Positions 1 through 64,000 of a stretch of 64,000 bases of DNA are shown piece by piece. Numbering within the stretch: position 1 is the first letter of the stretch; each line of letters opens with the position of its first letter. A model generated the notes under the pieces. That model did not search any database. It was not told the origin of the DNA and worked only from the letters and a program-made list of their open reading frames with translations. Source of the stretch: Gracilaria domingensis (Eukaryota; Rhodophyta; Florideophyceae; Gracilariales; Gracilariaceae); NCBI GenBank assembly GCA_022539475.1, contig VCMS01000017.1, positions 173,765 to 237,764 on the forward strand, given 5' to 3'. The position numbers and the translations under genes are program-made.

Positions 1-2017
1 TTGCACAAGAAGAAGCGTCGCTGCCGCAGAGCCGCCGCATGAAGAGGCACTGCCTCGAATTGCCGCTACCGAAAGAAGAATGCACTGCTGTGATCGCCGC
101 TTGCTCGCACTACTGGATGTTGGCTACTGCTGGTACTGGTCGTTGTCGCTGTCGCTCACAGCTGAGCTAAGATTGTTGCTGCCATCGCTGTGGGACTGCG
201 CTGGTATGAAAGCGATCCGCGGCTACTGGATGACGGCGCGTGGTGTGACTACTGCTGGATGATGATGACTACTGCTGGACGATGGTGGCTACTTCTTGGT
301 ACTAGACGTTAGCGATGACTGTGGCTACTGCCAAGTGCTGGACGCTGGACTTTGGTGTAAATCTTGTTACGTGGTGACCGCTGAAGCTGGCTGTGTATAC
401 TTTTAACTCTATCATCCGCGCAGCTTGGCAGAGGATGGGGCAGAGCGTGATCTTTATTCAAGAAGGCAGCAAGATAAAATTCAAGGCAACAAGGAAGGGG
501 ACGCAAAGCAAGGAAACAGGACGAGGGAGGGTTCACGTAGACGAGACAGACTTAAAAGTTGGATAAATGGTACGAAGTGTCTTAGCAGTCGACGCCGATC
601 TGCGTCCCATCATTGAGAGCGCAAGGTCTAACCCGACTCTTCGAACGAACAACGCTGGTAATTCCTGCACACTAGTCTTCAAATTGTCCACGGATACTCC
701 TCTATGGTGCAAGAAGTCATGTAACGCATCTTCACATGCCAGTATCTCAGCTACAATCTTCTCCTTTAATTCATCTTCGTCTTTTTCTGCCGCCACTGCA
801 GCCTCCTCTTCCTCAGCAACTTCCTTCGTAACTTCCTCAGCTTCACGCTCAATGACGCAGATGGACCGTGCCGGGGGCACGTCAGACCCGGCCGTGTCGT
901 CGTCGGTCATTGCGGCCAGACTGTCTCTAACGGACATGTTGAGACGGGTGGTGCGATTGACTACTGGGATAGATGAGGATGACGACACCGCTATCTAAAT
1001 AAGCAAATGGAGCGTGACAGGTCACTATGCCAGCAAAGCACCAACCAGCCGCAAATTGACAAAATGTATTGACAGAAGCGAAAATCGTGGCCCTCCGTAG
1101 GACATGGATAAGACCTGAACATTCCAACAGAAGACCTAAGCCGCCAAGTGAGGATTGGCGAGCCACCGACCACCGACCTAGATAACGAAGAGCCGTGCGC
1201 TGACATCATTACATTTTATGGATGGTGAGCAGCACTAGGGTATTTAGGACTAGACGATGAGCAAGTTACAACTTAGGGTATACGAACCACAAGAATTGTA
1301 GATATAAACCCCCCGAGTTCGAGGCTTCGCAGCCAACCTAACTCGGGCAGACCACTTCCCCCCTCGACGACGCCCCCCCCCATCCTTGCCTCTCTCACCT
1401 TTCTTCCTCCCTTTCCGTCGTCACCAACCTTCTTTCCTTTGGCAATCCCACCTTCCCTCAGCGCAGTCTGCGCCTCCCTGCCACCAACCTTTCCCCCTAC
1501 ATTTCCTTATTCCCGGCGGCCTGGTCTCCCGCCGCTCCCTACCCAGTCGCCTTGTGCTGCCCTCCATTGGGCTCGTCCGCACATTGCGATCATAACTACA
1601 TCCCCGTTCCCCCGGACGGACGTGGGCAGTGGTACGCATTACACGGGTTCCCTTCCTGTCGTCACCTCGCCTGGTTGCTAGGTTTATGGTGGTATCGACG
1701 ACAGGATCGAACGCCTTAGCCCTGCCCATTCTACTGTTCCGCCGACAGCCTTGGTGTGTTGGTCTGTTGGCGCTGCATTCTGTCGTTGTGTTGGCATTCG
1801 GCATCGAACGCCTAACCACACTCTCGTTTAATTACTCTCCCCGCTTCCTGTTAGCGGAGAGTTTCTACTATCTTGGGGTTATCTTGTCTGCTCCTGCAGG
1901 CATCTGAGCTACGTTAACTTGTCGCCCCTTTTGGGCTCGTACTCTCGAGCATTTATTGTGTCGCTCTCCTTGGGTTTGTCACCACCCGCGCTGTTTCCCC
2001 CAAAAATGGCGTCCACA
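1..2017 (+). repeat. A-type LTR, older copy, left end outside or unresolved
   Basis: The last ~640 bases (about 1380-2017) match 35990-36624 and 45240-45872, the LTRs of the complete A-type element, with only scattered substitutions (over 90% identical by eye). The copy ends at the same terminal motif, ATGGCGTCCACA, at 2006-2017. Left of about 1280 the similarity becomes weak at DNA level but is retained by the antisense reading frame at 533-937. Positions 80-350 hold imperfect CTACTGCTGG-type repeats where the complete LTR has its GC-rich 46-bp array. No primer binding site follows 2017, so this is a 3' LTR or a solo LTR. No target duplication can be tested because the left end is not in view. 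Confidence 0.85.
533..937 (-). CDS. LTR antisense protein, 134 aa (older copy)
   Basis: Unrecognised protein encoded on the strand opposite to the retroelement, inside its LTR. ATG at 937 is the first in-frame ATG; the frame opens about 17 codons earlier. The N-terminal half is acidic (runs of Glu/Asp around residues 30-65). The C-terminal half looks helical, with a block ACED..LHDFL, a QELPALFVRR block and an LALSMM block. The frame at 35077-35481 has exactly the same length and aligns along its whole length with two one-residue indels. In the best 50-residue stretch 30 residues are identical, but 24 of 28 identical non-Met residues use different codons. That pattern is what selection on the protein produces. 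Function unknown. Confidence 0.65.
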   Translation of the reverse strand: MSVRDSLAAMTDDDTAGSDVPPARSICVIEREAEEVTKEVAEEEEAAVAAEKDEDELKEKIVAEILACEDALHDFLHHRGVSVDNLKTSVQELPALFVRRVGLDLALSMMGRRSASTAKTLRTIYPTFKSVSST

Positions 2018-3058
2018 TTATCCATGTCAGACGATGCTTTTCAAAAAAGGCTAACTATGGACAAAATTGAAACTTTTTTTAATATATGTAAAACGACGCC
2101 ATTGCGCGCCTTGAAAGTGTGTGCAACGGCTTCGCTTCATCGTGTTTCATTCCATCTAGAGCACGTCACATTCTTGGATGTCGAACACGATGATCGATGC
2201 CAACCTCCAACTCAATATTGATGTTCACTGACCTCAGCAAAGAAAAAACGGATTACCTATGGACACATCTATGACCCAGCTGCATCGCAAAATATCTCCC
2301 CGAACAGCTCTCCGACCGCCTCCAAAGCCGCGTCAAAGCGCGTATGAGTCCTACAATCCACGTTTCGACGATTGATTTTGGAGAAAGACGGCTGTTTGCG
2401 CACAAAATCTTTCGAAATGCGACCACACAACGTTTTGTTGTGCTTCTTCTTGCGATCTTTTGCCCGTTTTCCTCCCTTTCTTCGGCGGCTTTCAGTCGTT
2501 CTTGCTTTTTTGCAGCTTTTTGCTGCTGCCTAGCAGCTGCTACAACCTGTTTCTTTTTCAGCTCTTTTTGAGCTTGATTGGCCTCTCTTTCGTCGAGAAT
2601 TTGAGCAACTGTGTTGAGTTCTGCGGGAGCACCACAATCAAGCTGTTCTGACGGATTCTCTTCTACCACGCTCGAATTCTTCTCCAATTCTTTCGCGGTC
2701 TTGAGCGGTGCAATCGCTTTCATAATGGGTTGAACATCCAATCTGAAACCTCAAATAGAAATATTGTGAACAGTAGCACCGTTCTTCATAAACGTCGTCA
2801 AGTTCTTTACCATAATGCAGCATGCAGTATTGCCCTCAAGTATCATTGATACTTTTATCACGACAGCTTTATTTGTATGCCGTAATTGAACAGCTGACAA
2901 CCTCGGTCCTATTTTGTCAGCCTTTTTGACATCTACGGCGCCGATTCTGGGTTCGCACTTCTTGAAACGCTCAGCATATCCCGGGCCAAAAGAATAGAAA
3001 CCAGTATCGGCAAAACAGTACTTGATATGTGCGACTGTTATGCACTCATGTGAATAGG
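2018..3058. other. Flanking DNA with a possible coiled-coil fragment
   Basis: No complete gene is recognised. On the minus strand a frame at 2253-2741 encodes a Lys/Glu/Gln-rich, probably coiled-coil stretch (roughly 2440-2640). It could be the charged C-terminal tail of a decayed DNA transposase or regulator, but no catalytic motif is visible and the resemblance is compositional only. The plus strand shows no convincing frame. The last bases, ATAGG at 3054-3058, are the left target duplication of the G1 element. Confidence 0.3.
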
Positions 3059-3912
3059 TATAGGAAAAAACGCCGTGGTAAACGATGCACCAGGATGCTT
3101 TTCATAGTTTGTTGATGCGTTACCAGCTTTGGCACCTCCTGTTATGAGAGGCTACTGTAATGATGGCCCTATTTTAGAATATGTCTAAAAAGGGTAGTGT
3201 TTCTGCATCCGTGTGCCAAGTTAACCCGATGCCTAGAATGCCATTGAAGGCCAGACAAAATTTCACACGTGTAAAATATTGGCCGCCAGCGCAAAATAGT
3301 TACATATTTTTAATTGATATTTCCAAGTGCCGTATATAGGTGGCGGCACTTGCCGCCACTGTACGGGAAGTAAACCTCAAAGAGGCTTCTAGCTCTGGCT
3401 TTCTTGTCGCTTGTGAACGGCTTTCGTACCTAATCGGGCAAGCCGCCACAATTCCGGGCTAGTCATCCGATCTCTACCACTGAGGAGTTCTAGACCGTCG
3501 TTACGGCATCTTTTGTTGTTTTTTTGTTATAAATTTCGTCATACAGCTCTCGTTTCTCTGCTCTGTTATACAGATTTTTTGCCCACTAGTCTTCAGACTT
3601 ATTCCCGTTTATCACGAGTCAGTGCCCTGCAGTGCGGCTCGTTTGCTGATCCCTTGCCTCTCTACCGTTAGACTAAATATCTTCACTCGCTGTGGCTCGC
3701 TGAAACCACCGGATACCTACGCCGATTCTTCCCCTTCACCTCTGACTGTACGCACAGATCGGGGCAACTCGGACTTACACCCGACATCGCGCTGGCCCTA
3801 TGAGAGGGTTCTACTGCTGCATCTACCCCTATAGAGAGCAGGTTTCGAACACTCTGTACGTGCGCTTTCCGCGACGCAGCTCTTGTTTGCCCACTCGTGG
3901 GATTGCACCCCA
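3059..3912 (+). repeat. G1 5' LTR
   Basis: Matches 21600-22447 along its length, and the reverse complement of the solo LTR 23161-24014, whose exact ends are fixed by a perfect target duplication. Aligning to that copy places the start at 3059 (TATAGG for canonical TGTAGA) and the end at 3912 (TTGCACCCCA for TTGCACCACA). The best conserved part is the promoter-like block around 3300-3370. Confidence 0.85.
3325..3359 (+). promoter_or_regulatory. LTR promoter core: TATA box within overlapping inverted repeats
   Basis: TATATA at 3333-3338 follows an AT-rich block and lies in the loop of an 8-bp inverted repeat (AAGTGCCG 3325-3332, CGGCACTT 3344-3351). It overlaps a second, tighter palindrome (GTGGCGGCA 3340-3348, TGCCGCCAC 3351-3359). 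The two stems share bases and cannot form together. The same arrangement is kept in the 3' LTR near 21863-21895 and in the solo LTR near 23715-23750. A TATA role is inferred from position and sequence. Confidence 0.55.
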
Positions 3913-3915
3913 AAC

Positions 3916-3933
3916 TGGTCTCCCGACCTAGAA
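3916..3933 (+). other. G1 primer binding site
   Basis: TGGTCTCCCGACCTAG begins three bases after the 5' LTR, and the same sequence follows the G2 5' LTR at 10699. It begins with TGG, as expected for pairing with the CCA end of a tRNA. The tRNA species was not identified. Confidence 0.7.
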
Positions 3934-4076
3934 TCGGCTTTATTGGCCAACATTTGTTGGAGTTGGTTCGTTTGTTTGAAGCCCAGATAGTTGGGAATAT
4001 CCGTTCTTACGGTTCTCTCATTGTCCGTTTTCGGAAGTTGTTTTGGTTGCCAATTGGCCGACTGTGTCGGTGAACG

Positions 4077-6090
4077 ATGTCGTCCCGTTGCAGGAGTAGC
4101 GAGCCACGTGCCGCTTCTGTGCCCGGTTTGTCTGGCTTGCGGGCAAGTCTGCCTCCGCTGCCGAAGGACACTGTCGCGGTCCCCGGTAATGGCGCCCCGA
4201 AACCGGGTCCCCAGGGCCTCCGTTCTGATACCGGGACCCCACCCACTCGTGGGCCAACTGAGACCGCACCTGCGGCTGATTCCGCCGCAACGGTTGATAT
4301 TATATCGTCGCGGTCCGACGAGTACAACCTCCGCGAATTAGATTCTCAGGTTCGCATCGTGCAGAACTCCCAAGTGGGCCTCATCCGGGATATTACGAAA
4401 CTCCTGCAGCGGCTCGATGAAGCCGGTGTCCGGCATTTTTCGAGCGACGTCCTTGTTTTACGGTCTGATGTCAACCAGATTATGGAACACCGACAGGTGT
4501 CGGCTGCCCTGCACGAGCAGGTTTCTGCACGCCTGGACCGCCTGGCTACCCGTCTGGAGACGGTCGAGCAAATCATCGTATCTGATGCTGTTGCGCCGGG
4601 AGCCCCGGTTTCTGAGGGTTCTCAGCACTCGCGCCGTTCCCGGGATCGTCCGGCAAGGAAGAACGTCAAGGTTGAGTTTGACTCGTCGTCTTCGTCCTCT
4701 TCAGAAGAGGAAGCCCAAAATGTGGGATCTTCATCCGACTCGTCGGACAGCGAGAACGATCGCTCTCGCCAGCGTGCTTCCCATTCGCGGGCTACCGAAG
4801 CCACTTCTGGTGTTGCACGAGGCCGTACGAAAGGACGGAGACACATTGGATTAAAGGAATTGAAGCCGACGAATCTACTGTATCGGAAGTAACTGTCCTA
4901 CCGATACTATCGGCTTGAAGACACGACGCCACAGAGAACCCCACGTGGGACTGGAAAAGTGCGAAATCATCTACGACAAATGGAGCTCACGCTAAAGCAC
5001 CACAAGTTTTCTGGAGAGGATCCAATTCTTGTCTTGGATTTTCTTGGCCGCTTTGTGGCGGAAGCCGATGTACTTCGGATGAGTGAGGCACAGGCCTACA
5101 TTGCGCTGCCGTACTTTTTGACGGACGTAGCCGAAGATCAAGTCAATTCGGTTCGTGGGTCATCTCGCGCCTCCGAAGGAGGAGTCACGTGCTGGCCGGA
5201 AGCCGTACAATATATCCTGCGCTCTTACGCGGAAGGCAATGCGATACAGGGTGCTATATACGCGCTGCGAGACACGAAGCAAGGAGCCGATGAGTAGGAA
5301 ACCGTTTTTTCTACCCGCCTCGACAAGGCTTTCCACAGATGTGGCAACGTGTTCTCCGCAGCTGAGCGGTGTACGATGTTTGTCAATGGCTTAGACCGAT
5401 CAATTCGGACGTTGGTAGCCCGTTAGCGGGAGAACAAACTCCGGATTACCTATCTGCAACTCGTACAATTTGCCTAAGCTGAGGGAGATGCAGCTCGCAC
5501 ACGCGCTGGTGTCAAGACGCGCACGCGCCGCCTCCTTCATGTAGAAGGCCGGGACTCTTCTTTGCTTCTATCGCGAGGTTCGGTTCAAGGGGTTTACGAC
5601 AACCTACACCTGTTACAAGCTGATGGTTCAATAACGACTACGGAGTTGCTGTCAACGACGGAGCCGTCTACTGTTGACGTAGACCCCGCTCTGTATACCG
5701 GTCAACACGTTCCGGCATTGCACGTGCCATACACTGGTGGATATCGCAGTCAACGCCCTGGTTTGAGGTCCCTATCCTCCACGACAGGAGCGCGGTCAGC
5801 CGAACCCGGATCTCCTCCGGCACTTTATTTGCCACACCTGTTACAGGCATGGACACATCGTTCCGAATTGTTTAATGCCCGTATGGGCATTAAACAAGGC
5901 TAAGATCGTGCCTCAATATGAGTCGTTGATGCCCGCCGAACGGGAACGCGTTCCCGATAAATCGTATCTTCGTGCAAAGGCGGAGACTCAGCCTGGAAAC
6001 CAGGAAACGGTGCCATCGAATGTTGGAACTGTAGCCGCTCCTGCGGAATCGAAACCACCGCAGATTGCCGGCGAAGCTCAGAACAACTAA
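4077..6090 (+). pseudogene. gag: G1 gag, decayed
   Basis: Homologous along its length to the intact G2 gag (10795-12996). The ATG at 4077 lies ~145 bases after the primer site. The N-terminal part is Pro/Ser-rich, then a Ser/Asp/Glu-rich tract (about 4675-4760). A capsid-like block follows that is nearly collinear with G2, including SVRGSSRASEGGVTCWPEAV. In the starting frame there are nonsense codons at 4890, 5295, 5424 and 5475. A frameshift around 5760-5830 moves the CCHC zinc knuckle (near 5830-5875) and the C-terminus to the next frame, ending at TAA 6088. Where G2 has the slippery heptamer GGGAAAC, G1 has GAACAAC. Confidence 0.85.
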
Positions 6091-6092
6091 GC

Positions 6093-9000
6093 ATGGGAGC
6101 CTCCAGCAATGGAGAGGCGCCCCCAGCGACGGGTTCTAGCGCTCCTGAGGCTGAGAAGCCTGGCTCCCCGGTCACAATCCTTTCGAGGAAGATGGCCACT
6201 ACACACGTAGACTCTGAGCACCTTGGTGTTTTGCGTCGTCCGTGGATACGGTCTAAGAACAGCCGGTCCCCGGATAGAGTCCTGGTCATGGCGAAACGTA
6301 ACTACAAAGTTTACGCCGACCTAGGTGTTTCCGACCAGCATATGGTTCGGCAGTTGTCCGTGCTCGATACAGGAGCTGGGCCAAACTTTTTGGTTGAGTC
6401 TATGATTCCGCCGCACTTGCGGTCTCGCGTTCGTGCGGCGCCGCATATTGATATCGCGGATGCAAATAATCGGCCACTCTCTACAGTGGGAGTGATAGAC
6501 CTGCTTGTCAGACTTGGCCACTACGTGGTGAAGCTCAATTTTTTGGTTTGCAAGCAGCTCGCTGCGCCGGTTATACTCTGATGTGACTTCTGTGACCGCT
6601 TCGTCGAATCAATTCAACCGCGGCGAAGAACCATCGAAATGGAGGATGGGACCATTGTACCGATCGTTCGGCGTCCCCTTCGACGGGCTTTGAGGAAGCA
6701 AGTGCCCTTGCCTGCTGCGCAGGAGCCTGCCGCTGATGAACGGAAGTCTACGAAGCTCCGAGTTGCTTGGTCTATTTGCATCCCGCCCGAATCGCAGGTC
6801 TCGGTTACTGTAACATCTCCACGATGTGGCTTACAAACGGTGCAACCGTTGCCTGCGTTGCAGGAGAAGCATCAGCTCGCCTTGGCTAATGGGATTGTTT
6901 TCGTGGAACCCGAGAAGCCTTTTCAGGTGCTGGTCGCGAAGTTCAGCCGTTTTCCTCAACGGTTGGTTAGGAGCCAAGTTATTAGATCATTGCTCCCGCA
7001 CCCTGCGGCTATAGTGCCTACTCAGGTTTCTATGGCCGAAGTTCTCGGAATCCTCGAAGCTGAGGAGTGGGAGGCGGAACGGAACAATTCCGAACCGAAG
7101 ACTGGACCAAACAGTCCGTCGGGAGATGCTAAGCCGACTGCGTCGGATGCGGATAACTGCAGCCTGTCGAAGGAAGCGATGTCGACCCCGTCGGAAAGTA
7201 ATGATAACGACCTTAGTGCTACTGACACGAAGGATAAGGCAGTATAGGAACTGGAGTCTTTGGATCTTGAACACGTCCCAGAGACTCACCGCGATAAGTT
7301 GCCGCACATGCTCGAAGAGTTCACGCCCATGTGGGATGGCACACTCGGTAAGATTGGTATTACCGAACATCGGATTGATTTGCTACCGAATACTCGGCCC
7401 ATTTCACAGCACCCTTACAGGACAGGACCGACAGCTTGGCAGGAGGAGAAAGCTCAAGTTGAGAAAATGCTCCGCGCTGGAGTTATCGAGCCGGCTCAGT
7501 CACCTTTGGCATCGCCGGTGGTGCTCGCGCCCAAAGCTGGTGGGTCTTGGCGATTTTGCATCGATTACCGCAAACTAAACGCGGCTACAGTCAAGGATGT
7601 GTATCCTATCCCACGAATGGATGAATGCATCGATTCAATGGGCGACCCGAAAGTTTGCACAACCCTAGACGCGAATTGGGGCTATTGTCAAGTTCCCGTG
7701 AGGGCTGAAGATCGTGACAAGACAGTCTTCGTTTGTCATGAAGGATTATATTGATTAAATCGAATGCCCTTTGGGTTAACGAACGCGCCAGCCACATTTC
7801 AACGTGCTGTGGATATTTTGCTCGCCCACTTCAAGTGGAAGACTTGCCTGGTTTACCTGGACGACATCATTGTCTACTCCGGTAACCTGGACGAGCACTT
7901 GAACCACGTGCGGGATGTGAAGCGAATCCTACGTGATGCAGGCATTACACTCAAACTAAAGAAGTGTGAGTTCTTCACCGAGACCGTCAGGTATCTCGGC
8001 CACGTTATCTGTCCTGGACGGCTGTCGATGGACGAAGTCCGTATGAAATCTCTCAAAGAGGCTAAGCATCCGCGGACGCAGGCTGAACTCCGATCTTTTC
8101 TCGGCTTGTGTAATGTTTACCTCCGCTTCATACCGAACTTAGCGGACATTGCGGCCCCGTTGAATGAGCTCCTCCGTAAAGGACAGCCAGTCAATCTAGA
8201 AGAATTCGATGACCGTAAAGCTGCCGCTTTCTCGTCGCTCGTGGACGCGGTGACATCGCCACCTGTTTTATCCCTACCTAGGGCTTGTTTGCCGTATGCA
8301 ATAGATACGGATGCGAGCGACTACCAAGTTGGCTGTGCACTATTCCAGACCACCAAGAATGGCGAGCGATTGCCAATTGGGTATTGATCAAGAAGCCTCA
8401 ACGTTCACGAGAGGAATTACTCGGTATCTGAGAAAGAGTGCTTGGCAGTTGTCCGGGCATTACAGACACTGCGGCCCTATCTTATGGGAACTCGCTTCAT
8501 TGTTCATACCGATCATTCGGCATTACGCTGGCTACTCTCTATAGCAGAGCCATCTGGCCGCTTGATGCGGTGGAGACTTCGCTTGTCGGAATTCGACTTT
8601 GAAATCCGCTACAAGAAAGGACTCCTGGACACTCATGCTGATGCACTGTCCCGCCTGGAAACAGCGGCCGAAGCTACGCTAGTCGATGACCTGGAAATAC
8701 CGTGCTTCCTCGCGGAAGACGGCTCGAGCGATGCCGATGAAGATTCGGAAGGATCGGACATCTACGATGCTGTCTTAGCAGTGTCAGACACGCGCCCAGA
8801 ACCGGGTTCTTTCGTACCGATCAAGCCGGAAGAACTCATCCGGGAGCAGCATACGGACCGTTTTTGTACGAAGATTCGTCTGAACGGCGGAGCACGACTG
8901 CCCTTCGTCGAGAACGACCTAGGATTCCTCATCCAAACTGTCGGACACAGGCCACAGATTGTGGTTCCGCACTCACTTCAGTCACGGGTACTGTCGCACT

Positions 9001-9956
9001 ATGCGACGTTCTCAACCCAACCTAGTGGCAGGAAGTTGTACTACATCTTGAGAAAGAACTTCTATTGGCCAGCGATGGCTTTCGATGCGTATGCTACTGT
9101 TCGTGGATGTTCTGAATGCGCCAAGAACCGCGTCAAACTGCGGAATTATTCCAAGAAATTGGTACTCATCCCTGCTAGGGCTCTACTGGAGTTCGTGGCT
9201 ATTGACTTGCTCGGTGAGTTTATTCGCACCCGTCAGGGAAACCGGTTTCTACTGGTGATCATCGACCGCTTTCCTAAGCTGGTACGGACTGTGCCTTTGA
9301 AGAAGGTTACCACCAGTGCGGTCGCCCAAGCTTTCGTTACACACTGGGTTTTTGTCTACGGACCGCCGATTGATTTGTTATCGGATAATGGACCGCAAAT
9401 TGCGGCTAAGTTCTTTCAAGACGTCTGCCGCATCTTGCGGATCCAAAACTGGTTCACAACAAAATATCATCACCAGAGTAATGGGCAGGTTGAACGCTTT
9501 AACCGCACAATGCTCAATGCATTACGGACATTCGTTGCCGAGCATCTGTCGCAATGGGATCAGTACACCGATGCGGTGATGTAAGCCTACAATACGCAGG
9601 TCCATCGTACTACTCAGATCTCGCCGTTCGAGCTTGTGCTATGAGGCGTTCCACCGTCGGTGGTCATCGAGCCACAGCCAGTACTGGAAAAGTTCCCCTC
9701 GCCCCGCCTCCATAGAGACGCGTGGAAAGGATGGCTCACGAAGATTATTCCTATGGTTAAGCAGAATATCGCTAAGGCACAAGCCGCCTAAAAGCAGAAT
9801 TTTGACGCCAGAGTGCGCAAACATGCCCCTCAGATCAGGAAAGGTAGCTATGCCTTCATACGCAAGGAATACTACAATCCTGAGAAGGAGAAGCGCCACA
9901 AGCTTTCTACTATCGCGGATGGTCCCTACCGGGTCATTTCAGCTACCGACACTACG
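6093..9956 (+). pseudogene. pol: G1 pol, decayed and cut by the G2 insertion
   Basis: Protease (active site DTGAG near 6366), reverse transcriptase (MPFGLTNAPATF; YLDD near 7857), RNase H, and integrase with the D,D,E core (VAIDLLG, LLSDNG, GQVERFN) are recognisable by alignment to G2. The whole coding region stays in one frame from 6093 to the insertion point. It is interrupted only by nonsense codons at 6579, 7245, 7752, 8385, 9582, 9642 and 9789. Several stand where G2 has Trp, Gly, Arg or Phe. Small deletions are multiples of three, for example two residues in the integrase zinc finger near 8990. The reading stops at 9956, where CTACG (9952-9956) meets the first base of the G2 LTR. Confidence 0.88.
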
Positions 9957-10695
9957 TGTAGTGCAACGCTCATCTATGAGTATTCTGACTGGACTTAGTC
10001 ATATTTCCCGTTTACGGGTTTGCCTGGTACACACCAGTATAAGACTAGTAGTTACTAGTGATTGCCATTGGGATGGTTCGGACACGTGGGACACGGTGGA
10101 GCTGATCGAAGGTTGGCCACTACACGTGGGCGGTTGCCACAATTAGTGGGAAGCTTAGTTAATATTATTTATTAATTTTAGTGGGGACACTACTTAGTGC
10201 GACGGCGTCGCCGCCGTCGCACCAGTAAAGTGCCCCAACCAGGGTGATCCTACCTCAAGGATCTCGGCTCTAGCCACTCTCGCCTTCGGCGGTGCACAAC
10301 TCCTTAACGGAGGGACTCCCCGTTGTAACGGTGCGGCTATCCACCCTGCGTCTCCACAGAACCCAACTTTGGGAGTGTTATAACCATCTGTTGTCGTGTT
10401 CGACCCTGTATAGGGAATACCCCGGCGATACGCCGTACCTCTCTTTTTCCCTCTCTCTCCCCTATCTTTCCCTTTCCCCACTCCGTGGTTTCGTCCCTCT
10501 TCGAGGCTACTACACTCGCGTGCGAGTCACCATTCTCTGCTCAACTCTCAACGCCCCGTCGTGACGGTTTGGCCCCGGTCTTACACCCGGCTAGTTTCGC
10601 CATTCCAGAGAGGCTCTGTTCTCTGGGTTGCCCTCAGTAGAGGAAGATCCCGAACGTCTTCGTGGTGTCTTTTCCCGCTCACGGGTTGCACTACA
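9957..10695 (+). repeat. G2 5' LTR
   Basis: Bounded by a perfect 10-bp terminal inverted repeat: TGTAGTGCAA at 9957-9966 and TTGCACTACA at 10686-10695. A primer binding site follows three bases later. It interrupts G1 pol. It is related in layout to the G1 LTR (same terminal motif family, similar 3' third) but is mostly different in sequence. No second copy was found in the window, so the 3' LTR of G2 is missing or unrecognised. Confidence 0.8.
10199..10220. promoter_or_regulatory. GC-rich palindrome in G2 LTR
   Basis: GCGACGGCG (10199-10207) and CGCCGTCGC (10212-10220) are perfect 9-bp arms separated by four bases. They lie just downstream of an AT-rich stretch (10155-10180). The position matches the palindrome next to the TATA box of the G1 LTRs, so this is probably the equivalent promoter or early-transcript element. 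Confidence 0.4.
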
Positions 10696-10698
10696 AAG

Positions 10699-10715
10699 TG
10701 GTCTCCCGACCTAGA
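10699..10715 (+). other. G2 primer binding site
   Basis: TGGTCTCCCGACCTAG, identical to the G1 site, three bases after the end of the G2 LTR. Confidence 0.7.
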
Positions 10716-10794
10716 AAGTTGACCCACTCTTGTGTACCCTCTTTGAGGTTCGTTTTCTCTTGGAAGTTCCCGTGTAACGGTTGGTTGGATACCG

Positions 10795-12996
10795 ATGTCT
10801 CGGAAGCCCTCCGATGCGGAGCATGCGATCACTCGCAGTCGTTCCACCAACGGTGGTAATCCGACGGATGGTCGGCCCCCTTCGAGGATACCAGTCCGCC
10901 CTGGATCTACATTGGGTAACAGACCGTCCTCGCGGACGTCTAACCAGCCGGCACGCCGGACACTTCCGTTTTCCCCGTTGATCCCTCCCACTGATGGGAT
11001 TGCTCCGGCATCTGCCGTTGCCGCACTGGCTCCTGCTCAGCAGGTAAAGGCGACCGCCGAGGCGTCTCAGGCCCGTCGGGAGAAGATTGACGACCCCCAG
11101 GGTGCAACCCTGGAAGAGCAGGTTCGCATGCTGCGCGCTGCTCACAATTCCCTTATGGGAGCCCATGATTCCCTCGCGGGAGAAGTCCGGACGCTCCGGG
11201 AGGAAGTCCGCACATTTCCTGTGAAGGATGTTGCAGAGGATCTCCGTATTCTACGGTCCGATGTCAACTCCGTGCTGGAATGCATTGGAGGACCCGCTGC
11301 CTTCGTGGAAGGAATCGAGACCCGATTCGATCGGATTCGAAGCCGTCTGGAAACTTTGGAGAAGGCCGCTATCGCGGAACTCGCCACTCCGGCGGAGCCG
11401 GTTGAAGTGTCGCATCGCGACAAGAACACCAGTCGGGACAAATCACGCCGCAGGCGGCAGGCCAAGGAACAAAACCAGCACTCCGACTCGGATTCGAGTA
11501 CGTCAGCTGAGGCCTCGAATGATTCGGAAAGTTCTGACTCGTCAGAGTCTTCCATCGAAGATGGTCGTGCAGGGCACTCATCACGCTCTAAGCGGTCATC
11601 GGCCACCCAAGGTGTTGTTCGTACCCGGTCGAAGGGACGGAAGCACTCCAGGTTGAAGGAGCTGAAGCCGACGAACCCGATGTATCGGAAGCTACTCTCA
11701 TACCGGTATTACCGTTTGGAGGATTCCTCATTGGATCGCACACCCCGTGGAACGGGTAAAGTGAAGGACTGCATCCGCCGTATGCAGCTCTCACTGCGTA
11801 ACCAGACCTTTTCTGGAGACGACCCAGTCCTGGTGCTTGATTTTCTCGCCCGTTTTGTGGCGGAGGCCGATGTTCTCGGGATGAACAAAGGCCAGGCCTA
11901 CATTGCGTTACCGTATTTCTTACGGGGGGTGGCCGAAGACCAGTTCAACTCTGTAAGAGGCTCATCTCGTGCCTCCGAAGGAGGGGTTACGTGCTGGCCG
12001 GAAGCGGTCCAGTACTTGCTGCGCTCGTACGCCACCAACGACGCAATCGGCACCGGTATTCTGGCACTCCGGGACACCCGGCAGAAGTCTGGAGAGACGG
12101 AAACCGATTACTCGGTCCGCCTGAATAAGGCTTTCCATCGTTGTGGTAATGTCTACCCCGCAGGGGAACGTTGTACGATGTTCGTCGACGGCCTCGACCC
12201 GGCCATCAAGACCTTGGTCGCCCGCTACCGCGAGGATAAGCGGAAGATTACCTACCTCGAGTTAGTCCAGTACGCTCGAGTGGAGGGTGATGCACTTCGT
12301 GCACGAGGTCCTGTCACCAGGTCGAAGTCCGCCAAGGCGTTGATGATGGAGACTGGATCCCCATCGTTGTCGCTGCACACGAGCGAGGCCTCCCCAAAGG
12401 AGTACGACAACGTCCAGTTGGCCCAGGAAGGCCGGAGTTCCATTCCAACTACGGAACTACCGTCAACGACGGATGCTTCTTTCGATACCGCTCGGGACAG
12501 CACGCTGCTTTACGCAGATGCAAACCGTGTGAACGGGCCGAGAATCCCGTACGCGAACGGAGCAACCCGTTTTCAACGGCCTGGATGGAAGGACACACGC
12601 CCTAGGGTAGGGTTCACCGATGCTCGGAATAGTAACCCGCGTTCGGGGATGGCGATGCCGATCTGTCACCTTTGCTACACGCATGGTCACATTTCGCCGC
12701 AGTGCCTCCTCTCGATGAGGGATATGTTCATGGTTACGGTGAACTATGAAGCCTTGACTCCAGAAAAAAAGAGAACCGTCCCTATGACGTCGTACTTGCG
12801 TGCGAAGACGGACTTCTCTCACGCTGTCGCAGCACCACCGCCGCAGCGGAATGTCCAGGCACCACCCGTGCATCCAAACCCTCGGCATGTTGCCGAGCCC
12901 CAAACCGCTAACGCGGGACCCCACGGCCAACGAGCCCAAGCACTCGTAGCCGAGGAACCTGAGCAGCCGCCGCAGGCGGAAGTTCAGGGAAACTGA
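10795..12996 (+). CDS. gag: G2 Gag polyprotein, intact
   Basis: Structural protein of a Ty3/gypsy element, expected to form cytoplasmic virus-like particles. It is an uninterrupted 733-codon frame starting at ATG 10795, about 95 bases after the primer site. Visible parts are a Pro/Ser-rich N-terminus, a predicted coiled segment (about residues 95-200), an Asp/Ser-rich acidic tract (about 225-260), a capsid-like block (about 320-520) shared with G1, and a CCHC zinc knuckle C-x2-C-x4-H-x4-C at 12664-12705 (residues 624-637). The stop TGA 12994-12996 immediately follows a canonical slippery heptamer, and pol lies in the -1 frame. Intactness contrasts with the broken gag of G1 and points to recent activity. 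Confidence 0.92.
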   Translation: MSRKPSDAEHAITRSRSTNGGNPTDGRPPSRIPVRPGSTLGNRPSSRTSNQPARRTLPFSPLIPPTDGIAPASAVAALAPAQQVKATAEASQARREKIDDPQGATLEEQVRMLRAAHNSLMGAHDSLAGEVRTLREEVRTFPVKDVAEDLRILRSDVNSVLECIGGPAAFVEGIETRFDRIRSRLETLEKAAIAELATPAEPVEVSHRDKNTSRDKSRRRRQAKEQNQHSDSDSSTSAEASNDSESSDSSESSIEDGRAGHSSRSKRSSATQGVVRTRSKGRKHSRLKELKPTNPMYRKLLSYRYYRLEDSSLDRTPRGTGKVKDCIRRMQLSLRNQTFSGDDPVLVLDFLARFVAEADVLGMNKGQAYIALPYFLRGVAEDQFNSVRGSSRASEGGVTCWPEAVQYLLRSYATNDAIGTGILALRDTRQKSGETETDYSVRLNKAFHRCGNVYPAGERCTMFVDGLDPAIKTLVARYREDKRKITYLELVQYARVEGDALRARGPVTRSKSAKALMMETGSPSLSLHTSEASPKEYDNVQLAQEGRSSIPTTELPSTTDASFDTARDSTLLYADANRVNGPRIPYANGATRFQRPGWKDTRPRVGFTDARNSNPRSGMAMPICHLCYTHGHISPQCLLSMRDMFMVTVNYEALTPEKKRTVPMTSYLRAKTDFSHAVAAPPPQRNVQAPPVHPNPRHVAEPQTANAGPHGQRAQALVAEEPEQPPQAEVQGN
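12987..12993 (+). promoter_or_regulatory. -1 programmed ribosomal frameshift site, gag to pol
   Basis: GGGAAAC read as G-GGA-AAC in the gag frame, directly before the gag stop TGA. It fits the X-XXY-YYZ rule for -1 slippage. The -1 frame is open from 12963 and leads straight into protease and pol. An inverted repeat (TCTCC at 13006-13010 with GGAGA around 13017-13021) and nearby GC-rich sequence could form the stimulatory structure 10-12 bases downstream. Use of this heptamer class at retroviral gag-pro junctions is established; its use here is inferred. Confidence 0.7.
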
Positions 12997-13328
12997 ACGA
13001 GGGAGTCTCCTTTTCGGGAGAGGCCTCCTCAGAGTTGAGGCTGTTGACGCCCGAGGCGTCGTTGCCTCGCTCCCCGGGGAAAATCCTCTCGAGGAAAGAC
13101 GCCGCAGACGCGGATTCGGAACACCTCGGTGTTTTGCGTCGACCGTGGATACGGGTAAGGAATAACCGGATCCCGGACCGAATCATGATGATGGCCAAGC
13201 GAAACTATAAGGTGTACGCTGACCTTGGCCTGAGCCCCCAGTTTATGGTGCGTTACCTGACTGTACTAGACACAGTTGCAGGTCCGAACTTCATCGTGGA
13301 GTCCCTTCTCACACCGCAATTGCGGTAA
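12993..13328 (+). pseudogene. G2 protease region of Pol, ending at a nonsense codon
   Basis: Continuation of Pol after the frameshift site, in the same frame as the main pol frame. It aligns with the G1 protease region (SEHLGVLRRPWIR and MAKRNYKVYADLG blocks). The retropepsin active-site triplet, DTG in G1 (DTGAG), reads DTV in G2 (DTVAG, near 13268-13282), which should abolish activity. A TAA at 13326-13328 then separates this part from the rest of pol; G1 has a sense codon there (HLRSRVR). Two independent lesions suggest that this copy is no longer autonomous. Confidence 0.8.
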
Positions 13329-16300
13329 CGTATCCGCCGCAGCATGCTTCCTGATGTCGCTGATGCGAATAACAACCCGTTAACAACGTTGGGAACAATC
13401 GACTTAGTCGTACGCTTGGGAACCTCCGTGGTGAAGGTCGACTTCATCGTTTGTCGGTCATTGGCTGCCCCAGTCATTTTGGGTTGCGATTACTGCGACA
13501 GGTTTGTCGATGCAATCAGGCCCCGCCTCAGGCGTGTAGAACTCGACGACGGTTCGTCGGTACCGATCGTCCGTCGTCCGCTGAAGAGGTCATCGCGGAA
13601 GCAAGTTCCACTCCCTGCTGCGCAGGCCCCGGCACCGGCGTCGCGCGAGTCCACCAAGCTCCGCGTCGCCGCGTCGATCCGCATCCCGCCTGAGTCCCAA
13701 ATGATGGTGTCGGTTAATTCCCGTCAACACGGTCTTCGGGTTATTCAACCGCTTACCTCGTTGTACGAGAAGTGCCAACTCGCTGTCGCGAATTGCGTTG
13801 TGCAATTCACACCGGATACTCCGTTTCGGATACTCGTTGCCAACCTTGGCAGCACCCCCCAGTATCTGGTGAAGAACCAAGTCATTGGGTCTGTGACACC
13901 ACACCCACTCGCGATGCTTCCAACGAAGATGACGGTTGCGGATGTTCTCGGACTAGTTACCTCCGAAGAGGACGTCGCCTCATCTAAGGAGCGGGAAGGA
14001 GTCGCAATTCCTGCCGCTTCCACGAGTACCACTACAGTCGCAACGGAGAAGCAACCGACTGACTCGGAACCAAACCCTGTGTCAGGGACAGAAGAGCGTA
14101 AGCTCACGAGCTACGACAAGGTTGACCCCTGGAAGGCGCTCGAAGAACTTGACCTCGGTCATGTACCGGAGTCGCTCCGTGAACGTCTAAGAGACATGTT
14201 ACGGGAGTTTACCCCAATGTGGGATGGCTCTCTTGGAGAGATCAATGCAACGGAACACCGTATCGATGTGTTACCGAACACGCGTCCGGTTTCACAACCC
14301 CCTTACAGGGCAGGACCGAAAGCTCGGGAGGAAGAACAGTTCCAAGTGGACAAGATGCTCCGCGCAGGTGTCATCGAGCACGCGCAATCGCCGTGGGCAT
14401 CCCCAGTGGTACTGGCTCTCAAGGCCGACGGAACCTGGAGGTTTTGTGTCGACTATCGCCGACTTAACGCCGTGACGGTAAGAGACGCTTACCCAATCCC
14501 TCGTATGGACGAGTGCATCGATTCGCTCGGTGACGCTACCGTGTTCACGGCATTGGATGCCAATTGGGGATATTGGCAAGTCCCCGTCAGGGAGGAAGAC
14601 CGCGATAAGACTGCGTTCGTGTGCCACTCGGGCTCCTACCGCTTCAAGCGGATGCCTTTCGGCTTAACCAACGCGCCCGCTACGTTCCAGAGTGCCATCG
14701 ATATTCTGTTGAGCCGCTTCAAGTGGCAGACCTGTCTCGTCTACCTTGACGATATCATCGTGTTTTCCAGTAATCTGGACGATCATCTCACCCATGTCAG
14801 GGACGTGATGACCACTCTGCGTGATGCAGGAATCACCCTCAAGTTGAGGAAGTGTGAATTCTTCACCGACACCGTCAAGTATCTTGGGCACATAATCCGT
14901 CCAGGACGGCTGACGATCGAGGAAGCTCGCGTCAAGTCACTCGCTAAGGCGAAAGAACCGCGGACTCAAACGGAATTAAGCTGCTTCTTAGGGCTGGTCA
15001 ACGTCTACAGACGGTTCGTGCCGAACTTTTCGGACATAGCGGCTCCCCTTAACGCTCTCTTGCGGAAAGGACAGCCACCAAAACTGGACCCCTTCACGCC
15101 CGCACAAGCGGAAGCGTTCAACTTCTTAAAGGAGGCTGTTACGTCAGCACCGATACTATCCTTACCCAAACCGGGATTGCCGTTCTCCGTGAACACGGAC
15201 TCGAGCGACTACCAAGTAGGCTGCGCGCTGTTCCAAACCACTCCCGAAGGAGAACGAAAACCCATAGGGTACTGGTCACGTTCACTCAACGTTCATGAAC
15301 GGAACTACTCCGTTTCGGAGAAGGAGTGCCTTGCAGTCGTATGGGCAATATCCACCCTCCGTCCCTACCTGCTAGGTGTGCACTTTACCGTGTACACGGA
15401 TCATTCCTCGTTGAGGTGGTTGATGAATATCTCTGATCCATCAGGCCGCCTTATGCGGTGGAGGCTCTGCCTAGCGGAATTCGACTTCGACGTCGTGTAC
15501 AAAAAGGGGACCCTGAACACCCAGGCGGACGCGTTGTCGCGCTTACCCACAAATGGGGAAACTCTGGCCGTCGAGGACGATGATATTCCTTGCTTCTTTG
15601 TTGACGATGATGAGCCGGAACTCCCGGAGTGGCAGCTAGACGACTGGCCAGATGACTGGGACGATATGGACGCTGACTTCGACGAACTGATTGTTGCAGG
15701 CAAAACCGAGGCTATAAAGCCCCTACCGGGGAATTTTGTCCCGGTATCACCGGAAGAGATGATCCGAGAACAGCATGGAGACCCGTTCTGCATCAAGGTC
15801 CGTGCCCGACTAAACGGTGGCGATACCCTCCCATTCGAGGTTAATGACATCGGCTATCTCATAAGGACAGTCGAATCACACCCGCAAGTCGTGGTACCAC
15901 ACTCGTTACAGACGAGGATCCTACACCTTTCGCATTACGCAAAGTTAGGTGGCCACGCAGGTGAACGGAAATTGTACCTCACTTTGAGGAGAGATTTCTA
16001 CTGGCCCGCCATGGCGGTGGATTGTTACGCTACGGTACGCTTCTGCGCCGATTGCGCGAAAAACCGCGTGAAGCTGCGAAAGAATTCCAAGAAAGTGAAA
16101 CTATTCCCTGCCAGGGTGCCGCTTGAATTTGTGGCAATCGATATTCTCGGACCATTGCTTACCACTCGGAGAGGTAACAAATTTCTTCTCGTTTTCACCG
16201 ATCGGTTCTCGAAACTGGTTCGGACAGTACCTCTAAAGAGGATCACCGCGTTCACGGTCGCGCAGGCATTCGCCACGCACTGGATCTTCGTATACGGTCC

Positions 16301-18377
16301 TCCTGTGGAGTTATTATCCGATAACGGAAAGCAATTCGCATCCCGGTTCTTCCAGGATGTCTGCCGCATCATGGACGTGAAGAACCTCTTCACGATTACT
16401 TACCATCCCCAATGTAATGGGCAAGTTGAACGGTATAACCGTACGATGTTGGCATCTCTCCGTTCCTACGTTGCTGACCACCCAAAAACATGGGACTTAT
16501 ACACCGACGCGCTAACCTTTGCGTATAACACGCAGGTACACAGGACTACTGGTGTTTTCCCATTCGAACTGGTTTTGTCAAGGACACCCCCGCCATTGGC
16601 GTTAGAATCACAAGCTACCTTGGGCAGTTTCCCATCTGTGGGTGATTATCGCCAACAATGGAAAGCCTCGCTAACGAAGTTAGTACCGGCTGCCCGGAAG
16701 TCAATGGCGAAAGCCCAAGCCGCTTACAAGCATGATGTTGATGCTCGTTTGCGAGGACGGACCCCTGAACCCCTTACGGTGGGAAACCATGTCTTCGTAC
16801 GGAAGGAACACTACAACCCTGAAAAGGGCAAACGTCATGAGCTCTCGCCTGTGGCGGATGGACCGTACAAGGTAATCTCGGTTGCACCGGACACTGTCGT
16901 AGTCGAGATCGCTGACGCGCATGAGCGGATCTCCCGCGACCGCGTGGTAATGGCCCCTCCACCCTCGTCTGAGGTTACCCCGTCTGATACAGAACCCGTG
17001 TCTACAGAGTCAACAACACCGGTACCACCGGAAACAAATGTGGTGGCAAGACCCTCCGTCCTGCCCCACCCCCACCGAGGCCTTACAGACCTCCCGATAG
17101 AGTCGGTGCCGCCGACTGTGTCGGACAATGATCGCCACCAGGGCACCCCCGTTTCTGTCCCATCGCTGGGTTCACCTACCCACGATGCGGGACATTCTGT
17201 TACTCCCCACGCCGCTCCATCTAAGGAGGGGGAGGAGGTTATCAGCTCTGCTGAGAGTCATAAGCCGACGTCGCGTCGTGAGGACAACCGTGAAGCACGG
17301 ACTGTACGGAGCTCTCCGGATGTTCCGGCCAGTGCGCGGGTATCGCGTCCGCAACGCACGCTCGCACGCCGCACACACAGCCCCGTTGCCGGGAAGTCTA
17401 CACCGTCGCCGGGTAAGGACACTCACGCAGAAGCGGATTCGGTTAAGTCAACAGAACCTCGTGGCCAACCAGCCGCGCTGGGTCGAACGAAGTCGAAAGA
17501 CGTCGCCGGCATCACGCCGACGCCGTCGGAACGAAGCCCCACTGGGGAGAACGCAGCGACATCGCGGCCCGCCGCGCGACGCGACGTAGAACGACCAGGA
17601 GTCCTGGAAAATCCTGCGGAGCAGGCACGAGCTGAGGAAAAAGAAGTCCCGAGCAACTCGGTAGAACCCGGCGGACCAGCCCTGGGAATGCCGGACACTC
17701 CGAGAAGAGTTCACGTCATGGACGGTACGGCACCAAATATTGGGCGTAAAATATCGGCGCAAGCGCAGGCACGCGTGGAGATCACGAGATCGCAAGCCGC
17801 CGGCGGTGTCGATAACCCCGGTAACCCGGAAGTAACCGTTCAGAACGGAAACTTGAGCAAAGAAAGAAAAGGGCCAACGGCACAGCCGTTGGAGGACACC
17901 TGTAACAGGGAGGCGGTTCTCCCGAGGGAGCTTGACAGCCAACCGTCGCTACAGTCACGTGCACGCACGGTTGTGAAGCCACCCGAGGTGGGACTCTCCG
18001 ACGCAAACGGACAAGGCGAGCACACAGCTACGCCGACGCCGCCGAAGCGGAAGGACCCACGCCGAATGGCGGTACGCAGCGACATCGAAAGCACCTCCCC
18101 TCGGAGGGAACTGGCGACGCAACGCCAGACGCGCGCTGTTACCCCCGTCACGGGAACCGTTCCCCCGCAAGGGTTGTCGACCGATGAAGTAACAATAACA
18201 CGGCAAGGCCGGCAGGTGTACATTCAGGAGTACATTGTCGACCGAATTGTCGGGCATACCTGGGACCAGGAAGGCATCTTGTTATACCGCGTCCGTTGGT
18301 ACGGCTACGACCCAGAGTGGGATACATACGAACCTATCAAGCACCTACCACGCTATGATACTAACAAGCCGCCCTAG
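13329..18377 (+). CDS. pol: G2 Pol: reverse transcriptase, RNase H, integrase, chromodomain
   Basis: Open for about 1680 codons after the TAA at 13326. Reverse transcriptase spans about 14330-14960, with MPFGLTNAPATF and YLDD (14742-14753). RNase H is at about 15180-15540. The integrase HHCC finger is at about 15935-16065, and the catalytic core has VAIDILG (D near 16139), LLSDNG (D near 16319) and GQVERYN (E near 16429). A GPYKVIS block follows. About 400 residues of Pro/Ser/Thr/Arg-rich linker (about 16960-18200) precede a C-terminal chromodomain at about 18226-18362 (EYIVDRIVGHTW; YRVRWYGYDPEWDTYEP). Chromodomains of this group guide integration to marked chromatin. The ORF is complete, but expression as a Gag-Pol fusion is blocked by the upstream TAA. 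The linker is far longer than in typical chromoviruses. Confidence 0.9.
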   Translation, partial: RIRRSMLPDVADANNNPLTTLGTIDLVVRLGTSVVKVDFIVCRSLAAPVILGCDYCDRFVDAIRPRLRRVELDDGSSVPIVRRPLKRSSRKQVPLPAAQAPAPASRESTKLRVAASIRIPPESQMMVSVNSRQHGLRVIQPLTSLYEKCQLAVANCVVQFTPDTPFRILVANLGSTPQYLVKNQVIGSVTPHPLAMLPTKMTVADVLGLVTSEEDVASSKEREGVAIPAASTSTTTVATEKQPTDSEPNPVSGTEERKLTSYDKVDPWKALEELDLGHVPESLRERLRDMLREFTPMWDGSLGEINATEHRIDVLPNTRPVSQPPYRAGPKAREEEQFQVDKMLRAGVIEHAQSPWASPVVLALKADGTWRFCVDYRRLNAVTVRDAYPIPRMDECIDSLGDATVFTALDANWGYWQVPVREEDRDKTAFVCHSGSYRFKRMPFGLTNAPATFQSAIDILLSRFKWQTCLVYLDDIIVFSSNLDDHLTHVRDVMTTLRDAGITLKLRKCEFFTDTVKYLGHIIRPGRLTIEEARVKSLAKAKEPRTQTELSCFLGLVNVYRRFVPNFSDIAAPLNALLRKGQPPKLDPFTPAQAEAFNFLKEAVTSAPILSLPKPGLPFSVNTDSSDYQVGCALFQTTPEGERKPIGYWSRSLNVHERNYSVSEKECLAVVWAISTLRPYLLGVHFTVYTDHSSLRWLMNISDPSGRLMRWRLCLAEFDFDVVYKKGTLNTQADALSRLPTNGETLAVEDDDIPCFFVDDDEPELPEWQLDDWPDDWDDMDADFDELIVAGKTEAIKPLPGNFVPVSPEEMIREQHGDPFCIKVRARLNGGDTLPFEVNDIGYLIRTVESHPQVVVPHSLQTRILHLSHYAKLGGHAGERKLYLTLRRDFYWPAMAVDCYATVRFCADCAKNRVKLRKNSKKVKLFPARVPLEFVAIDILGPLLTTRRGNKFLLVFTDRFSKLVRTVPLKRITAFTVAQAFATHWIFVYGPPVELLSDNGKQFASRFFQDVCRIMDVKNLFTITYHPQCNGQVERYNRTMLASLRSYVADHPKTWDLYTDALTFAYNTQVHRTTGVFPFELVLSRTPPPLALESQATLGSFPSVGDYRQQWKASLTKLVPAARKSMAKAQAAYKHDVDARLRGRTPEPLTVGNHVFVRKEHYNPEKGKRHELSPVADGPYKVISVAPDTVVVEIADAHERISRDRVVMAPPPSSEVTPSDTEPVSTESTTPVPPETNVVARPSVLPHPHRGLTDLPIESVPPTVSDNDRHQGTPVSVPSLGSPTHDAGHSVTPHAAPSKEGEEVISSAESHKPTSRREDNREARTVRSSPDVPASARVSRPQRTLARRTHSPVAGKSTPSPGKDTHAEADSVKSTEPRGQPAALGRTKSKDVAGITPTPSERSPTGENAATSRPAARRDVERPGVLENPAEQARAEEKEVPSNSVEPGGPALGMPDTPRRVHVMDGTAPNIGRKISAQAQARVEITRSQAAGGVDNPGNPEVTVQNGNLSKERKGPTAQPLEDTCNREAVLPRELDSQPSLQSRARTVVKPPEVGLSDANGQGEHTATPTPPKRKDPRRMAVRSDIESTSPRRELATQRQTRAVTPVTGTVPPQGLSTDEVTITRQGRQVYIQEYIVDRIVGHTWDQEGILLYRVRWYGYDPEWDTYEPIKHLPRYDTNKPP

Positions 18378-18970
18378 GCGGACGCTACTGAAAAGCAGCA
18401 ACATGCCGCTCTATGCAGACAGACTCTGAGTGAACAGACAAGCCGCGAAACGCGGAAGCCACTTACAGTGGAGAAGAAGATGAAGAAGAAAGAAGCCTAA
18501 GAAGAAAGAGAAGAAGCCAGGACACTGGAAGGAAGACTAAGAAGTTTTATCGCTGCAGCCGCTTCTGGGGAAACCTACCCCTCTCTCGTGGGCCATTTGC
18601 AACAGCCTCGAACGAGATATTGCCCACTGAGAAGGGGAGAACAAGAAGAAAACTTTGAGCCAAGCCAGCATGGCTGGAGAAGTTTACCCCTAACTATTGA
18701 GTCGCCCCTCATCATCGGGGTCTATTACGGACTACTGTAGCCCGTCAGGGATCGCGAGCCGGAGAATTACGCGCCGGACGGCCTAGCACCTGGGGTGCTC
18801 CCACTACCGGGAGCCCCGGAGAAGGGCTGTGCCGCTACCGCTTGCAATTCCGACTCTTCGGTCACCATATTGGGAACGGCCACTCCTACGCCTCGAAGGA
18901 AGTCGCGAATGACCGCCGCTCGCGGAGTGAGAGAGGAACTGCCGCCCCCGGTGGATGCTACGTTCTGAGT
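18378..18970 (+). other. G2 region downstream of pol
   Basis: No plus-strand gene. A purine-rich stretch (about 18470-18545, AAGAAGA-type runs) follows pol and might be a polypurine tract, but no LTR start follows it. The segment leads into the 3' end of the antisense gene. Confidence 0.4.
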
Positions 18971-19622
18971 CTACGGGCCGGTCGGAGCGGGAGCCACTAC
19001 GGCGTGTCGGACCAGAACCACGACGTCGTCGTCGCCCATAGCTTCCGGCTCTGGTTCGGCCTCCACGCCCTCTGGGCTTTCCTCATCCATGGGGCTACCT
19101 CCCTCGGCAGGGTCATCACCGTCATCGTCGACGTATACGAACCCACGCCGGTGCCCTTCCGGGACATGACGCTCCTCTCGGTGGCGACCAGCAGCCTCAG
19201 TGGGACCAATTATCTCCAAAATCCATGGGTCGAAGTATACGAAGTCGCCGGCATTGACGTTCCGTCCCGGAGAACGGTCCGACTGCCGACGAACCCCGTC
19301 GGAAACCTGACTAGCAGGCACCTCATTCCAGTCATTCTGGTCAATGACGTCCACCAACGCGGCGGCTTCGCGCGCATTGCGGACCGAGCCGAGCACTTCC
19401 GAGAGATCCAGCGCTCGGATCGCTTGCCGGATGAGCTCCGGGATGAACCAAACCCGGTACGAATCATATGCCTCGATGACGAGGAAAGCCGCAACGCAGA
19501 CGGTCCATTCTGTTGCAAGGATGCTCCACAGGCCACGAGGCGGATCTTTCATGAAATACGTGCCTATGTAAGTTAGGCAGGGCGGTAGCTCTACGTGACA
19601 CCCCCGTGGGACTTCGACCGCA
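18971..19622 (-). pseudogene. Antisense gene of the gypsy element, C-terminal part
   Basis: Unrecognised. The minus-strand frame to 18971 encodes a stretch with a hydrophobic segment (WTVCVAAFLVIEAY), a helical region, and an acidic Asp/Glu/Pro-rich C-terminus (about 60 residues). The solo LTR inserted at 19628 separates it from the N-terminal part. Removing that insertion and one target duplication joins the two parts, but the reading frame is off by one near the joint, so a small indel has also occurred. Antisense frames between pol and the 3' LTR are known in several plant Ty3/gypsy lineages; no homology to those is claimed. Confidence 0.45.
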
Positions 19623-19627
19623 GCCAG

Positions 19628-20600
19628 TGTAGAGCAACGCAATTCGCGTGGTTATCAGGATGATGCAACTCATATATCCCGGGATGAGTATAGGAGGATG
19701 CACTCCCAATGTATGAGTAGGACCCAATTTTGGAGGTTACTTTTGGATGGCTTTCCCCGATTTTACCTGTACTCAGGGTTGCCATTGCTGGCTAACACCG
19801 CTAGGTAGACGCGTGTATGACACGACCGTGTGTGCATAATATGGGAGGATAGGTGGTGCACCTGAGGCGTCTGACACTGGATTAGCCACGTTTACGGACC
19901 CTTGCGGGTGTGCACCACGTGTACATAGTTAGTTTAGACCTACTTAGGTGAGCTCGACCTCGTCGTCGCGAGCACCTTTGTAAAGTCAACCCGAGCACTC
20001 CCCGAGTGAACTCTTTATCGAGTAGCGCTCTTTTGAGTGGACTCTACACGAGTGAGGCTCTGGCGGCAACCGCCTACGTAGGTTATCACTCTCACGAGTA
20101 TAGCCGCGTCTGGTTACGGTGGTCCCATCCTCTCGGTACCCTTGAGGAACATCGGTCGTTGATGTCAGAACTTGCGAGTCGTACCAAGGAGGTATCAGAC
20201 TAGATTACGAAGTGATCCGAATCTGTACAGAGTTTCGCCATGGTTACGGAACCCCGTGCATCCCTGTTGGAGGATCTCGCCCCGCTCCGGGCACAGTGCC
20301 GAGAAGGTCCTACCCGTCTCGTGTGGGTGTTGGTTGTTTGTTTGTTTCTGTTTCTTTCCCTCTCGAGACTACACCTGTCGTTGGTCGTGTCTTATCGTTG
20401 CTGATACCACCCAATCTCTGGAGTTTCTCATCGTTTCCTCACGACTTAGCCTTACACCTCTATAGGTATAGCCAGTTGCCACTTCGGCCTTACAACCGAG
20501 TTACGGTGGTAGAGAGGGCTCTGTCACTGGTCTGCCGTCTCTCACGAGAGCAGACCTTCGGACAGTCTGGTGGGTTTCACTTTTCCGAGTTTGCCCCACA
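19628..20600 (+). repeat. Solo LTR (third gypsy LTR subfamily) inside the antisense gene
   Basis: 973 bp starting TGTAGAGCAACGCAA and ending TTTGCCCCACA, flanked by perfect 5-bp target duplications GCCAG (19623-19627 and 20601-20605). The ends match the TGTRGWGCAA terminal motif of the G1 and G2 LTRs, and the right third resembles the G2 LTR, but most of the sequence is distinct. No internal region is present, so it is a solo LTR left by recombination between two LTRs. Confidence 0.85.
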
Positions 20601-21438
20601 GCCAGAATGACGGCAGCGGCAGGTATCGCCCAGTATGGGAGTGACGCGCGATGCGCTCAACCTCCGTGCACTGGTACGGCACCAGTACCCCGAAGCGGGA
20701 ACGCCATTTCCTCTCGAATCGGAGGCCTTCATGAAACTGAGACCGTGCAGGACGGCGAAGAAACCGGAACTTGGCACGAAGAATGGGCCGCGCCCACAGG
20801 ATCACCTCCTGCTGCGGCTGAACGTTGTCCGAATATCGGTCAATTTCTTCCAACGCGTTGGCTGGATGGTCGCCGTAGCCGACCTCGCCGAAAGTTTGGT
20901 AACGTGCCACGTCATACTGGTACTGTGCCGGCACCGGATGCTCATTCGGAGCTCGGAAGTGTCGCGCGTAGCCAATGCGGGCCATCTCATTGCGAGCGAA
21001 TTGTCTCGTCTCGCTTCGACCTACAAACAGGCAGCTCGGTGTGACCGCAACGCGGGCGATCCAGTCCCATGAACGGGTAACGTCAGCAGGAAGCCCACCA
21101 GGGAGTTGGCTGTCGACAGCGTACGAGTCGACGAGCTCGGTATCCCGAACGGCCTCTGCGTCAAGCCAGGGAGCCTTGGCGAAAAAGAAACTGTGCCGGT
21201 GCGGATCCCGGATGCGTAACGCGCCTGCGGTAGGCCATCCACCCAGCGTAACTGGCATCTCGGCGTTGAACAAATCCCATACGGGCGCGGGACCTGCTTG
21301 AGCTGGAGCGTGGTCTTGCCCGGAGAAACCCGGTTGGGAGGCAGCCGCCGACTGCGGAAGAGGTACAGACCGGAACGGCGGGTTGGAAACTTGCATGCGT
21401 GCCGTCGAAGACGGAGGGGCGTTCGGTGTGTGGGACAT
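20601..21438 (-). CDS. Antisense gene of the gypsy element, N-terminal part
   Basis: Unrecognised protein on the strand opposite to gag/pol, just upstream of the polypurine tract and 3' LTR. First in-frame ATG is at 21438 (frame open to 21477). It encodes about 279 residues before the solo-LTR boundary: a Pro/Ser/Gln-rich N-terminus of about 60 residues, then a globular-looking part with Trp/Arg/Tyr-rich segments (ADVTRSWDWIARVAV; ARNEMARIGYARHF; LRAKFRFLRRPARSQFHEG). Only one copy is in the window, so conservation cannot be tested here. Length, composition and freedom from stops over 279 codons in an otherwise decayed region support a real gene. Confidence 0.5.
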
Positions 21439-21587
21439 CGGCGGGTGGCTCGAAATGGCGAGGTTCGCTATTGACACCGGAGGTGTTGGTGGTTCCGAAA
21501 ACTTCTCGGCAGACCCGTCTTAGGAGACTTCCTTATACACCTCCATCGCGAGGCGCATCGAGCCGACGGAGTCGGTGTCTCAGCCTC

Positions 21588-21599
21588 TGAAGGGGGAGT
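21588..21599 (+). other. Polypurine tract of G1
   Basis: TGAAGGGGGAG directly precedes the 3' LTR start at 21600, the expected position for plus-strand priming. Confidence 0.65.
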
Positions 21600-22447
21600 T
21601 TTAGAGCAAAATGCCCTACAGAGGGATGCACTGGGGTGTTTTTCATAGTCGGTTGATCCGTTACCGGCTTCGACACCTCATGTTATGAGAGGTTACTGTA
21701 GTAGTGGCCCAATCTTGGGGTATGCCTAGGAAGGGTAGTGTTCCTGCACACGTGTGCTGAGTTGGCCCGATGCCTGGTGCGCCGTGGCAAGCCGGTTTCA
21801 CACGTGTAGGGTGTTGGCCGGCAGCGCCGGATACTTAGATATTTTTAATCGATATTTTCAAGTGCCGTATATAGGTGGCGGCACTTGCCGCCACTGTACG
21901 GGAAGTAAACCTCAAGGAAGCTTCTGGCTCTGACTTTCTTGCCGCTTGTGAACGGTCTTCGTCCCTAATCAGCCAAGCCACCACAATTCCGGGCTAGTCA
22001 TCCGACCTCCACCACTGAGGAGTTCTAAACCGTCGTTACGGCATCTTTTGTGTTGTTTTATTGTTATCATTTCCGTCATACGGGTCCTATCGCTCTGCCC
22101 TGTTGTACAGGTTTGACCCACATTGTCTGGGAATACTTCTCGATCTCGCGAGTCAGTGCACCGCTGCGCGGCTCGTTGGTTGCCCGTTTTGCTCAACACC
22201 GTTGGTTTGGATATCTCCACTCGCTGTGGCTCGCCGGAACTACCCGGATTATACGCCGATTCTTCCCACCACAACCTCCGGCTGCACGCCCAGGACGGGG
22301 CTGCCCCGATTTACACCCGGCCTGTGTCAGCCCTACCGGAGGGTTCTACCACCGACCCTACCCCTATAGGGAGCGGGGCTCGAACATCCTGTAGGTGCAC
22401 TTTCCGCGACGCGGCTCTTGTTTGCTCACTCGTGGGATTGCACCACA
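21600..22447 (+). repeat. G1 3' LTR
   Basis: 848 bp matching the 5' LTR at 3059-3912. The start reads TTTAGAGC for canonical TGTAGAGC and the end is TTGCACCACA at 22438-22447. It is followed by AAAGG, the right target duplication. The TATA and double-palindrome block is conserved near 21863-21895. Confidence 0.85.
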
Positions 22448-22452
22448 AAAGG

Positions 22453-23155
22453 TATCCGAAGACGGAGTTAGCCCGAGGGCAATGGCCACAAATGATCAGA
22501 ATTGCCTAAAGGATCCTCAGGGATGGAGCTAAAACGTACCGTACGCGGTGACTCTCCGGCAGTAGTGGTAAACTTCGCGTAGGCGAAACTAGCCATGAGC
22601 CAACCCAGTTACCCTTTACTGAAGGTGGAGGTGGCCGCGAGGTCACCTCCTATACTGTCACCGGTAAATTAGTTAGACTAAATTAAATAATCTAGTGCAC
22701 ACTTGTGCAAAACCACACACATGGTGTGCGTGACCAGAAGGCGTGGGCGGTCAGTAAATAAGTCAACTTTCGAAACAATTCCCGCCTGAATAGACCCAAA
22801 TCGGACCACGTGTACCCACGACCACTCAATACCGCGTGCCACACCACGACAATTCCAGCTTACATTCCGACATCCGATCACCTCAACATATCCCAGTTTT
22901 GGGCCAGGTGTCATTTTTCCTTTCCTAGGATCACACATCGGCGTACGAGTTATGAGCATCATCAGCGCTGATACCGCGCTTCCGCGTTGGCTCTACAGAT
23001 ATTGCGAAAGATCAGCGTATAGACTGGTTATACGCGAGCTTTCTAAAGAACAAAGATACTTTCCATACTTAACCCATTTCCATAACTAGCCTTTCTCGGA
23101 CGGTACCTGTTGAGAAACTCCTCTACGCAGCGGCTACGTCTTGCAACCCAGCCAG
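22453..23155. other. Intergenic, between G1 and the solo LTR
   Basis: Host flank of G1. No gene, RNA or repeat recognised; a 94-codon minus-strand frame at 22678-22962 has no features that set it apart from chance. Confidence 0.4.
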
Positions 23156-23160
23156 ATATG

Positions 23161-24014
23161 TGTGTTACAAACCCACGAATGGGCAAACAAGGGCCGCGTC
23201 GCGGAAAGCGCACAGACAGGGTGTTCGAAACCTGCTCTCTATAGGGGTAGATGCAGCAGTAGACCCCTCTGATAGGGCCAGCGCGATGCCGGGTGTAATT
23301 CCGGGTGGCGCCGATCTGAGCGTGCAGTCAGAGGTGAAGGGGAAGAATCGACGTAGGTATCTGGTTGTTCCAGCGAGCCACAGCGAGTAGAGATATCCAG
23401 CCGAACGGTAGTGAGCAACAGGGGATCAGCAAACGAGCCGCACTGCGGGGCACTGACTCGTGATAAACGGGAATAAGTCTCAAGACTAGTGGGCAAAACA
23501 TCTGTAGAACAGGGTAGAGAAACGAGAGCCGTATGACGGAAATAATAAAAAAGTAACAACAAAAGATGCCGTAAAGACGGTCTAGAACTCCTCAGTCGTA
23601 GAGATCGGATGACTAGCCCGGAATTGCGGCGGCTTGCCCGATTAGGGACGAAGACCGTTCACAAGCGGCAAAGAAGTCAGAGCTAGAAGCCTCCTTGAGG
23701 TTAACATCTCGTACGGTGGCGGCAAGTGCCGCCACCTATATTCGGCACTTGAAAATATCAACGAGAAATATTTAACTATCCGGCGCTGCCGGCCAACATC
23801 CTACACGTGTGGAACCGTGGAAGGCTTGCCACGGCACACCCTGCATCGGGCCAACTCAGCACACGTGTGTAGAAAAACTAACTTTCCTCGGCACACCGCA
23901 AAAGCGAGCTATCAATACAGTAACCTGTCATAACACAAGGTGTCAAAGCCGGTAACGGATCAACAAACTATAAAAAACCTCGATGCATCTCCACAAAGAG
24001 AGTCTTGCTCTACA
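23161..24014 (-). repeat. Solo LTR of the G1 family, inverted
   Basis: 854 bp, reverse complement of the G1 LTR type. Read on the minus strand it starts TGTAGAGCAAG (24014 downwards) and ends GTAACACA (23161). Perfect target duplications ATATG flank it at 23156-23160 and 24015-24019. This copy fixes the exact termini of the family. It is a solo LTR, since no internal sequence adjoins. Confidence 0.9.
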
Positions 24015-24499
24015 ATATGTGTTTGTAAGTTGGAAAGACGCTACTGCGTGCCGTCTGAGGAATGGAAGCCAATCAATGCAGGTTACCGAAGAGACCTTAT
24101 ACTTCGCCATAAACGCAAGGAAATCTGAGTCTCCACTCTAACGGTCGTAAGAAAGTTGCGATACACCAGTCAATGTGGAAGCCTGCGCAGGGGTACCAAA
24201 ACAGGCGGAAGCGGGCACAGCGAAATACAATGAAGCTGTGATTGGCGGTGGAGTGAAAACGGAAAACGGCTGAGAAACGCCGCTAAAAGCAACAGCAATA
24301 ACGATACTGCGAGGCCAAAGTACTCCCGAAATTCGACAAATCAGAGAACAAAATCTCTTATTATATGTGTCGAGCTGTTTTATGCTCAGTTGTTTCTAGC
24401 AAACGACCACACAGATTGTGTCATCATAAACAGCAACACATGCTTTTCAATGCAGTATGCCCCATTTTTTTTGTAATTTTAATGTGATATTGCTATCTC

Positions 24500-24918
24500 A
24501 ATCTACACTGCTTGTACTCTCTTGCGTGTCTGAAAATTTTGGCGATTCTTCTTTTTTTTGTTTTTTTTCTTAATTTCCTCAACTCCAAAAATTGGCTCAT
24601 TTATTTTTCTCTTTTTTTTTTAAATTTCTGTCTGACGTTTGGCACGAGTTTTTGCTTTTTAAAATATTTTGTGCGTGTGAAGTTTGGTGCGGGTTTTAAC
24701 CGTTTTATTTTGATTATGTGTTTGACGATTGGCATGAATTTTAGAGTTTTGTTTTTTAAGATTTGTCTGGAGTTAACATGGGCTCTTGACTTTAAGTCCT
24801 GGTTCTTTTCCTTTTGCATTAGTGCACGTCGCTATTCTTGGCTGGTACCTCTCGGAACTGCTGCTTTCTGTTGAGTTTGTCACTACCTGCGTTATTTCGT
24901 TGGAAAACTGAAGTCAAT
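24500..24918 (+). repeat. Decayed A-type LTR remnant
   Basis: AT-rich sequence whose right end (about 24755-24918) aligns with the ends of A-type LTRs: a TTTGTCTGGAGTT block shared with 49313-49325, then GGCTGGTAC, GTTTGTCACTACCTGCG and a terminal AACTGAAGTCAA for ATGRCGTCCACA. Left boundary not determined. 24020-24499 and 24919-25638 hold nothing recognisable. Confidence 0.5.
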
Positions 24919-25638
24919 AGTAAGCAACAGAAAAAGATGGATAGAGATTGTGGTTTTCTTTCTGTCGAAGACAAAACTGTAGAACTAAATTACTAGTAGT
25001 CTGTCGCTGATTGAATTGAATCCTTTGATATATGTGTTTTAGTTGATGACAGTTGGTTTTGTCATGTAGGTTCGGCGTTGATGGCAACAATTACTGCTGA
25101 CAAGAACCAGCGCCGATAGGATGGTGAGCTCGAGGACAGATGAAGTTGGCAGACATCCTTGTCTCGGCTTTCTGTTTGTCCTCATCGTAAGAAATGAGTT
25201 TATGAGTTTACGGTATTTTCAATGACATATTTTATTTGGTGAGAATGTCAAATATGCGTCTACAAGGACATTGTCACGCCACATATGCGTGTTGAGAGTA
25301 GATCTATATTTAAGTTAATTTTTTTTTTTGAGCAGCGGCTTGAACCGAACGAGCCAGCTCTCATCTTCTACTTTAAGTGCTTTGTGCAATGAATCAGAAT
25401 CCTTCCAGTTTAAGCATATAATTGTGCGTTTCATAAATTGTGAGCAAATACATGATTTTTTCTTGTCAGTTTGTTTTTTTTCAGGAATAGAGTATAAGAA
25501 TATACTAACTATATGGAACAAAGATCTAGTCTTCTTCTCTATAGCTGTTTGATAAAGTCCATCCAACCCCCTTGCGGAAGACTCCTTATGGGCAAGTGGG
25601 ATTGTCACGCAAATGCTGCCAGAGCAGTCTTTGCAGCA

Positions 25639-26946
25639 TTAAAAAGCAACGATTCCCGCAGCATTCATGTCAGGAACATTCATGGGGACCTGGATTTCGC
25701 GAAGCCTTGCACCCTTTCCTCTCTTTGCAACTTTGAAGACTCCTACAGCTCCACTGAATAATTGATATAGGAATCTTCCATCTCTGGATCGCCATAAATC
25801 AGTGGGAAGTGATCCAGTCGCGACCACTTCCTCTTCAAGTGTCGAAATCCCCTTCTTGAACGAGAATGCAGAAAGAGAGTCTGACCCAGTATTGGAAATC
25901 CAAAAATTATCCAGATCAGCAGAAAACTCAATCCAACAAGAGGCAGTTTGACCTGAACTTAGCGAGGATCCTACGAGGACGTCCAGTTGCACTGGAAATA
26001 GACGCCCATCAGATTCAAGGCGCCATGTTGAGACAGAGGCAGATTGATTAAGAGGGGGACTCATGCCGTCTGCCGCTACTATATCGCGAACTTCTGGAAC
26101 GATAACGTATTGCACACCCAGTAACCTCACGATTTCGAAACCAATTGGATTCGGGAGATTACGATCTTCGGCATTGTTTAACTCCGTTGATGTTGCTCTA
26201 GCTACGGGAGTCATACTGAGCATTCCATCGTTAGCGACACTGAAGACCACGATTTCTTCTAAAATACCCGTGCCGAAAGCAGTAAGACTAGAAAGCACAT
26301 TAGAAACAACCAAAGAACGATGATCGGGCGAAATTTGGATAGCAGCTGGGCGGGATGTGAGTTGTCGCTGACTTCCTAGAATGGGAAAGAGTTTTCCAGT
26401 AGCAGACAAACGGAATCCTGAAAGGACACCTGTTTGGGAGAGGAGGTCATCAAATGTTCCGTCCATTTCTATGCTGGCAACGTAGACGAGATTTCCAGAG
26501 ACGGCAATTGAGTTCGGTCCAAATCCGGGAACAGGTTGCACATGGACGAGACGGAGAGAGAAGTCGCGCAGCACTTTAAAGACTGAAACAGATTGACTTC
26601 CAGCGTTTACTGCCAGGACGAATCTGTAATCAGGGGTGATAATCACGGAGAAAGCCGAAATAAGAGGGTCAACACCGACGTCATCTCTGAGAATGGCGCC
26701 TTTTCCTCCCGTCCTGAGGGCAGGATCCAGCAACTTGAGAGTACCGTTCCTTCGGCGAGCATAAACGACAAGAGTGTTCTCGGTAACATTGTTGGACATG
26801 GCGTACACACCTCCTACGAAGTCACGGGACACTCCGGTTCGGGTGAAGCTGTCTATATCTGCTGTGAAGCCTGCCTTTTGTGCGACTACGCCCGAGAGCA
26901 AGCAAAATGCTAGAAATGTGGGAAATAATAACGGGGCATGAACCAT
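25639..26946 (-). CDS. Secreted beta-propeller protein, lactonase family-like
   Basis: 435 codons from ATG at 26946. The first ~22 residues form a clear signal peptide (hydrophobic core LLFPTFLAFCLLSGVV, probable cleavage after VAQ or nearby). The mature part consists of repeated beta-rich modules of the type NSIAVSGNLVYVAS and ISPDHRSLVVSNV, with DFWRS-like SRDGRFLYQL near the end. This is the pattern of seven-bladed propellers of the 6-phosphogluconolactonase/carboxymuconate cyclase-like family. Potential N-glycosylation sites (NVT, NGT, NQS) fit secretion. No introns are needed. The family covers varied enzymes and binding proteins, so the substrate is not predictable. It is the cleanest host-like gene in the left half of the window. 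Confidence 0.8.
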   Translation of the reverse strand: MVHAPLLFPTFLAFCLLSGVVAQKAGFTADIDSFTRTGVSRDFVGGVYAMSNNVTENTLVVYARRRNGTLKLLDPALRTGGKGAILRDDVGVDPLISAFSVIITPDYRFVLAVNAGSQSVSVFKVLRDFSLRLVHVQPVPGFGPNSIAVSGNLVYVASIEMDGTFDDLLSQTGVLSGFRLSATGKLFPILGSQRQLTSRPAAIQISPDHRSLVVSNVLSSLTAFGTGILEEIVVFSVANDGMLSMTPVARATSTELNNAEDRNLPNPIGFEIVRLLGVQYVIVPEVRDIVAADGMSPPLNQSASVSTWRLESDGRLFPVQLDVLVGSSLSSGQTASCWIEFSADLDNFWISNTGSDSLSAFSFKKGISTLEEEVVATGSLPTDLWRSRDGRFLYQLFSGAVGVFKVAKRGKGARLREIQVPMNVPDMNAAGIVAF

Positions 26947-28759
26947 TGTTAGAATATACTGTTACGGTTGTATTTGGGATGAGAATTGAATGTCGGTTGC
27001 TACGTCGTAGGCTGTGGCGAGTTCTGTGCAAACTCTTTTATACATTCTTGGATGGAAGTCGTTGGCGAGATCATGCTGTTTCTTAGGAATGTTATGATGG
27101 AAGCGCGTTCTGGAGTGACAAAGAAGCTTGTCCTGAGGTAGCAAATAGAAACGCTGCCGATGGCATCTGATGGGGTGGGCGTGCCTTAGAAGCCCGATAA
27201 CATACGAGATCATGGAGCTTTCTCACCTTTTGGTAAAGCAAACGCATTGTATCCTGCGATGTGTCGAAAAGGTTCTATAACGTGTCCCATTTTTATACAA
27301 GCAGTATCTATTGATTGGCAGAGATCTCTTCCACACATGGGTATGTTCGCTACAATCATTCAAGCAACGAGCACTCGAGGAAAGTTCGAGAAACATGATG
27401 AAGAAACAATGAACATTCAATAAAAGTTGGACGAACATGATGGACATATATGTTTTGTCAAACAACTATACCTGTGTATGTAGCTTTTCAGAACTAAGCC
27501 CAAACTGTGGTAGTACGTCCACGTATCGCTGTTTGGATTAGAGACCGGTTTGCAATCCAAACAGCGATGAGAACATGCACGTGTATTAGATACAAATTTT
27601 GGAACTTGTGCCAGTTAGACACCGGATATACGTGTATGCCGCGTGTCATGGTTGTCAGTCAATTTGACGCCACTAGTATTACACGTCCACTACGTTGACA
27701 TGAGAACACGACACCACAGCGACGCACTTCCGTTGCACCGTGCTGCCTTCTATGGAATCTTAGCTCTTGTTCAGACCCCTGCTGGAGCAACGGGCAAACG
27801 TTCACGCCGCCTTCGTAGGATGGAACATGCCACTTCACGGGGCTGCGAATCTGAAGAATCCATCCGTAACGCTTGCGCCCTTTCCGCAGAAAAAAGTACT
27901 CTAAGTGTCCTACGCAAACGGGAGCCGCCGCGACTACGTGCTATGTTTAAGAAAGCCACACGATCGAAGATCGTACTAAGAAACAAGAAACAAGCTTGCA
28001 AACCGTTGCGCGCGTTATCTGAAGAACCGACCTTTCACTTTCGTCCACGACAGCAATTGGAAGGAAGCCGATGCTCACGCGAATCAAAGAGGGAGGTGAA
28101 GGGTCACACGTGTGCGACGAAAACATGCTGGCGAAACGTGTAATTTCAGCTTCAAAATTTAATCTTCTAAACTTCGAATTCTGATGGTTCAAATCCAAAA
28201 GCAAAACCAACAGCCGATTTGGTGCTCTGAGGAGCTGCCGCTGGCGCTGGGCGGTGCCCGCGGAGGATCACCAAGCCATCATCATGATGGAAACGCTGCT
28301 GTACCGACAAGCCCAGCTCAATCGTGCAGGCGAACTTTGCGAGCCAGGTTCCAAGGGGCTCCGCTTCTTGAGCTGTAATGCTTTGAAAAAAGATGTTTCG
28401 AATCGTTAGACGAGAGCTGCGATTGCTACCTGCTGCTTTAAACTTTGCAGCGCGCCCAATAGCATTGCTGAAAGCAAAGGTTGGTAACGCCTGTGGAATC
28501 GTCGAGAGAAAATGTTCTTAGGAGTCTCATTATCCCGCAACAAGACGAAGTAAAAATGGGTCTGAATCAGACATATATGCACCGCTCTACTATACAGATT
28601 GCATCAAAATTCTATTGACGAGAGAGATTTCGTTAAAGTGGCGACAAATGTTTAGGTACATACTATGGGTACTGTAGCTTGGTATTGCCGATAATTGTGC
28701 TGCGGCTTCAGTACACAAAGAATATCACAAATGTTTGTCGTGAGTTGCGGGTAGTGGGT
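26947..28759. other. Intergenic, 5' of the propeller gene
   Basis: No supported gene. A frame at 27643-28143 (Arg/Lys-rich) lacks recognisable motifs and is not called. A strong 15-bp hairpin lies at 27525-27568 and is listed separately. Confidence 0.4.
27525..27568. repeat. Perfect 15-bp inverted repeat (hairpin)
   Basis: ATCGCTGTTTGGATT (27525-27539) and AATCCAAACAGCGAT (27554-27568) are exact reverse complements with a 14-base loop. It is not at the end of any recognised element. Confidence 0.7.
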
Positions 28760-28840
28760 TGGCCGCGACAGGACGCGAACCAATGTCACGGACTTCGTGG
28801 AAAAGGTACTCACGGTGCGTACCAGCTGAGCTATGGCCGC
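28760..28840 (-). pseudogene. tRNA-like sequence with A and B boxes, probably a tRNA pseudogene
   Basis: The minus strand carries TAGCTCAGCTGGTA (A box, tRNA positions 8-21) and, 40-50 bases on, GGTTCGCGTCC (B box / T-loop), in an 81-base sequence starting GCGGCCA. The D stem closes only with an enlarged loop, the T stem has a mismatch, and the acceptor ends do not pair fully. A possible anticodon loop would read CCA (Trp), but its neighbours are abnormal. Promoter boxes are convincing; a functional tRNA is not. Confidence 0.45.
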
Positions 28841-31406
28841 TCATATGCTTGCTCAATATACAATCGTTAGAAAAAAAGGCATCTTAAAATGTCCCGTTTT
28901 TAAACGTTTTATACACGTTTGCTTTTTATTTCGGCTTTATAAAACGTTTGCTACATGTACACGTGTGATCCACGTGATGCCGTTATCCACGTTTATCCGA
29001 CGTGTACCATGTTGTCAAGTCAAGTTTCCTCGACATCAACGGCATTGAAAAGTGCTGCGATCCTCCATAGGCCCTCGTTCTCTGCCACAGCACCCCTCCT
29101 CGCCGTCGACCCACCCGCGCCGTTGACCCGCCAGCCCGCACCTCCGCCCCAACGCGGATCTCATGTTCCTCATGCCTGTGTTTCTTGTTCAAAGTAGAGC
29201 CATAGTTTTGAACGAGAGCGTCCCGTGTTGAATGCGGTTTGTTTGACAGACTGGTTTGATCCAAAAGGTGTGATGGAATCACCCAGGGTAGTGGAACTGA
29301 TGTGGTGGACTCAATGGTATATTGATGTCCGTTCTGTACCCTTTTCGGTGGGTACAGATCAGAGAGTCAATAGTGGGCAATTGCAATCTGAACCTTCTGA
29401 ACCCACGATTTTAGGGGTGTTTGGAGGGGTTGGAATTTGTTTCATATTAGGGGTATAAGGTGGGTACAGATTCATGGGAATGGCACGTGGACACATGCGG
29501 AACGTTCAAAAACACGTTTAAAGAACAATTAAGATGTTTTAAATATCTGAAATATTTTTAAGACGTTTTAAACCTATATTGCCAATGCTCAATTCGTATG
29601 GCTGGAGGTGTTGAAGCACTGGATTTTCGAGGAACGAAGAAGTGGACTGTACGGAAGTATGACCTGATCAGCGATGACTTGGACTATCTGCATGCACTGG
29701 ATTTATCACCGCCTCGCCGCCGTCGCTCGGCGTCGTCGTCTGGGATCGTGTCTTGCTCTGCTCTCGCAATGCGCGATCGTCGGCGACGGAGCTCTCATTT
29801 CAATTTCCCTTCCGAAGGGTCCCTGGGAGGAGTGCTGTCCTGGTCGGACACACTGAACGCGCATGGTCATGCCGTGCGGTGTAGCAGAGCATCATGGGTC
29901 GTGCCCGCTCTCTGTCTCCCACCTTACCAACAAATAAAGATCTTCCGAGAGCGCTACGAAAGTGATGAATGATTATAATGTCTTTATTCTGCAGCTCGCT
30001 GACACTACAATGTGGTCCACAGCTCACTTCAGCAAAACAATAAAATAGATTTTAAATGCAAGCCACGTGCTAGCGCTTCTTTTGGAGAAGCTGCCTTGTC
30101 ATGCACTTTTTCGGGGGCATTTCTGATTGCATATTGCGACTGATGAGGTTAAAACCCGGTAAAATGAGGTCCAACACTCTATAGAGATATATGTAACCCA
30201 CAACTGCGCACTTTGTCCTGAGAAGCGTTGCAGACGGTACTCCACTCGCGCCGATTTGAGAACCCATCACGCACAAAACACTCGGCTGTTGTTGAATCTC
30301 GGTTCCTTGATGGACAACCTTTGTTCCTGGAGGACTTGAGCTCTTGCTTCCGAAACATGGCGAAAGTGAATTTGAGACGTCCAATTCTTCGAGCGACATG
30401 AGTTCTGCCTGTTCCAATAACAATGCAGGGCATGCATCAGATATCTGACGGTATCAGTAGCGCACCCAGTTCGACAAAAAACAGGGTCGCAAAGATCGAG
30501 ATTAGCATTCTTGTCTCTCCAACTTTGCATTTGTAGACATGTCGTCACGTGGTAGGCATACCTTTCCACAGATGAATCTCAGACATGCGTTTGCCCAGAA
30601 GGAAGGGATACCTGTGTTAGCTTGCACTGGCTGACACAAGCAACCAAAAATTATTCGTATTGAATACTCCGTCAGAACATGTCTTCCTCTTCGCCTACTT
30701 CAGTGGATTACCAGGGCGCCAGTGGCAGAACTTGCAGTCGCAGCCCAAGCAGTGGCCGCAGCCTTGGTTTACCCAAAGCTCCAGCTTCACCATGCCAGAA
30801 ATCCACACGATTCCCGCCGCTGACGTACCTGCGTACGTAGCACGCACGTGCTACGTCGAGGCTTCTTTCAGCCAGCATGACATTTGAAGCAAAGAAACGT
30901 TTCGTTCTTCTACTTCGGGGGGACAGATCTCTTCCACGTACTCATCTAGGTACGAAGGTTGTAGTGCTCGCAACTTATCGATAAGAAGTATCGAAGCAGT
31001 GATATGTAGCTTCAAATATTCGTAACTTGTAGATTTGCAAACAGGTGGAGCAAGTTCACACAGCTTCTTATCGGTGAAAACGAGCAGAAAATATCTTCAT
31101 CCAGACATATTCTATTGAATGCGATCATGACCGACTGGATTTCCACGGAAGAGAATTCCAGGCAGGCCCGAGCCATCCCCAGCAATTTACGTAGAAAAAT
31201 TGATGAAGATTAAGCGCAACTTTTTGAAACGGTCAGTGATTTTGTTCGATGAGGCGCTTTGCTTTCCAGATTGACAAGCGGAAAACCCGGAGCTCCGCAA
31301 GTCGCCTACTTAAATGCGAGAGGTACCTGCCAGTTTCAACCGTTCTCTCGCCGCCATCAACAACTACTCGCCTCCAAAACTCATTCGCATTTTCCCGATT
31401 TTCAAA
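28841..31406. other. Intergenic
   Basis: Several short frames occur (for example 29598-29972) but none has a recognisable domain. A 22-bp palindrome with 10-bp arms (ACGTAGCACG, 30835-30856) is the only notable structure. Confidence 0.4.
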
Positions 31407-32147
31407 ATGCGGTCCTACTCCATCGTCTCTTTGGCTCTTCTTTTGTTGCTTCTTGGAAATGCCCTGGGACAATGATTTACTCTTAAAGCATGCAAGAAAA
31501 TATGTGGACGCCAACATATCTCTCGCCTTCGCTCAAAGGCCTGTTCCGCAAAAGCGACGAAGTCGGCAGCACGCACAGCCAGTGTTAAGGCCGGTGGATC
31601 GTGTTCTAGCGATGCTGATTGTGGGGACGGTTACGGTTGTGCTGCAAGTAAGACGTGCAACAAGATTGTGAAGAATATGGATTATTATGTGTTTGCCAAC
31701 GATTATTGCGAAGTTTTCATCAACGGAAAGTATCAAGGATTCGTGCCAACGGGCTTCGATGTCGTAAAATTCACTTATTCGGGAACTTGTGATGATATCA
31801 TCATGAAGGTCACCAACACTGGCGACTACATTTCTTCAGGACTTCTAATGAACTTCGGTGGATGGAATCACGGAAGCCAAGGATTTCATCAAGCTCCGAG
31901 TCCTCTTGCCATTCCTATCTACGGGAGAGCCAAACTGAGTCCGGAAGGGAATTTTACCGACAACGATCCCTCCTACCCATACATGGATTGGAACGAAGCG
32001 ATCTACGCGGTGGATATGGACGCCACCGGAAACTTTCCGCAAGAGATGAAGGACGCGGGGGCCGATCCGGTCACATCGGATGATGTTCATACACCGGTTG
32101 ACACTGTGATGGGCATTCGCTACGAATTTCCAGAATGTTATTCCTAG
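31407..32147 (+). pseudogene. Secreted cysteine-containing protein interrupted by an in-frame TGA
   Basis: ATG at 31407 starts a textbook signal peptide (MRSYSIVSLALLLLLLGNAL, then GQ). Codon 23 is TGA (31473-31475). The same frame then stays open to TAG at 32145. It encodes a basic, Cys-bearing segment (ACKKIC; GSCSSDADCGDGYGC, a small-disulfide-knot-like motif around 31593-31640). A ~150-residue domain follows that is not recognised, rich in Gly/Asn/Asp/Tyr (FANDYCEVFINGKYQGF; LLMNFGGWNHGSQGF). No GT donor lies close enough upstream of the TGA to splice it out. It is either a gene killed by one substitution, a readthrough case, or a sequencing error. The frame conservation around the stop shows that the loss is recent. 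Confidence 0.6.
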
Positions 32148-32861
32148 TGGTAATGTACGCGAATGGGGATGTGGATCGTCAATGCTGGCTCCATCTGTAA
32201 CGTAGCGAGCCACGCTAGAGCTGATTCAGGTCTAACAATTACTGCGGCAACTTTTGTACCTCTCTATGAGCGATCTTTACTGTATATCTGTAGAAAACGA
32301 CTATCAGTAAACACAGTAACACTTGTAGCGGACAGATAGTAATTTGACCTACTTTTGGCAAAATAAACAAAACGTTGCACAACAAGAGTTTATTGACTTG
32401 ACTACTCTTTTCACTAGCTAGCTAGGTACTGCCGACTCTATGCAAGGAAGGCATGTGGATAAAAAGCAAGAAGACGGTTTTCCCAACTTCTCACGCCCTC
32501 GTATAGAAAACTTTGTAAAGCTTTAGAATAGTACTAATCAATAATTTAATAAGCTAATGCATGTGACAAGCAAACCGCCACCAACAACGATTATAACTTT
32601 TGTTCTGTTGCTATTGCTCCACAAATTTCGTAAAATTGATGCAATCAAGTGCAGGCCCGTATTTGTGACTGACTAGATCTCTCTTTCAAATACTAAGCAC
32701 ATCTTGAAGGATTATCGTTATCCTTTTATAACATATGGTTGTAGAAATATAAGCTATTTCTATCAAAACAAATTTTTGGTCGAAATAAAGAATGCAAAGG
32801 AAGAATAAACTTTTATTGCAAAAGACGCACTTCTCGCACATAGATCATTCATTTACGTATA
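32148..32861. other. AT-rich intergenic
   Basis: No gene, RNA or repeat seen. Confidence 0.4.
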
Positions 32862-34147
32862 TCAAACATTATTGCTTTGTTCAGCGGTATCTTCATTGGA
32901 CCCAATGTGTTGGTACTGCGCTTCCATTCGGCGCCTGCGCTTTTCTCTGTATTTTTTCTGTGTCAGTTTTCGCTTCCTAGCCATATCCTCTCCAATAGCG
33001 TTCAAGCAATTCTTAACCCTGTTATAAAATTCCCCATCTGCTGCTCTTCATGGGTGCCATGCAACATGTGCATTCGTCATCGACAAGCAAAAAAAAATTA
33101 TATCATCATAGAATTTTTCACCCCAGCGATATTTTGAGACAATAACGTTCCAAAGTTGTGTTAGTCGCCCAAAATAGTTTTCTGCGATAACACGATCAGA
33201 ACTAATTTTTTGATTTTAGCGCAGTTCTTTCTGTGTTAAATATTCTGTTATCGGCTTCTTCTTGGGTATAACCGCTTTTACGTGCTCTGCTGCACCCTGA
33301 TAGCCCTTGTCCATTAATATTCCTCATTGGGTGGGGTACTTATCCTGCATATTTCCAGCATCAATAATAAAATTACTGCCTTTATCACCCCGTTTTTCCA
33401 ACGCTACCTTGTAAGTTTGAATATTCGAATAAAATATATTCAAATCTGAAGTGAACCCAGGAGCGTGATCAGAAAAATTAATTGCAAACCCATGGGTAAA
33501 ACAGAAACTTCTGTTTTTAAGCCATATAACTTACGTTTGCCGCTAAAGTATTTCTCGGCCTCTAATAAACTTTGACTCGGTCGATTTGATTGTTGAAAGA
33601 AAACGTCTGTGGCATAACGGCAGTGATTATAATTCTTAAATCCCAAATTATGCTGCAGAACCTTCTTCATCGGCCATCGACCAGCTACATTGTCAACATA
33701 CCCGTTATAAAATTGCAAAGACACGGAAGAGATGAACTTCGTAATTAGTCTCTCAAATGTTCTACTGTTTATGTTAAACACCTGTACCAAAAAATCCCAT
33801 TTTCCGCCGTGTATCAAAATAGTCAAGGTCATGAAAAATATATCTTTCTCAGTAAAAGTGTGTGTTCTTCCTATACCTCGGTTTCAGCTCTCAGAAAATA
33901 TTTTAGACGCAATATTGTAAACCATATTAAATTCGTTTGACTAAAAATCAGTCATTTTCATAATAGTCTCATACGGATTCTGAAAATAAAATAAATCGTA
34001 GATTGGTGAGTCTGAATCATTTTCCTCGTCCGAATTGGCGTTTAATGTTTCTGAAGAGTAGGCAGAAAGTTTGCAGTCTCGTTCCAGTAAATGTTCTTGC
34101 AAAAGGTCTACAGAAACGACGGCGTGTTCTGGGGTGATAGTTTCCAT
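32862..34147 (-). pseudogene. DDE-superfamily transposase, decayed
   Basis: Minus-strand gene from ATG 34147 to TGA 32862-32864. Recognisable blocks in order: an acidic N-terminus; HGGKWDFLVQVFNI with a helical region; the first catalytic Asp in CRYATDVFFQQSNRP; FSGKRKLYGLKTEVSVLP; HAPGFTSDLNIF; the second Asp in MDKGYQG; the catalytic Glu in AENYFGR; and an Arg/Lys-rich tail (KRKLTQKKYREKRRRR). This order is typical of the HARBI1-like DDE endonuclease superfamily. It carries at least five in-frame stops (for example just after MTDF, SES, PTQ and ELR) and one frameshift near 33470. Terminal repeats of the element were not found. Confidence 0.75.
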
Positions 34148-34466
34148 TGAGAGAGAGTGGTACGAGAGAGCTGTATTGGTGTGTCTGCATCTGGGAAGAG
34201 AAAGTTTTTGCGGAATGACCTAGTTTTATTGCAATGACTATATTTCAGTAAACTCTGGTTTGTATTTGTGTATAGAGATGCTTTGAATGAATTGGCAGCA
34301 TATTGTGCACAGACATTTATATACAGAGTGGAATAATAATGCGCAAAGCACAAATGTATATTTTGTGCATACACGAGCATTGCTCTAGATTACGCATCTT
34401 TGCTGGACTTTTCTTACTATTTACGTATTACTACAGTGTTTGAGCAAGAGTTCTAGTGACTTAATG
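34148..34466. other. Intergenic
   Basis: No feature seen; ends at the GATAT target duplication (34467-34471). Confidence 0.4.
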
Positions 34467-34650
34467 GATATTGTGGTGACGTATCTTAGGGGGTGACCCG
34501 CCGTCCTTGGGAAACCCCCAAAAAAAAAGATTTTTTTGTCCTGAAACTTCCCAAGACACCCCCTGCAGGACTATTCCAATATCACATCAGGGAGATAAGG
34601 AAAGTGCAGCGTGGAAGCTGCACTTTCCCCCTCCTGCTTCCCAGCCTCAC

Positions 34651-34972
34651 GTTGCACGCGTCGCGTCGCCGAGGCGCGACGGCGCGGAAGCTGGATGTTG
34701 CGCGCGTCGCGCGCCCGGGGCGCGACGGCGCAGAACCTGGATGTTGCGCGCGTCGTGCCGCCGGGGCGCGACGGCGCGGAAGCTGATTGTGGCACACGTC
34801 GCGCCGCAGAGGCGCAACAACAATGAAGCTCAATGATGAGCGCGTCGCCCGCGCTGGCGCGACGGCACGAAAGCTGAATGATGCGTGCGTCGCTCCGCCG
34901 AGGCGCGACGGTGCTGGAACTGAATGCTGCGCGCGTCGTGCCTCTGCGAGTCGCGACGGCGCAGAAACTGAA
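34651..34972. repeat. Seven tandem 46-bp GC-rich units, each an inverted repeat
   Basis: Seven diverged copies of a unit of the form GTTGCGCGCGTCGCGC...GCGCGACGGCGCGGAAGCTGGAT. Each unit holds a CGTCGC arm and a matching GCGACG arm about 10 bases apart, so every unit can fold. The same array is at 43898-44220 in the 3' LTR. Confidence 0.85.
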
Positions 34973-35076
34973 TGGCGAAACAACGCACAGAGAAGTGGAC
35001 GTCATGCGCCGCGCCGTAAGAACCGGTACAATGCCAAACTCAGCTTAATGAAAGAGCAAGAAAGGGTTAGGGAGTA

Positions 35077-35481
35077 TCAATCAGTCGACAACATCGCTTT
35101 GACAGCGGCATGAACGACATGGAGCGCACGCGCGCCGGAGGGAGAGCGCAGCGCCATCATCGAAAGCGCCAGCCTAACGCCAATCCCGCGCACAAATAGT
35201 TCGGGAAGCTCGCTAAGATTTTCCTTCAGCTCATCCATCGACACTCTACGCTTGAAAAGAAAGTCATACAGGTCCTCCTCACACGCGAATAGCTGGGCTT
35301 CGGTACATTCTTCGCCGTCGTCCTCGTCGGCGAGCGCGGCGTCCTCTTCACACTCGATTGTATCTGCGGTTACCTCTTTAGCCTCATGTTCAATAACGCA
35401 TGTCGATTTTGCAACCGGAACGTCAGAACGGTCCGTATCGTCGTCCGTAACAGTAGCTAGCACTTCTTTCGTGGTTGACAT
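35077..35481 (-). CDS. LTR antisense protein, 134 aa (5' LTR copy)
   Basis: Unrecognised. ATG 35481 to the stop at 35077-35079, read against the element. The N-terminal ~60 residues are acidic (TDDDTDRSD; CEEDAALADEDDGEE), the C-terminal ~70 are probably helical (ACEEDLYDFL; ELPELFVRG; LALSMMALRS). The frame can be extended upstream to 35646, but ATG 35481 matches the start of the homologous frame at 937 and gives an identical length. DNA is identical to the 3' LTR copy. Protein conservation against 533-937 with near-saturated synonymous change argues for function. Possible roles are regulation of the element or particle-associated functions; nothing in the sequence decides between them. Confidence 0.7.
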   Translation of the reverse strand: MSTTKEVLATVTDDDTDRSDVPVAKSTCVIEHEAKEVTADTIECEEDAALADEDDGEECTEAQLFACEEDLYDFLFKRRVSMDELKENLSELPELFVRGIGVRLALSMMALRSPSGARALHVVHAAVKAMLSTD

Positions 35482-36613
35482 TGTAACAATGATGGAGAAA
35501 GAAGTCGAAGATGAATTTGGGAGGTCTGACGACGAGGTTAAGAAAGGTCTGTTTTGGCATGTGATATAAGACAAGAGGTAACCGGAAAGACAGCATGTTA
35601 ACAAGTCCACATGGATAATACCAGAAGAAGCGGCAGACGCCCCCACGCCAGATCAGCAATGACCAGTTAGAAATGAACATAACGAAGCGAGTGGAACCAA
35701 TACTACGGTATCATGTGGAAGACGGATATTGCCCGAAGAACTAATTGAGAACCTAAATAGCCACATGAAATCTGGCCAACCACCGACCTACATAATGAAG
35801 AACCGTAGAGTGACATCACTCCCTACTATGGATATGGTGAGAAGTGCTAGGGTATTTGTCAGGAGACGAAAATCAGACTACAACTTAGGGCATGCGCAAC
35901 ATCATAATTGTAGATATAAACCCCCGAGTTCGGGACCTCACCGCCAACTCGACTCGAGCAGACCACTTCCCCCCTTGACGAACCCGCCCATCCTTGCCTC
36001 TCTCGCCTTTCTTCCTCCCTTTCCGTCGTCACCAACCTTCTTTCCTTTGGCAATCCCATCTTCCCTCAGCGCAGTCTGCGCCTCTCTGCCACCAACCTTT
36101 CCCCCTACATTTCCTTATTCCCGGCGGCCCGGTCTCCCGCCGTTCCCTACACAGTCGCCTTGTTCTGCCCTCCATTGGGCTCGTCCCCACATTGCGATCA
36201 TACCTACATCCCCGTTCTCTCGGACGGACGTAAGCAGTGTTACGCATTGCACTGGTTCCATTCCTGTCGCCACCTCGCCTGGTTGTTAGGTTTGTGGTGG
36301 TATCGACGACAGGATCGAACGCTTTAGCCCTGCCCCTTCTATTGTTCCGCCGACAGCCTTGGTGTTTTGGTCTGTTGGCCGCGCATTCTGTTGTTGTGTT
36401 GGCGTTCGGCATCGAACGCCGAACCACGCTCTCGTTTAATTACTCTCCCCGCTTCCTGTTAGCGGAGAGTTTCTACTATCTTGGGGTTATCTTGTCTGCT
36501 CCTGCAGGCATCTGAGCTACGTTAACTTGTCGCCTCTTTTGGGCTGGTACTCTCGAGCATTTATTGTGTCGCTCTCCCTGGGTTTGTCACCACCCGCGCT
36601 GTTTCCCCCAAAA

Positions 36614-37482
36614 ATGGCTCTACATGGTACTCTCGAGGAGGGCCTGGCTCTCCTGATTCTGGTGTGATTTCCTTCGATGGTTCTGCCGCCGACGTAAGGA
36701 AGTTTCTGTTTTACTTCGAGAATGTCGCTACTCCCAACGAAGAGGATAGTGTTCGGGCTATGAAGTTGCTCGGCTATCTTGAGGGTGAAGCTTTTGACTT
36801 CTACTATGACAACTATGCTGTTGATGGCTTTCTTTCGATTGAAGCAAAGGACTATCAGAAGGTGAAGTTCGCTTTGATCGAACGTCTCGGTGCAATCGAG
36901 AAACCGGCGGAGAGGATTCGTCGGGCAGTTTCGGCACGTTTAGATTACGTCGATCTGCTAGAGTCCCTGAAGAAGATGGACTCTTTCTTCGATCAGGCAG
37001 GTTTTAACTCGAAAGCTAAGTTCGGGTTACTACGAAACGCTGTCATGGAGTTTTCAGATCTTGCGCAGTTTGTCATATTCCGTGGAGCAGATGACTATGA
37101 ATCCTTGAAGGCCCTCGTTAAGGACTTTGTTGGCGGAAAGAAAGCTCTTGAATCGTATGGTACCCTCAACGCTTTCCCACCGGCGAAGCATATTCTTCAA
37201 CGTTCTAAGGAACCTGCTCGTACAAGTCTGCTGGAGTCGAAAGTGGATCGGTTGGCTGACCAGATGGCACAGTCTCACCTCCTAGTGAAGAAGACTCAGA
37301 GTGCTGCGACTGCCACCGGACGTCAGGATACGGAAAAAGTTTGTTCATATTGCAGCCAACCCGGTCACTTTGCGGCACGTTGTGAGCCTAATCCACATCG
37401 AGGCACACGGTGTGGTAATTGTGGCAAGTTAGGTCACTTTACAGCTACGTGCTGCAAGAAGAATAACACCGATGTTGTCTGA
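36614..37482 (+). pseudogene. gag: A-element Gag with two CCHC zinc knuckles
   Basis: Nucleocapsid/capsid precursor. The coding frame runs through the primer site (WYSRGG) into ISFDGSAADVRKFLFYFENV, a capsid-like region of about 200 residues. Two C-x2-C-x4-H-x4-C knuckles follow (CSYCSQPGHFAARC from 37342, CGNCGKLGHFTATC from 37411). The start codon is expected to be the ATG in the LTR end. In the 3' LTR that ATG would be in frame, but in this 5' LTR a one-base deletion puts ATG 36614 out of frame. TGA at 37480-37482 ends the frame, which otherwise continues without shift into the protease part. Confidence 0.8.
36625..36642 (+). other. A-element primer binding site, inside the gag reading frame
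   Basis: TGGTACTCTCGAGGAGGG abuts the 5' LTR with no spacer. A similar 12-mer, GGTACTCTCGAG, also occurs inside the LTR near 36544. In the gag frame the site reads WYSRGG. Confidence 0.6.
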
Positions 37483-38886
37483 AAAGTTGCATTTGAAGAT
37501 GTGAAGTCCGAACCAGAGAAAGAGAAGTTCCCGAGTGAGAAACGAGGTTTCCAGAACACAGGTGGGAACCAAGTCTCAGTTGTGATTACTGACACTTCAG
37601 ATGACGAAGATCCCGTTACTACCGCAAAAAGAGACTCGGAAGGGGAGCCTCTGCCCAAGCAACCGCGAACTGGCCCTCTCTCAGGGATTTCCCCTGTAAT
37701 GTTTCCCGAATCCCACACCACCAGGACTGCTTCTCAGCAAACCAAAGGAACTCCCAAGAAGTCGACAAGGACCAGGAAGGGCACTGCGAAGAAGTCTAAA
37801 GGGAAGTCCCGGAGAGTGAAGATCCAAGAACACCTTGGGAAATATGGCATTTACGAAGAAGTGGCGAGAGCCCCTTCTGGCATCACTTTCGGTCAATTAG
37901 TGCGCAGTGATGCGGACGAGGCCAAGAAAAACATTCGGCGCATTCTTTCCGGAGGTCTTTCCTCAAGGCGTTTCAGTTACGCTCGTACTCATTCACTCCC
38001 TCAGACTCTCAAAGTAGTGAACGTTACTGTCTATGGCACTAGTTCCCAGGCGCTGCTGGACTCTGGTGCTATCCCTAATCTTATGTCTATTGCGTTATGC
38101 AACCGGTTATCGTTGGAGATGAAACCGTCGAGTAGGAGGATTGTCGTTGCCGACGGAACCAAATCCTTAGTTCGCGGAAGCCTGCACGATGTACCCCTCG
38201 AGTTTGGTTCTCTCCGTGTCCCGTTGGATTTCCTGGTCGTTGAGAAGCCTTCCTTCAATGTGATTGTTGGCTGTCCTGCTCTTGAGTCACTACAAGCCTG
38301 CTTGGACCTGGGTACTCAGCAAGTTTCTATGCAATTTGACGGCGCATCTGTTGCTTTACATCTCGATTACCATCGCCCTGGTGTAGTGTTCGACGAAGAG
38401 AATGAACACACCGACAGTGAGGATTTCGCTTCCGCTTCAGAGCCGTTCTTCTCTGAGAGTTCAGAGAGCGACGACGATGGATACGCGATCGCTTTCTCGA
38501 AGGGCAAAGTTGACACGTCGGTATATGCTTTGAATACTATGAATAAAAAACAAGACTGCTTACAACCGCCCGAAGAGGAATCCGCGAACGAACTGGAGAA
38601 TATAGGTCCTACGAGTCTCGATCAGGAAAGCCCCTCCCCTGCTGATCCTCAGGATTTGAAGGGAGCTATTAGGCAATTGCGCGTGAATGGTGTTGAGCCG
38701 GAACCTGCTATTACTACTCCTCACGCCTCTGGGGAAGCAAATAGAGTATTTGAGAACGACGAAGAAGCGGAGGAAAGCGCAGACGACGACGACTCCGAAG
38801 GCTCTCCATCAGATGAAGAGCATGAACGAGCGATCTCGTTGTCCCAGTCAGGGATGACGTCGTTCTCCTACGAGCCGAAGATGTGA
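37483..38886 (+). pseudogene. A-element protease region and acidic linker
   Basis: Same frame as gag. A Lys/Arg-rich segment (about 37740-37830) precedes an aspartic protease with active site LLDSGA (Asp near 38059) and flap-like sequence downstream (NVIVGCPALESL). A long Asp/Glu/Ser-rich linker follows. The frame ends at 38886, but homology shows that the true continuation switches to the -1 frame near 38830, most simply by a one-base indel in this copy. No canonical slippery heptamer is seen there. Confidence 0.75.
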
Positions 38887-41800
38887 GACGCCAACCTGAT
38901 TATCTTATCTTTCGAGTCTACCGTCGTTATCCTCAGCCAACTGACGGAAACCAACTCCACCCTCACACCTCCGAACTCCCGTACGGAGAAATGGGTGTCC
39001 TAGAGCTGGACAACAGTTCCGAACCAATAGTCCGTTTCGGAGTAGGCTGGCCTGTACCCACACCAACTGATGAAGAACCCTTTGCGGTTCCATCGCGAAG
39101 TGAAGCTCATGAAGACCATGTGATGGTTATAAGTCTTGACAACTGTGACGATGAGGCCGATAACCAATTGAGCGGTTTAGCTGAGCCGAATGACGATCAG
39201 CACCACTCGGTCTATCACGCCGCGAATCCCTCGTCTTTTCAGAGTTCCATGACAGACACTAGCCTTCAACCACCTGACCCTCCCCTTTTGTCATCTGACA
39301 ACGATAGAGGAGCTAAAGGGAGGAACTCTTTAAGGGACGACGAAGAAGATGAAGACTGTGTAGAAGTAGAAGCAGGAGTTCATGAAGCAGAAGTAGAAGT
39401 AGAAGACGAAGTGGTGAATAATGGAAATGAAGATGATCATGAAGAAGATGAAGATGGTTCCTCACCAGAAGAAGTCGAGCTGTCTGGTACCCCTCTCTAC
39501 CGCGAACCTGTCCTCACCATCCCGATTACAGACGAGGTCACTTTGCTACCACCTGAAGAAGGGGAACTTATCAGCGACTTTCTTTTGGTTCGTGTCCAGA
39601 TTCGGTACCCTGTACCCACTCCAGCGCACCCCCCTCACCTTGGCGTGCACAACATGCCTTTTGGTCGTATCGGGCTACTGGAGGAGGATGAGGACGGCCG
39701 TTACGTGATTGCTTTCGAAGAAGAGCTCCCTCAAGAAGGGTTCTCGACGCAGGTCCCCCCACCACCTGTTAGGGAGTTGGAAGATCAACCCAACCCCTCG
39801 CAAACAGAGCGGCGTACAACTGGCTCTGGTAAAGGACATTCTAGTTCACGTGATAGTGAGCCGACGGTTGCGTGTCCCGCTCCTGGGGTCGATTACTCCC
39901 TTTTAGATCCTGTCGCAATTGATGGCAAGGGTCGTACATTGGATCGAAGAGATTACCCTCCTGACACGAGTCGCGAAGAATTCATCCTCAAAAGGCTTTC
40001 AAACTTGCCCAGCGGGGAGCAACAGGAACTACTTCGTGTTTTACTTGACCTTGGTGTGGTCGCCTGGTCTCTGTATGATCTTCGACCTGCAGATGTACCA
40101 GTCATGCATGAATTCTCACTGACGACCCAGACCCCGATACACTCAAGAGTTCGTAGGCTTCCGCCGCGACATGACGAAGTCGTCAAGAAGGAACTTGGCA
40201 AAATGCTTGACGCTGGAATAATCAAACCCTGTACATCGGCATGGTCCTTTCCGATCGTCATTGCCACTAAAAAGGATGGCAAGCCAAGGTTCTGTGTAGA
40301 CTACCGAGCTCTGAACCAAGTTATGAAAGCGGACAGATGGCCCTTACCTCATATTGAACAAATCTTTGATGACTTGGGCGGCTGTTCGTTTTTCACTACG
40401 CTTGACCTCTTCTCCGGATACTGGCAGATCAGAATGTCACCTCGGTGTAAGGAGATGACCACCTTCGTTTGCCGTCAAGGAACCTATCAGTTTGGAGTCA
40501 TGCCGTTCGGCTTGATGAACGCCCGCTCTACATTCCAAAGAATGATGGACTCTAGCCTCAATAAGTATCCGTTTGTAAGGGTCTATCTGGACGACGTGGT
40601 TATCTATTCAAAAACCTTAGAGGATCACGTCGAGTACATCAAGTTAGTACTAAGGACAATTGCCTCCCATGGGTTGAAGCTGAAAATCTCTAAGTGCGAC
40701 TTTGCCCATCCCAAGATTGAACTGCTCGGACATGTTGTCGACAAGAGCGGAGTTGCAGTGGACGTGAAGAAAATAGAGGCCATCAAGGCGGCTCCGATCC
40801 CTAAGACAACCACTGAACTAAGGAGCTTTCTTGGGCTTGCTGGCTACTACCGCCAGTTTATCAAGCACTTTGCCAAACCTTCGGCAGATCTCCATGCAGA
40901 AACGTCCGGAAATCGGAAATTAGTGTTCAACAATGAAATGGTTGAGGCCCTCAAAGACCTGAAGGAGAAGCTAACCAGTCCTCCAGTGTTGGCCTTTCCC
41001 GACTTCAACAATCCGTTTCGGGTCGAAACCGATGTGTCTTCATTTGCGTTGGGCGCCGTTCTCGCTCAGAAGAAATCTGATGGCATGTTTCACCCTATTT
41101 AGTATGCCAGCCGGACTATGACTGCAGCGGAAAGGAACTACGCGGTCTTTGAGCAGGAAGCGCTTGCTGTCATTTTCGCGTTCAAGAAATTTCGACTATA
41201 CCTTCTCGGATCAGAGCCATTTCAATTGATTACAGACCATCAGGCGCTGAAGTATGCGTTTCAGAAGAAGGATGTACATGAGAGATTGGTTAGGTGGCTC
41301 TATTTCCTAGCTGAATACCAGTTTGAGGTTGTGTACCGCTCAGGGGATAAGAATTGCGCTGCTGACTATCTTTCTCGCTACTCCACGATAAGGGGGCATC
41401 ATGCTCCAGAGGTGGCGACTACTGTTTCTTGCCCTACATGCGGAGCTTTCTCAGGCCTCGAACCTTATTATGCAAATATTGGTTGATATTTGAGTGACCT
41501 TCCCATCGATGAGCCCAACTCGAGCCTCAGAGGGGCGATCAAAAGGAATTCCAAGAAGTTCATGGTGTGGAACGGGCAGTTGTATCGGAAAATGGGGTCT
41601 GGGCTACGACTCCTTTCTAACGTCAATGAAAGGCGTAAACTCTTGAAAACATTTCATGACGATGTGGGACACTGGGATGTCAGGGCGACCAGAAGGCACG
41701 TCATTGATCGATTCTGGTGGCCCAATATTCACTCTGATGTCACAACCTACGTCAAGAAGTGTGATGGCTGCCAGTTCATCGGGTCTTTTCTTGCTTACCG

Positions 41801-43670
41801 AGCGGGGCAGCGAGCCCCGCTGACGGATATCTTCCACATGTTTTCAATTGATTTCGCCGGACCCCTCAGGGTGACGAGAAACGGAAACAGATTCCTGCTC
41901 ATTGAGGTCGACCACCTCACGGGATGGCCGATCGCAGTGGCAACTCGAACATCTACTGCAGTCGACGTAGTCAACTTTATTAGAAGGAAGATCGTCTCGC
42001 CCTTCGGCTATCCCCGCACGATTGTCTCCGATAACGCTACCTCCTTGCTCGCGTCAAGTGTCCAAGCTTATCTAATTCGTCATGATATCACTCTCAAACC
42101 GGTGCTCGCATACGCACCTATGTCTAATGGACGCGCAGAAAGAATGGTAGGGACGATCAAGAGGGCGATCGCGAAAACGATTCAAGATCAGAACTCTGAT
42201 TGGGATGAAGTACTCCCGGAGGTTCTCTATGGTTATCGCACTCGAAAAATGGCCGAAGGATATTCTCCATTTCAGCTCATGTATGGAGTACGGCCCCGAA
42301 TGCATCCATTAGATCCTCCTTCCCTGATAGCCACGCCATCACTTGATCATCGTGAGGTGGAACTACAAGCCTCCACTCTTAGGAGGACCACAAGGGTATT
42401 GCAGCAGCCTCACCGTCAAGACGATGAGCGCTGTGGACATCGGTTTGCTGTTGGAGACCAGGTATTGGTAATGCGTGGTGAAGCCCTTAATCCTTCGGTG
42501 AAATGGCCATCATTCAAATCGAGGTTCTATGGACCATGGCACGTCGTTCGAGCTAATCATCCTCGGTACATGTTGGTTTCTCCACACCGACGTATGTCCA
42601 GAAGGGGCATTCACGCGAGACGCTTAAGACCTTACCGTCCTAGACCAAGGCATCTGATCCCTAGAACAGTACGATACGAAAGCAATAATCAGCCCGAAGC
42701 GGCATGCCCGGTCGTGGTACAAGGAGGACCAAATTCAACCAGACCACCTGCTGACTATCTGAGAATAATTGTGGCTGGATGGAGACTCTCTGAATGGCTT
42801 TTCCCGGTCAGCACGAGTACGAACGATCTACAGAAGGTCGCATGGAACCTATTACATGTTTACCTTGGGACTTTCAAACGACATGGACCCTACATAACTG
42901 AGGGTCTTCTTACTAAGCTGGTCTCATTGACAGAAAGGGTGAACCCTTTCATTATACCGCTTGTGGGTCAGCAGTTTGTCTTTTACTACTATCACTTTGA
43001 AGAGGCTCTCTATGGACATCTTCCCCCGCAAAGAACTTACGGAGTAGAAGTGTCAAGCTTCCTGCAGCGGATTGAAGCTGGAGAGGCTTTCGAGATCGAC
43101 CTGGCATATGATCAAGATCGCGGTGACGTACCTCCTCCACTCCAGATTGAAGACACCACACCAATAACGCCGGCTCTTCTTGCAATGCCAATACTTGTTG
43201 ACTACGAAGTCTACAATGAAGACGTGAACTATCTGCAAATGGAAATTGGCGGTCGTAGGCTTGAGGACTGGCTTTCTTCACTTGATTGTGAAGACTGGGA
43301 AAGGCATCGCATCGTGTGGAATTTCTTTCACCTCTGTTTAGGCATTTACCTTATATACGGTCAGTACTTTACCCAGCACTCGCATGTGATGCTTGGTCGG
43401 TTGGCTAGGAGGCTCCATCCGCAAATGAACCGATTGGGCCCAGATGAGATGATCTACTTCATCTATCATTACGTGATCGGAAAGTACGGATACCTACCAC
43501 CTGCAGCTACCCACAAAGAGCAAGGTATGGATTACATCAGACGTATCGAGGCTTTCGAAGAGTTCTCCATTGACTTTAAACCGGATCCCGAGTACCCGGA
43601 ACCACCCTATCCATTTCGGTACACAACGGAAGAGGTATCAAGAGATGGACCTATAGCAACTTCATCATAA
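38826..43670 (+). pseudogene. pol: A-element Pol: linker repeats, RT, RNase H, integrase, C-terminal repeat domain
   Basis: One frame from about 38826 to TAA 43668-43670, broken only by TAG 41100 and TGA 41484. It starts with two copies of a ~75-residue module (38832-39060 and 39500-39740). Reverse transcriptase follows (FCVDYRALNQ; MPFGLMNA; YLDD at 40584-40595), then RNase H (about 41020-41390, containing the TAG where relatives usually have Gln or Ala). The integrase has an HHCC finger (about 41655-41780) and the D,D,E core (FSIDFAG near 41846; IVSDNA near 42030; GRAERMV near 42138). After the usual GPWHVVRA block comes ~320 residues with two copies of an unknown ~120-residue module. No chromodomain is present. 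Confidence 0.88.
42750..43590 (+). other. Duplicated C-terminal Pol domain of unknown function
   Basis: Two tandem copies at 42750-43110 and 43225-43590. Shared landmarks are DYL/NYL followed by RLSEWL/RLEDWL, VAWNLLHVYLG/IVWNFFHLCLG, a ~20-residue helical stretch, FYYYHF/YFIYHY, YGHLPP/YGYLPP, FLQRIEAGEAFEIDL/YIRRIEAFEEFSIDF. Predicted mainly helical. Position after the integrase C-terminal block matches where chromodomains sit in other gypsy elements, so a targeting or chromatin-binding role is one possibility. Confidence 0.75.
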
Positions 43671-43706
43671 GACTACATTCTTGGTCGCCCAAGCGTAGCG
43701 ACCGCT

Positions 43707-43719
43707 GAGTGGGGGAGTA
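43707..43719 (+). other. A-element polypurine tract
   Basis: GAGTGGGGGAGTA directly before the 3' LTR. Confidence 0.75.
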
Positions 43720-43897
43720 TGTGGTGGCGTTTCTTAGGGTGTGACGCGCCGTCCTTGGGACACCCCCAAAAAAAGGATTTTTTTGTCCTGAAACTTCCCA
43801 GGACACCCCCTGCAGGACTATTCCCATATCACATCAGGGAGATAAGGAAAGTGCAGCGTGGAAGCTGCACTTTCCCCCTCCTGCTTCCCAGCCTCAC

Positions 43898-44220
43898 GTT
43901 GCGCGCGTCGCGCCGCCGAGGCGCGACGGCGCGGAAGCTGGATGTTGCGCGCGTCGCGCGCCCGGGGCGCGACGGCGCAGAACCTGGATGTTGCGCGCGT
44001 CGTGCCGCCGGGGCGCGACGGCGCGGAAGCTGATTGTGGCACACGTCGCGCCGCAGAGGTGCGACAACAATGAAGCTCAATGATGAGCGCGTCGCCCGCG
44101 CTGGCGCGACGGCACAGAAGCTGAATGATGCGTGCGTCGCTCCGCCGAGGCGCGACGGCGCTGGAACTGAATGCTGCGCGCGTCGTGCCTCGGCGAGGCG
44201 CGACGGCGCAGAAACTGAAT
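43898..44220. repeat. 46-bp hairpin array, 3' LTR copy
   Basis: Seven units, same phase as 34651-34972, with about nine differences from it. Confidence 0.85.
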
Positions 44221-44323
44221 GGCGAAACAACGCAGAGAGAAGTGGACGTCATGCGCCGCGCCGTAAGAACCAGTACAATGCCAAACTCAGCTTAGTGCAA
44301 GAGCAAGAAAGGGTTAGGGAGTA

Positions 44324-44728
44324 TCAATCAGTCGACAACATCGCTTTGACAGCGGCATGAACGACATGGAGCGCACGCGCGCCGGAGGGAGAGCGCAGCG
44401 CCATCATCGAAAGCGCCAGCCTAACGCCAATCCCGCGCACAAATAGTTCGGGAAGCTCGCTAAGATTTTCCTTCAGCTCATCCATCGACACTCTACGCTT
44501 GAAAAGAAAGTCATACAGGTCCTCCTCACACGCGAATAGCTGGGCTTCGGTACATTCTTCGCCGTCGTCCTCGTCGGCGAGCGCGGCGTCCTCTTCACAC
44601 TCGATTGTATCTGCGGTTACCTCTTTAGCCTCATGTTCAATAACGCATGTCGATTTTGCAACCGGAACGTCAGAACGGTCCGTATCGTCGTCCGTAACAG
44701 TAGCTAGCACTTCTTTCGTGGTTGACAT
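44324..44728 (-). CDS. LTR antisense protein, 134 aa (3' LTR copy)
   Basis: Identical in DNA and protein to 35077-35481. In this copy the gene points from the LTR back into the element, antisense to the end of pol. Antisense transcripts that pass the LTR start would overlap pol. Confidence 0.7.
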   Translation of the reverse strand: MSTTKEVLATVTDDDTDRSDVPVAKSTCVIEHEAKEVTADTIECEEDAALADEDDGEECTEAQLFACEEDLYDFLFKRRVSMDELKENLSELPELFVRGIGVRLALSMMALRSPSGARALHVVHAAVKAMLSTD

Positions 44729-45877
44729 TGTAACAATGATGGAGAAAGAAGTCGAAGATGAATTTGGGAGGTCTGACGACGAGGTTAAGAAAGGTCTGTT
44801 TTGGCATGTGATATAAGACAAGAGGTAACCGGAAAGACAGCATGTTAACAAGTCCACATGGATAATACCAGAAGAAGCGGCAGACGCCCCCACGCCAGAT
44901 CAGCAATGACCAGTTAGAAATGAACATAACGAAGCGAGTGGAACCAATACTACGGTATCATGTGGAAGACGGATATTGCCCGAAGAACTAATTGAGAACC
45001 TAAATAGCCACATGAAATCTGGCCAACCACCGACCTACATAATGAAGAACCGTAGAGTGACATCACTCCCTACTATGGATATGGTGAGAAGTGCTAGGGT
45101 ATTTGTCAGGAGACGAAAATCAGACTACAACTTAGGGCATGCGCAACATCATAATTGTAGATATAAACCCCCGAGTTCGGGACCTCACCGCCAACTCGAC
45201 TCGAGCAGACCACTTCCCCCCTTGACGAACCCGCCCATCCTTGCCTCTCTCGCCTTTCTTCCTCCCTTTCCGTCGTCACCAACCTTCTTTCCTTTGGCAA
45301 TCCCATCTTCCCTCAGCGCAGTCTGCGCCTCTCTGCCACCAACCTTTCCCCCTATATTTCCTTATTCCCGGCGGCCCGGTCTCCCGCCGTTCCCTACACA
45401 GTCGCCTTGTTCTGCCCTCTATTGGGCTCGTCCCCACATTGCGATCATACCTACATCCCCGTTCTCTCGGACGGACGTGGGCAGTGTTACGCATTGCACT
45501 GGTTCCATTCCTGTCGCCACCTCGCCTGGTTGTTAGGTTTGTGGTGGTATCGACGACAGGATCGAACGCTTTAGCCCTGCTCCTTCTATTGTTCCGCCGA
45601 CAGCCTTGGTGTTTTGGTCTGTTGGCCGCAAATTCTGTTGTTGTGTTGGCATTCGGCATCGAACGCCGAACCACGCTCTCGTTTAATTACTCTCCCCGCT
45701 TCCTGTTAGCGGAGAGTTTTTACTATCTTGGGGTTATCTTGTCTGCTCCTGCAGGCATCTGAGCTACGTTAACTTGTCGCCCGTTTTGGGCTGGTACTCT
45801 CGAGCATTTATTGTGTCGCTCTCCCTGGGTTTGTCACCACCCGCGCTGTTTCTCCCAAAAATGGCGACCACAGATAT

Positions 45878-47441
45878 ATAAATGTCTAATGACTGACTAA
45901 CTAGCATATGCAACAGAATTCTAGTCACATGTAGTCATTTTTAGTACACATGGCCACAAAGACACGTTTCACTTTCATAACCACTCATAATCATACACGT
46001 GTGAAACATAATAGCTTAAATGCTTTTCAAATTAAGTTTAAGTTTTATTTTCACTAAGAATAGTATAAATAGTTTAGTAGTCGTTAAGATATCGCTTTTT
46101 GATTAATTTTGTTTTTGTTTTCAATATTTTCCTTATTTTTAAGAACTTTGTAAAAACTTTGAAGTTTGATATTAACATTCTTTAGAACGAATAAACATGG
46201 TTAGAGCCTAAGAAAGTTGCATGTATACTTGTATGTCTCAAACCATGAGCAGCGCAGTTTAATACCAAAGCAAACACTCTTAGAAAAAGGACAAAGAAAA
46301 TTGTGACTAAATTTGACTAACTACGAAAATTTTTACGTGAGTATGACTTTTCAACTGGGTCAAAATTCTAGTTACCAATACGGTGCTGATCAAGTGGCTT
46401 TAACAAAAAATCTTTTGCATTAACTTCTTCTGCAAAATGGTTGATTCTCTTTCATTGACCTTCAACAATCAATGCAAACGGACACAAAACCTGGAAATAT
46501 TAACGATTGTATTCATATCTGACAAAAAAATCGTTATTATCATTTATAGGACAAACATACTACTGCTCATCGCTGGCACAGTTCCCGAAAGGAGAAAGTA
46601 AGCAAGGCAACCTATGGTGAGACAATAGGTCTAAATAATGAAAGCCTCTCTTTCACATCGACATAAGAATAGATTTCTTAAATCTGGAGACAAGACCGAA
46701 CTAATGAAAAACTTCAAAACATATTCATCGGTAATGAAAAGTCACTGTACTGGATAAAATATCAGGCGCACATTAATAATATTCTACAAGATACGTTTTA
46801 CTATAAGATGGTTTCTGTGCATTCCCCACCGACTAGTTCAAAGAGTCGTTCTAATAACCGTTTTGGTACAGTACTGACGACATTAAATAAAATTCGTTAA
46901 TTATCTTGGAAACTCAAGATAAACCGCTTTTTTACATAAACGAATGGATGCCCTGCGCTGCAGCAGAGGTGATAAGTGTTTGAGTGTCATCATGTAGTTT
47001 TTTTGATTAGTCGCTGTTCTTATAGTGGGCATCTCCTGAAATACCAAAACGCATTTACGCATAATAGTGTAAAAAGGGTTTTGCGCTTCAGTTCACGTTC
47101 TGAAAACCCTTCGCCCGCACACTCGCCCACTAAACGCAAATTGCTAACGAAGAGCATTCATTGTTATGGCTCGTGAATCTCACGAGTCATATGAATGAAT
47201 TTCCTTCCCTCTGCCGCAAACCCGACGTTCCAACCAGATTTTCAACTTCTCACGCCCTATTCCCACTACAACATCAAGCTCTTTCTCAATGCCCACCTGC
47301 CCAAAATTCCATTTATAGTCACTGGGCCGCAAGCGCGAGAAACAGTTCAAAGATCTACTCACAAGACACGAGCAAAGAATCAGGCAAGGTAGAGTCATAC
47401 AAAGAGCATTACGGCTCTCTTCTCAATCTCCATTCTTCTTC
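45878..47441. other. AT-rich intergenic
   Basis: No gene, RNA or repeat recognised. Confidence 0.4.
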
Positions 47442-48420
47442 TTGTTCGGAAGTGGATGTGAATCGTCGTTTGTCCCACTAACAGGATTCAATCATGCCAC
47501 ATTTCAGTACTTGCTCGTGAAGTTCAATCCATTCTTTGATAGATACACGCCGCACTCTATGAACGGCTTTGTTAAAGCCAAGACCCAAACATCGAAAGGC
47601 AAGGCACGCCTTTTGGATGCGCAAACGTGTCTTGGTCTGGTTCTTGCTCAAACGAGAACTCGTGGATCTATAATGAGCCTTTAGTTGGTCTTGGATTGAC
47701 AACGAGCGTGATCTCGCTATACATAAAGTTCGGGAGACAAAAACTCATCCGCGTTTTATTGAAAGATGAGAATGCGTCAGTTCGCATACCATCTGCAGAA
47801 GACATGAGGATATAAAATGGGATAATTGAGGCAAACTACCCCTCTCTAAGAAAGGTGTACAGCTTTGCTGACGGTCTCAAACTTCGTCTTCAGAAATGTG
47901 GAGATCCTATCATACAGAGCAGGTACTACAATGGATGGACACAGGACCATTATGTTTCTAACGTGTTCGTTTTCAGCCCAACAGGGATAATATTAGCATG
48001 TGGTCTTAACACGCCGGGGTCTATGGATGACTCAACTGTTGCAGAAGCGTCTGGCGTGTATGAAAGATTGGAGAAAGCTCATAGGAAATGGGGTGGACGA
48101 TGCGTCATTGATTCCGCTTTCGTACGAGCTCGTTATCCTTTCCTCGTCCAAAGCACCCCCAATGTTGCGACATTAGCCTCCAAATCTGCCGAGCCGGAGC
48201 TTGGAAAGGAGGCGACTTCTCTAAGATAGAGTGCGAAATGAGGAATGAGGGCGTTGAAGTCCGCGTTCCCTAGAGTTCTAGACCGCATCAAATACGAGAG
48301 GTACGGAGAAAGGAAATTGTTTCTCACAGCAATTGTACTTCTCTTTAATCTTCGAACTCGAAGAGTTGGTCTCAATCAAATTCGCACGTGTTCATATCAG
48401 CACGGAAGAACGACGTGCAC
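47442..48420 (+). pseudogene. PIF/Harbinger-like transposase, decayed
   Basis: Blocks in order: FVPLTGFNHATFQYLLVKF; ARLLDAQTCLGLVLAQTRTRGS; SVISLYIKFGRQKLIRVL; the first catalytic Asp in SFADGLKLRLQ; YYNGWTQDHYVSNVFVFSP; GLNTPGSMDDSTVA; the second Asp in CVIDSAFV; then GMRALKSAFPRVLDRI; and a C-terminal LLFNLRTRRVGLNQIRT. This is the DDE endonuclease of the Harbinger superfamily. Lesions are one frameshift near 47685 and stops at 47813, 48227 and about 48239. The last two stand at the family positions RQSAEWGMRAL, that is CAG to TAG and TGG to TGA. Confidence 0.75.
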
Positions 48421-48449
48421 ACTCTCTTCTCTCAATTATGATCTTTGTC

Positions 48450-48767
48450 CTAGGATCTTGCGTTCGGTATACCGGTACTGCCGCCGCGATTGTTTTCCAT
48501 GTTCGCATTCGGCAAAATGGCACTGCCACTACGAGTACTCGTCATGTTTAACATCATCATGTTCATTATATTCTTGTTGTGGCGCAGATGTGCTTCCATC
48601 ATCCTCTCGAACCTCTCACACTCGCAAACAGCCCTTTCACGCTCTCGTCCGGCACGCTCGGCTTCCAAATTGCGTCGTTCCTGCCGTAATTTTTGGTCTT
48701 CAATGATAGATAATTTGTAAAGTGTAACAATATCCTCTTTTTCCTCTTCTTTCTTCCTTCGGGGATG
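48450..48767 (-). pseudogene. Harbinger companion protein, C-terminal fragment
   Basis: Minus-strand frame with a charged coiled coil (KLSIIEDQKLRQERR; RERERAVCECERFERMMEAH) and a Met/Asn-rich end, convergent with the transposase remnant 30 bases away. Harbinger elements encode a second Myb/SANT-type DNA-binding protein with such a C-terminal coiled coil. The Myb part is not visible here. Assignment rests on position and composition. Confidence 0.4.
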
Positions 48768-49249
48768 TACGAGACGACATCTGTTGAATATCGCAGAACT
48801 ATTATTGGCGGCTCGAGTCGTTTAAATCGCACCCTGTCCCACAGCCTCCTCTATCTCATCGGCATCTTTTTGTAACCCGTCATTAACATCTGTGTTCTTT
48901 GCGGCGTCCAGGTCGTTTTTGATATCAAAAACGTCATTGTCTTCAGCATTACGCATTTCAGACTTCTACTTGATACGTCTAATTACACGCTTAGCACACT
49001 GAATCTCCGGTGGACAATGCGAAGTTCCAGTACTTCCAACGGTGGAAACTGGCAAATTTTCGGCGTAAGGAATCCACATTTGGTTTGCAGGCTGGATATA
49101 AGTCACAGAGATGGATCTAAACGTGACGTTTTGTGTGAGTAAAAAGTGGTTTTGTATTTTTAGGAGATGCCTAGTGACGAAGATGCTTCAAGCGACTATT
49201 GTGACATACTGATCCAGAATTTTCTCGATTATAGCTTTTAGTGCTTTCA

Positions 49250-49458
49250 CTACGTGTTCGTCTTCTTCTTGTCTAAAGTAAGAGTAACGTTAAGCCCAAT
49301 TATTTTGAGTCTTTGTCTGGAGTTGGCGTTGGCTTTATCCCTATTTGTTCATTTTATTGTGCACATCTGCACACTGCCAATAATTTGGCTGGTACCCCCT
49401 GGCATTTTTGTTGCGTTTGTCACCACTTGCGTCATTCCGTTCAAAAATGACGTCCACA
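49250..49458 (+). repeat. Decayed A-type LTR end
   Basis: Ends ATGACGTCCACA at 49447-49458 and carries TTTGTCTGGAGTT, GGCTGGTACC and GTTTGTCACCACTTGCG in the order seen at the ends of the other A-type LTRs. Left boundary unknown. 48770-49249 shows nothing else. Confidence 0.55.
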
Positions 49459-49741
49459 AATATGTCACAGAAATAAAGTTTCCCGCAAGTCCCTGGCCGG
49501 TGCTCCAAACATGAAGTGAGAATTATCCACATTAGGGCACTTGTGCGTTACAAAAATGATTCTTGTTGTATCCTTGTTTCAACAAATGGGATATCAAATA
49601 CGGAACATATTTGAACGCAAATGGACAGAAGCCACGGTGACCGTGCCAATCACCGAGAATGTCCCTATCAGATAATATCTGAATATTACACAATTGTTTC
49701 TACACCGCGAATCCACGTAAGACAAGAACCGCCCACAACCG

Positions 49742-49838
49742 GGTACGGTTACACTGCCCCGGAGCAGTGTAAGAACTTAAATTACCCCGCAGCACTGTAA
49801 ATAGACGCAGGGGCCATATAAGGGTTATGTTACCCCTC
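49742..49838 (+). repeat. MULE left terminal inverted repeat
   Basis: About 97 bp, pairing imperfectly (roughly two thirds identical, best at the outer end) with 58049-58145. It contains its own perfect inverted repeat TTACACTGC/GCAGTGTAA at 49750-49773. Confidence 0.8.
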
Positions 49839-51339
49839 AAATAGAGAAAGAAGTTGATTAACCGTATCTCAAGAAGCTTTACTGAAAGCAAGGCAAAACG
49901 CGCACTCTTTATCTCTTTTATGCTTTTTTCTACCTATACTGCTTATCTGCCCTCTATCGAAAAGTTAAGGCAACATATAATGCTAAAACAATTTACAGAA
50001 TCCAACACATGTATCAAGTTCACGAGCTTTAGTGGTAGAGACCTAACAACAATACTGTTAAACAATAATAAGAGTGTTTTGGCTTCATCCGTGTTCTTTC
50101 TTCTCAAAACACTTTTTTTCTAAACTTCTACTTGTGGCGCAAGAATTTTAGAGTTGAATAGGATGGTTAAGATAGAAAATCGTCAAGATCGTAATGATTT
50201 GTCAGTCTTTAGGAGGTACAATGTACCCCGGATGGGTTCGATGTTGAGATTATAGCAGGCAGGCTCTAATGCAAAGCAATACGAGGCCTAAACAATGATA
50301 GAAGACGAGCAATTCTGGGGCATAGTGCTCCCCAAATGTTATTGATATTCAGTTTCGTGCTTGACGACATGCGCTGGTTCACTGGCGGAGCCATTGAGAA
50401 CGACATCCGCCACAGCCACAACCGAGACAGGATTATCTAAGACACAGGAGTATCTAGGATTCAGCAACGGTACACCTGTCTAGTTTCCAGCGGTGCACTC
50501 TCTAGCGAGAGATATGCTGAAATCCCCTCACACTCTGCGCCGTGTTCCAGGACGACGGCTGGTGAGCTCCCTGCTCTCCTGCCGCCATCGTCCAACACGG
50601 CCGTCAACTGCGCCTCCAGTGTATGCGCCGTTGACGAAGGCATCACCCACGACCGCCGCTGACGCAGGAGGCCTCAGCATTCGTGGTAGATAGGTGCACT
50701 TTGGTGGATGGTGCCGTCCAACGTCGTGGGGATCTATGTCTTACACCGTAATAGATACGCGCGGGGGGACGCCAAAAGATCAACTAACTTTGCACTGTGA
50801 CAGAATGTATCTAGGTATCTGTAGACACGTGCATCGATTCGCAGACTCACCTGGTATCTGCGCTGGTGAAAGATTACTTGTAGCCATACACGGGCACACT
50901 ACAGTGGCGCTGGAACCTCTCAGGTTCTTTTCAGCCCCCACGGCACTTAGTTAGGGCATTAATTGATACTACACTGCTGGTCTTGATGGCCCGATTTTCA
51001 CGCATTCTGGACGATGATTAATCCCTTGCCCTAAGAAGCGGCTTCAGTCAGAAGCACGTGAACAGCACGCACAAGTGCTTGGGATGGCGCCGTGGCACGC
51101 TTGTCGAACTGTTATGCTCGAGGAGCGAAGCCTTTTGTGTTCCTTCAGGCTAGGACCACGCCGGCAACCAACTGAGAGTGGGAAATCTTCTTCGACCTTA
51201 ATAATTCTCAAGCTTTTACTTGCTTTAAGGAGAACTCCCCCCTTCAGCGTTCCCTACCTTGATCGAAAACTTCGATAATCCTAATCGTTTCACTATTAGA
51301 AAGAGAAAACAGCTCAAGGAAGTTTGGTACAGTAGGAAA
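49839..51339. other. MULE interior, 3' of the transposase
   Basis: No supported gene; short frames near 50460-50690 lack motifs. Confidence 0.4.
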
Positions 51340-54300
51340 TCAGATCTGAGTTGCAGCCAAACGACCACCTATAAGTTTTCTAGCCGTTTGGATATATCTC
51401 TCAAAGCCCCTGTGGTCTTTGTCCTTCACATTTGTCGATTTGAAAGCCTTGCCGACCAAAAGAGTCCACGCATACATGCAAACAAGAACTCCACAATCAG
51501 TTCCGTTTGTAACAGGTTGCTCAACAAGTTGGAACATAATTGCGACATCCCTAGGAGCCAGTTCCTTCCAAGTAAATATCTTCCCGTAGAGCTTGCTGTA
51601 TTTGGCCGACATATGGTTCAAAGTGTCTTTGATCTGTTTCGATACTTTTTTGTTCCCCATAAATCGTGATCGAACATGAAACGGATCTAATATCCTGTAC
51701 GTCTGCGTTTGGATCTCCACGATACATAAAACCCAATGCGACTCATTAACATGCACTGGCCAAAGAATGTAGTCAATGTCATGAAATTGAAAGCCATTTA
51801 ACCACTTTTCGCCCCCTCCTATGCCGTACGGTCTGTCCACCAAGGGAACAGCGAATGTAGAAACATAAAGAAACCTTTTTCCTTCCGTATGAACCGTGGT
51901 CCTCATCATATGTAGAACAAAATCCTCAATGATTTTATCCGTCAGCCACAGTCCATCCTTCAAGGAACGAAAATCAAGTCGAGAGATATTTCTTTCTCCT
52001 CTAACGACAAATATATCTCTCGGATTTGTTCTCTTTTCTTCAGCATTGACAACATCCATAGCGCCGTTGTACGCTTCCAGAAGATCTTGAGGAATGTCTA
52101 ATGACGGCATTGAACTTCTTTCGTTGTTGTCAATAACCCTCCAACGCTTCTTGAGAATATTGGTGACATGCTCTTTGTCACCATCTTCGTAGAGCACTCC
52201 AAATTCCAATTCCCCATTAGAGTTATCAATATACATGATCTCTCCTGGATACCATTCCAAATCAAGTGCCCAAAATAGCTCGACCCTAGCACCAACTTGC
52301 AGTCTGTCCGTAATACCGTCTTCAAAGGTGTTTGGCGTTGCCATCATGTGCCTTCGTTGACTCACTTTACAGCGCAAAGGAATGTTATTTCTGGCCTTCA
52401 TGCAAGCCTTTGACAAGTTCAATTGCTGAGCTGTGGTTGAAGGGCAATCTTTGACAGAAAATCTGACACCATGTCTTTCATCTCGATGCTTCCGTGCCTG
52501 CTTGAGTTCCATAATTGTAGGTAAGCAGCTTTCATAACTCCAATGTGCTTCTCTAAAGTGATCGAACACCACTTTTGATTCTTTTTGAACACCAATATCG
52601 TCACACAAAGGGCACGCGTAGCCTTCAGCAATAATTTTCGCTTCAAACAGAGTAAGGTTTGTTTTGTTATTTCGTAGAGCTAACCGAAGCTTCCGAGATT
52701 GCCTTTTTCTTCTCCGTCGAGCTGCTCTCGTCTTTTGTGACAGAGTAGTATTGCAATCTCGCTTTCTCCAGTCATGTCGTCTTTGTGGGTTACGGACGTT
52801 AGCAACAGAGCTTCCAGTAAAACTGAGTTCGTAAGAGCTCTCTTCGCTACTCTTCTGTGATTGCTTTAGAGTATCATTTCCATTCATCTCCATCAACGGC
52901 GTGGTGTTCTGGAGGGAAGTTCTCGTTGTAGAGCCAGAGTACCCACAGGAATCCTCACTACTATGAATTTCTTCAAGCAATGCCGACAATCGGCGAAGTA
53001 GAGGCGTTTTTCCGAATTCCTGCCCAGAATCATAGTGCTGCAAATTCTTCGTTTCGTTTTCCAGCATGACTCCTAGCTTGTAAACAATAGCACCCGCGGG
53101 AAGCGCACTCTCGGAAAATGTAATATGTTCAGATACTCGTGTGAACACAGCTCGGATAAGGGAGAACGCTTTCTGACTTCCACCGTCGGCTAGTGAAATG
53201 GGAAAGTCGGTCTGTCGAGGCAGAGCAAAACGTTGACGAATTCCGCATTGCAAAAGCCAAATATCCAGCTGTTCGAGTTTCCTTGCATCCCAGTCGTCAA
53301 AGTTGTACTTCCGTCTGTGAGCAATGAGAAATTCTGTCTCGTTCGCTGGAAGCCCAAAGGGTGAAATCCATCGCGGAGACACAGATGTAAGAAACAATAT
53401 GTCAATGAACGAGTGATAACCTTTTTTCTTCATTGTTTCCATAAGTGTCTTTGATTTGTCTAGATAGAGACAGACTGCGAGTAGATGATGGCACGGAAGT
53501 CCCATGCGAACCGTGTACAGACACTCACAGGTTGCAGTGACGTCAGGAGTCTTTCCTTCAGATGGTGTTCGAGGGAGAATAACCCTCAAGTATACGTCCG
53601 TTCGTGACAATGTTCTTTCATTCCCTTCATTTTGGTCAAACGAATATGTTTGAGTTGTTGTACCAGCTATGGAGATAAGTTTGTGCTCATCTTTTTCGCG
53701 GCCTTCTAAACCGCTCGTCGACGGTACATCTGAGTCACTGGTAAACGTCAAACGCAAAGCTTCATTCAACAATCTGGCAATTTCAGTACATGCGTATCTT
53801 GATACTCCTAGCTTTCCAAGAAATGACGCACAATGCTCTCTCAAATGTCCTGGTGCCTCACGTAAAGGCAATACTCTCCATTCAGGGCACGAACTTCTGG
53901 ATTCCTTTCGTGATTGCCGTTCGATTAGTTTCTCGATAGACGATGCATAGTTCTGAAGACTTGTACTGTCCGCAAAGCATCGAACTAGACTGTTCCAACT
54001 TTCCGATCTTTGTGTTGATGATGCCCCGAGTGTAAGACAATCCTTGAAAAATACAGATGCCCAATGATTTCGACGATCCCAGACGTAAAGGTCAAGGTAC
54101 TTCCTGAGTTTCTCTGTCTTCGAACTAGGTGGGAACCACTTGCTCAGCAACTGCTTCCAGAGACGGTTAAGATGAGCTTCAGATATACATTCTCGACAAA
54201 GGGAAAGATCTGCTCTGAAGCCTTGCCATAACGTAGCTCACCCTTTGCTTCTCAAGATTGGGTTCACGCGCTTCTTCACTTGCATATCAAATAGGTGATA

Positions 54301-55608
54301 AATGCACAGCAGATGACGAACGTCTTCATCGTACGGTATAGATCTGAGTGAGAGTGCGATTGCTTCGTCACCGTCGGTAAAGATCACTTCAGGTAGTGGC
54401 TTTTCGAACGCAATGTGCCAGTATCCCAATAGTCTTCTGCAGAATAGACCATTCTCATGAAGAGTAAGACCGAGAAGAACAGCTCTTGATACACCCTCAG
54501 AGTCCACTGCTGTCATTGTCGCAAGCCTGTAGTTGTATCTGGTGGTATTGTGGGTGCTGTCCCAGAAAATGACATCACCACACCGATGGACCAATTCTTT
54601 CGAACCTTTCACAGACCACACGATCGATGAAAGCTCACCTGTTTCTTCATCTTGGTGATGATCTAGAAACTCAACTTTTCCCTCTCGCTTGCGCTGCTGA
54701 AGGTACTTTACAAGATTGTTTGCATCTTCCTCGCCTTCGGAGATCTTCTTGACAACATTACGTAGTGTTTCGTACTCAATCTCACATCGAGGAAACTGAT
54801 CACCTAAGAACCGTTCGAGCTTCATAACAGAACCCTTTCCACCAGGACATGCTCTACGAAATGCTAACAGTGCCGACATGATCTCTTCATTTTCCAGAAC
54901 ATCACGCGAGCGAGAAATTAATTTCTTTCCGGAAGAAATCTTTTTCGGAACGTGGTTTGTATGACTCATATTGATATTACGAATGACGCAAAAGCTATTC
55001 AAATGAAATTGGTCGAGATCAAGACCTGCTTTAGTTCTGTATGATTCACAGTCCTTTTTGATTGAACTGATCACATAGTCGCAAACATTCTGCTGGTAAG
55101 ACATATGGATCGATGTCGTTGTGACTTTGGCCTCACATCCAACTTTCTTCGAACCTCTTTCCCTCATGCCTTTGCTGGATGACTTTCGAGGACCTCCTGA
55201 ATGAGAGCAAGTGGAAAGAAATCTACCCAAATCCTTTCGTTGGCATATCCATGAAGTTCCCAATTCTCGTGCATTGTCTCGAAGTTCACAAAGGGATTTC
55301 AGCAGTGAAGATTGAGCAAGAACCACCGTGCCAGGTTGGAGAATTACTAGTTCAGGAACAGGTGGCGTTCGAACATAATACAGAGTTTCGACAGTCGTCC
55401 CATTTTCCTCAATAGAGAGAAAACCACCACATTCTCCTTTACGGAGCTGGGAACCAATGTTGCAGAGATCCACTTCCTGGGGCACATCATCTAACTGTTC
55501 ATCAGAATCATTAACCGAAAGGGTAGTATCCAGTGAGTCACCAGACTCAAAATTCTCTTCAATTGTATTTTCTGTGTTCGTAAGGTTGTAAATGCAGCTC
55601 CCTGCCAT
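51340..55608 (-). pseudogene. MULE transposase fused to SWIM, zinc-finger, Tudor-like and Ulp1 protease domains, one in-frame TGA
   Basis: Single frame of ~1420 codons from ATG 55608 to the stop at 51340, broken only by TGA 54238-54240 (codon 457). Residues ~100-270: an N-terminal part with a Cys/His-containing FAR1/FLYWCH-like segment (GCEAKVTTTSIHM). ~330-540: the MULE DDE domain, Asp350 (FWDSTHNTTRYN), Asp412 (FTDGDEA), Glu536 (RSESWN). 694-708: SWIM finger CEC...CHH. 999 on: a CPLC...HFREAH zinc finger after a basic stretch. ~1100-1155: a Tudor/agenet-like segment (VELFWALDLEWYPGEI). ~1200-1400: a C48 Ulp1-type cysteine protease with His1291 (SHWVLCIV), Asp1308 (ILDPF) and Cys1372 (TDCGVLV). 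DDE cuts and joins DNA; Ulp1 domains cleave SUMO-like conjugates. Ulp1 in MULEs is known (Kaonashi type); this full fusion I do not recognise. Confidence 0.85.
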
Positions 55609-58048
55609 TATACACGTGAACAGATTGCTGATCGTCTTCCTCCGCCTGCCTTTTCGAGAGGCGACTCCTTCTTCGTCTTTTCGGCGCAACTGGTGTGAGA
55701 GAGATCCTGCGGGTTGCACTAAAGGTTCGCAGAAGCATGCGTTCAAATTTGAATTGCACCAGTACGACGAACAGTGTTCCTTTGAATCGTTCTAGCACTG
55801 ACTCTGTTGACTAATAGCACATGGAGCACTGTGGAACATATCGAAGAGCTAGAGCTTTTACCTAAAACATGAGAACACCTATCACTACACCTGTTGTGGT
55901 CCCGCCGGTGTATTCATTGTGAAGCGATGTTCCAGCCTCATAGGAGATCAGCATCAAATATCACTAATGATTGACATATAGTGTAGGGTGTTTGTACATA
56001 GAATAGTTGGAACTAGCGGTGGTTTGGTCGCAGAATGTCACCACAAACGTACTTCGTCAAGCTGAATTACTGCAGCGGCGGCACGATGGCCGATGGATAG
56101 AAACGCAACGCCGGCCCACACTGACCATGTGGGATCCAGATCGTCATTAGTAGTCGGCGTAAACAGCGCTTTGATGGGGTAAAGAAAATCATTATTTCTC
56201 TTTTTTCTTCTGCAAGAGTATAGGTGACGGCCGTGGGCGGTCGATACCTACCAGAAAGAGTGATTTACTGCAGTACGGACAGTGAAAAGTGAACGTGGCG
56301 CAGAAGGAACATTTCGATTGCTGGTACTGACACAGGTTTTGTCAAAAGAGTATAAAGCGCCTATTTGATGCTCTGGCATGCGCTGTTTATTATGGCGGCC
56401 GCTGGTGAAGCATCGTTGGTCGTCATGTCAAACAGTGCATGCTTTAGCCTCAGGCAGTCTTCTGGAACACTGAAGATCTAATAGAAAAACGTTGGGCCAG
56501 AGAAAGGCAACAGTAGGTGACAAGCCACTCGAGCACTTAAAACGAGATGGCATTTCACCTACATGCAGTCGTAAACGGAGGGGATGATAGCTTGGGGTTG
56601 TCTGGCACCGTGAGGGAAAAATAGGGGAGGTGGGATGAGAGAATAAGAGGAGTGTGTGAGAAGCGGACTTACAATCCCTGAAACTATTGTCGTACGGTTT
56701 GAAATTGTACCGTTGTCAAATGACTGTTCGTGGCTGTGGTTGACATGCTAAATTTGTAGCCATCGACATGATTCAGCTTGGCTGTTGGGAACCTAATCAC
56801 CTGCTGCCATCCCCACGGCGCAGTTTTGCTGCTGCCATCCCCACGGCGCAGTTTTGCTGCTGGATCTCCACGGCGCAGTTTTGCTGCTGCCATCCCCACG
56901 GCGCAGGTTTGATGCTGCCATTCCTGCGCCACAGTTTTGCTGCTGCTGCGCAGCAAACCTAGCGCATTGCGCCGTTAAAAGGCTACACCAGAAACTGCGC
57001 CGTTGGAGATCTCGCTTCCAACTGCGAAATGGAGAACTGATACCGCAAATATGAGCTGCAAAGAACGTCCTACTTTTCAGGTTCTCCTCCCTAATTAACA
57101 GCAAATGCTGGACCTGTAGCACGTTTTGGAGGGTTTGTGTCTAATGCGTTGCTCCTTTCTTCTTTTTTGACTGCCCTCGTGGCGCAGGTTTACAGTGCAT
57201 GGCGCCACGCTGACGGTAACACCGGTGGCGCAATGCATGCGAGCCACGCGTGCACTCAACAAAGGCTGCGGGCAGTATGTTGTACAACTGCACCAAAAGA
57301 GCATTTTCAATGTACGAATTGAAAACGCACATCCATTAATCGATTGTTCCGTTTGCCACAAAAGATATCGAACAACAGCGGTGAGTGACGCTGTTGAAAT
57401 CTTTGTAGATGAGAGCGACGGCGACAGGTTAGACTTGAAACTCGTGCAGTAGGGCAGGGCCCCACTGTGTTGTAAAGATCAAACCGGAATCAGATCTAGT
57501 AACACAGTGTAGCGCGACACTGTTGTTATATGATCTCTTCCGAATAGTTTCAAAACACTGTGGGCCAGTGCATTTTGCTGCACTAAGGAAGAGCTAAATA
57601 CAGCGGTTTCAAATCCAGTTCGTGGAAGAACTGGTGAATTCGATAATTACTGTTCCCAGAGCTCCTTCGGATGCACACAATGTGTCATGGGTTTGTGCGT
57701 CGAATTGTTGTTAGTGTTTGGTGAACAGCACTGCTAGGAGCGTTAGATCTTCGAAAAAATGATCCGTAGATCAACGGCGCATTTTGTGTGGTTGTGCCTT
57801 AACTATTGTCATCACGACGCATGTGCAACGTACAGAATACAGAGCCCTAACTCTGCGCTTTCTGTTTTGTGCATGCAATTGAAAACGCTTTCTTTTTCTA
57901 GGTTGGGCTCGTTTAATAACGGCACACTTTCTAACAAGTACTGCTCGTGAATTACAAAATTGTGAAACGGCTACATTATCGCCATTTCCGGAGTAGCTGT
58001 ATGCGGCCTTATGATCTACCCCACAAACTACCTACAAACTACCTCTCG
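55609..58048. other. MULE interior, 5' of the transposase
   Basis: Expected to hold the transposase promoter. No gene is recognised. A tandem repeat lies at 56801-56940. Confidence 0.4.
56801..56940. repeat. Five-copy 28-bp tandem repeat
   Basis: Unit CTGCTGCCATCCCCACGGCG plus CAGTTTTG, five copies with few changes (one copy is 27 bp), within the MULE upstream region. Confidence 0.8.
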
Positions 58049-58145
58049 GAGGGGTTACGTAAGGCTTATACAGCCCCGCTGTACTGTAGCCACTTGATGG
58101 GGTCATTTAGGTAGTATACAACCCCGGGCTATCGTACCCGTACCC
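58049..58145 (-). repeat. MULE right terminal inverted repeat
   Basis: Reverse complement begins GGGTACGGGTACGATAGCCC and matches 49742-49838 imperfectly; followed by the target duplication CCCACAACC. Confidence 0.8.
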
Positions 58146-58309
58146 CCCACAACCGACACCAATTCGGACGGACAACAGCATGAGGTCTTCACCTTCTACT
58201 CTTCCGTTCAAATCAGGGTCACCAGCGTTCTACTTCTGCGGCTCGGTGCTAAGAGCATAAACTCCAGCTTCTTCAAAATATACGTCGCGGAGATCTTCTC
58301 AGAAATCGG

Positions 58310-59554
58310 ATGATATCAGAAACGCCGTTCTTAAAAGTGCAGTGTCGAGCGCCAGGGGGCGAAATTGGTCGTTCGCCAAAGCGGATGTTACAATCCGTGG
58401 CACTTTCACAGCCGCTCGAGGAAAAAGAGCTCGAGGCGCGCCTTCAGAAGAACTTAGAGAACATCAAAAGCAGCCGCTTGCTAATCCGTCGCCTGCGTGG
58501 GCCGCTATTTCACATGGCACAGCGATGCCTCAACTTGCTTGCGCTCGCAGCTGTACTCCTAGGATTTCCAGCATGCATCTCTGCCCTCTTCTCACCGTCA
58601 TGGATGATACGTTTGTCGGCTGTTTTCATATTGGTGTACGTTAAGATTCTGGCTTTCCTTGTACACCACGAATTAGTACATGGGACGATGTTCCGGACGA
58701 GAAAAGTGAACATATTGTTTGGGCGGTTGGTTGATGTTGTGAATGGGGGCCAATACTGGACTTTCGAGGAGCTTCAACGCCAACATATCGAACATCATGC
58801 AGACAAGGTGGATTATATCTCCTTTGACAGCGCCGCATTCTTGTCATTGGTGCCGTGGCCATTGGAGCTGACTATCGTCGCACTGGAGTGGTGCTTCATT
58901 CCAGCTATGGGGTACATTTCACGTGTGCGAAGCATATCCGCCTGTTTGTGGCACCCATCTCGAAAGCATGCTCGCACACGCACTTTGTGCGTGCTTCTGT
59001 TCCGCGTGAGTTGCTACGCAGCAATGGGATGGAAAGACTACCATGCATTGGGCCTGTACTTTGTGAGTCACAATCTATTTGCCAATTCTTACAGACTGCT
59101 GGATTGTTTCTCACACACCTTCGAGGAGCTGCCAGTGGGAGCTGACGCTCCAAAAGGGCTCACCTCAGCATATGAGCAGAATCGTACCATATCGCTCATG
59201 GTGACCTCGGGACGGAAGTCGTGGCTCAATGCGCTGTTTCTGAACTTCGGGTACCATGGAGCGCACCATGTTGACCCCACGGGACCGTGGCTCGCCTACT
59301 CCGAGCTTGATCAACGTATTTTCGAAGGGTGTGTGGGGAAAATGCCGCGGCATGTGCCGTTGACACGTCTGTTCTGTCGCTTTGTGAAGGAGAGAATCAG
59401 CAGGTTGTACCATACTGGCGGGATGGGGGTGCCGCTCGTGGACAAGAACGGAGACTTGATGGTGGGGGGGCTGTGGGGGGTGGTGGACCCTAGCATCCTC
59501 ATGCTGGAAGTTGCTCCAACAATTGGGCTTTCGACGAAAGCTCATGCCGGTTGA
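58310..59554 (+). CDS. Membrane fatty-acid desaturase/hydroxylase-like protein
   Basis: 414 codons from ATG 58310, uninterrupted. It has the three histidine clusters of the membrane di-iron desaturase superfamily: HxxxH at residues 120-124 (HHELVHG), HxxHH at 159-163 (QHIEHH) and HxxHH at 316-320 (GYHGAHH). Hydrophobic segments around 68-90, 97-118, 180-205 and 225-240 fit an integral membrane enzyme with clusters on one face. The ~65-residue N-terminus is charged and could be cytosolic or part of a targeting sequence. Such enzymes use oxygen to desaturate, hydroxylate or ketolate lipids or carotenoids; the substrate cannot be told from sequence. The short proximal promoter (58155-58309) is bounded by the MULE insertion, which may alter its regulation. 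Confidence 0.85.
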   Translation: MISETPFLKVQCRAPGGEIGRSPKRMLQSVALSQPLEEKELEARLQKNLENIKSSRLLIRRLRGPLFHMAQRCLNLLALAAVLLGFPACISALFSPSWMIRLSAVFILVYVKILAFLVHHELVHGTMFRTRKVNILFGRLVDVVNGGQYWTFEELQRQHIEHHADKVDYISFDSAAFLSLVPWPLELTIVALEWCFIPAMGYISRVRSISACLWHPSRKHARTRTLCVLLFRVSCYAAMGWKDYHALGLYFVSHNLFANSYRLLDCFSHTFEELPVGADAPKGLTSAYEQNRTISLMVTSGRKSWLNALFLNFGYHGAHHVDPTGPWLAYSELDQRIFEGCVGKMPRHVPLTRLFCRFVKERISRLYHTGGMGVPLVDKNGDLMVGGLWGVVDPSILMLEVAPTIGLSTKAHAG

Positions 59555-60180
59555 GCACTTTTCTTGTCCATTCTAGACGTGCGAAAGCTTGTTTGCCAGC
59601 GCCGCAACTGCAAATTGTTTAACTCTTGGTGTTCCGCTGTTGCAGCATAACATCTCCTCTGCCCGTCAACGAGGAGGTTATTGTCTTTGCTTCGACTATA
59701 TTTCACAAGAATATCAACTGCTGAGGAAAAAAACCCTCTTCTATAAAGACGAATCGTTTCATGAAAGCCGACAAGCTGGTGAGCGCAGTTCCACCAGAGG
59801 TACGTGAGAAGAGTTTACCGAGCGATGGAAATGGGGTGCGAAACACACCTCGACCAGCGAACGTGCAGCAACAAAACGCTGCCAACTCTTTCAATCGCAA
59901 AGCAAGTTGGCAAAAGGTTCTCAATACTGCCACGTACACATGTTGATCAATTAACCCTTGTCGCAAAAAATGGAAAAGCACAATTATGCCTTTCTTCTGG
60001 GCACGCAGCTCGGTGCTTTCTAAATAGTTCTTTTTCACTTTTTGTACACTGATAGATATTACTTTCCTCTTTCGATTGCACCGCTAATAATATGAAACAG
60101 TAAGATACTTGCAAAGATATTTGACTACAAGCGATGCCTCCAAACACACTAGAAACGGGCAAAAACTGTTCCAATTTTAT

Positions 60181-60209
60181 GGAATAGCACCTATTCCAAC
60201 AGGAATAGG
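60181..60209. repeat. Dispersed palindromic motif, copy 1
   Basis: GGAATAGCACCTATTCC followed by AACAGGAATAGG. GGAATAG and CTATTCC are complementary. A second copy with three changes is at 61621-61649. Confidence 0.6.
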
Positions 60210-61620
60210 CGCTCTTCCAGTGCATAGTACAAGAATTTTTGCATTGCTGTGCACTTTTTCGGTTTAAAATGAAACGGTTTCTATTATGCTCTACGCTGAA
60301 CAATGTCAGCTTTTGACTAGGGAGCAGAGACAATGATAGCAAAGCTCTATACATGGACAAAAGCTGGCTGTTTTGATCTAATTAAGATCTCGTCTCAAAA
60401 AAGTCTTGTAGAAATAGGCCGCTTGCTACAAATTGGCGGTCAATCTCATTTCTGGAGGATTCAGCGTTTTACCGCTTTATAAATAGATATCTTAAGTTTG
60501 TGTCAAAGAAGCTGCTGTCCTCTAATAAAAGTCTTTGTTTATATGCACCGTGTCACACCGCGCATTTCGGGCATTTTTTGGACATATCTCAAATCTGGAT
60601 CAATCGCCATCCAACAAATGAGAACCTGTAAAAACAAAACGAGCAAATTTTATGAAATCTGGATTCTTGTGGAAGCAGGTTCCCAAATCTTTGTAGAATG
60701 CTATGTATTCTACGATCATGATACCGCTTGGTTGGATATATAAAATATATATAACTATTCTTAAACTTTGTTGTACAATTTACGAAAAATCTAAACTTCT
60801 ACGATATATTTTTGAATGAAAATAGAAAGACGATGGTTTTCGTGCGTATTTAGCTACGCAAAGCTCTGAAAGAGTTTTGCGGTCCCTTCTTAGAGAAGCC
60901 ATGCTTCTCTGAACCTCTGATTCATAATCAATGCTGTGTATTACAAAGAGGTTATGTATAGAAACAACCGTCACACAAATGTGACTGAATAATTCTAGTA
61001 AACAAAACGTTAACTAAATAAATAGAATTTGATTTCAAATTAGACATACTTCTGTAGCATAAAAAAGCGCTCTTAAGGTGACTCTGAAGGGCAAAGATTT
61101 CGTTACAATGCGGCAGGACAATCAAGAAATAATTTTCTTCTGAATGAACTTTTAATTTTCGGATCATTAGGAGTTAATTGTTTGCAGAAATGTGGATATA
61201 TGCTTGTTTTGTATATTTGCATTCTTTGCTAAATTAAATTTTGTCATCAACTTTTCCATAAAGCCAAAGCCAGCTATTCTACATTTTTTGCGGTTCTAGA
61301 ACTGCATTATAACGCAAAATGTTTGTTTCTTTTAAAATGTCTTAATTTGTTTTGATTAAACCGTGATGTTCCTAAGAAAGGAAAGGCTATTGAATGATTT
61401 TGTGTCTCTATACATTTGCTATTGATCTTAATGCTCATTTGAAGTTAAATGTTCGACTTTAACATTGGCGTTAGAGCACTGGCACCAGCAAGAAGATATC
61501 TTGCACAAAGTCGTAGTCAGATCAGAGCTTGTTTTACAGCAAGGCATGCCGGCTAACAGACAACATTATTTTCTGTTGTTTTTATGTAACTGTATTCCTG
61601 GAAGAGCTACTATTCTATTT

Positions 61621-61649
61621 GGAATAGCCCCTATTCCAAATGGAATAGG
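61621..61649. repeat. Dispersed palindromic motif, copy 2
   Basis: GGAATAGCCCCTATTCC followed by AAATGGAATAGG; see 60181-60209. Confidence 0.6.
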
Positions 61650-62822
61650 TTTTCCATGTACACTATTCCAAGAGAATGTGTGCATGAAAGAGATCTCTTC
61701 CATGTACTCGACAAGGGTTAACCAAATCGAAAAAAATCGCCGAAGACAAAACACCACTTCCAGGTTTTCCTTAGATTTAGACCATTCTCTACCCATAAAA
61801 ACGTCTTAAAATACAGCGCAAATTTATTCTGTATTATAGGTCACTATCATGTGAAGAATCTGGCATATTTAATTTCCCGATGGATACGTATCGTCGCGTT
61901 CAATAGTGAAGTTGTCTTTTGTGTCAAAAAACAACTCAACTTGACGTCTGTAAGTGGACGCTTCCTGAAAACAAAAAATAGTGCAGGGAGTAAAACGTGA
62001 CCAATCGTGACAAACCAAGATACAAAGCGCGACGACTCGCAAATTGTGCAACGCGGCACAGTTCATGGCAGACTGCATGCACATCCTGCCTGATTTTTTA
62101 TTAGTTTTTCAGGCGTCAGGATTTGTGTACACCACATTAAACTCCGTTCGTGCTAGAAGCTCGGACAAATCTAATCATTTGCGTGCACACAGCCCAAAAC
62201 TATTGTGCACCCACGTGTAGAAATGCGATTTGTGTTTTCAGGAATCGTCTAGTGTGCTAGAGCACAATTGAGGTTTGGTTCTTATTTGTTACGCGTCAGT
62301 TACTTTTTGCAGTGCTTTTGCTGACAAAACAGTACATTTTAAATTAAATAAGCATCTTAAGAATGGTTGACCCCATACTGTAGCACTTCTATTTTTGCAC
62401 GTGCCTAAAAGGTACACATTCTATGTATACAGGGAGCAAATTTCTTCTCCATTTTTCTCGCATCTCCCAGTGCAAAAGGTCTTGTTGACGAAAAAACGAA
62501 CTTTTCCCTTCGAGCTGGCCAAATCGCTATGTCTATGTGCAGATTTCTCGCATTTTCTCGAAAACGGAAACAGAATTTACGTGCATACCGTATTTAGAAA
62601 GTACACGACATAATGATTAGCGTTTATCGGTTCTACACATTCCAATCTTTCTTTGTGAGGCGCTCTTCTGCGCACAGAGATCTTGTATAAGAACGCTAAC
62701 CTAGAAGTACCATAAGAGCCCATCATAAAAACAAGCCACAAGAACATAAGGCGATTTGTGAAAGTTACTCCTAAGTATCACAGGGAAGAGCGACAAAACC
62801 GGAAAATGTAGTACTCTTCATA

Positions 62823-62980
62823 ATGAAACACAAATATTTCAAATACATCGCGATAAGAAATACAAATTTGCTTTGCTGTTTTAATGCACGTAAGAACATG
62901 ACCTCACAAGATTTATTTTTCGCAAGACAGAGAAACCCCGCCAATGTTTGTATTTGGCGTGACTGGAATTTAGTTTCCAT
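62823..62980 (+). repeat. Inverted repeat pair, left arm
   Basis: About 75% identical to the reverse complement of 63714-63860. Landmarks are CACAAATATTT, CATCGCGATAAGAAA, TTAATGCACG, ATGACCTCAC and a terminal GCGTGACT. Both arms can be translated alike (HKY.K.IAIR.T..L.C.NAR..MTS). Differences are not concentrated at third positions, so this is treated as a DNA repeat. Confidence 0.65.
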
Positions 62981-63713
62981 TCCAGAGAAACTGGAGAATT
63001 TCGTTAGACGAGTGGATTATGTTATTAAAAATAGTGCATCTAATGTAACTTCAGGTATAACGACAAAACTTAAAGTTAAATGTTTGAGTAAATTTGGTTC
63101 AGTTTAAGGTTTTTCAATCTTCATTGTTGCAAAAGGGTATTGTCACGCAAAATAGCGTGCCTAAAAAGTAACAATGACAGATAAACCCTTCGCAATTCTT
63201 TTAATGATATCTTCAAAAGTCATCACGGATAACATTTGAAGTTACCATGCTGAGTTGTGTGATAAGTTTGAACTTATCAGGTTTTAAAGCTTTGAGCCTT
63301 AGTCGTAGAAGCCAAAGACATCAAACTCTTTGCAGTTCTAAGTTCTGTTCTTGTAGTACTTTAATGAGATTTTAATAATTTTCAATCTTAGAAAGCCAAA
63401 TTCAAACCTCAGCATTCTAAAAGTAGAACGTTTTTGACTTTTTTCTAAGGTTAACACTATGAGACTTGAAGAGCGTTTACAAGTATTTGTTCCTTTTCTT
63501 AACGGTTTTGGGCTCTTGATACTCATTTTGAAGTACTTGGCTGAGATCAATATGTCATGCAAAAATATGGGTGATTAAACTTAATTCAAGCGGGCGAAAC
63601 AAAGCCACCAACTTAAAATCTGATGTGCAGTTGATGGCTTCTGTGAGTAGTGACTGGTGCAATTGTAATCGCGGACCGACGCACCAATATCTTACTGCAA
63701 TGGAAACAAAATT

Positions 63714-63860
63714 CTAGTCACGCAAAGTACAAACAGTAGCAAGTTTTTCCCGGCTTGCGTAATGTAAATTTAGTGAGGTCATTTCTATTCGTGCATTAAG
63801 ACAGTAAAGATAATATGTTTTTCTTATCGCGATGCGTTTTAAATATTTGTGTTCCATTAT
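63714..63860 (-). repeat. Inverted repeat pair, right arm
   Basis: Partner of 62823-62980, about 730 bases away in opposite orientation. It could be the ends of a decayed element. Confidence 0.65.
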
Positions 63861-64000
63861 GCAGATTGTTTCATTAACGGGTGTTTCTGCTCTTTCCAGT
63901 AAGATAGTGGTGCGTAGATCCGTGATTAGAATTGCATTAGTCATTACTCACTAAATCTATCAAATGAACATGAGATGTTAAGTTGGCGGCTTTTTTTGGC

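Follow-up and report, generated by a model that had tools for sequence, protein, structure and literature searches.

A conserved antisense open reading frame inside the LTRs of Ty3/Gypsy-type retrotransposons of the red alga Gracilaria domingensis

Additional open reading frames (ORFs) on the antisense strand are known from LTR retrotransposons, and antisense genes are likewise known from retroviruses (PMC7264820, PMC11963269, PMC10186651). The ORF described here from Gracilaria domingensis resembles the additional antisense ORFs (aORFs) of plant Ty3/Gypsy elements, such as gene23 of maize Grande and those of rice RIRE2 and Silene Retand, which run antisense to gag-pol and are conserved in many copies; for the antisense ORF of Grande, an own promoter and a nuclear protein have been reported (PMC7264820, PMC11963269). 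In the accessible parts of these sources the plant aORFs are placed in the internal region, from pol to the 3' LTR, whereas the Gracilaria ORF lies wholly in U3 and is present in both LTRs (PMC7264820, PMC11963269). With these plant ORFs we group, on the strength of a title only, brtn of the fungal element Boty as the closest system. The TRP28 domain (PF04195), a feature of the Retand type, had no match at E 1 in 17 members of the Gracilaria ORF family. A second likeness exists to HBZ of HTLV-1 and asp of HIV-1, since antisense transcription starts from LTR sequence in those retroviruses, and HBZ localises to the nucleus (PMC10186651, PMC11963269). Unlike HBZ and asp, the Gracilaria ORF is complete within U3. 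The coding parts of the two retroviral genes reach beyond the LTR, and HBZ is defined by a bZIP domain, for which no Pfam match was obtained in the 17 family members.

Other systems share single aspects. The VANDAL elements of Arabidopsis are DNA transposons, and the copy-number factor p22 of yeast Ty1 is a self-limiting fragment of Gag in sense orientation; a comparison of our ORF with the gag frame of its own element returned an hhalign probability of 0.4%, i.e. no similarity. VANC of the VANDALs is a trans-acting, transposon-encoded protein that varies among related elements, and its targets are often tandem repeats (PMC5735166). Unlike VANC, the Gracilaria LTR repeats do not co-segregate with the ORF type, and no similarity between the proteins is shown. 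Diverged U3 regions or 5' LTR halves on a more conserved remainder are found in Tnt1 and in Podospora crapaud, where exchange of U3 (PMC1838419), respectively variation of LTR halves and disparate LTR pairs (PMC10787394), have been described and recombination proposed. In the accessible text of both papers no protein-coding gene is mentioned in the exchanged part, unlike in the Gracilaria U3 (PMC1838419, PMC10787394).

Within the limited open-access literature searched, we found no description of a protein-coding antisense gene lying wholly inside an LTR, and no paper on the G. domingensis genome with its retrotransposons or on Gypsy LTR elements of Gracilaria in assemblies. The ORF is of a known kind, an antisense accessory ORF as in plants and retroviruses, and the first-pass annotation went too far in calling it a new type; what is new within that literature is the location wholly in U3, the resulting duplicate copies and the exchange as a coding cassette. 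LTRs are usually treated as regulatory DNA and often masked ahead of gene annotation. Here, they house a conserved gene family with 150 scored places in a single genome.

The host element and the ORF family

The window, i.e. the whole stretch of 64,000 nucleotides that was analysed, corresponds to contig C17, positions 173765-237764, and contains a Ty3/Gypsy-type LTR retrotransposon at 34472-45872 (Table 1). Protease, reverse transcriptase (RT), RNase H and integrase follow in Ty3/Gypsy order on one strand between direct LTRs (Pfam matches, 37501-43670), terminal inverted bases are present (TGTGGT...ACCACA in the 3' LTR), and a target-site duplication adjoins both flanks. The gag-pol of this copy is broken up into several frames and, as the open frame around RT reaches 2401 codons in related elements compared with 758 in the window, the copy is decayed. 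As the first-pass annotation had claimed, the A-type LTR nevertheless contains a 134-codon antisense ORF; it translates from ATG to stop in the 5' LTR, and its DNA is identical in the second LTR. Its assertion of an equal-length homologue near the left end of the window also holds (134 amino acids, 49% identity to the A-type ORF over 132 aligned codons); the diverged LTR that it placed around this homologue, at 1-2017, is indeed one, but it is cut by the window and its left end is unseen.

Table 1. Features of the host element and of the second LTR, in window positions
Feature	Position	Strand	Basis or remark
F-type LTR, left part beyond window edge	1-2018	+	90% identity to A LTR over 1166-2018
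Antisense ORF, F type, 134 aa (P0002)	533-937	-	Translation and alignment with A-type ORF
Target-site duplication GATAT, left	34467-34471		Same 5 bp at both element ends
5' LTR, 2153 bp, TGTGGT...TACA	34472-36624	+	98.3% identity to 3' LTR
GC-rich 46-bp tandem repeats, between LTR left end and antisense ORF 3' end	34620-34975		Measured partly in 3' LTR copy
LTR-pair stretch without differences, 1056 bp (ORF, both putative promoters, R start)	35052-36107		5'/3' LTR alignment
Antisense ORF, A type, 134 aa (P0001), 5' LTR copy, wholly in U3	35077-35481	-	ATG-to-stop translation
TATA-like TTATATC, putative own promoter, 82-88 nt upstream of antisense ATG	35563-35570	-	Consensus match only
GATATAAAC, putative sense TATA box	35912-35922	+	Consensus match only
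Second antisense frame, R/U5, 127 codons, judged non-coding	36032-36412	-	Internal negative control
Putative primer-binding site TGGTACTCTCGAG	36625-36637	+	Assigned by position only (directly after 5' LTR)
gag frame, zinc-knuckle-like match	36664-37482	+	Pfam, under cut-off
Aspartyl protease region	37501-38886	+	Pfam match
Reverse transcriptase and RNase H start	38883-41102	+	Pfam match
Remainder of RNase H	41118-41486	+	Pfam match
Integrase	41490-43670	+	Pfam match
3' LTR, 2153 bp	43720-45872	+	Element termini
Antisense ORF, 3' LTR copy	44324-44728	-	DNA identical to 5' copy (sequence comparison)
Target-site duplication GATAT, right	45873-45877		Same 5 bp at both element ends

A search of the own genome with the A-type ORF (tblastn; 77.9 Mb, 680 contigs) gave 184 candidates, 150 of which were scored as matches with 100% to 28% identity; H-type and G-type queries led to 148 and 150 places, respectively, which overlap with the A-query set and add further types. 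The analysis set consisted of 85 loci and the left end of the window. From these 86 sequences, 74 full-length frames (54 distinct) were kept and 12 were put aside as broken or partial, and we designated the ORF types A, B, C, D, D2, E, F, G1-G3, H, I and J. An ATG in the usual place is missing in four distinct frames (L004, L008, L054, L061). Frequent stops or frameshifts had been named in the first-pass annotation as a point against the frame; 125 of the 150 scored matches, counted before any selection of copies, are free of stops within the aligned stretch. Outside this genome no relatives were found by sequence and profile searches: about 5.8 billion proteins, searched with a profile of the ORF, yielded one entry, FGB62_109g00 of Gracilaria domingensis itself, and neither Pfam families nor folds were matched at E 0.001.

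The position of the ORF relative to RT was evaluated in 52 of the 57 RT matches with at least 80% identity, five partial ones being omitted. An ORF is found within 6.5 kb of the RT in 31 of the 52, in every case antisense to it, and in 21 of these 31 elements it flanks the RT on both sides at similar distances. The element G000:C326:14301-23844 carries an H3 and an H ORF on its 5' and 3' sides, respectively, at the usual distances from RT, and in G000:C94:2649-19729 three RT copies are spaced exactly 8125 bases apart, which suggests a tandem array of elements that share LTRs.

The remaining 21 RTs have no ORF detectable within 6.5 kb. Three ORF-less LTR regions were fetched, two of which (L086 and L087, from contigs C31 and C8) have an LTR that begins with TGTGGAGG and a shorter U3, where the family ORF is absent and only low-complexity frames within repeats occur; the two elements are close relatives by RT, which is enclosed in open frames of 2378 and 2401 codons. 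Given 21 of 52 RTs lacking a detectable ORF, and the short ORF-less U3 in the two LTRs that could be read, the antisense ORF seems not to be essential. The third region (L088, contig C85) is broken by other sequence, and a 257-aa antisense frame in it, considered as a second U3 gene, is read as part of a nested other transposon, because three of its seven matches sit in open frames of more than 1000 codons. Finally, in 31 of 70 long loci the LTR is not adjoined by internal parts of the window element, which makes these loci possible solo LTRs; flanking duplications, sought in 26 of these 31, were not found with strict ends, and one found with loose ends was judged spurious.

Purifying selection on the ORF

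Between element types, purifying selection acts on the ORF at the level of the protein. The A-type ORF and its F-type homologue in the window differ at 41, 26 and 71% of first, second and third codon positions, and 47 of their 63 identical residues other than Met and Trp are encoded by different codons, in agreement with the hand count of codon changes in the first-pass annotation; the claim that indels preserve the frame is likewise confirmed, the DNA alignment having gaps of 6 and 3 only. The less diverged types A and B differ at 16, 8 and 44% of the three codon positions, with dS 1.18, dN 0.12 and dN/dS 0.10 (Nei-Gojobori, as in all ratios of this kind). Similar ratios were obtained for D-D2 (dS 0.68, dN 0.09, ratio 0.13) and G1-G2 (dS 0.83, dN 0.15, ratio 0.18) as well as for G1-G3 (0.17) and G2-G3 (0.16), dS being saturated in many other type pairs. 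Ratios are higher, with wide intervals, in close pairs (A-A2 0.65, B-C 0.52, F against the window F copy 0.36), and those of the remotest pairs with 23-28% identity (e.g. G1-H 0.75 and E-H 0.54) are near saturation and little informative. In six unsaturated between-type pairs pN/pS amounts to 0.19-0.34. Codon positions, dN/dS and stops hence uphold the earlier view that the protein was kept while synonymous sites approached saturation.

The first-pass annotation had further named a low dN/dS in this frame only as supporting evidence, and this was borne out in part. In nine pairs the ORF frame has a pN/pS of 0.19-0.38 and not a single stop, and four other frames of the same pairs range from 0.89 to 3.04. 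The facing frame, however, with which the ORF has its third positions in common, yields 0.27-0.49 as well, together with two to four stops per pair. One might hence suppose that the DNA or RNA is conserved for other reasons, be it an antisense non-coding RNA, an overlapping sense frame or a cis-element, and that the open frame is a by-product. We regard this as extremely improbable, because the ORF frame is the lower one and stop-free in all nine pairs, residues are kept while third positions are near saturation, and another antisense frame of the same LTR is devoid of a third-position excess. This control frame (36032-36412) was set against nine other LTRs, eight of which matched. Its differences by codon position are, for instance, 18/8/14 (B), 12/18/16 (D), 10/13/16 (E) and 8/12/11 (F), it has single-base indels in B, D, D2 and the ORF-less C31 LTR, and it is interrupted by a stop in C and D2. 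In the ORF, DNA-level gaps are multiples of three in all seven other pairs that have gaps, G1-G3 with gaps of 4 and 5 being the exception. Among the 54 distinct copies, which were picked for open frames, the ORF frame is open in all and the other five frames are stop-free in 0, 0, 0, 1 and 0. A chance open frame is ruled out by the frame controls and the non-coding second antisense frame, and we hold with high confidence that the ORF is a selected protein-coding gene of the element.

Within subfamilies the mean pairwise pN/pS is 0.78 in A, 0.33 in B, 0.82 in C, 0.35 in D, 0.28 in D2, 0.43 in E, 0.36 in F, 0.21 in G1 and 0.78 in G2. The intervals span 1 in A, B, C and G2, including the youngest group, B (0.09-1.57), and lie under 1 in D, D2, E, F and G1. 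The first-pass annotation had named a dN/dS near 1 among young copies as evidence against a gene; this was the wrong test, since inserted copies are expected to decay, and the values are 0.78-0.82 in three of the nine groups and 0.21-0.43 in six, compared with the 0.19-0.34 between types. We read the values as constraint on replicating lineages, with inserted copies probably decaying under relaxed selection. Such decay after insertion is not evident throughout, given the five subfamilies that keep their intervals below 1 and the low value with a wide interval in B.

Exchange of the ORF between elements

The ORF moves between elements by recombination, as a cassette. Across a 277-aa segment of RT, not the whole of pol, dS is as low as 0.07 (A-H), 0.09 (A-B), 0.10 (A-G1) and 0.20 (A-D), while the accompanying ORFs of A-H and A-G1 are only 34% and 42% identical, with dS >2. 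The converse is observed on contigs C27, C74 and C271: the ORFs of the former two have 97-99% DNA identity to that of C271, and at the protein level the RT of C27 shares 83% identity with those of C271 and C74. Type C (L037) is a recombinant in itself, being 93-100% F-like upstream and in about the first 13 codons and 95-100% B-like beyond, so that an F promoter is joined to a B body, with the switch point close to the conserved TDDDTD motif. Furthermore, the nearest relatives of the left repeats, the promoter and R/U5 differ segment by segment. Similar RTs with diverged ORFs, the converse case and the discordant segments together indicate that the ORF recombines independently of its neighbours. 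A VANC-like pairing of the ORF with the adjoining tandem repeats is unsupported, as the segments assort independently; the lack of linkage of the ORF type to tandem repeats, promoter or R/U5 speaks against a tight pairing of protein and site there.

Between its two LTRs the window element has 36 differences, all of them outside 35052-36107 and its counterpart 44299-45354. Similarly, the D-type pair L048/L049 is identical over 1166 bp across the ORF and has about 6% differences to the right; its left repeat region, difficult to align, has more differences. Eleven further LTR pairs were compared, of which the majority are too recent to be informative, and L035/L045 differs inside the ORF. Gene conversion between LTRs is the plain explanation of the identical stretches, and its recurrence over the ORF is suggestive only. 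These stretches could also be taken as a sign that the ORF was captured for protection of the host and is now maintained by host selection acting on LTR copies and no longer by the element, in keeping with the intact ORF in both LTRs of the window element despite a split gag-pol, the identical 1056 bp over it and the five of nine groups whose pN/pS within the subfamily lies below 1. We consider this very unlikely, as A, B, C and G2 have a pN/pS that cannot be told apart from 1, 12 of 86 copies are broken or partial, and the identical stretch is compatible with conversion, likewise in the D-type pair.

Putative expression signals and possible role of the protein

Signals for expression were sought around the ORF. 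In seven of the eight types compared, a putative sense TATA box, GATATAAA, occurs at a distance of 347-470 nt from the start of the ORF. On the antisense strand, 10 of 14 sequences have a loosely TATA-like stretch 64-94 nt ahead of the ATG, while I, G1, G3 and H lack such a match within 130 nt, and AATAAA follows 61-77 nt past the stop in three of 14 (I, the window F copy and G1) in a scan for which less than 150 nt past the stop was available in five; all these calls are consensus matches made without a chance control. They hint at a putative transcription unit of the ORF's own. The protein is acidic (pI 4.3-4.8 in six types). Its best-conserved parts are the N-terminal motif TDDDTD...SDVP...IExEA and LPxxFVRGxGxGL, and the predicted models of A and G1, whose overall confidence is low (mean pLDDT 68.7 and 62.9, respectively), each show an N-terminus of low confidence and, in like order, four helices in the C-terminal part (39-75, 82-90, 94-110 and 114-133 in A). 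A KKQK-type basic stretch at the C-terminus, which we take to be a possible nuclear signal, is restricted to G types.

The ORF is almost certainly a genuine accessory gene of a group of Ty3/Gypsy LTR retrotransposons, pointing away from gag-pol. Our preferred reading, to which as a whole we assign a probability of roughly 0.55, is that it represents an LTR-resident antisense accessory gene whose product is probably a nuclear trans-acting regulator that favours the element. The ORF would be transcribed from its own promoter in U3, and the protein, if the basic stretch of the G types is a guide, would enter the nucleus and act in trans, its acidic N-terminal motif (TDDDTDxSDVP...IExEA) contacting a host factor and the helical C-terminal domain working alongside. 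Most likely it would regulate transcription or silencing of the element and thereby improve its spread; copies would decay once inserted, and ORF-less relatives may use the factor made by other elements. A full element carries two ORF copies, one per LTR, and any solo LTR would retain one. If the ORF is expressed, each insertion, perhaps each solo LTR, would supply a diffusible factor, with a bearing on self-regulation or self-protection of retroelements in red algae.

The main rival reading is self-limitation, where the expression of gag-pol, or its assembly, would be repressed in elements of the same kind by the antisense protein or its RNA, and new ORF variants would spread because they escape repression by resident copies. 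The immunity types of phages offer a parallel, their variants spreading by escape from resident repression. The antisense position would permit interference, and ORFs of 34-42% identity beside close RTs are what is expected if new specificities are favoured. Nevertheless, self-limitation appears unlikely to us: conservation of the N-terminal motif among types is strong, the ORF type is unlinked to the neighbouring cis-segments, ORF-less relatives with long RT frames exist and have not displaced the ORF carriers, and the ORF is unlike the element's own Gag, in contrast to the Gag-derived factor of Ty1. Alternatively, the protein could assist replication (assembly, RNA export, nuclear import or integration targeting) and be antisense by happenstance. 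A small, acidic, predicted-helical protein maintained by selection would suit such a task, and an accessory protein for RNA export has a precedent in Cer1, to judge from the accessible part of the source (PMC10309623). A separate, divergent U3 unit outside gag-pol is better suited to regulation, and a replication accessory is, in our estimation, quite improbable.

The ORF family further shows that a U3 with coding function is able to diversify and to be recombined as a cassette. We tentatively, and with some doubt, go further and propose that the LTR is itself a gene cassette with a protein-coding U3, whose divergent promoter would yield genomic RNA in one direction and a nuclear trans-acting protein in the other, and which would be exchanged like an immunity or specificity region. 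Many diverged ORF types beside closely related pols would follow from such an organization, which would constitute a new architecture for accessory genes of retroelements.

Further features were noted in the window. At 13344-18377 lies a separate long ORF (1677 aa) of gag-pol-like make-up, which comprises RT, RNase H, integrase and a chromodomain, and two adjoining ORFs at 51340-55746 (-) match MULE transposase, SWIM and Ulp1 peptidase and have the look of a Mutator-like transposon that includes a protease domain. Two arms of an inverted repeat, about 19 kb apart and 84-88% complementary, are situated at 3094-3912 and 23161-23981, and a further copy related to them is found at 21638-22447.
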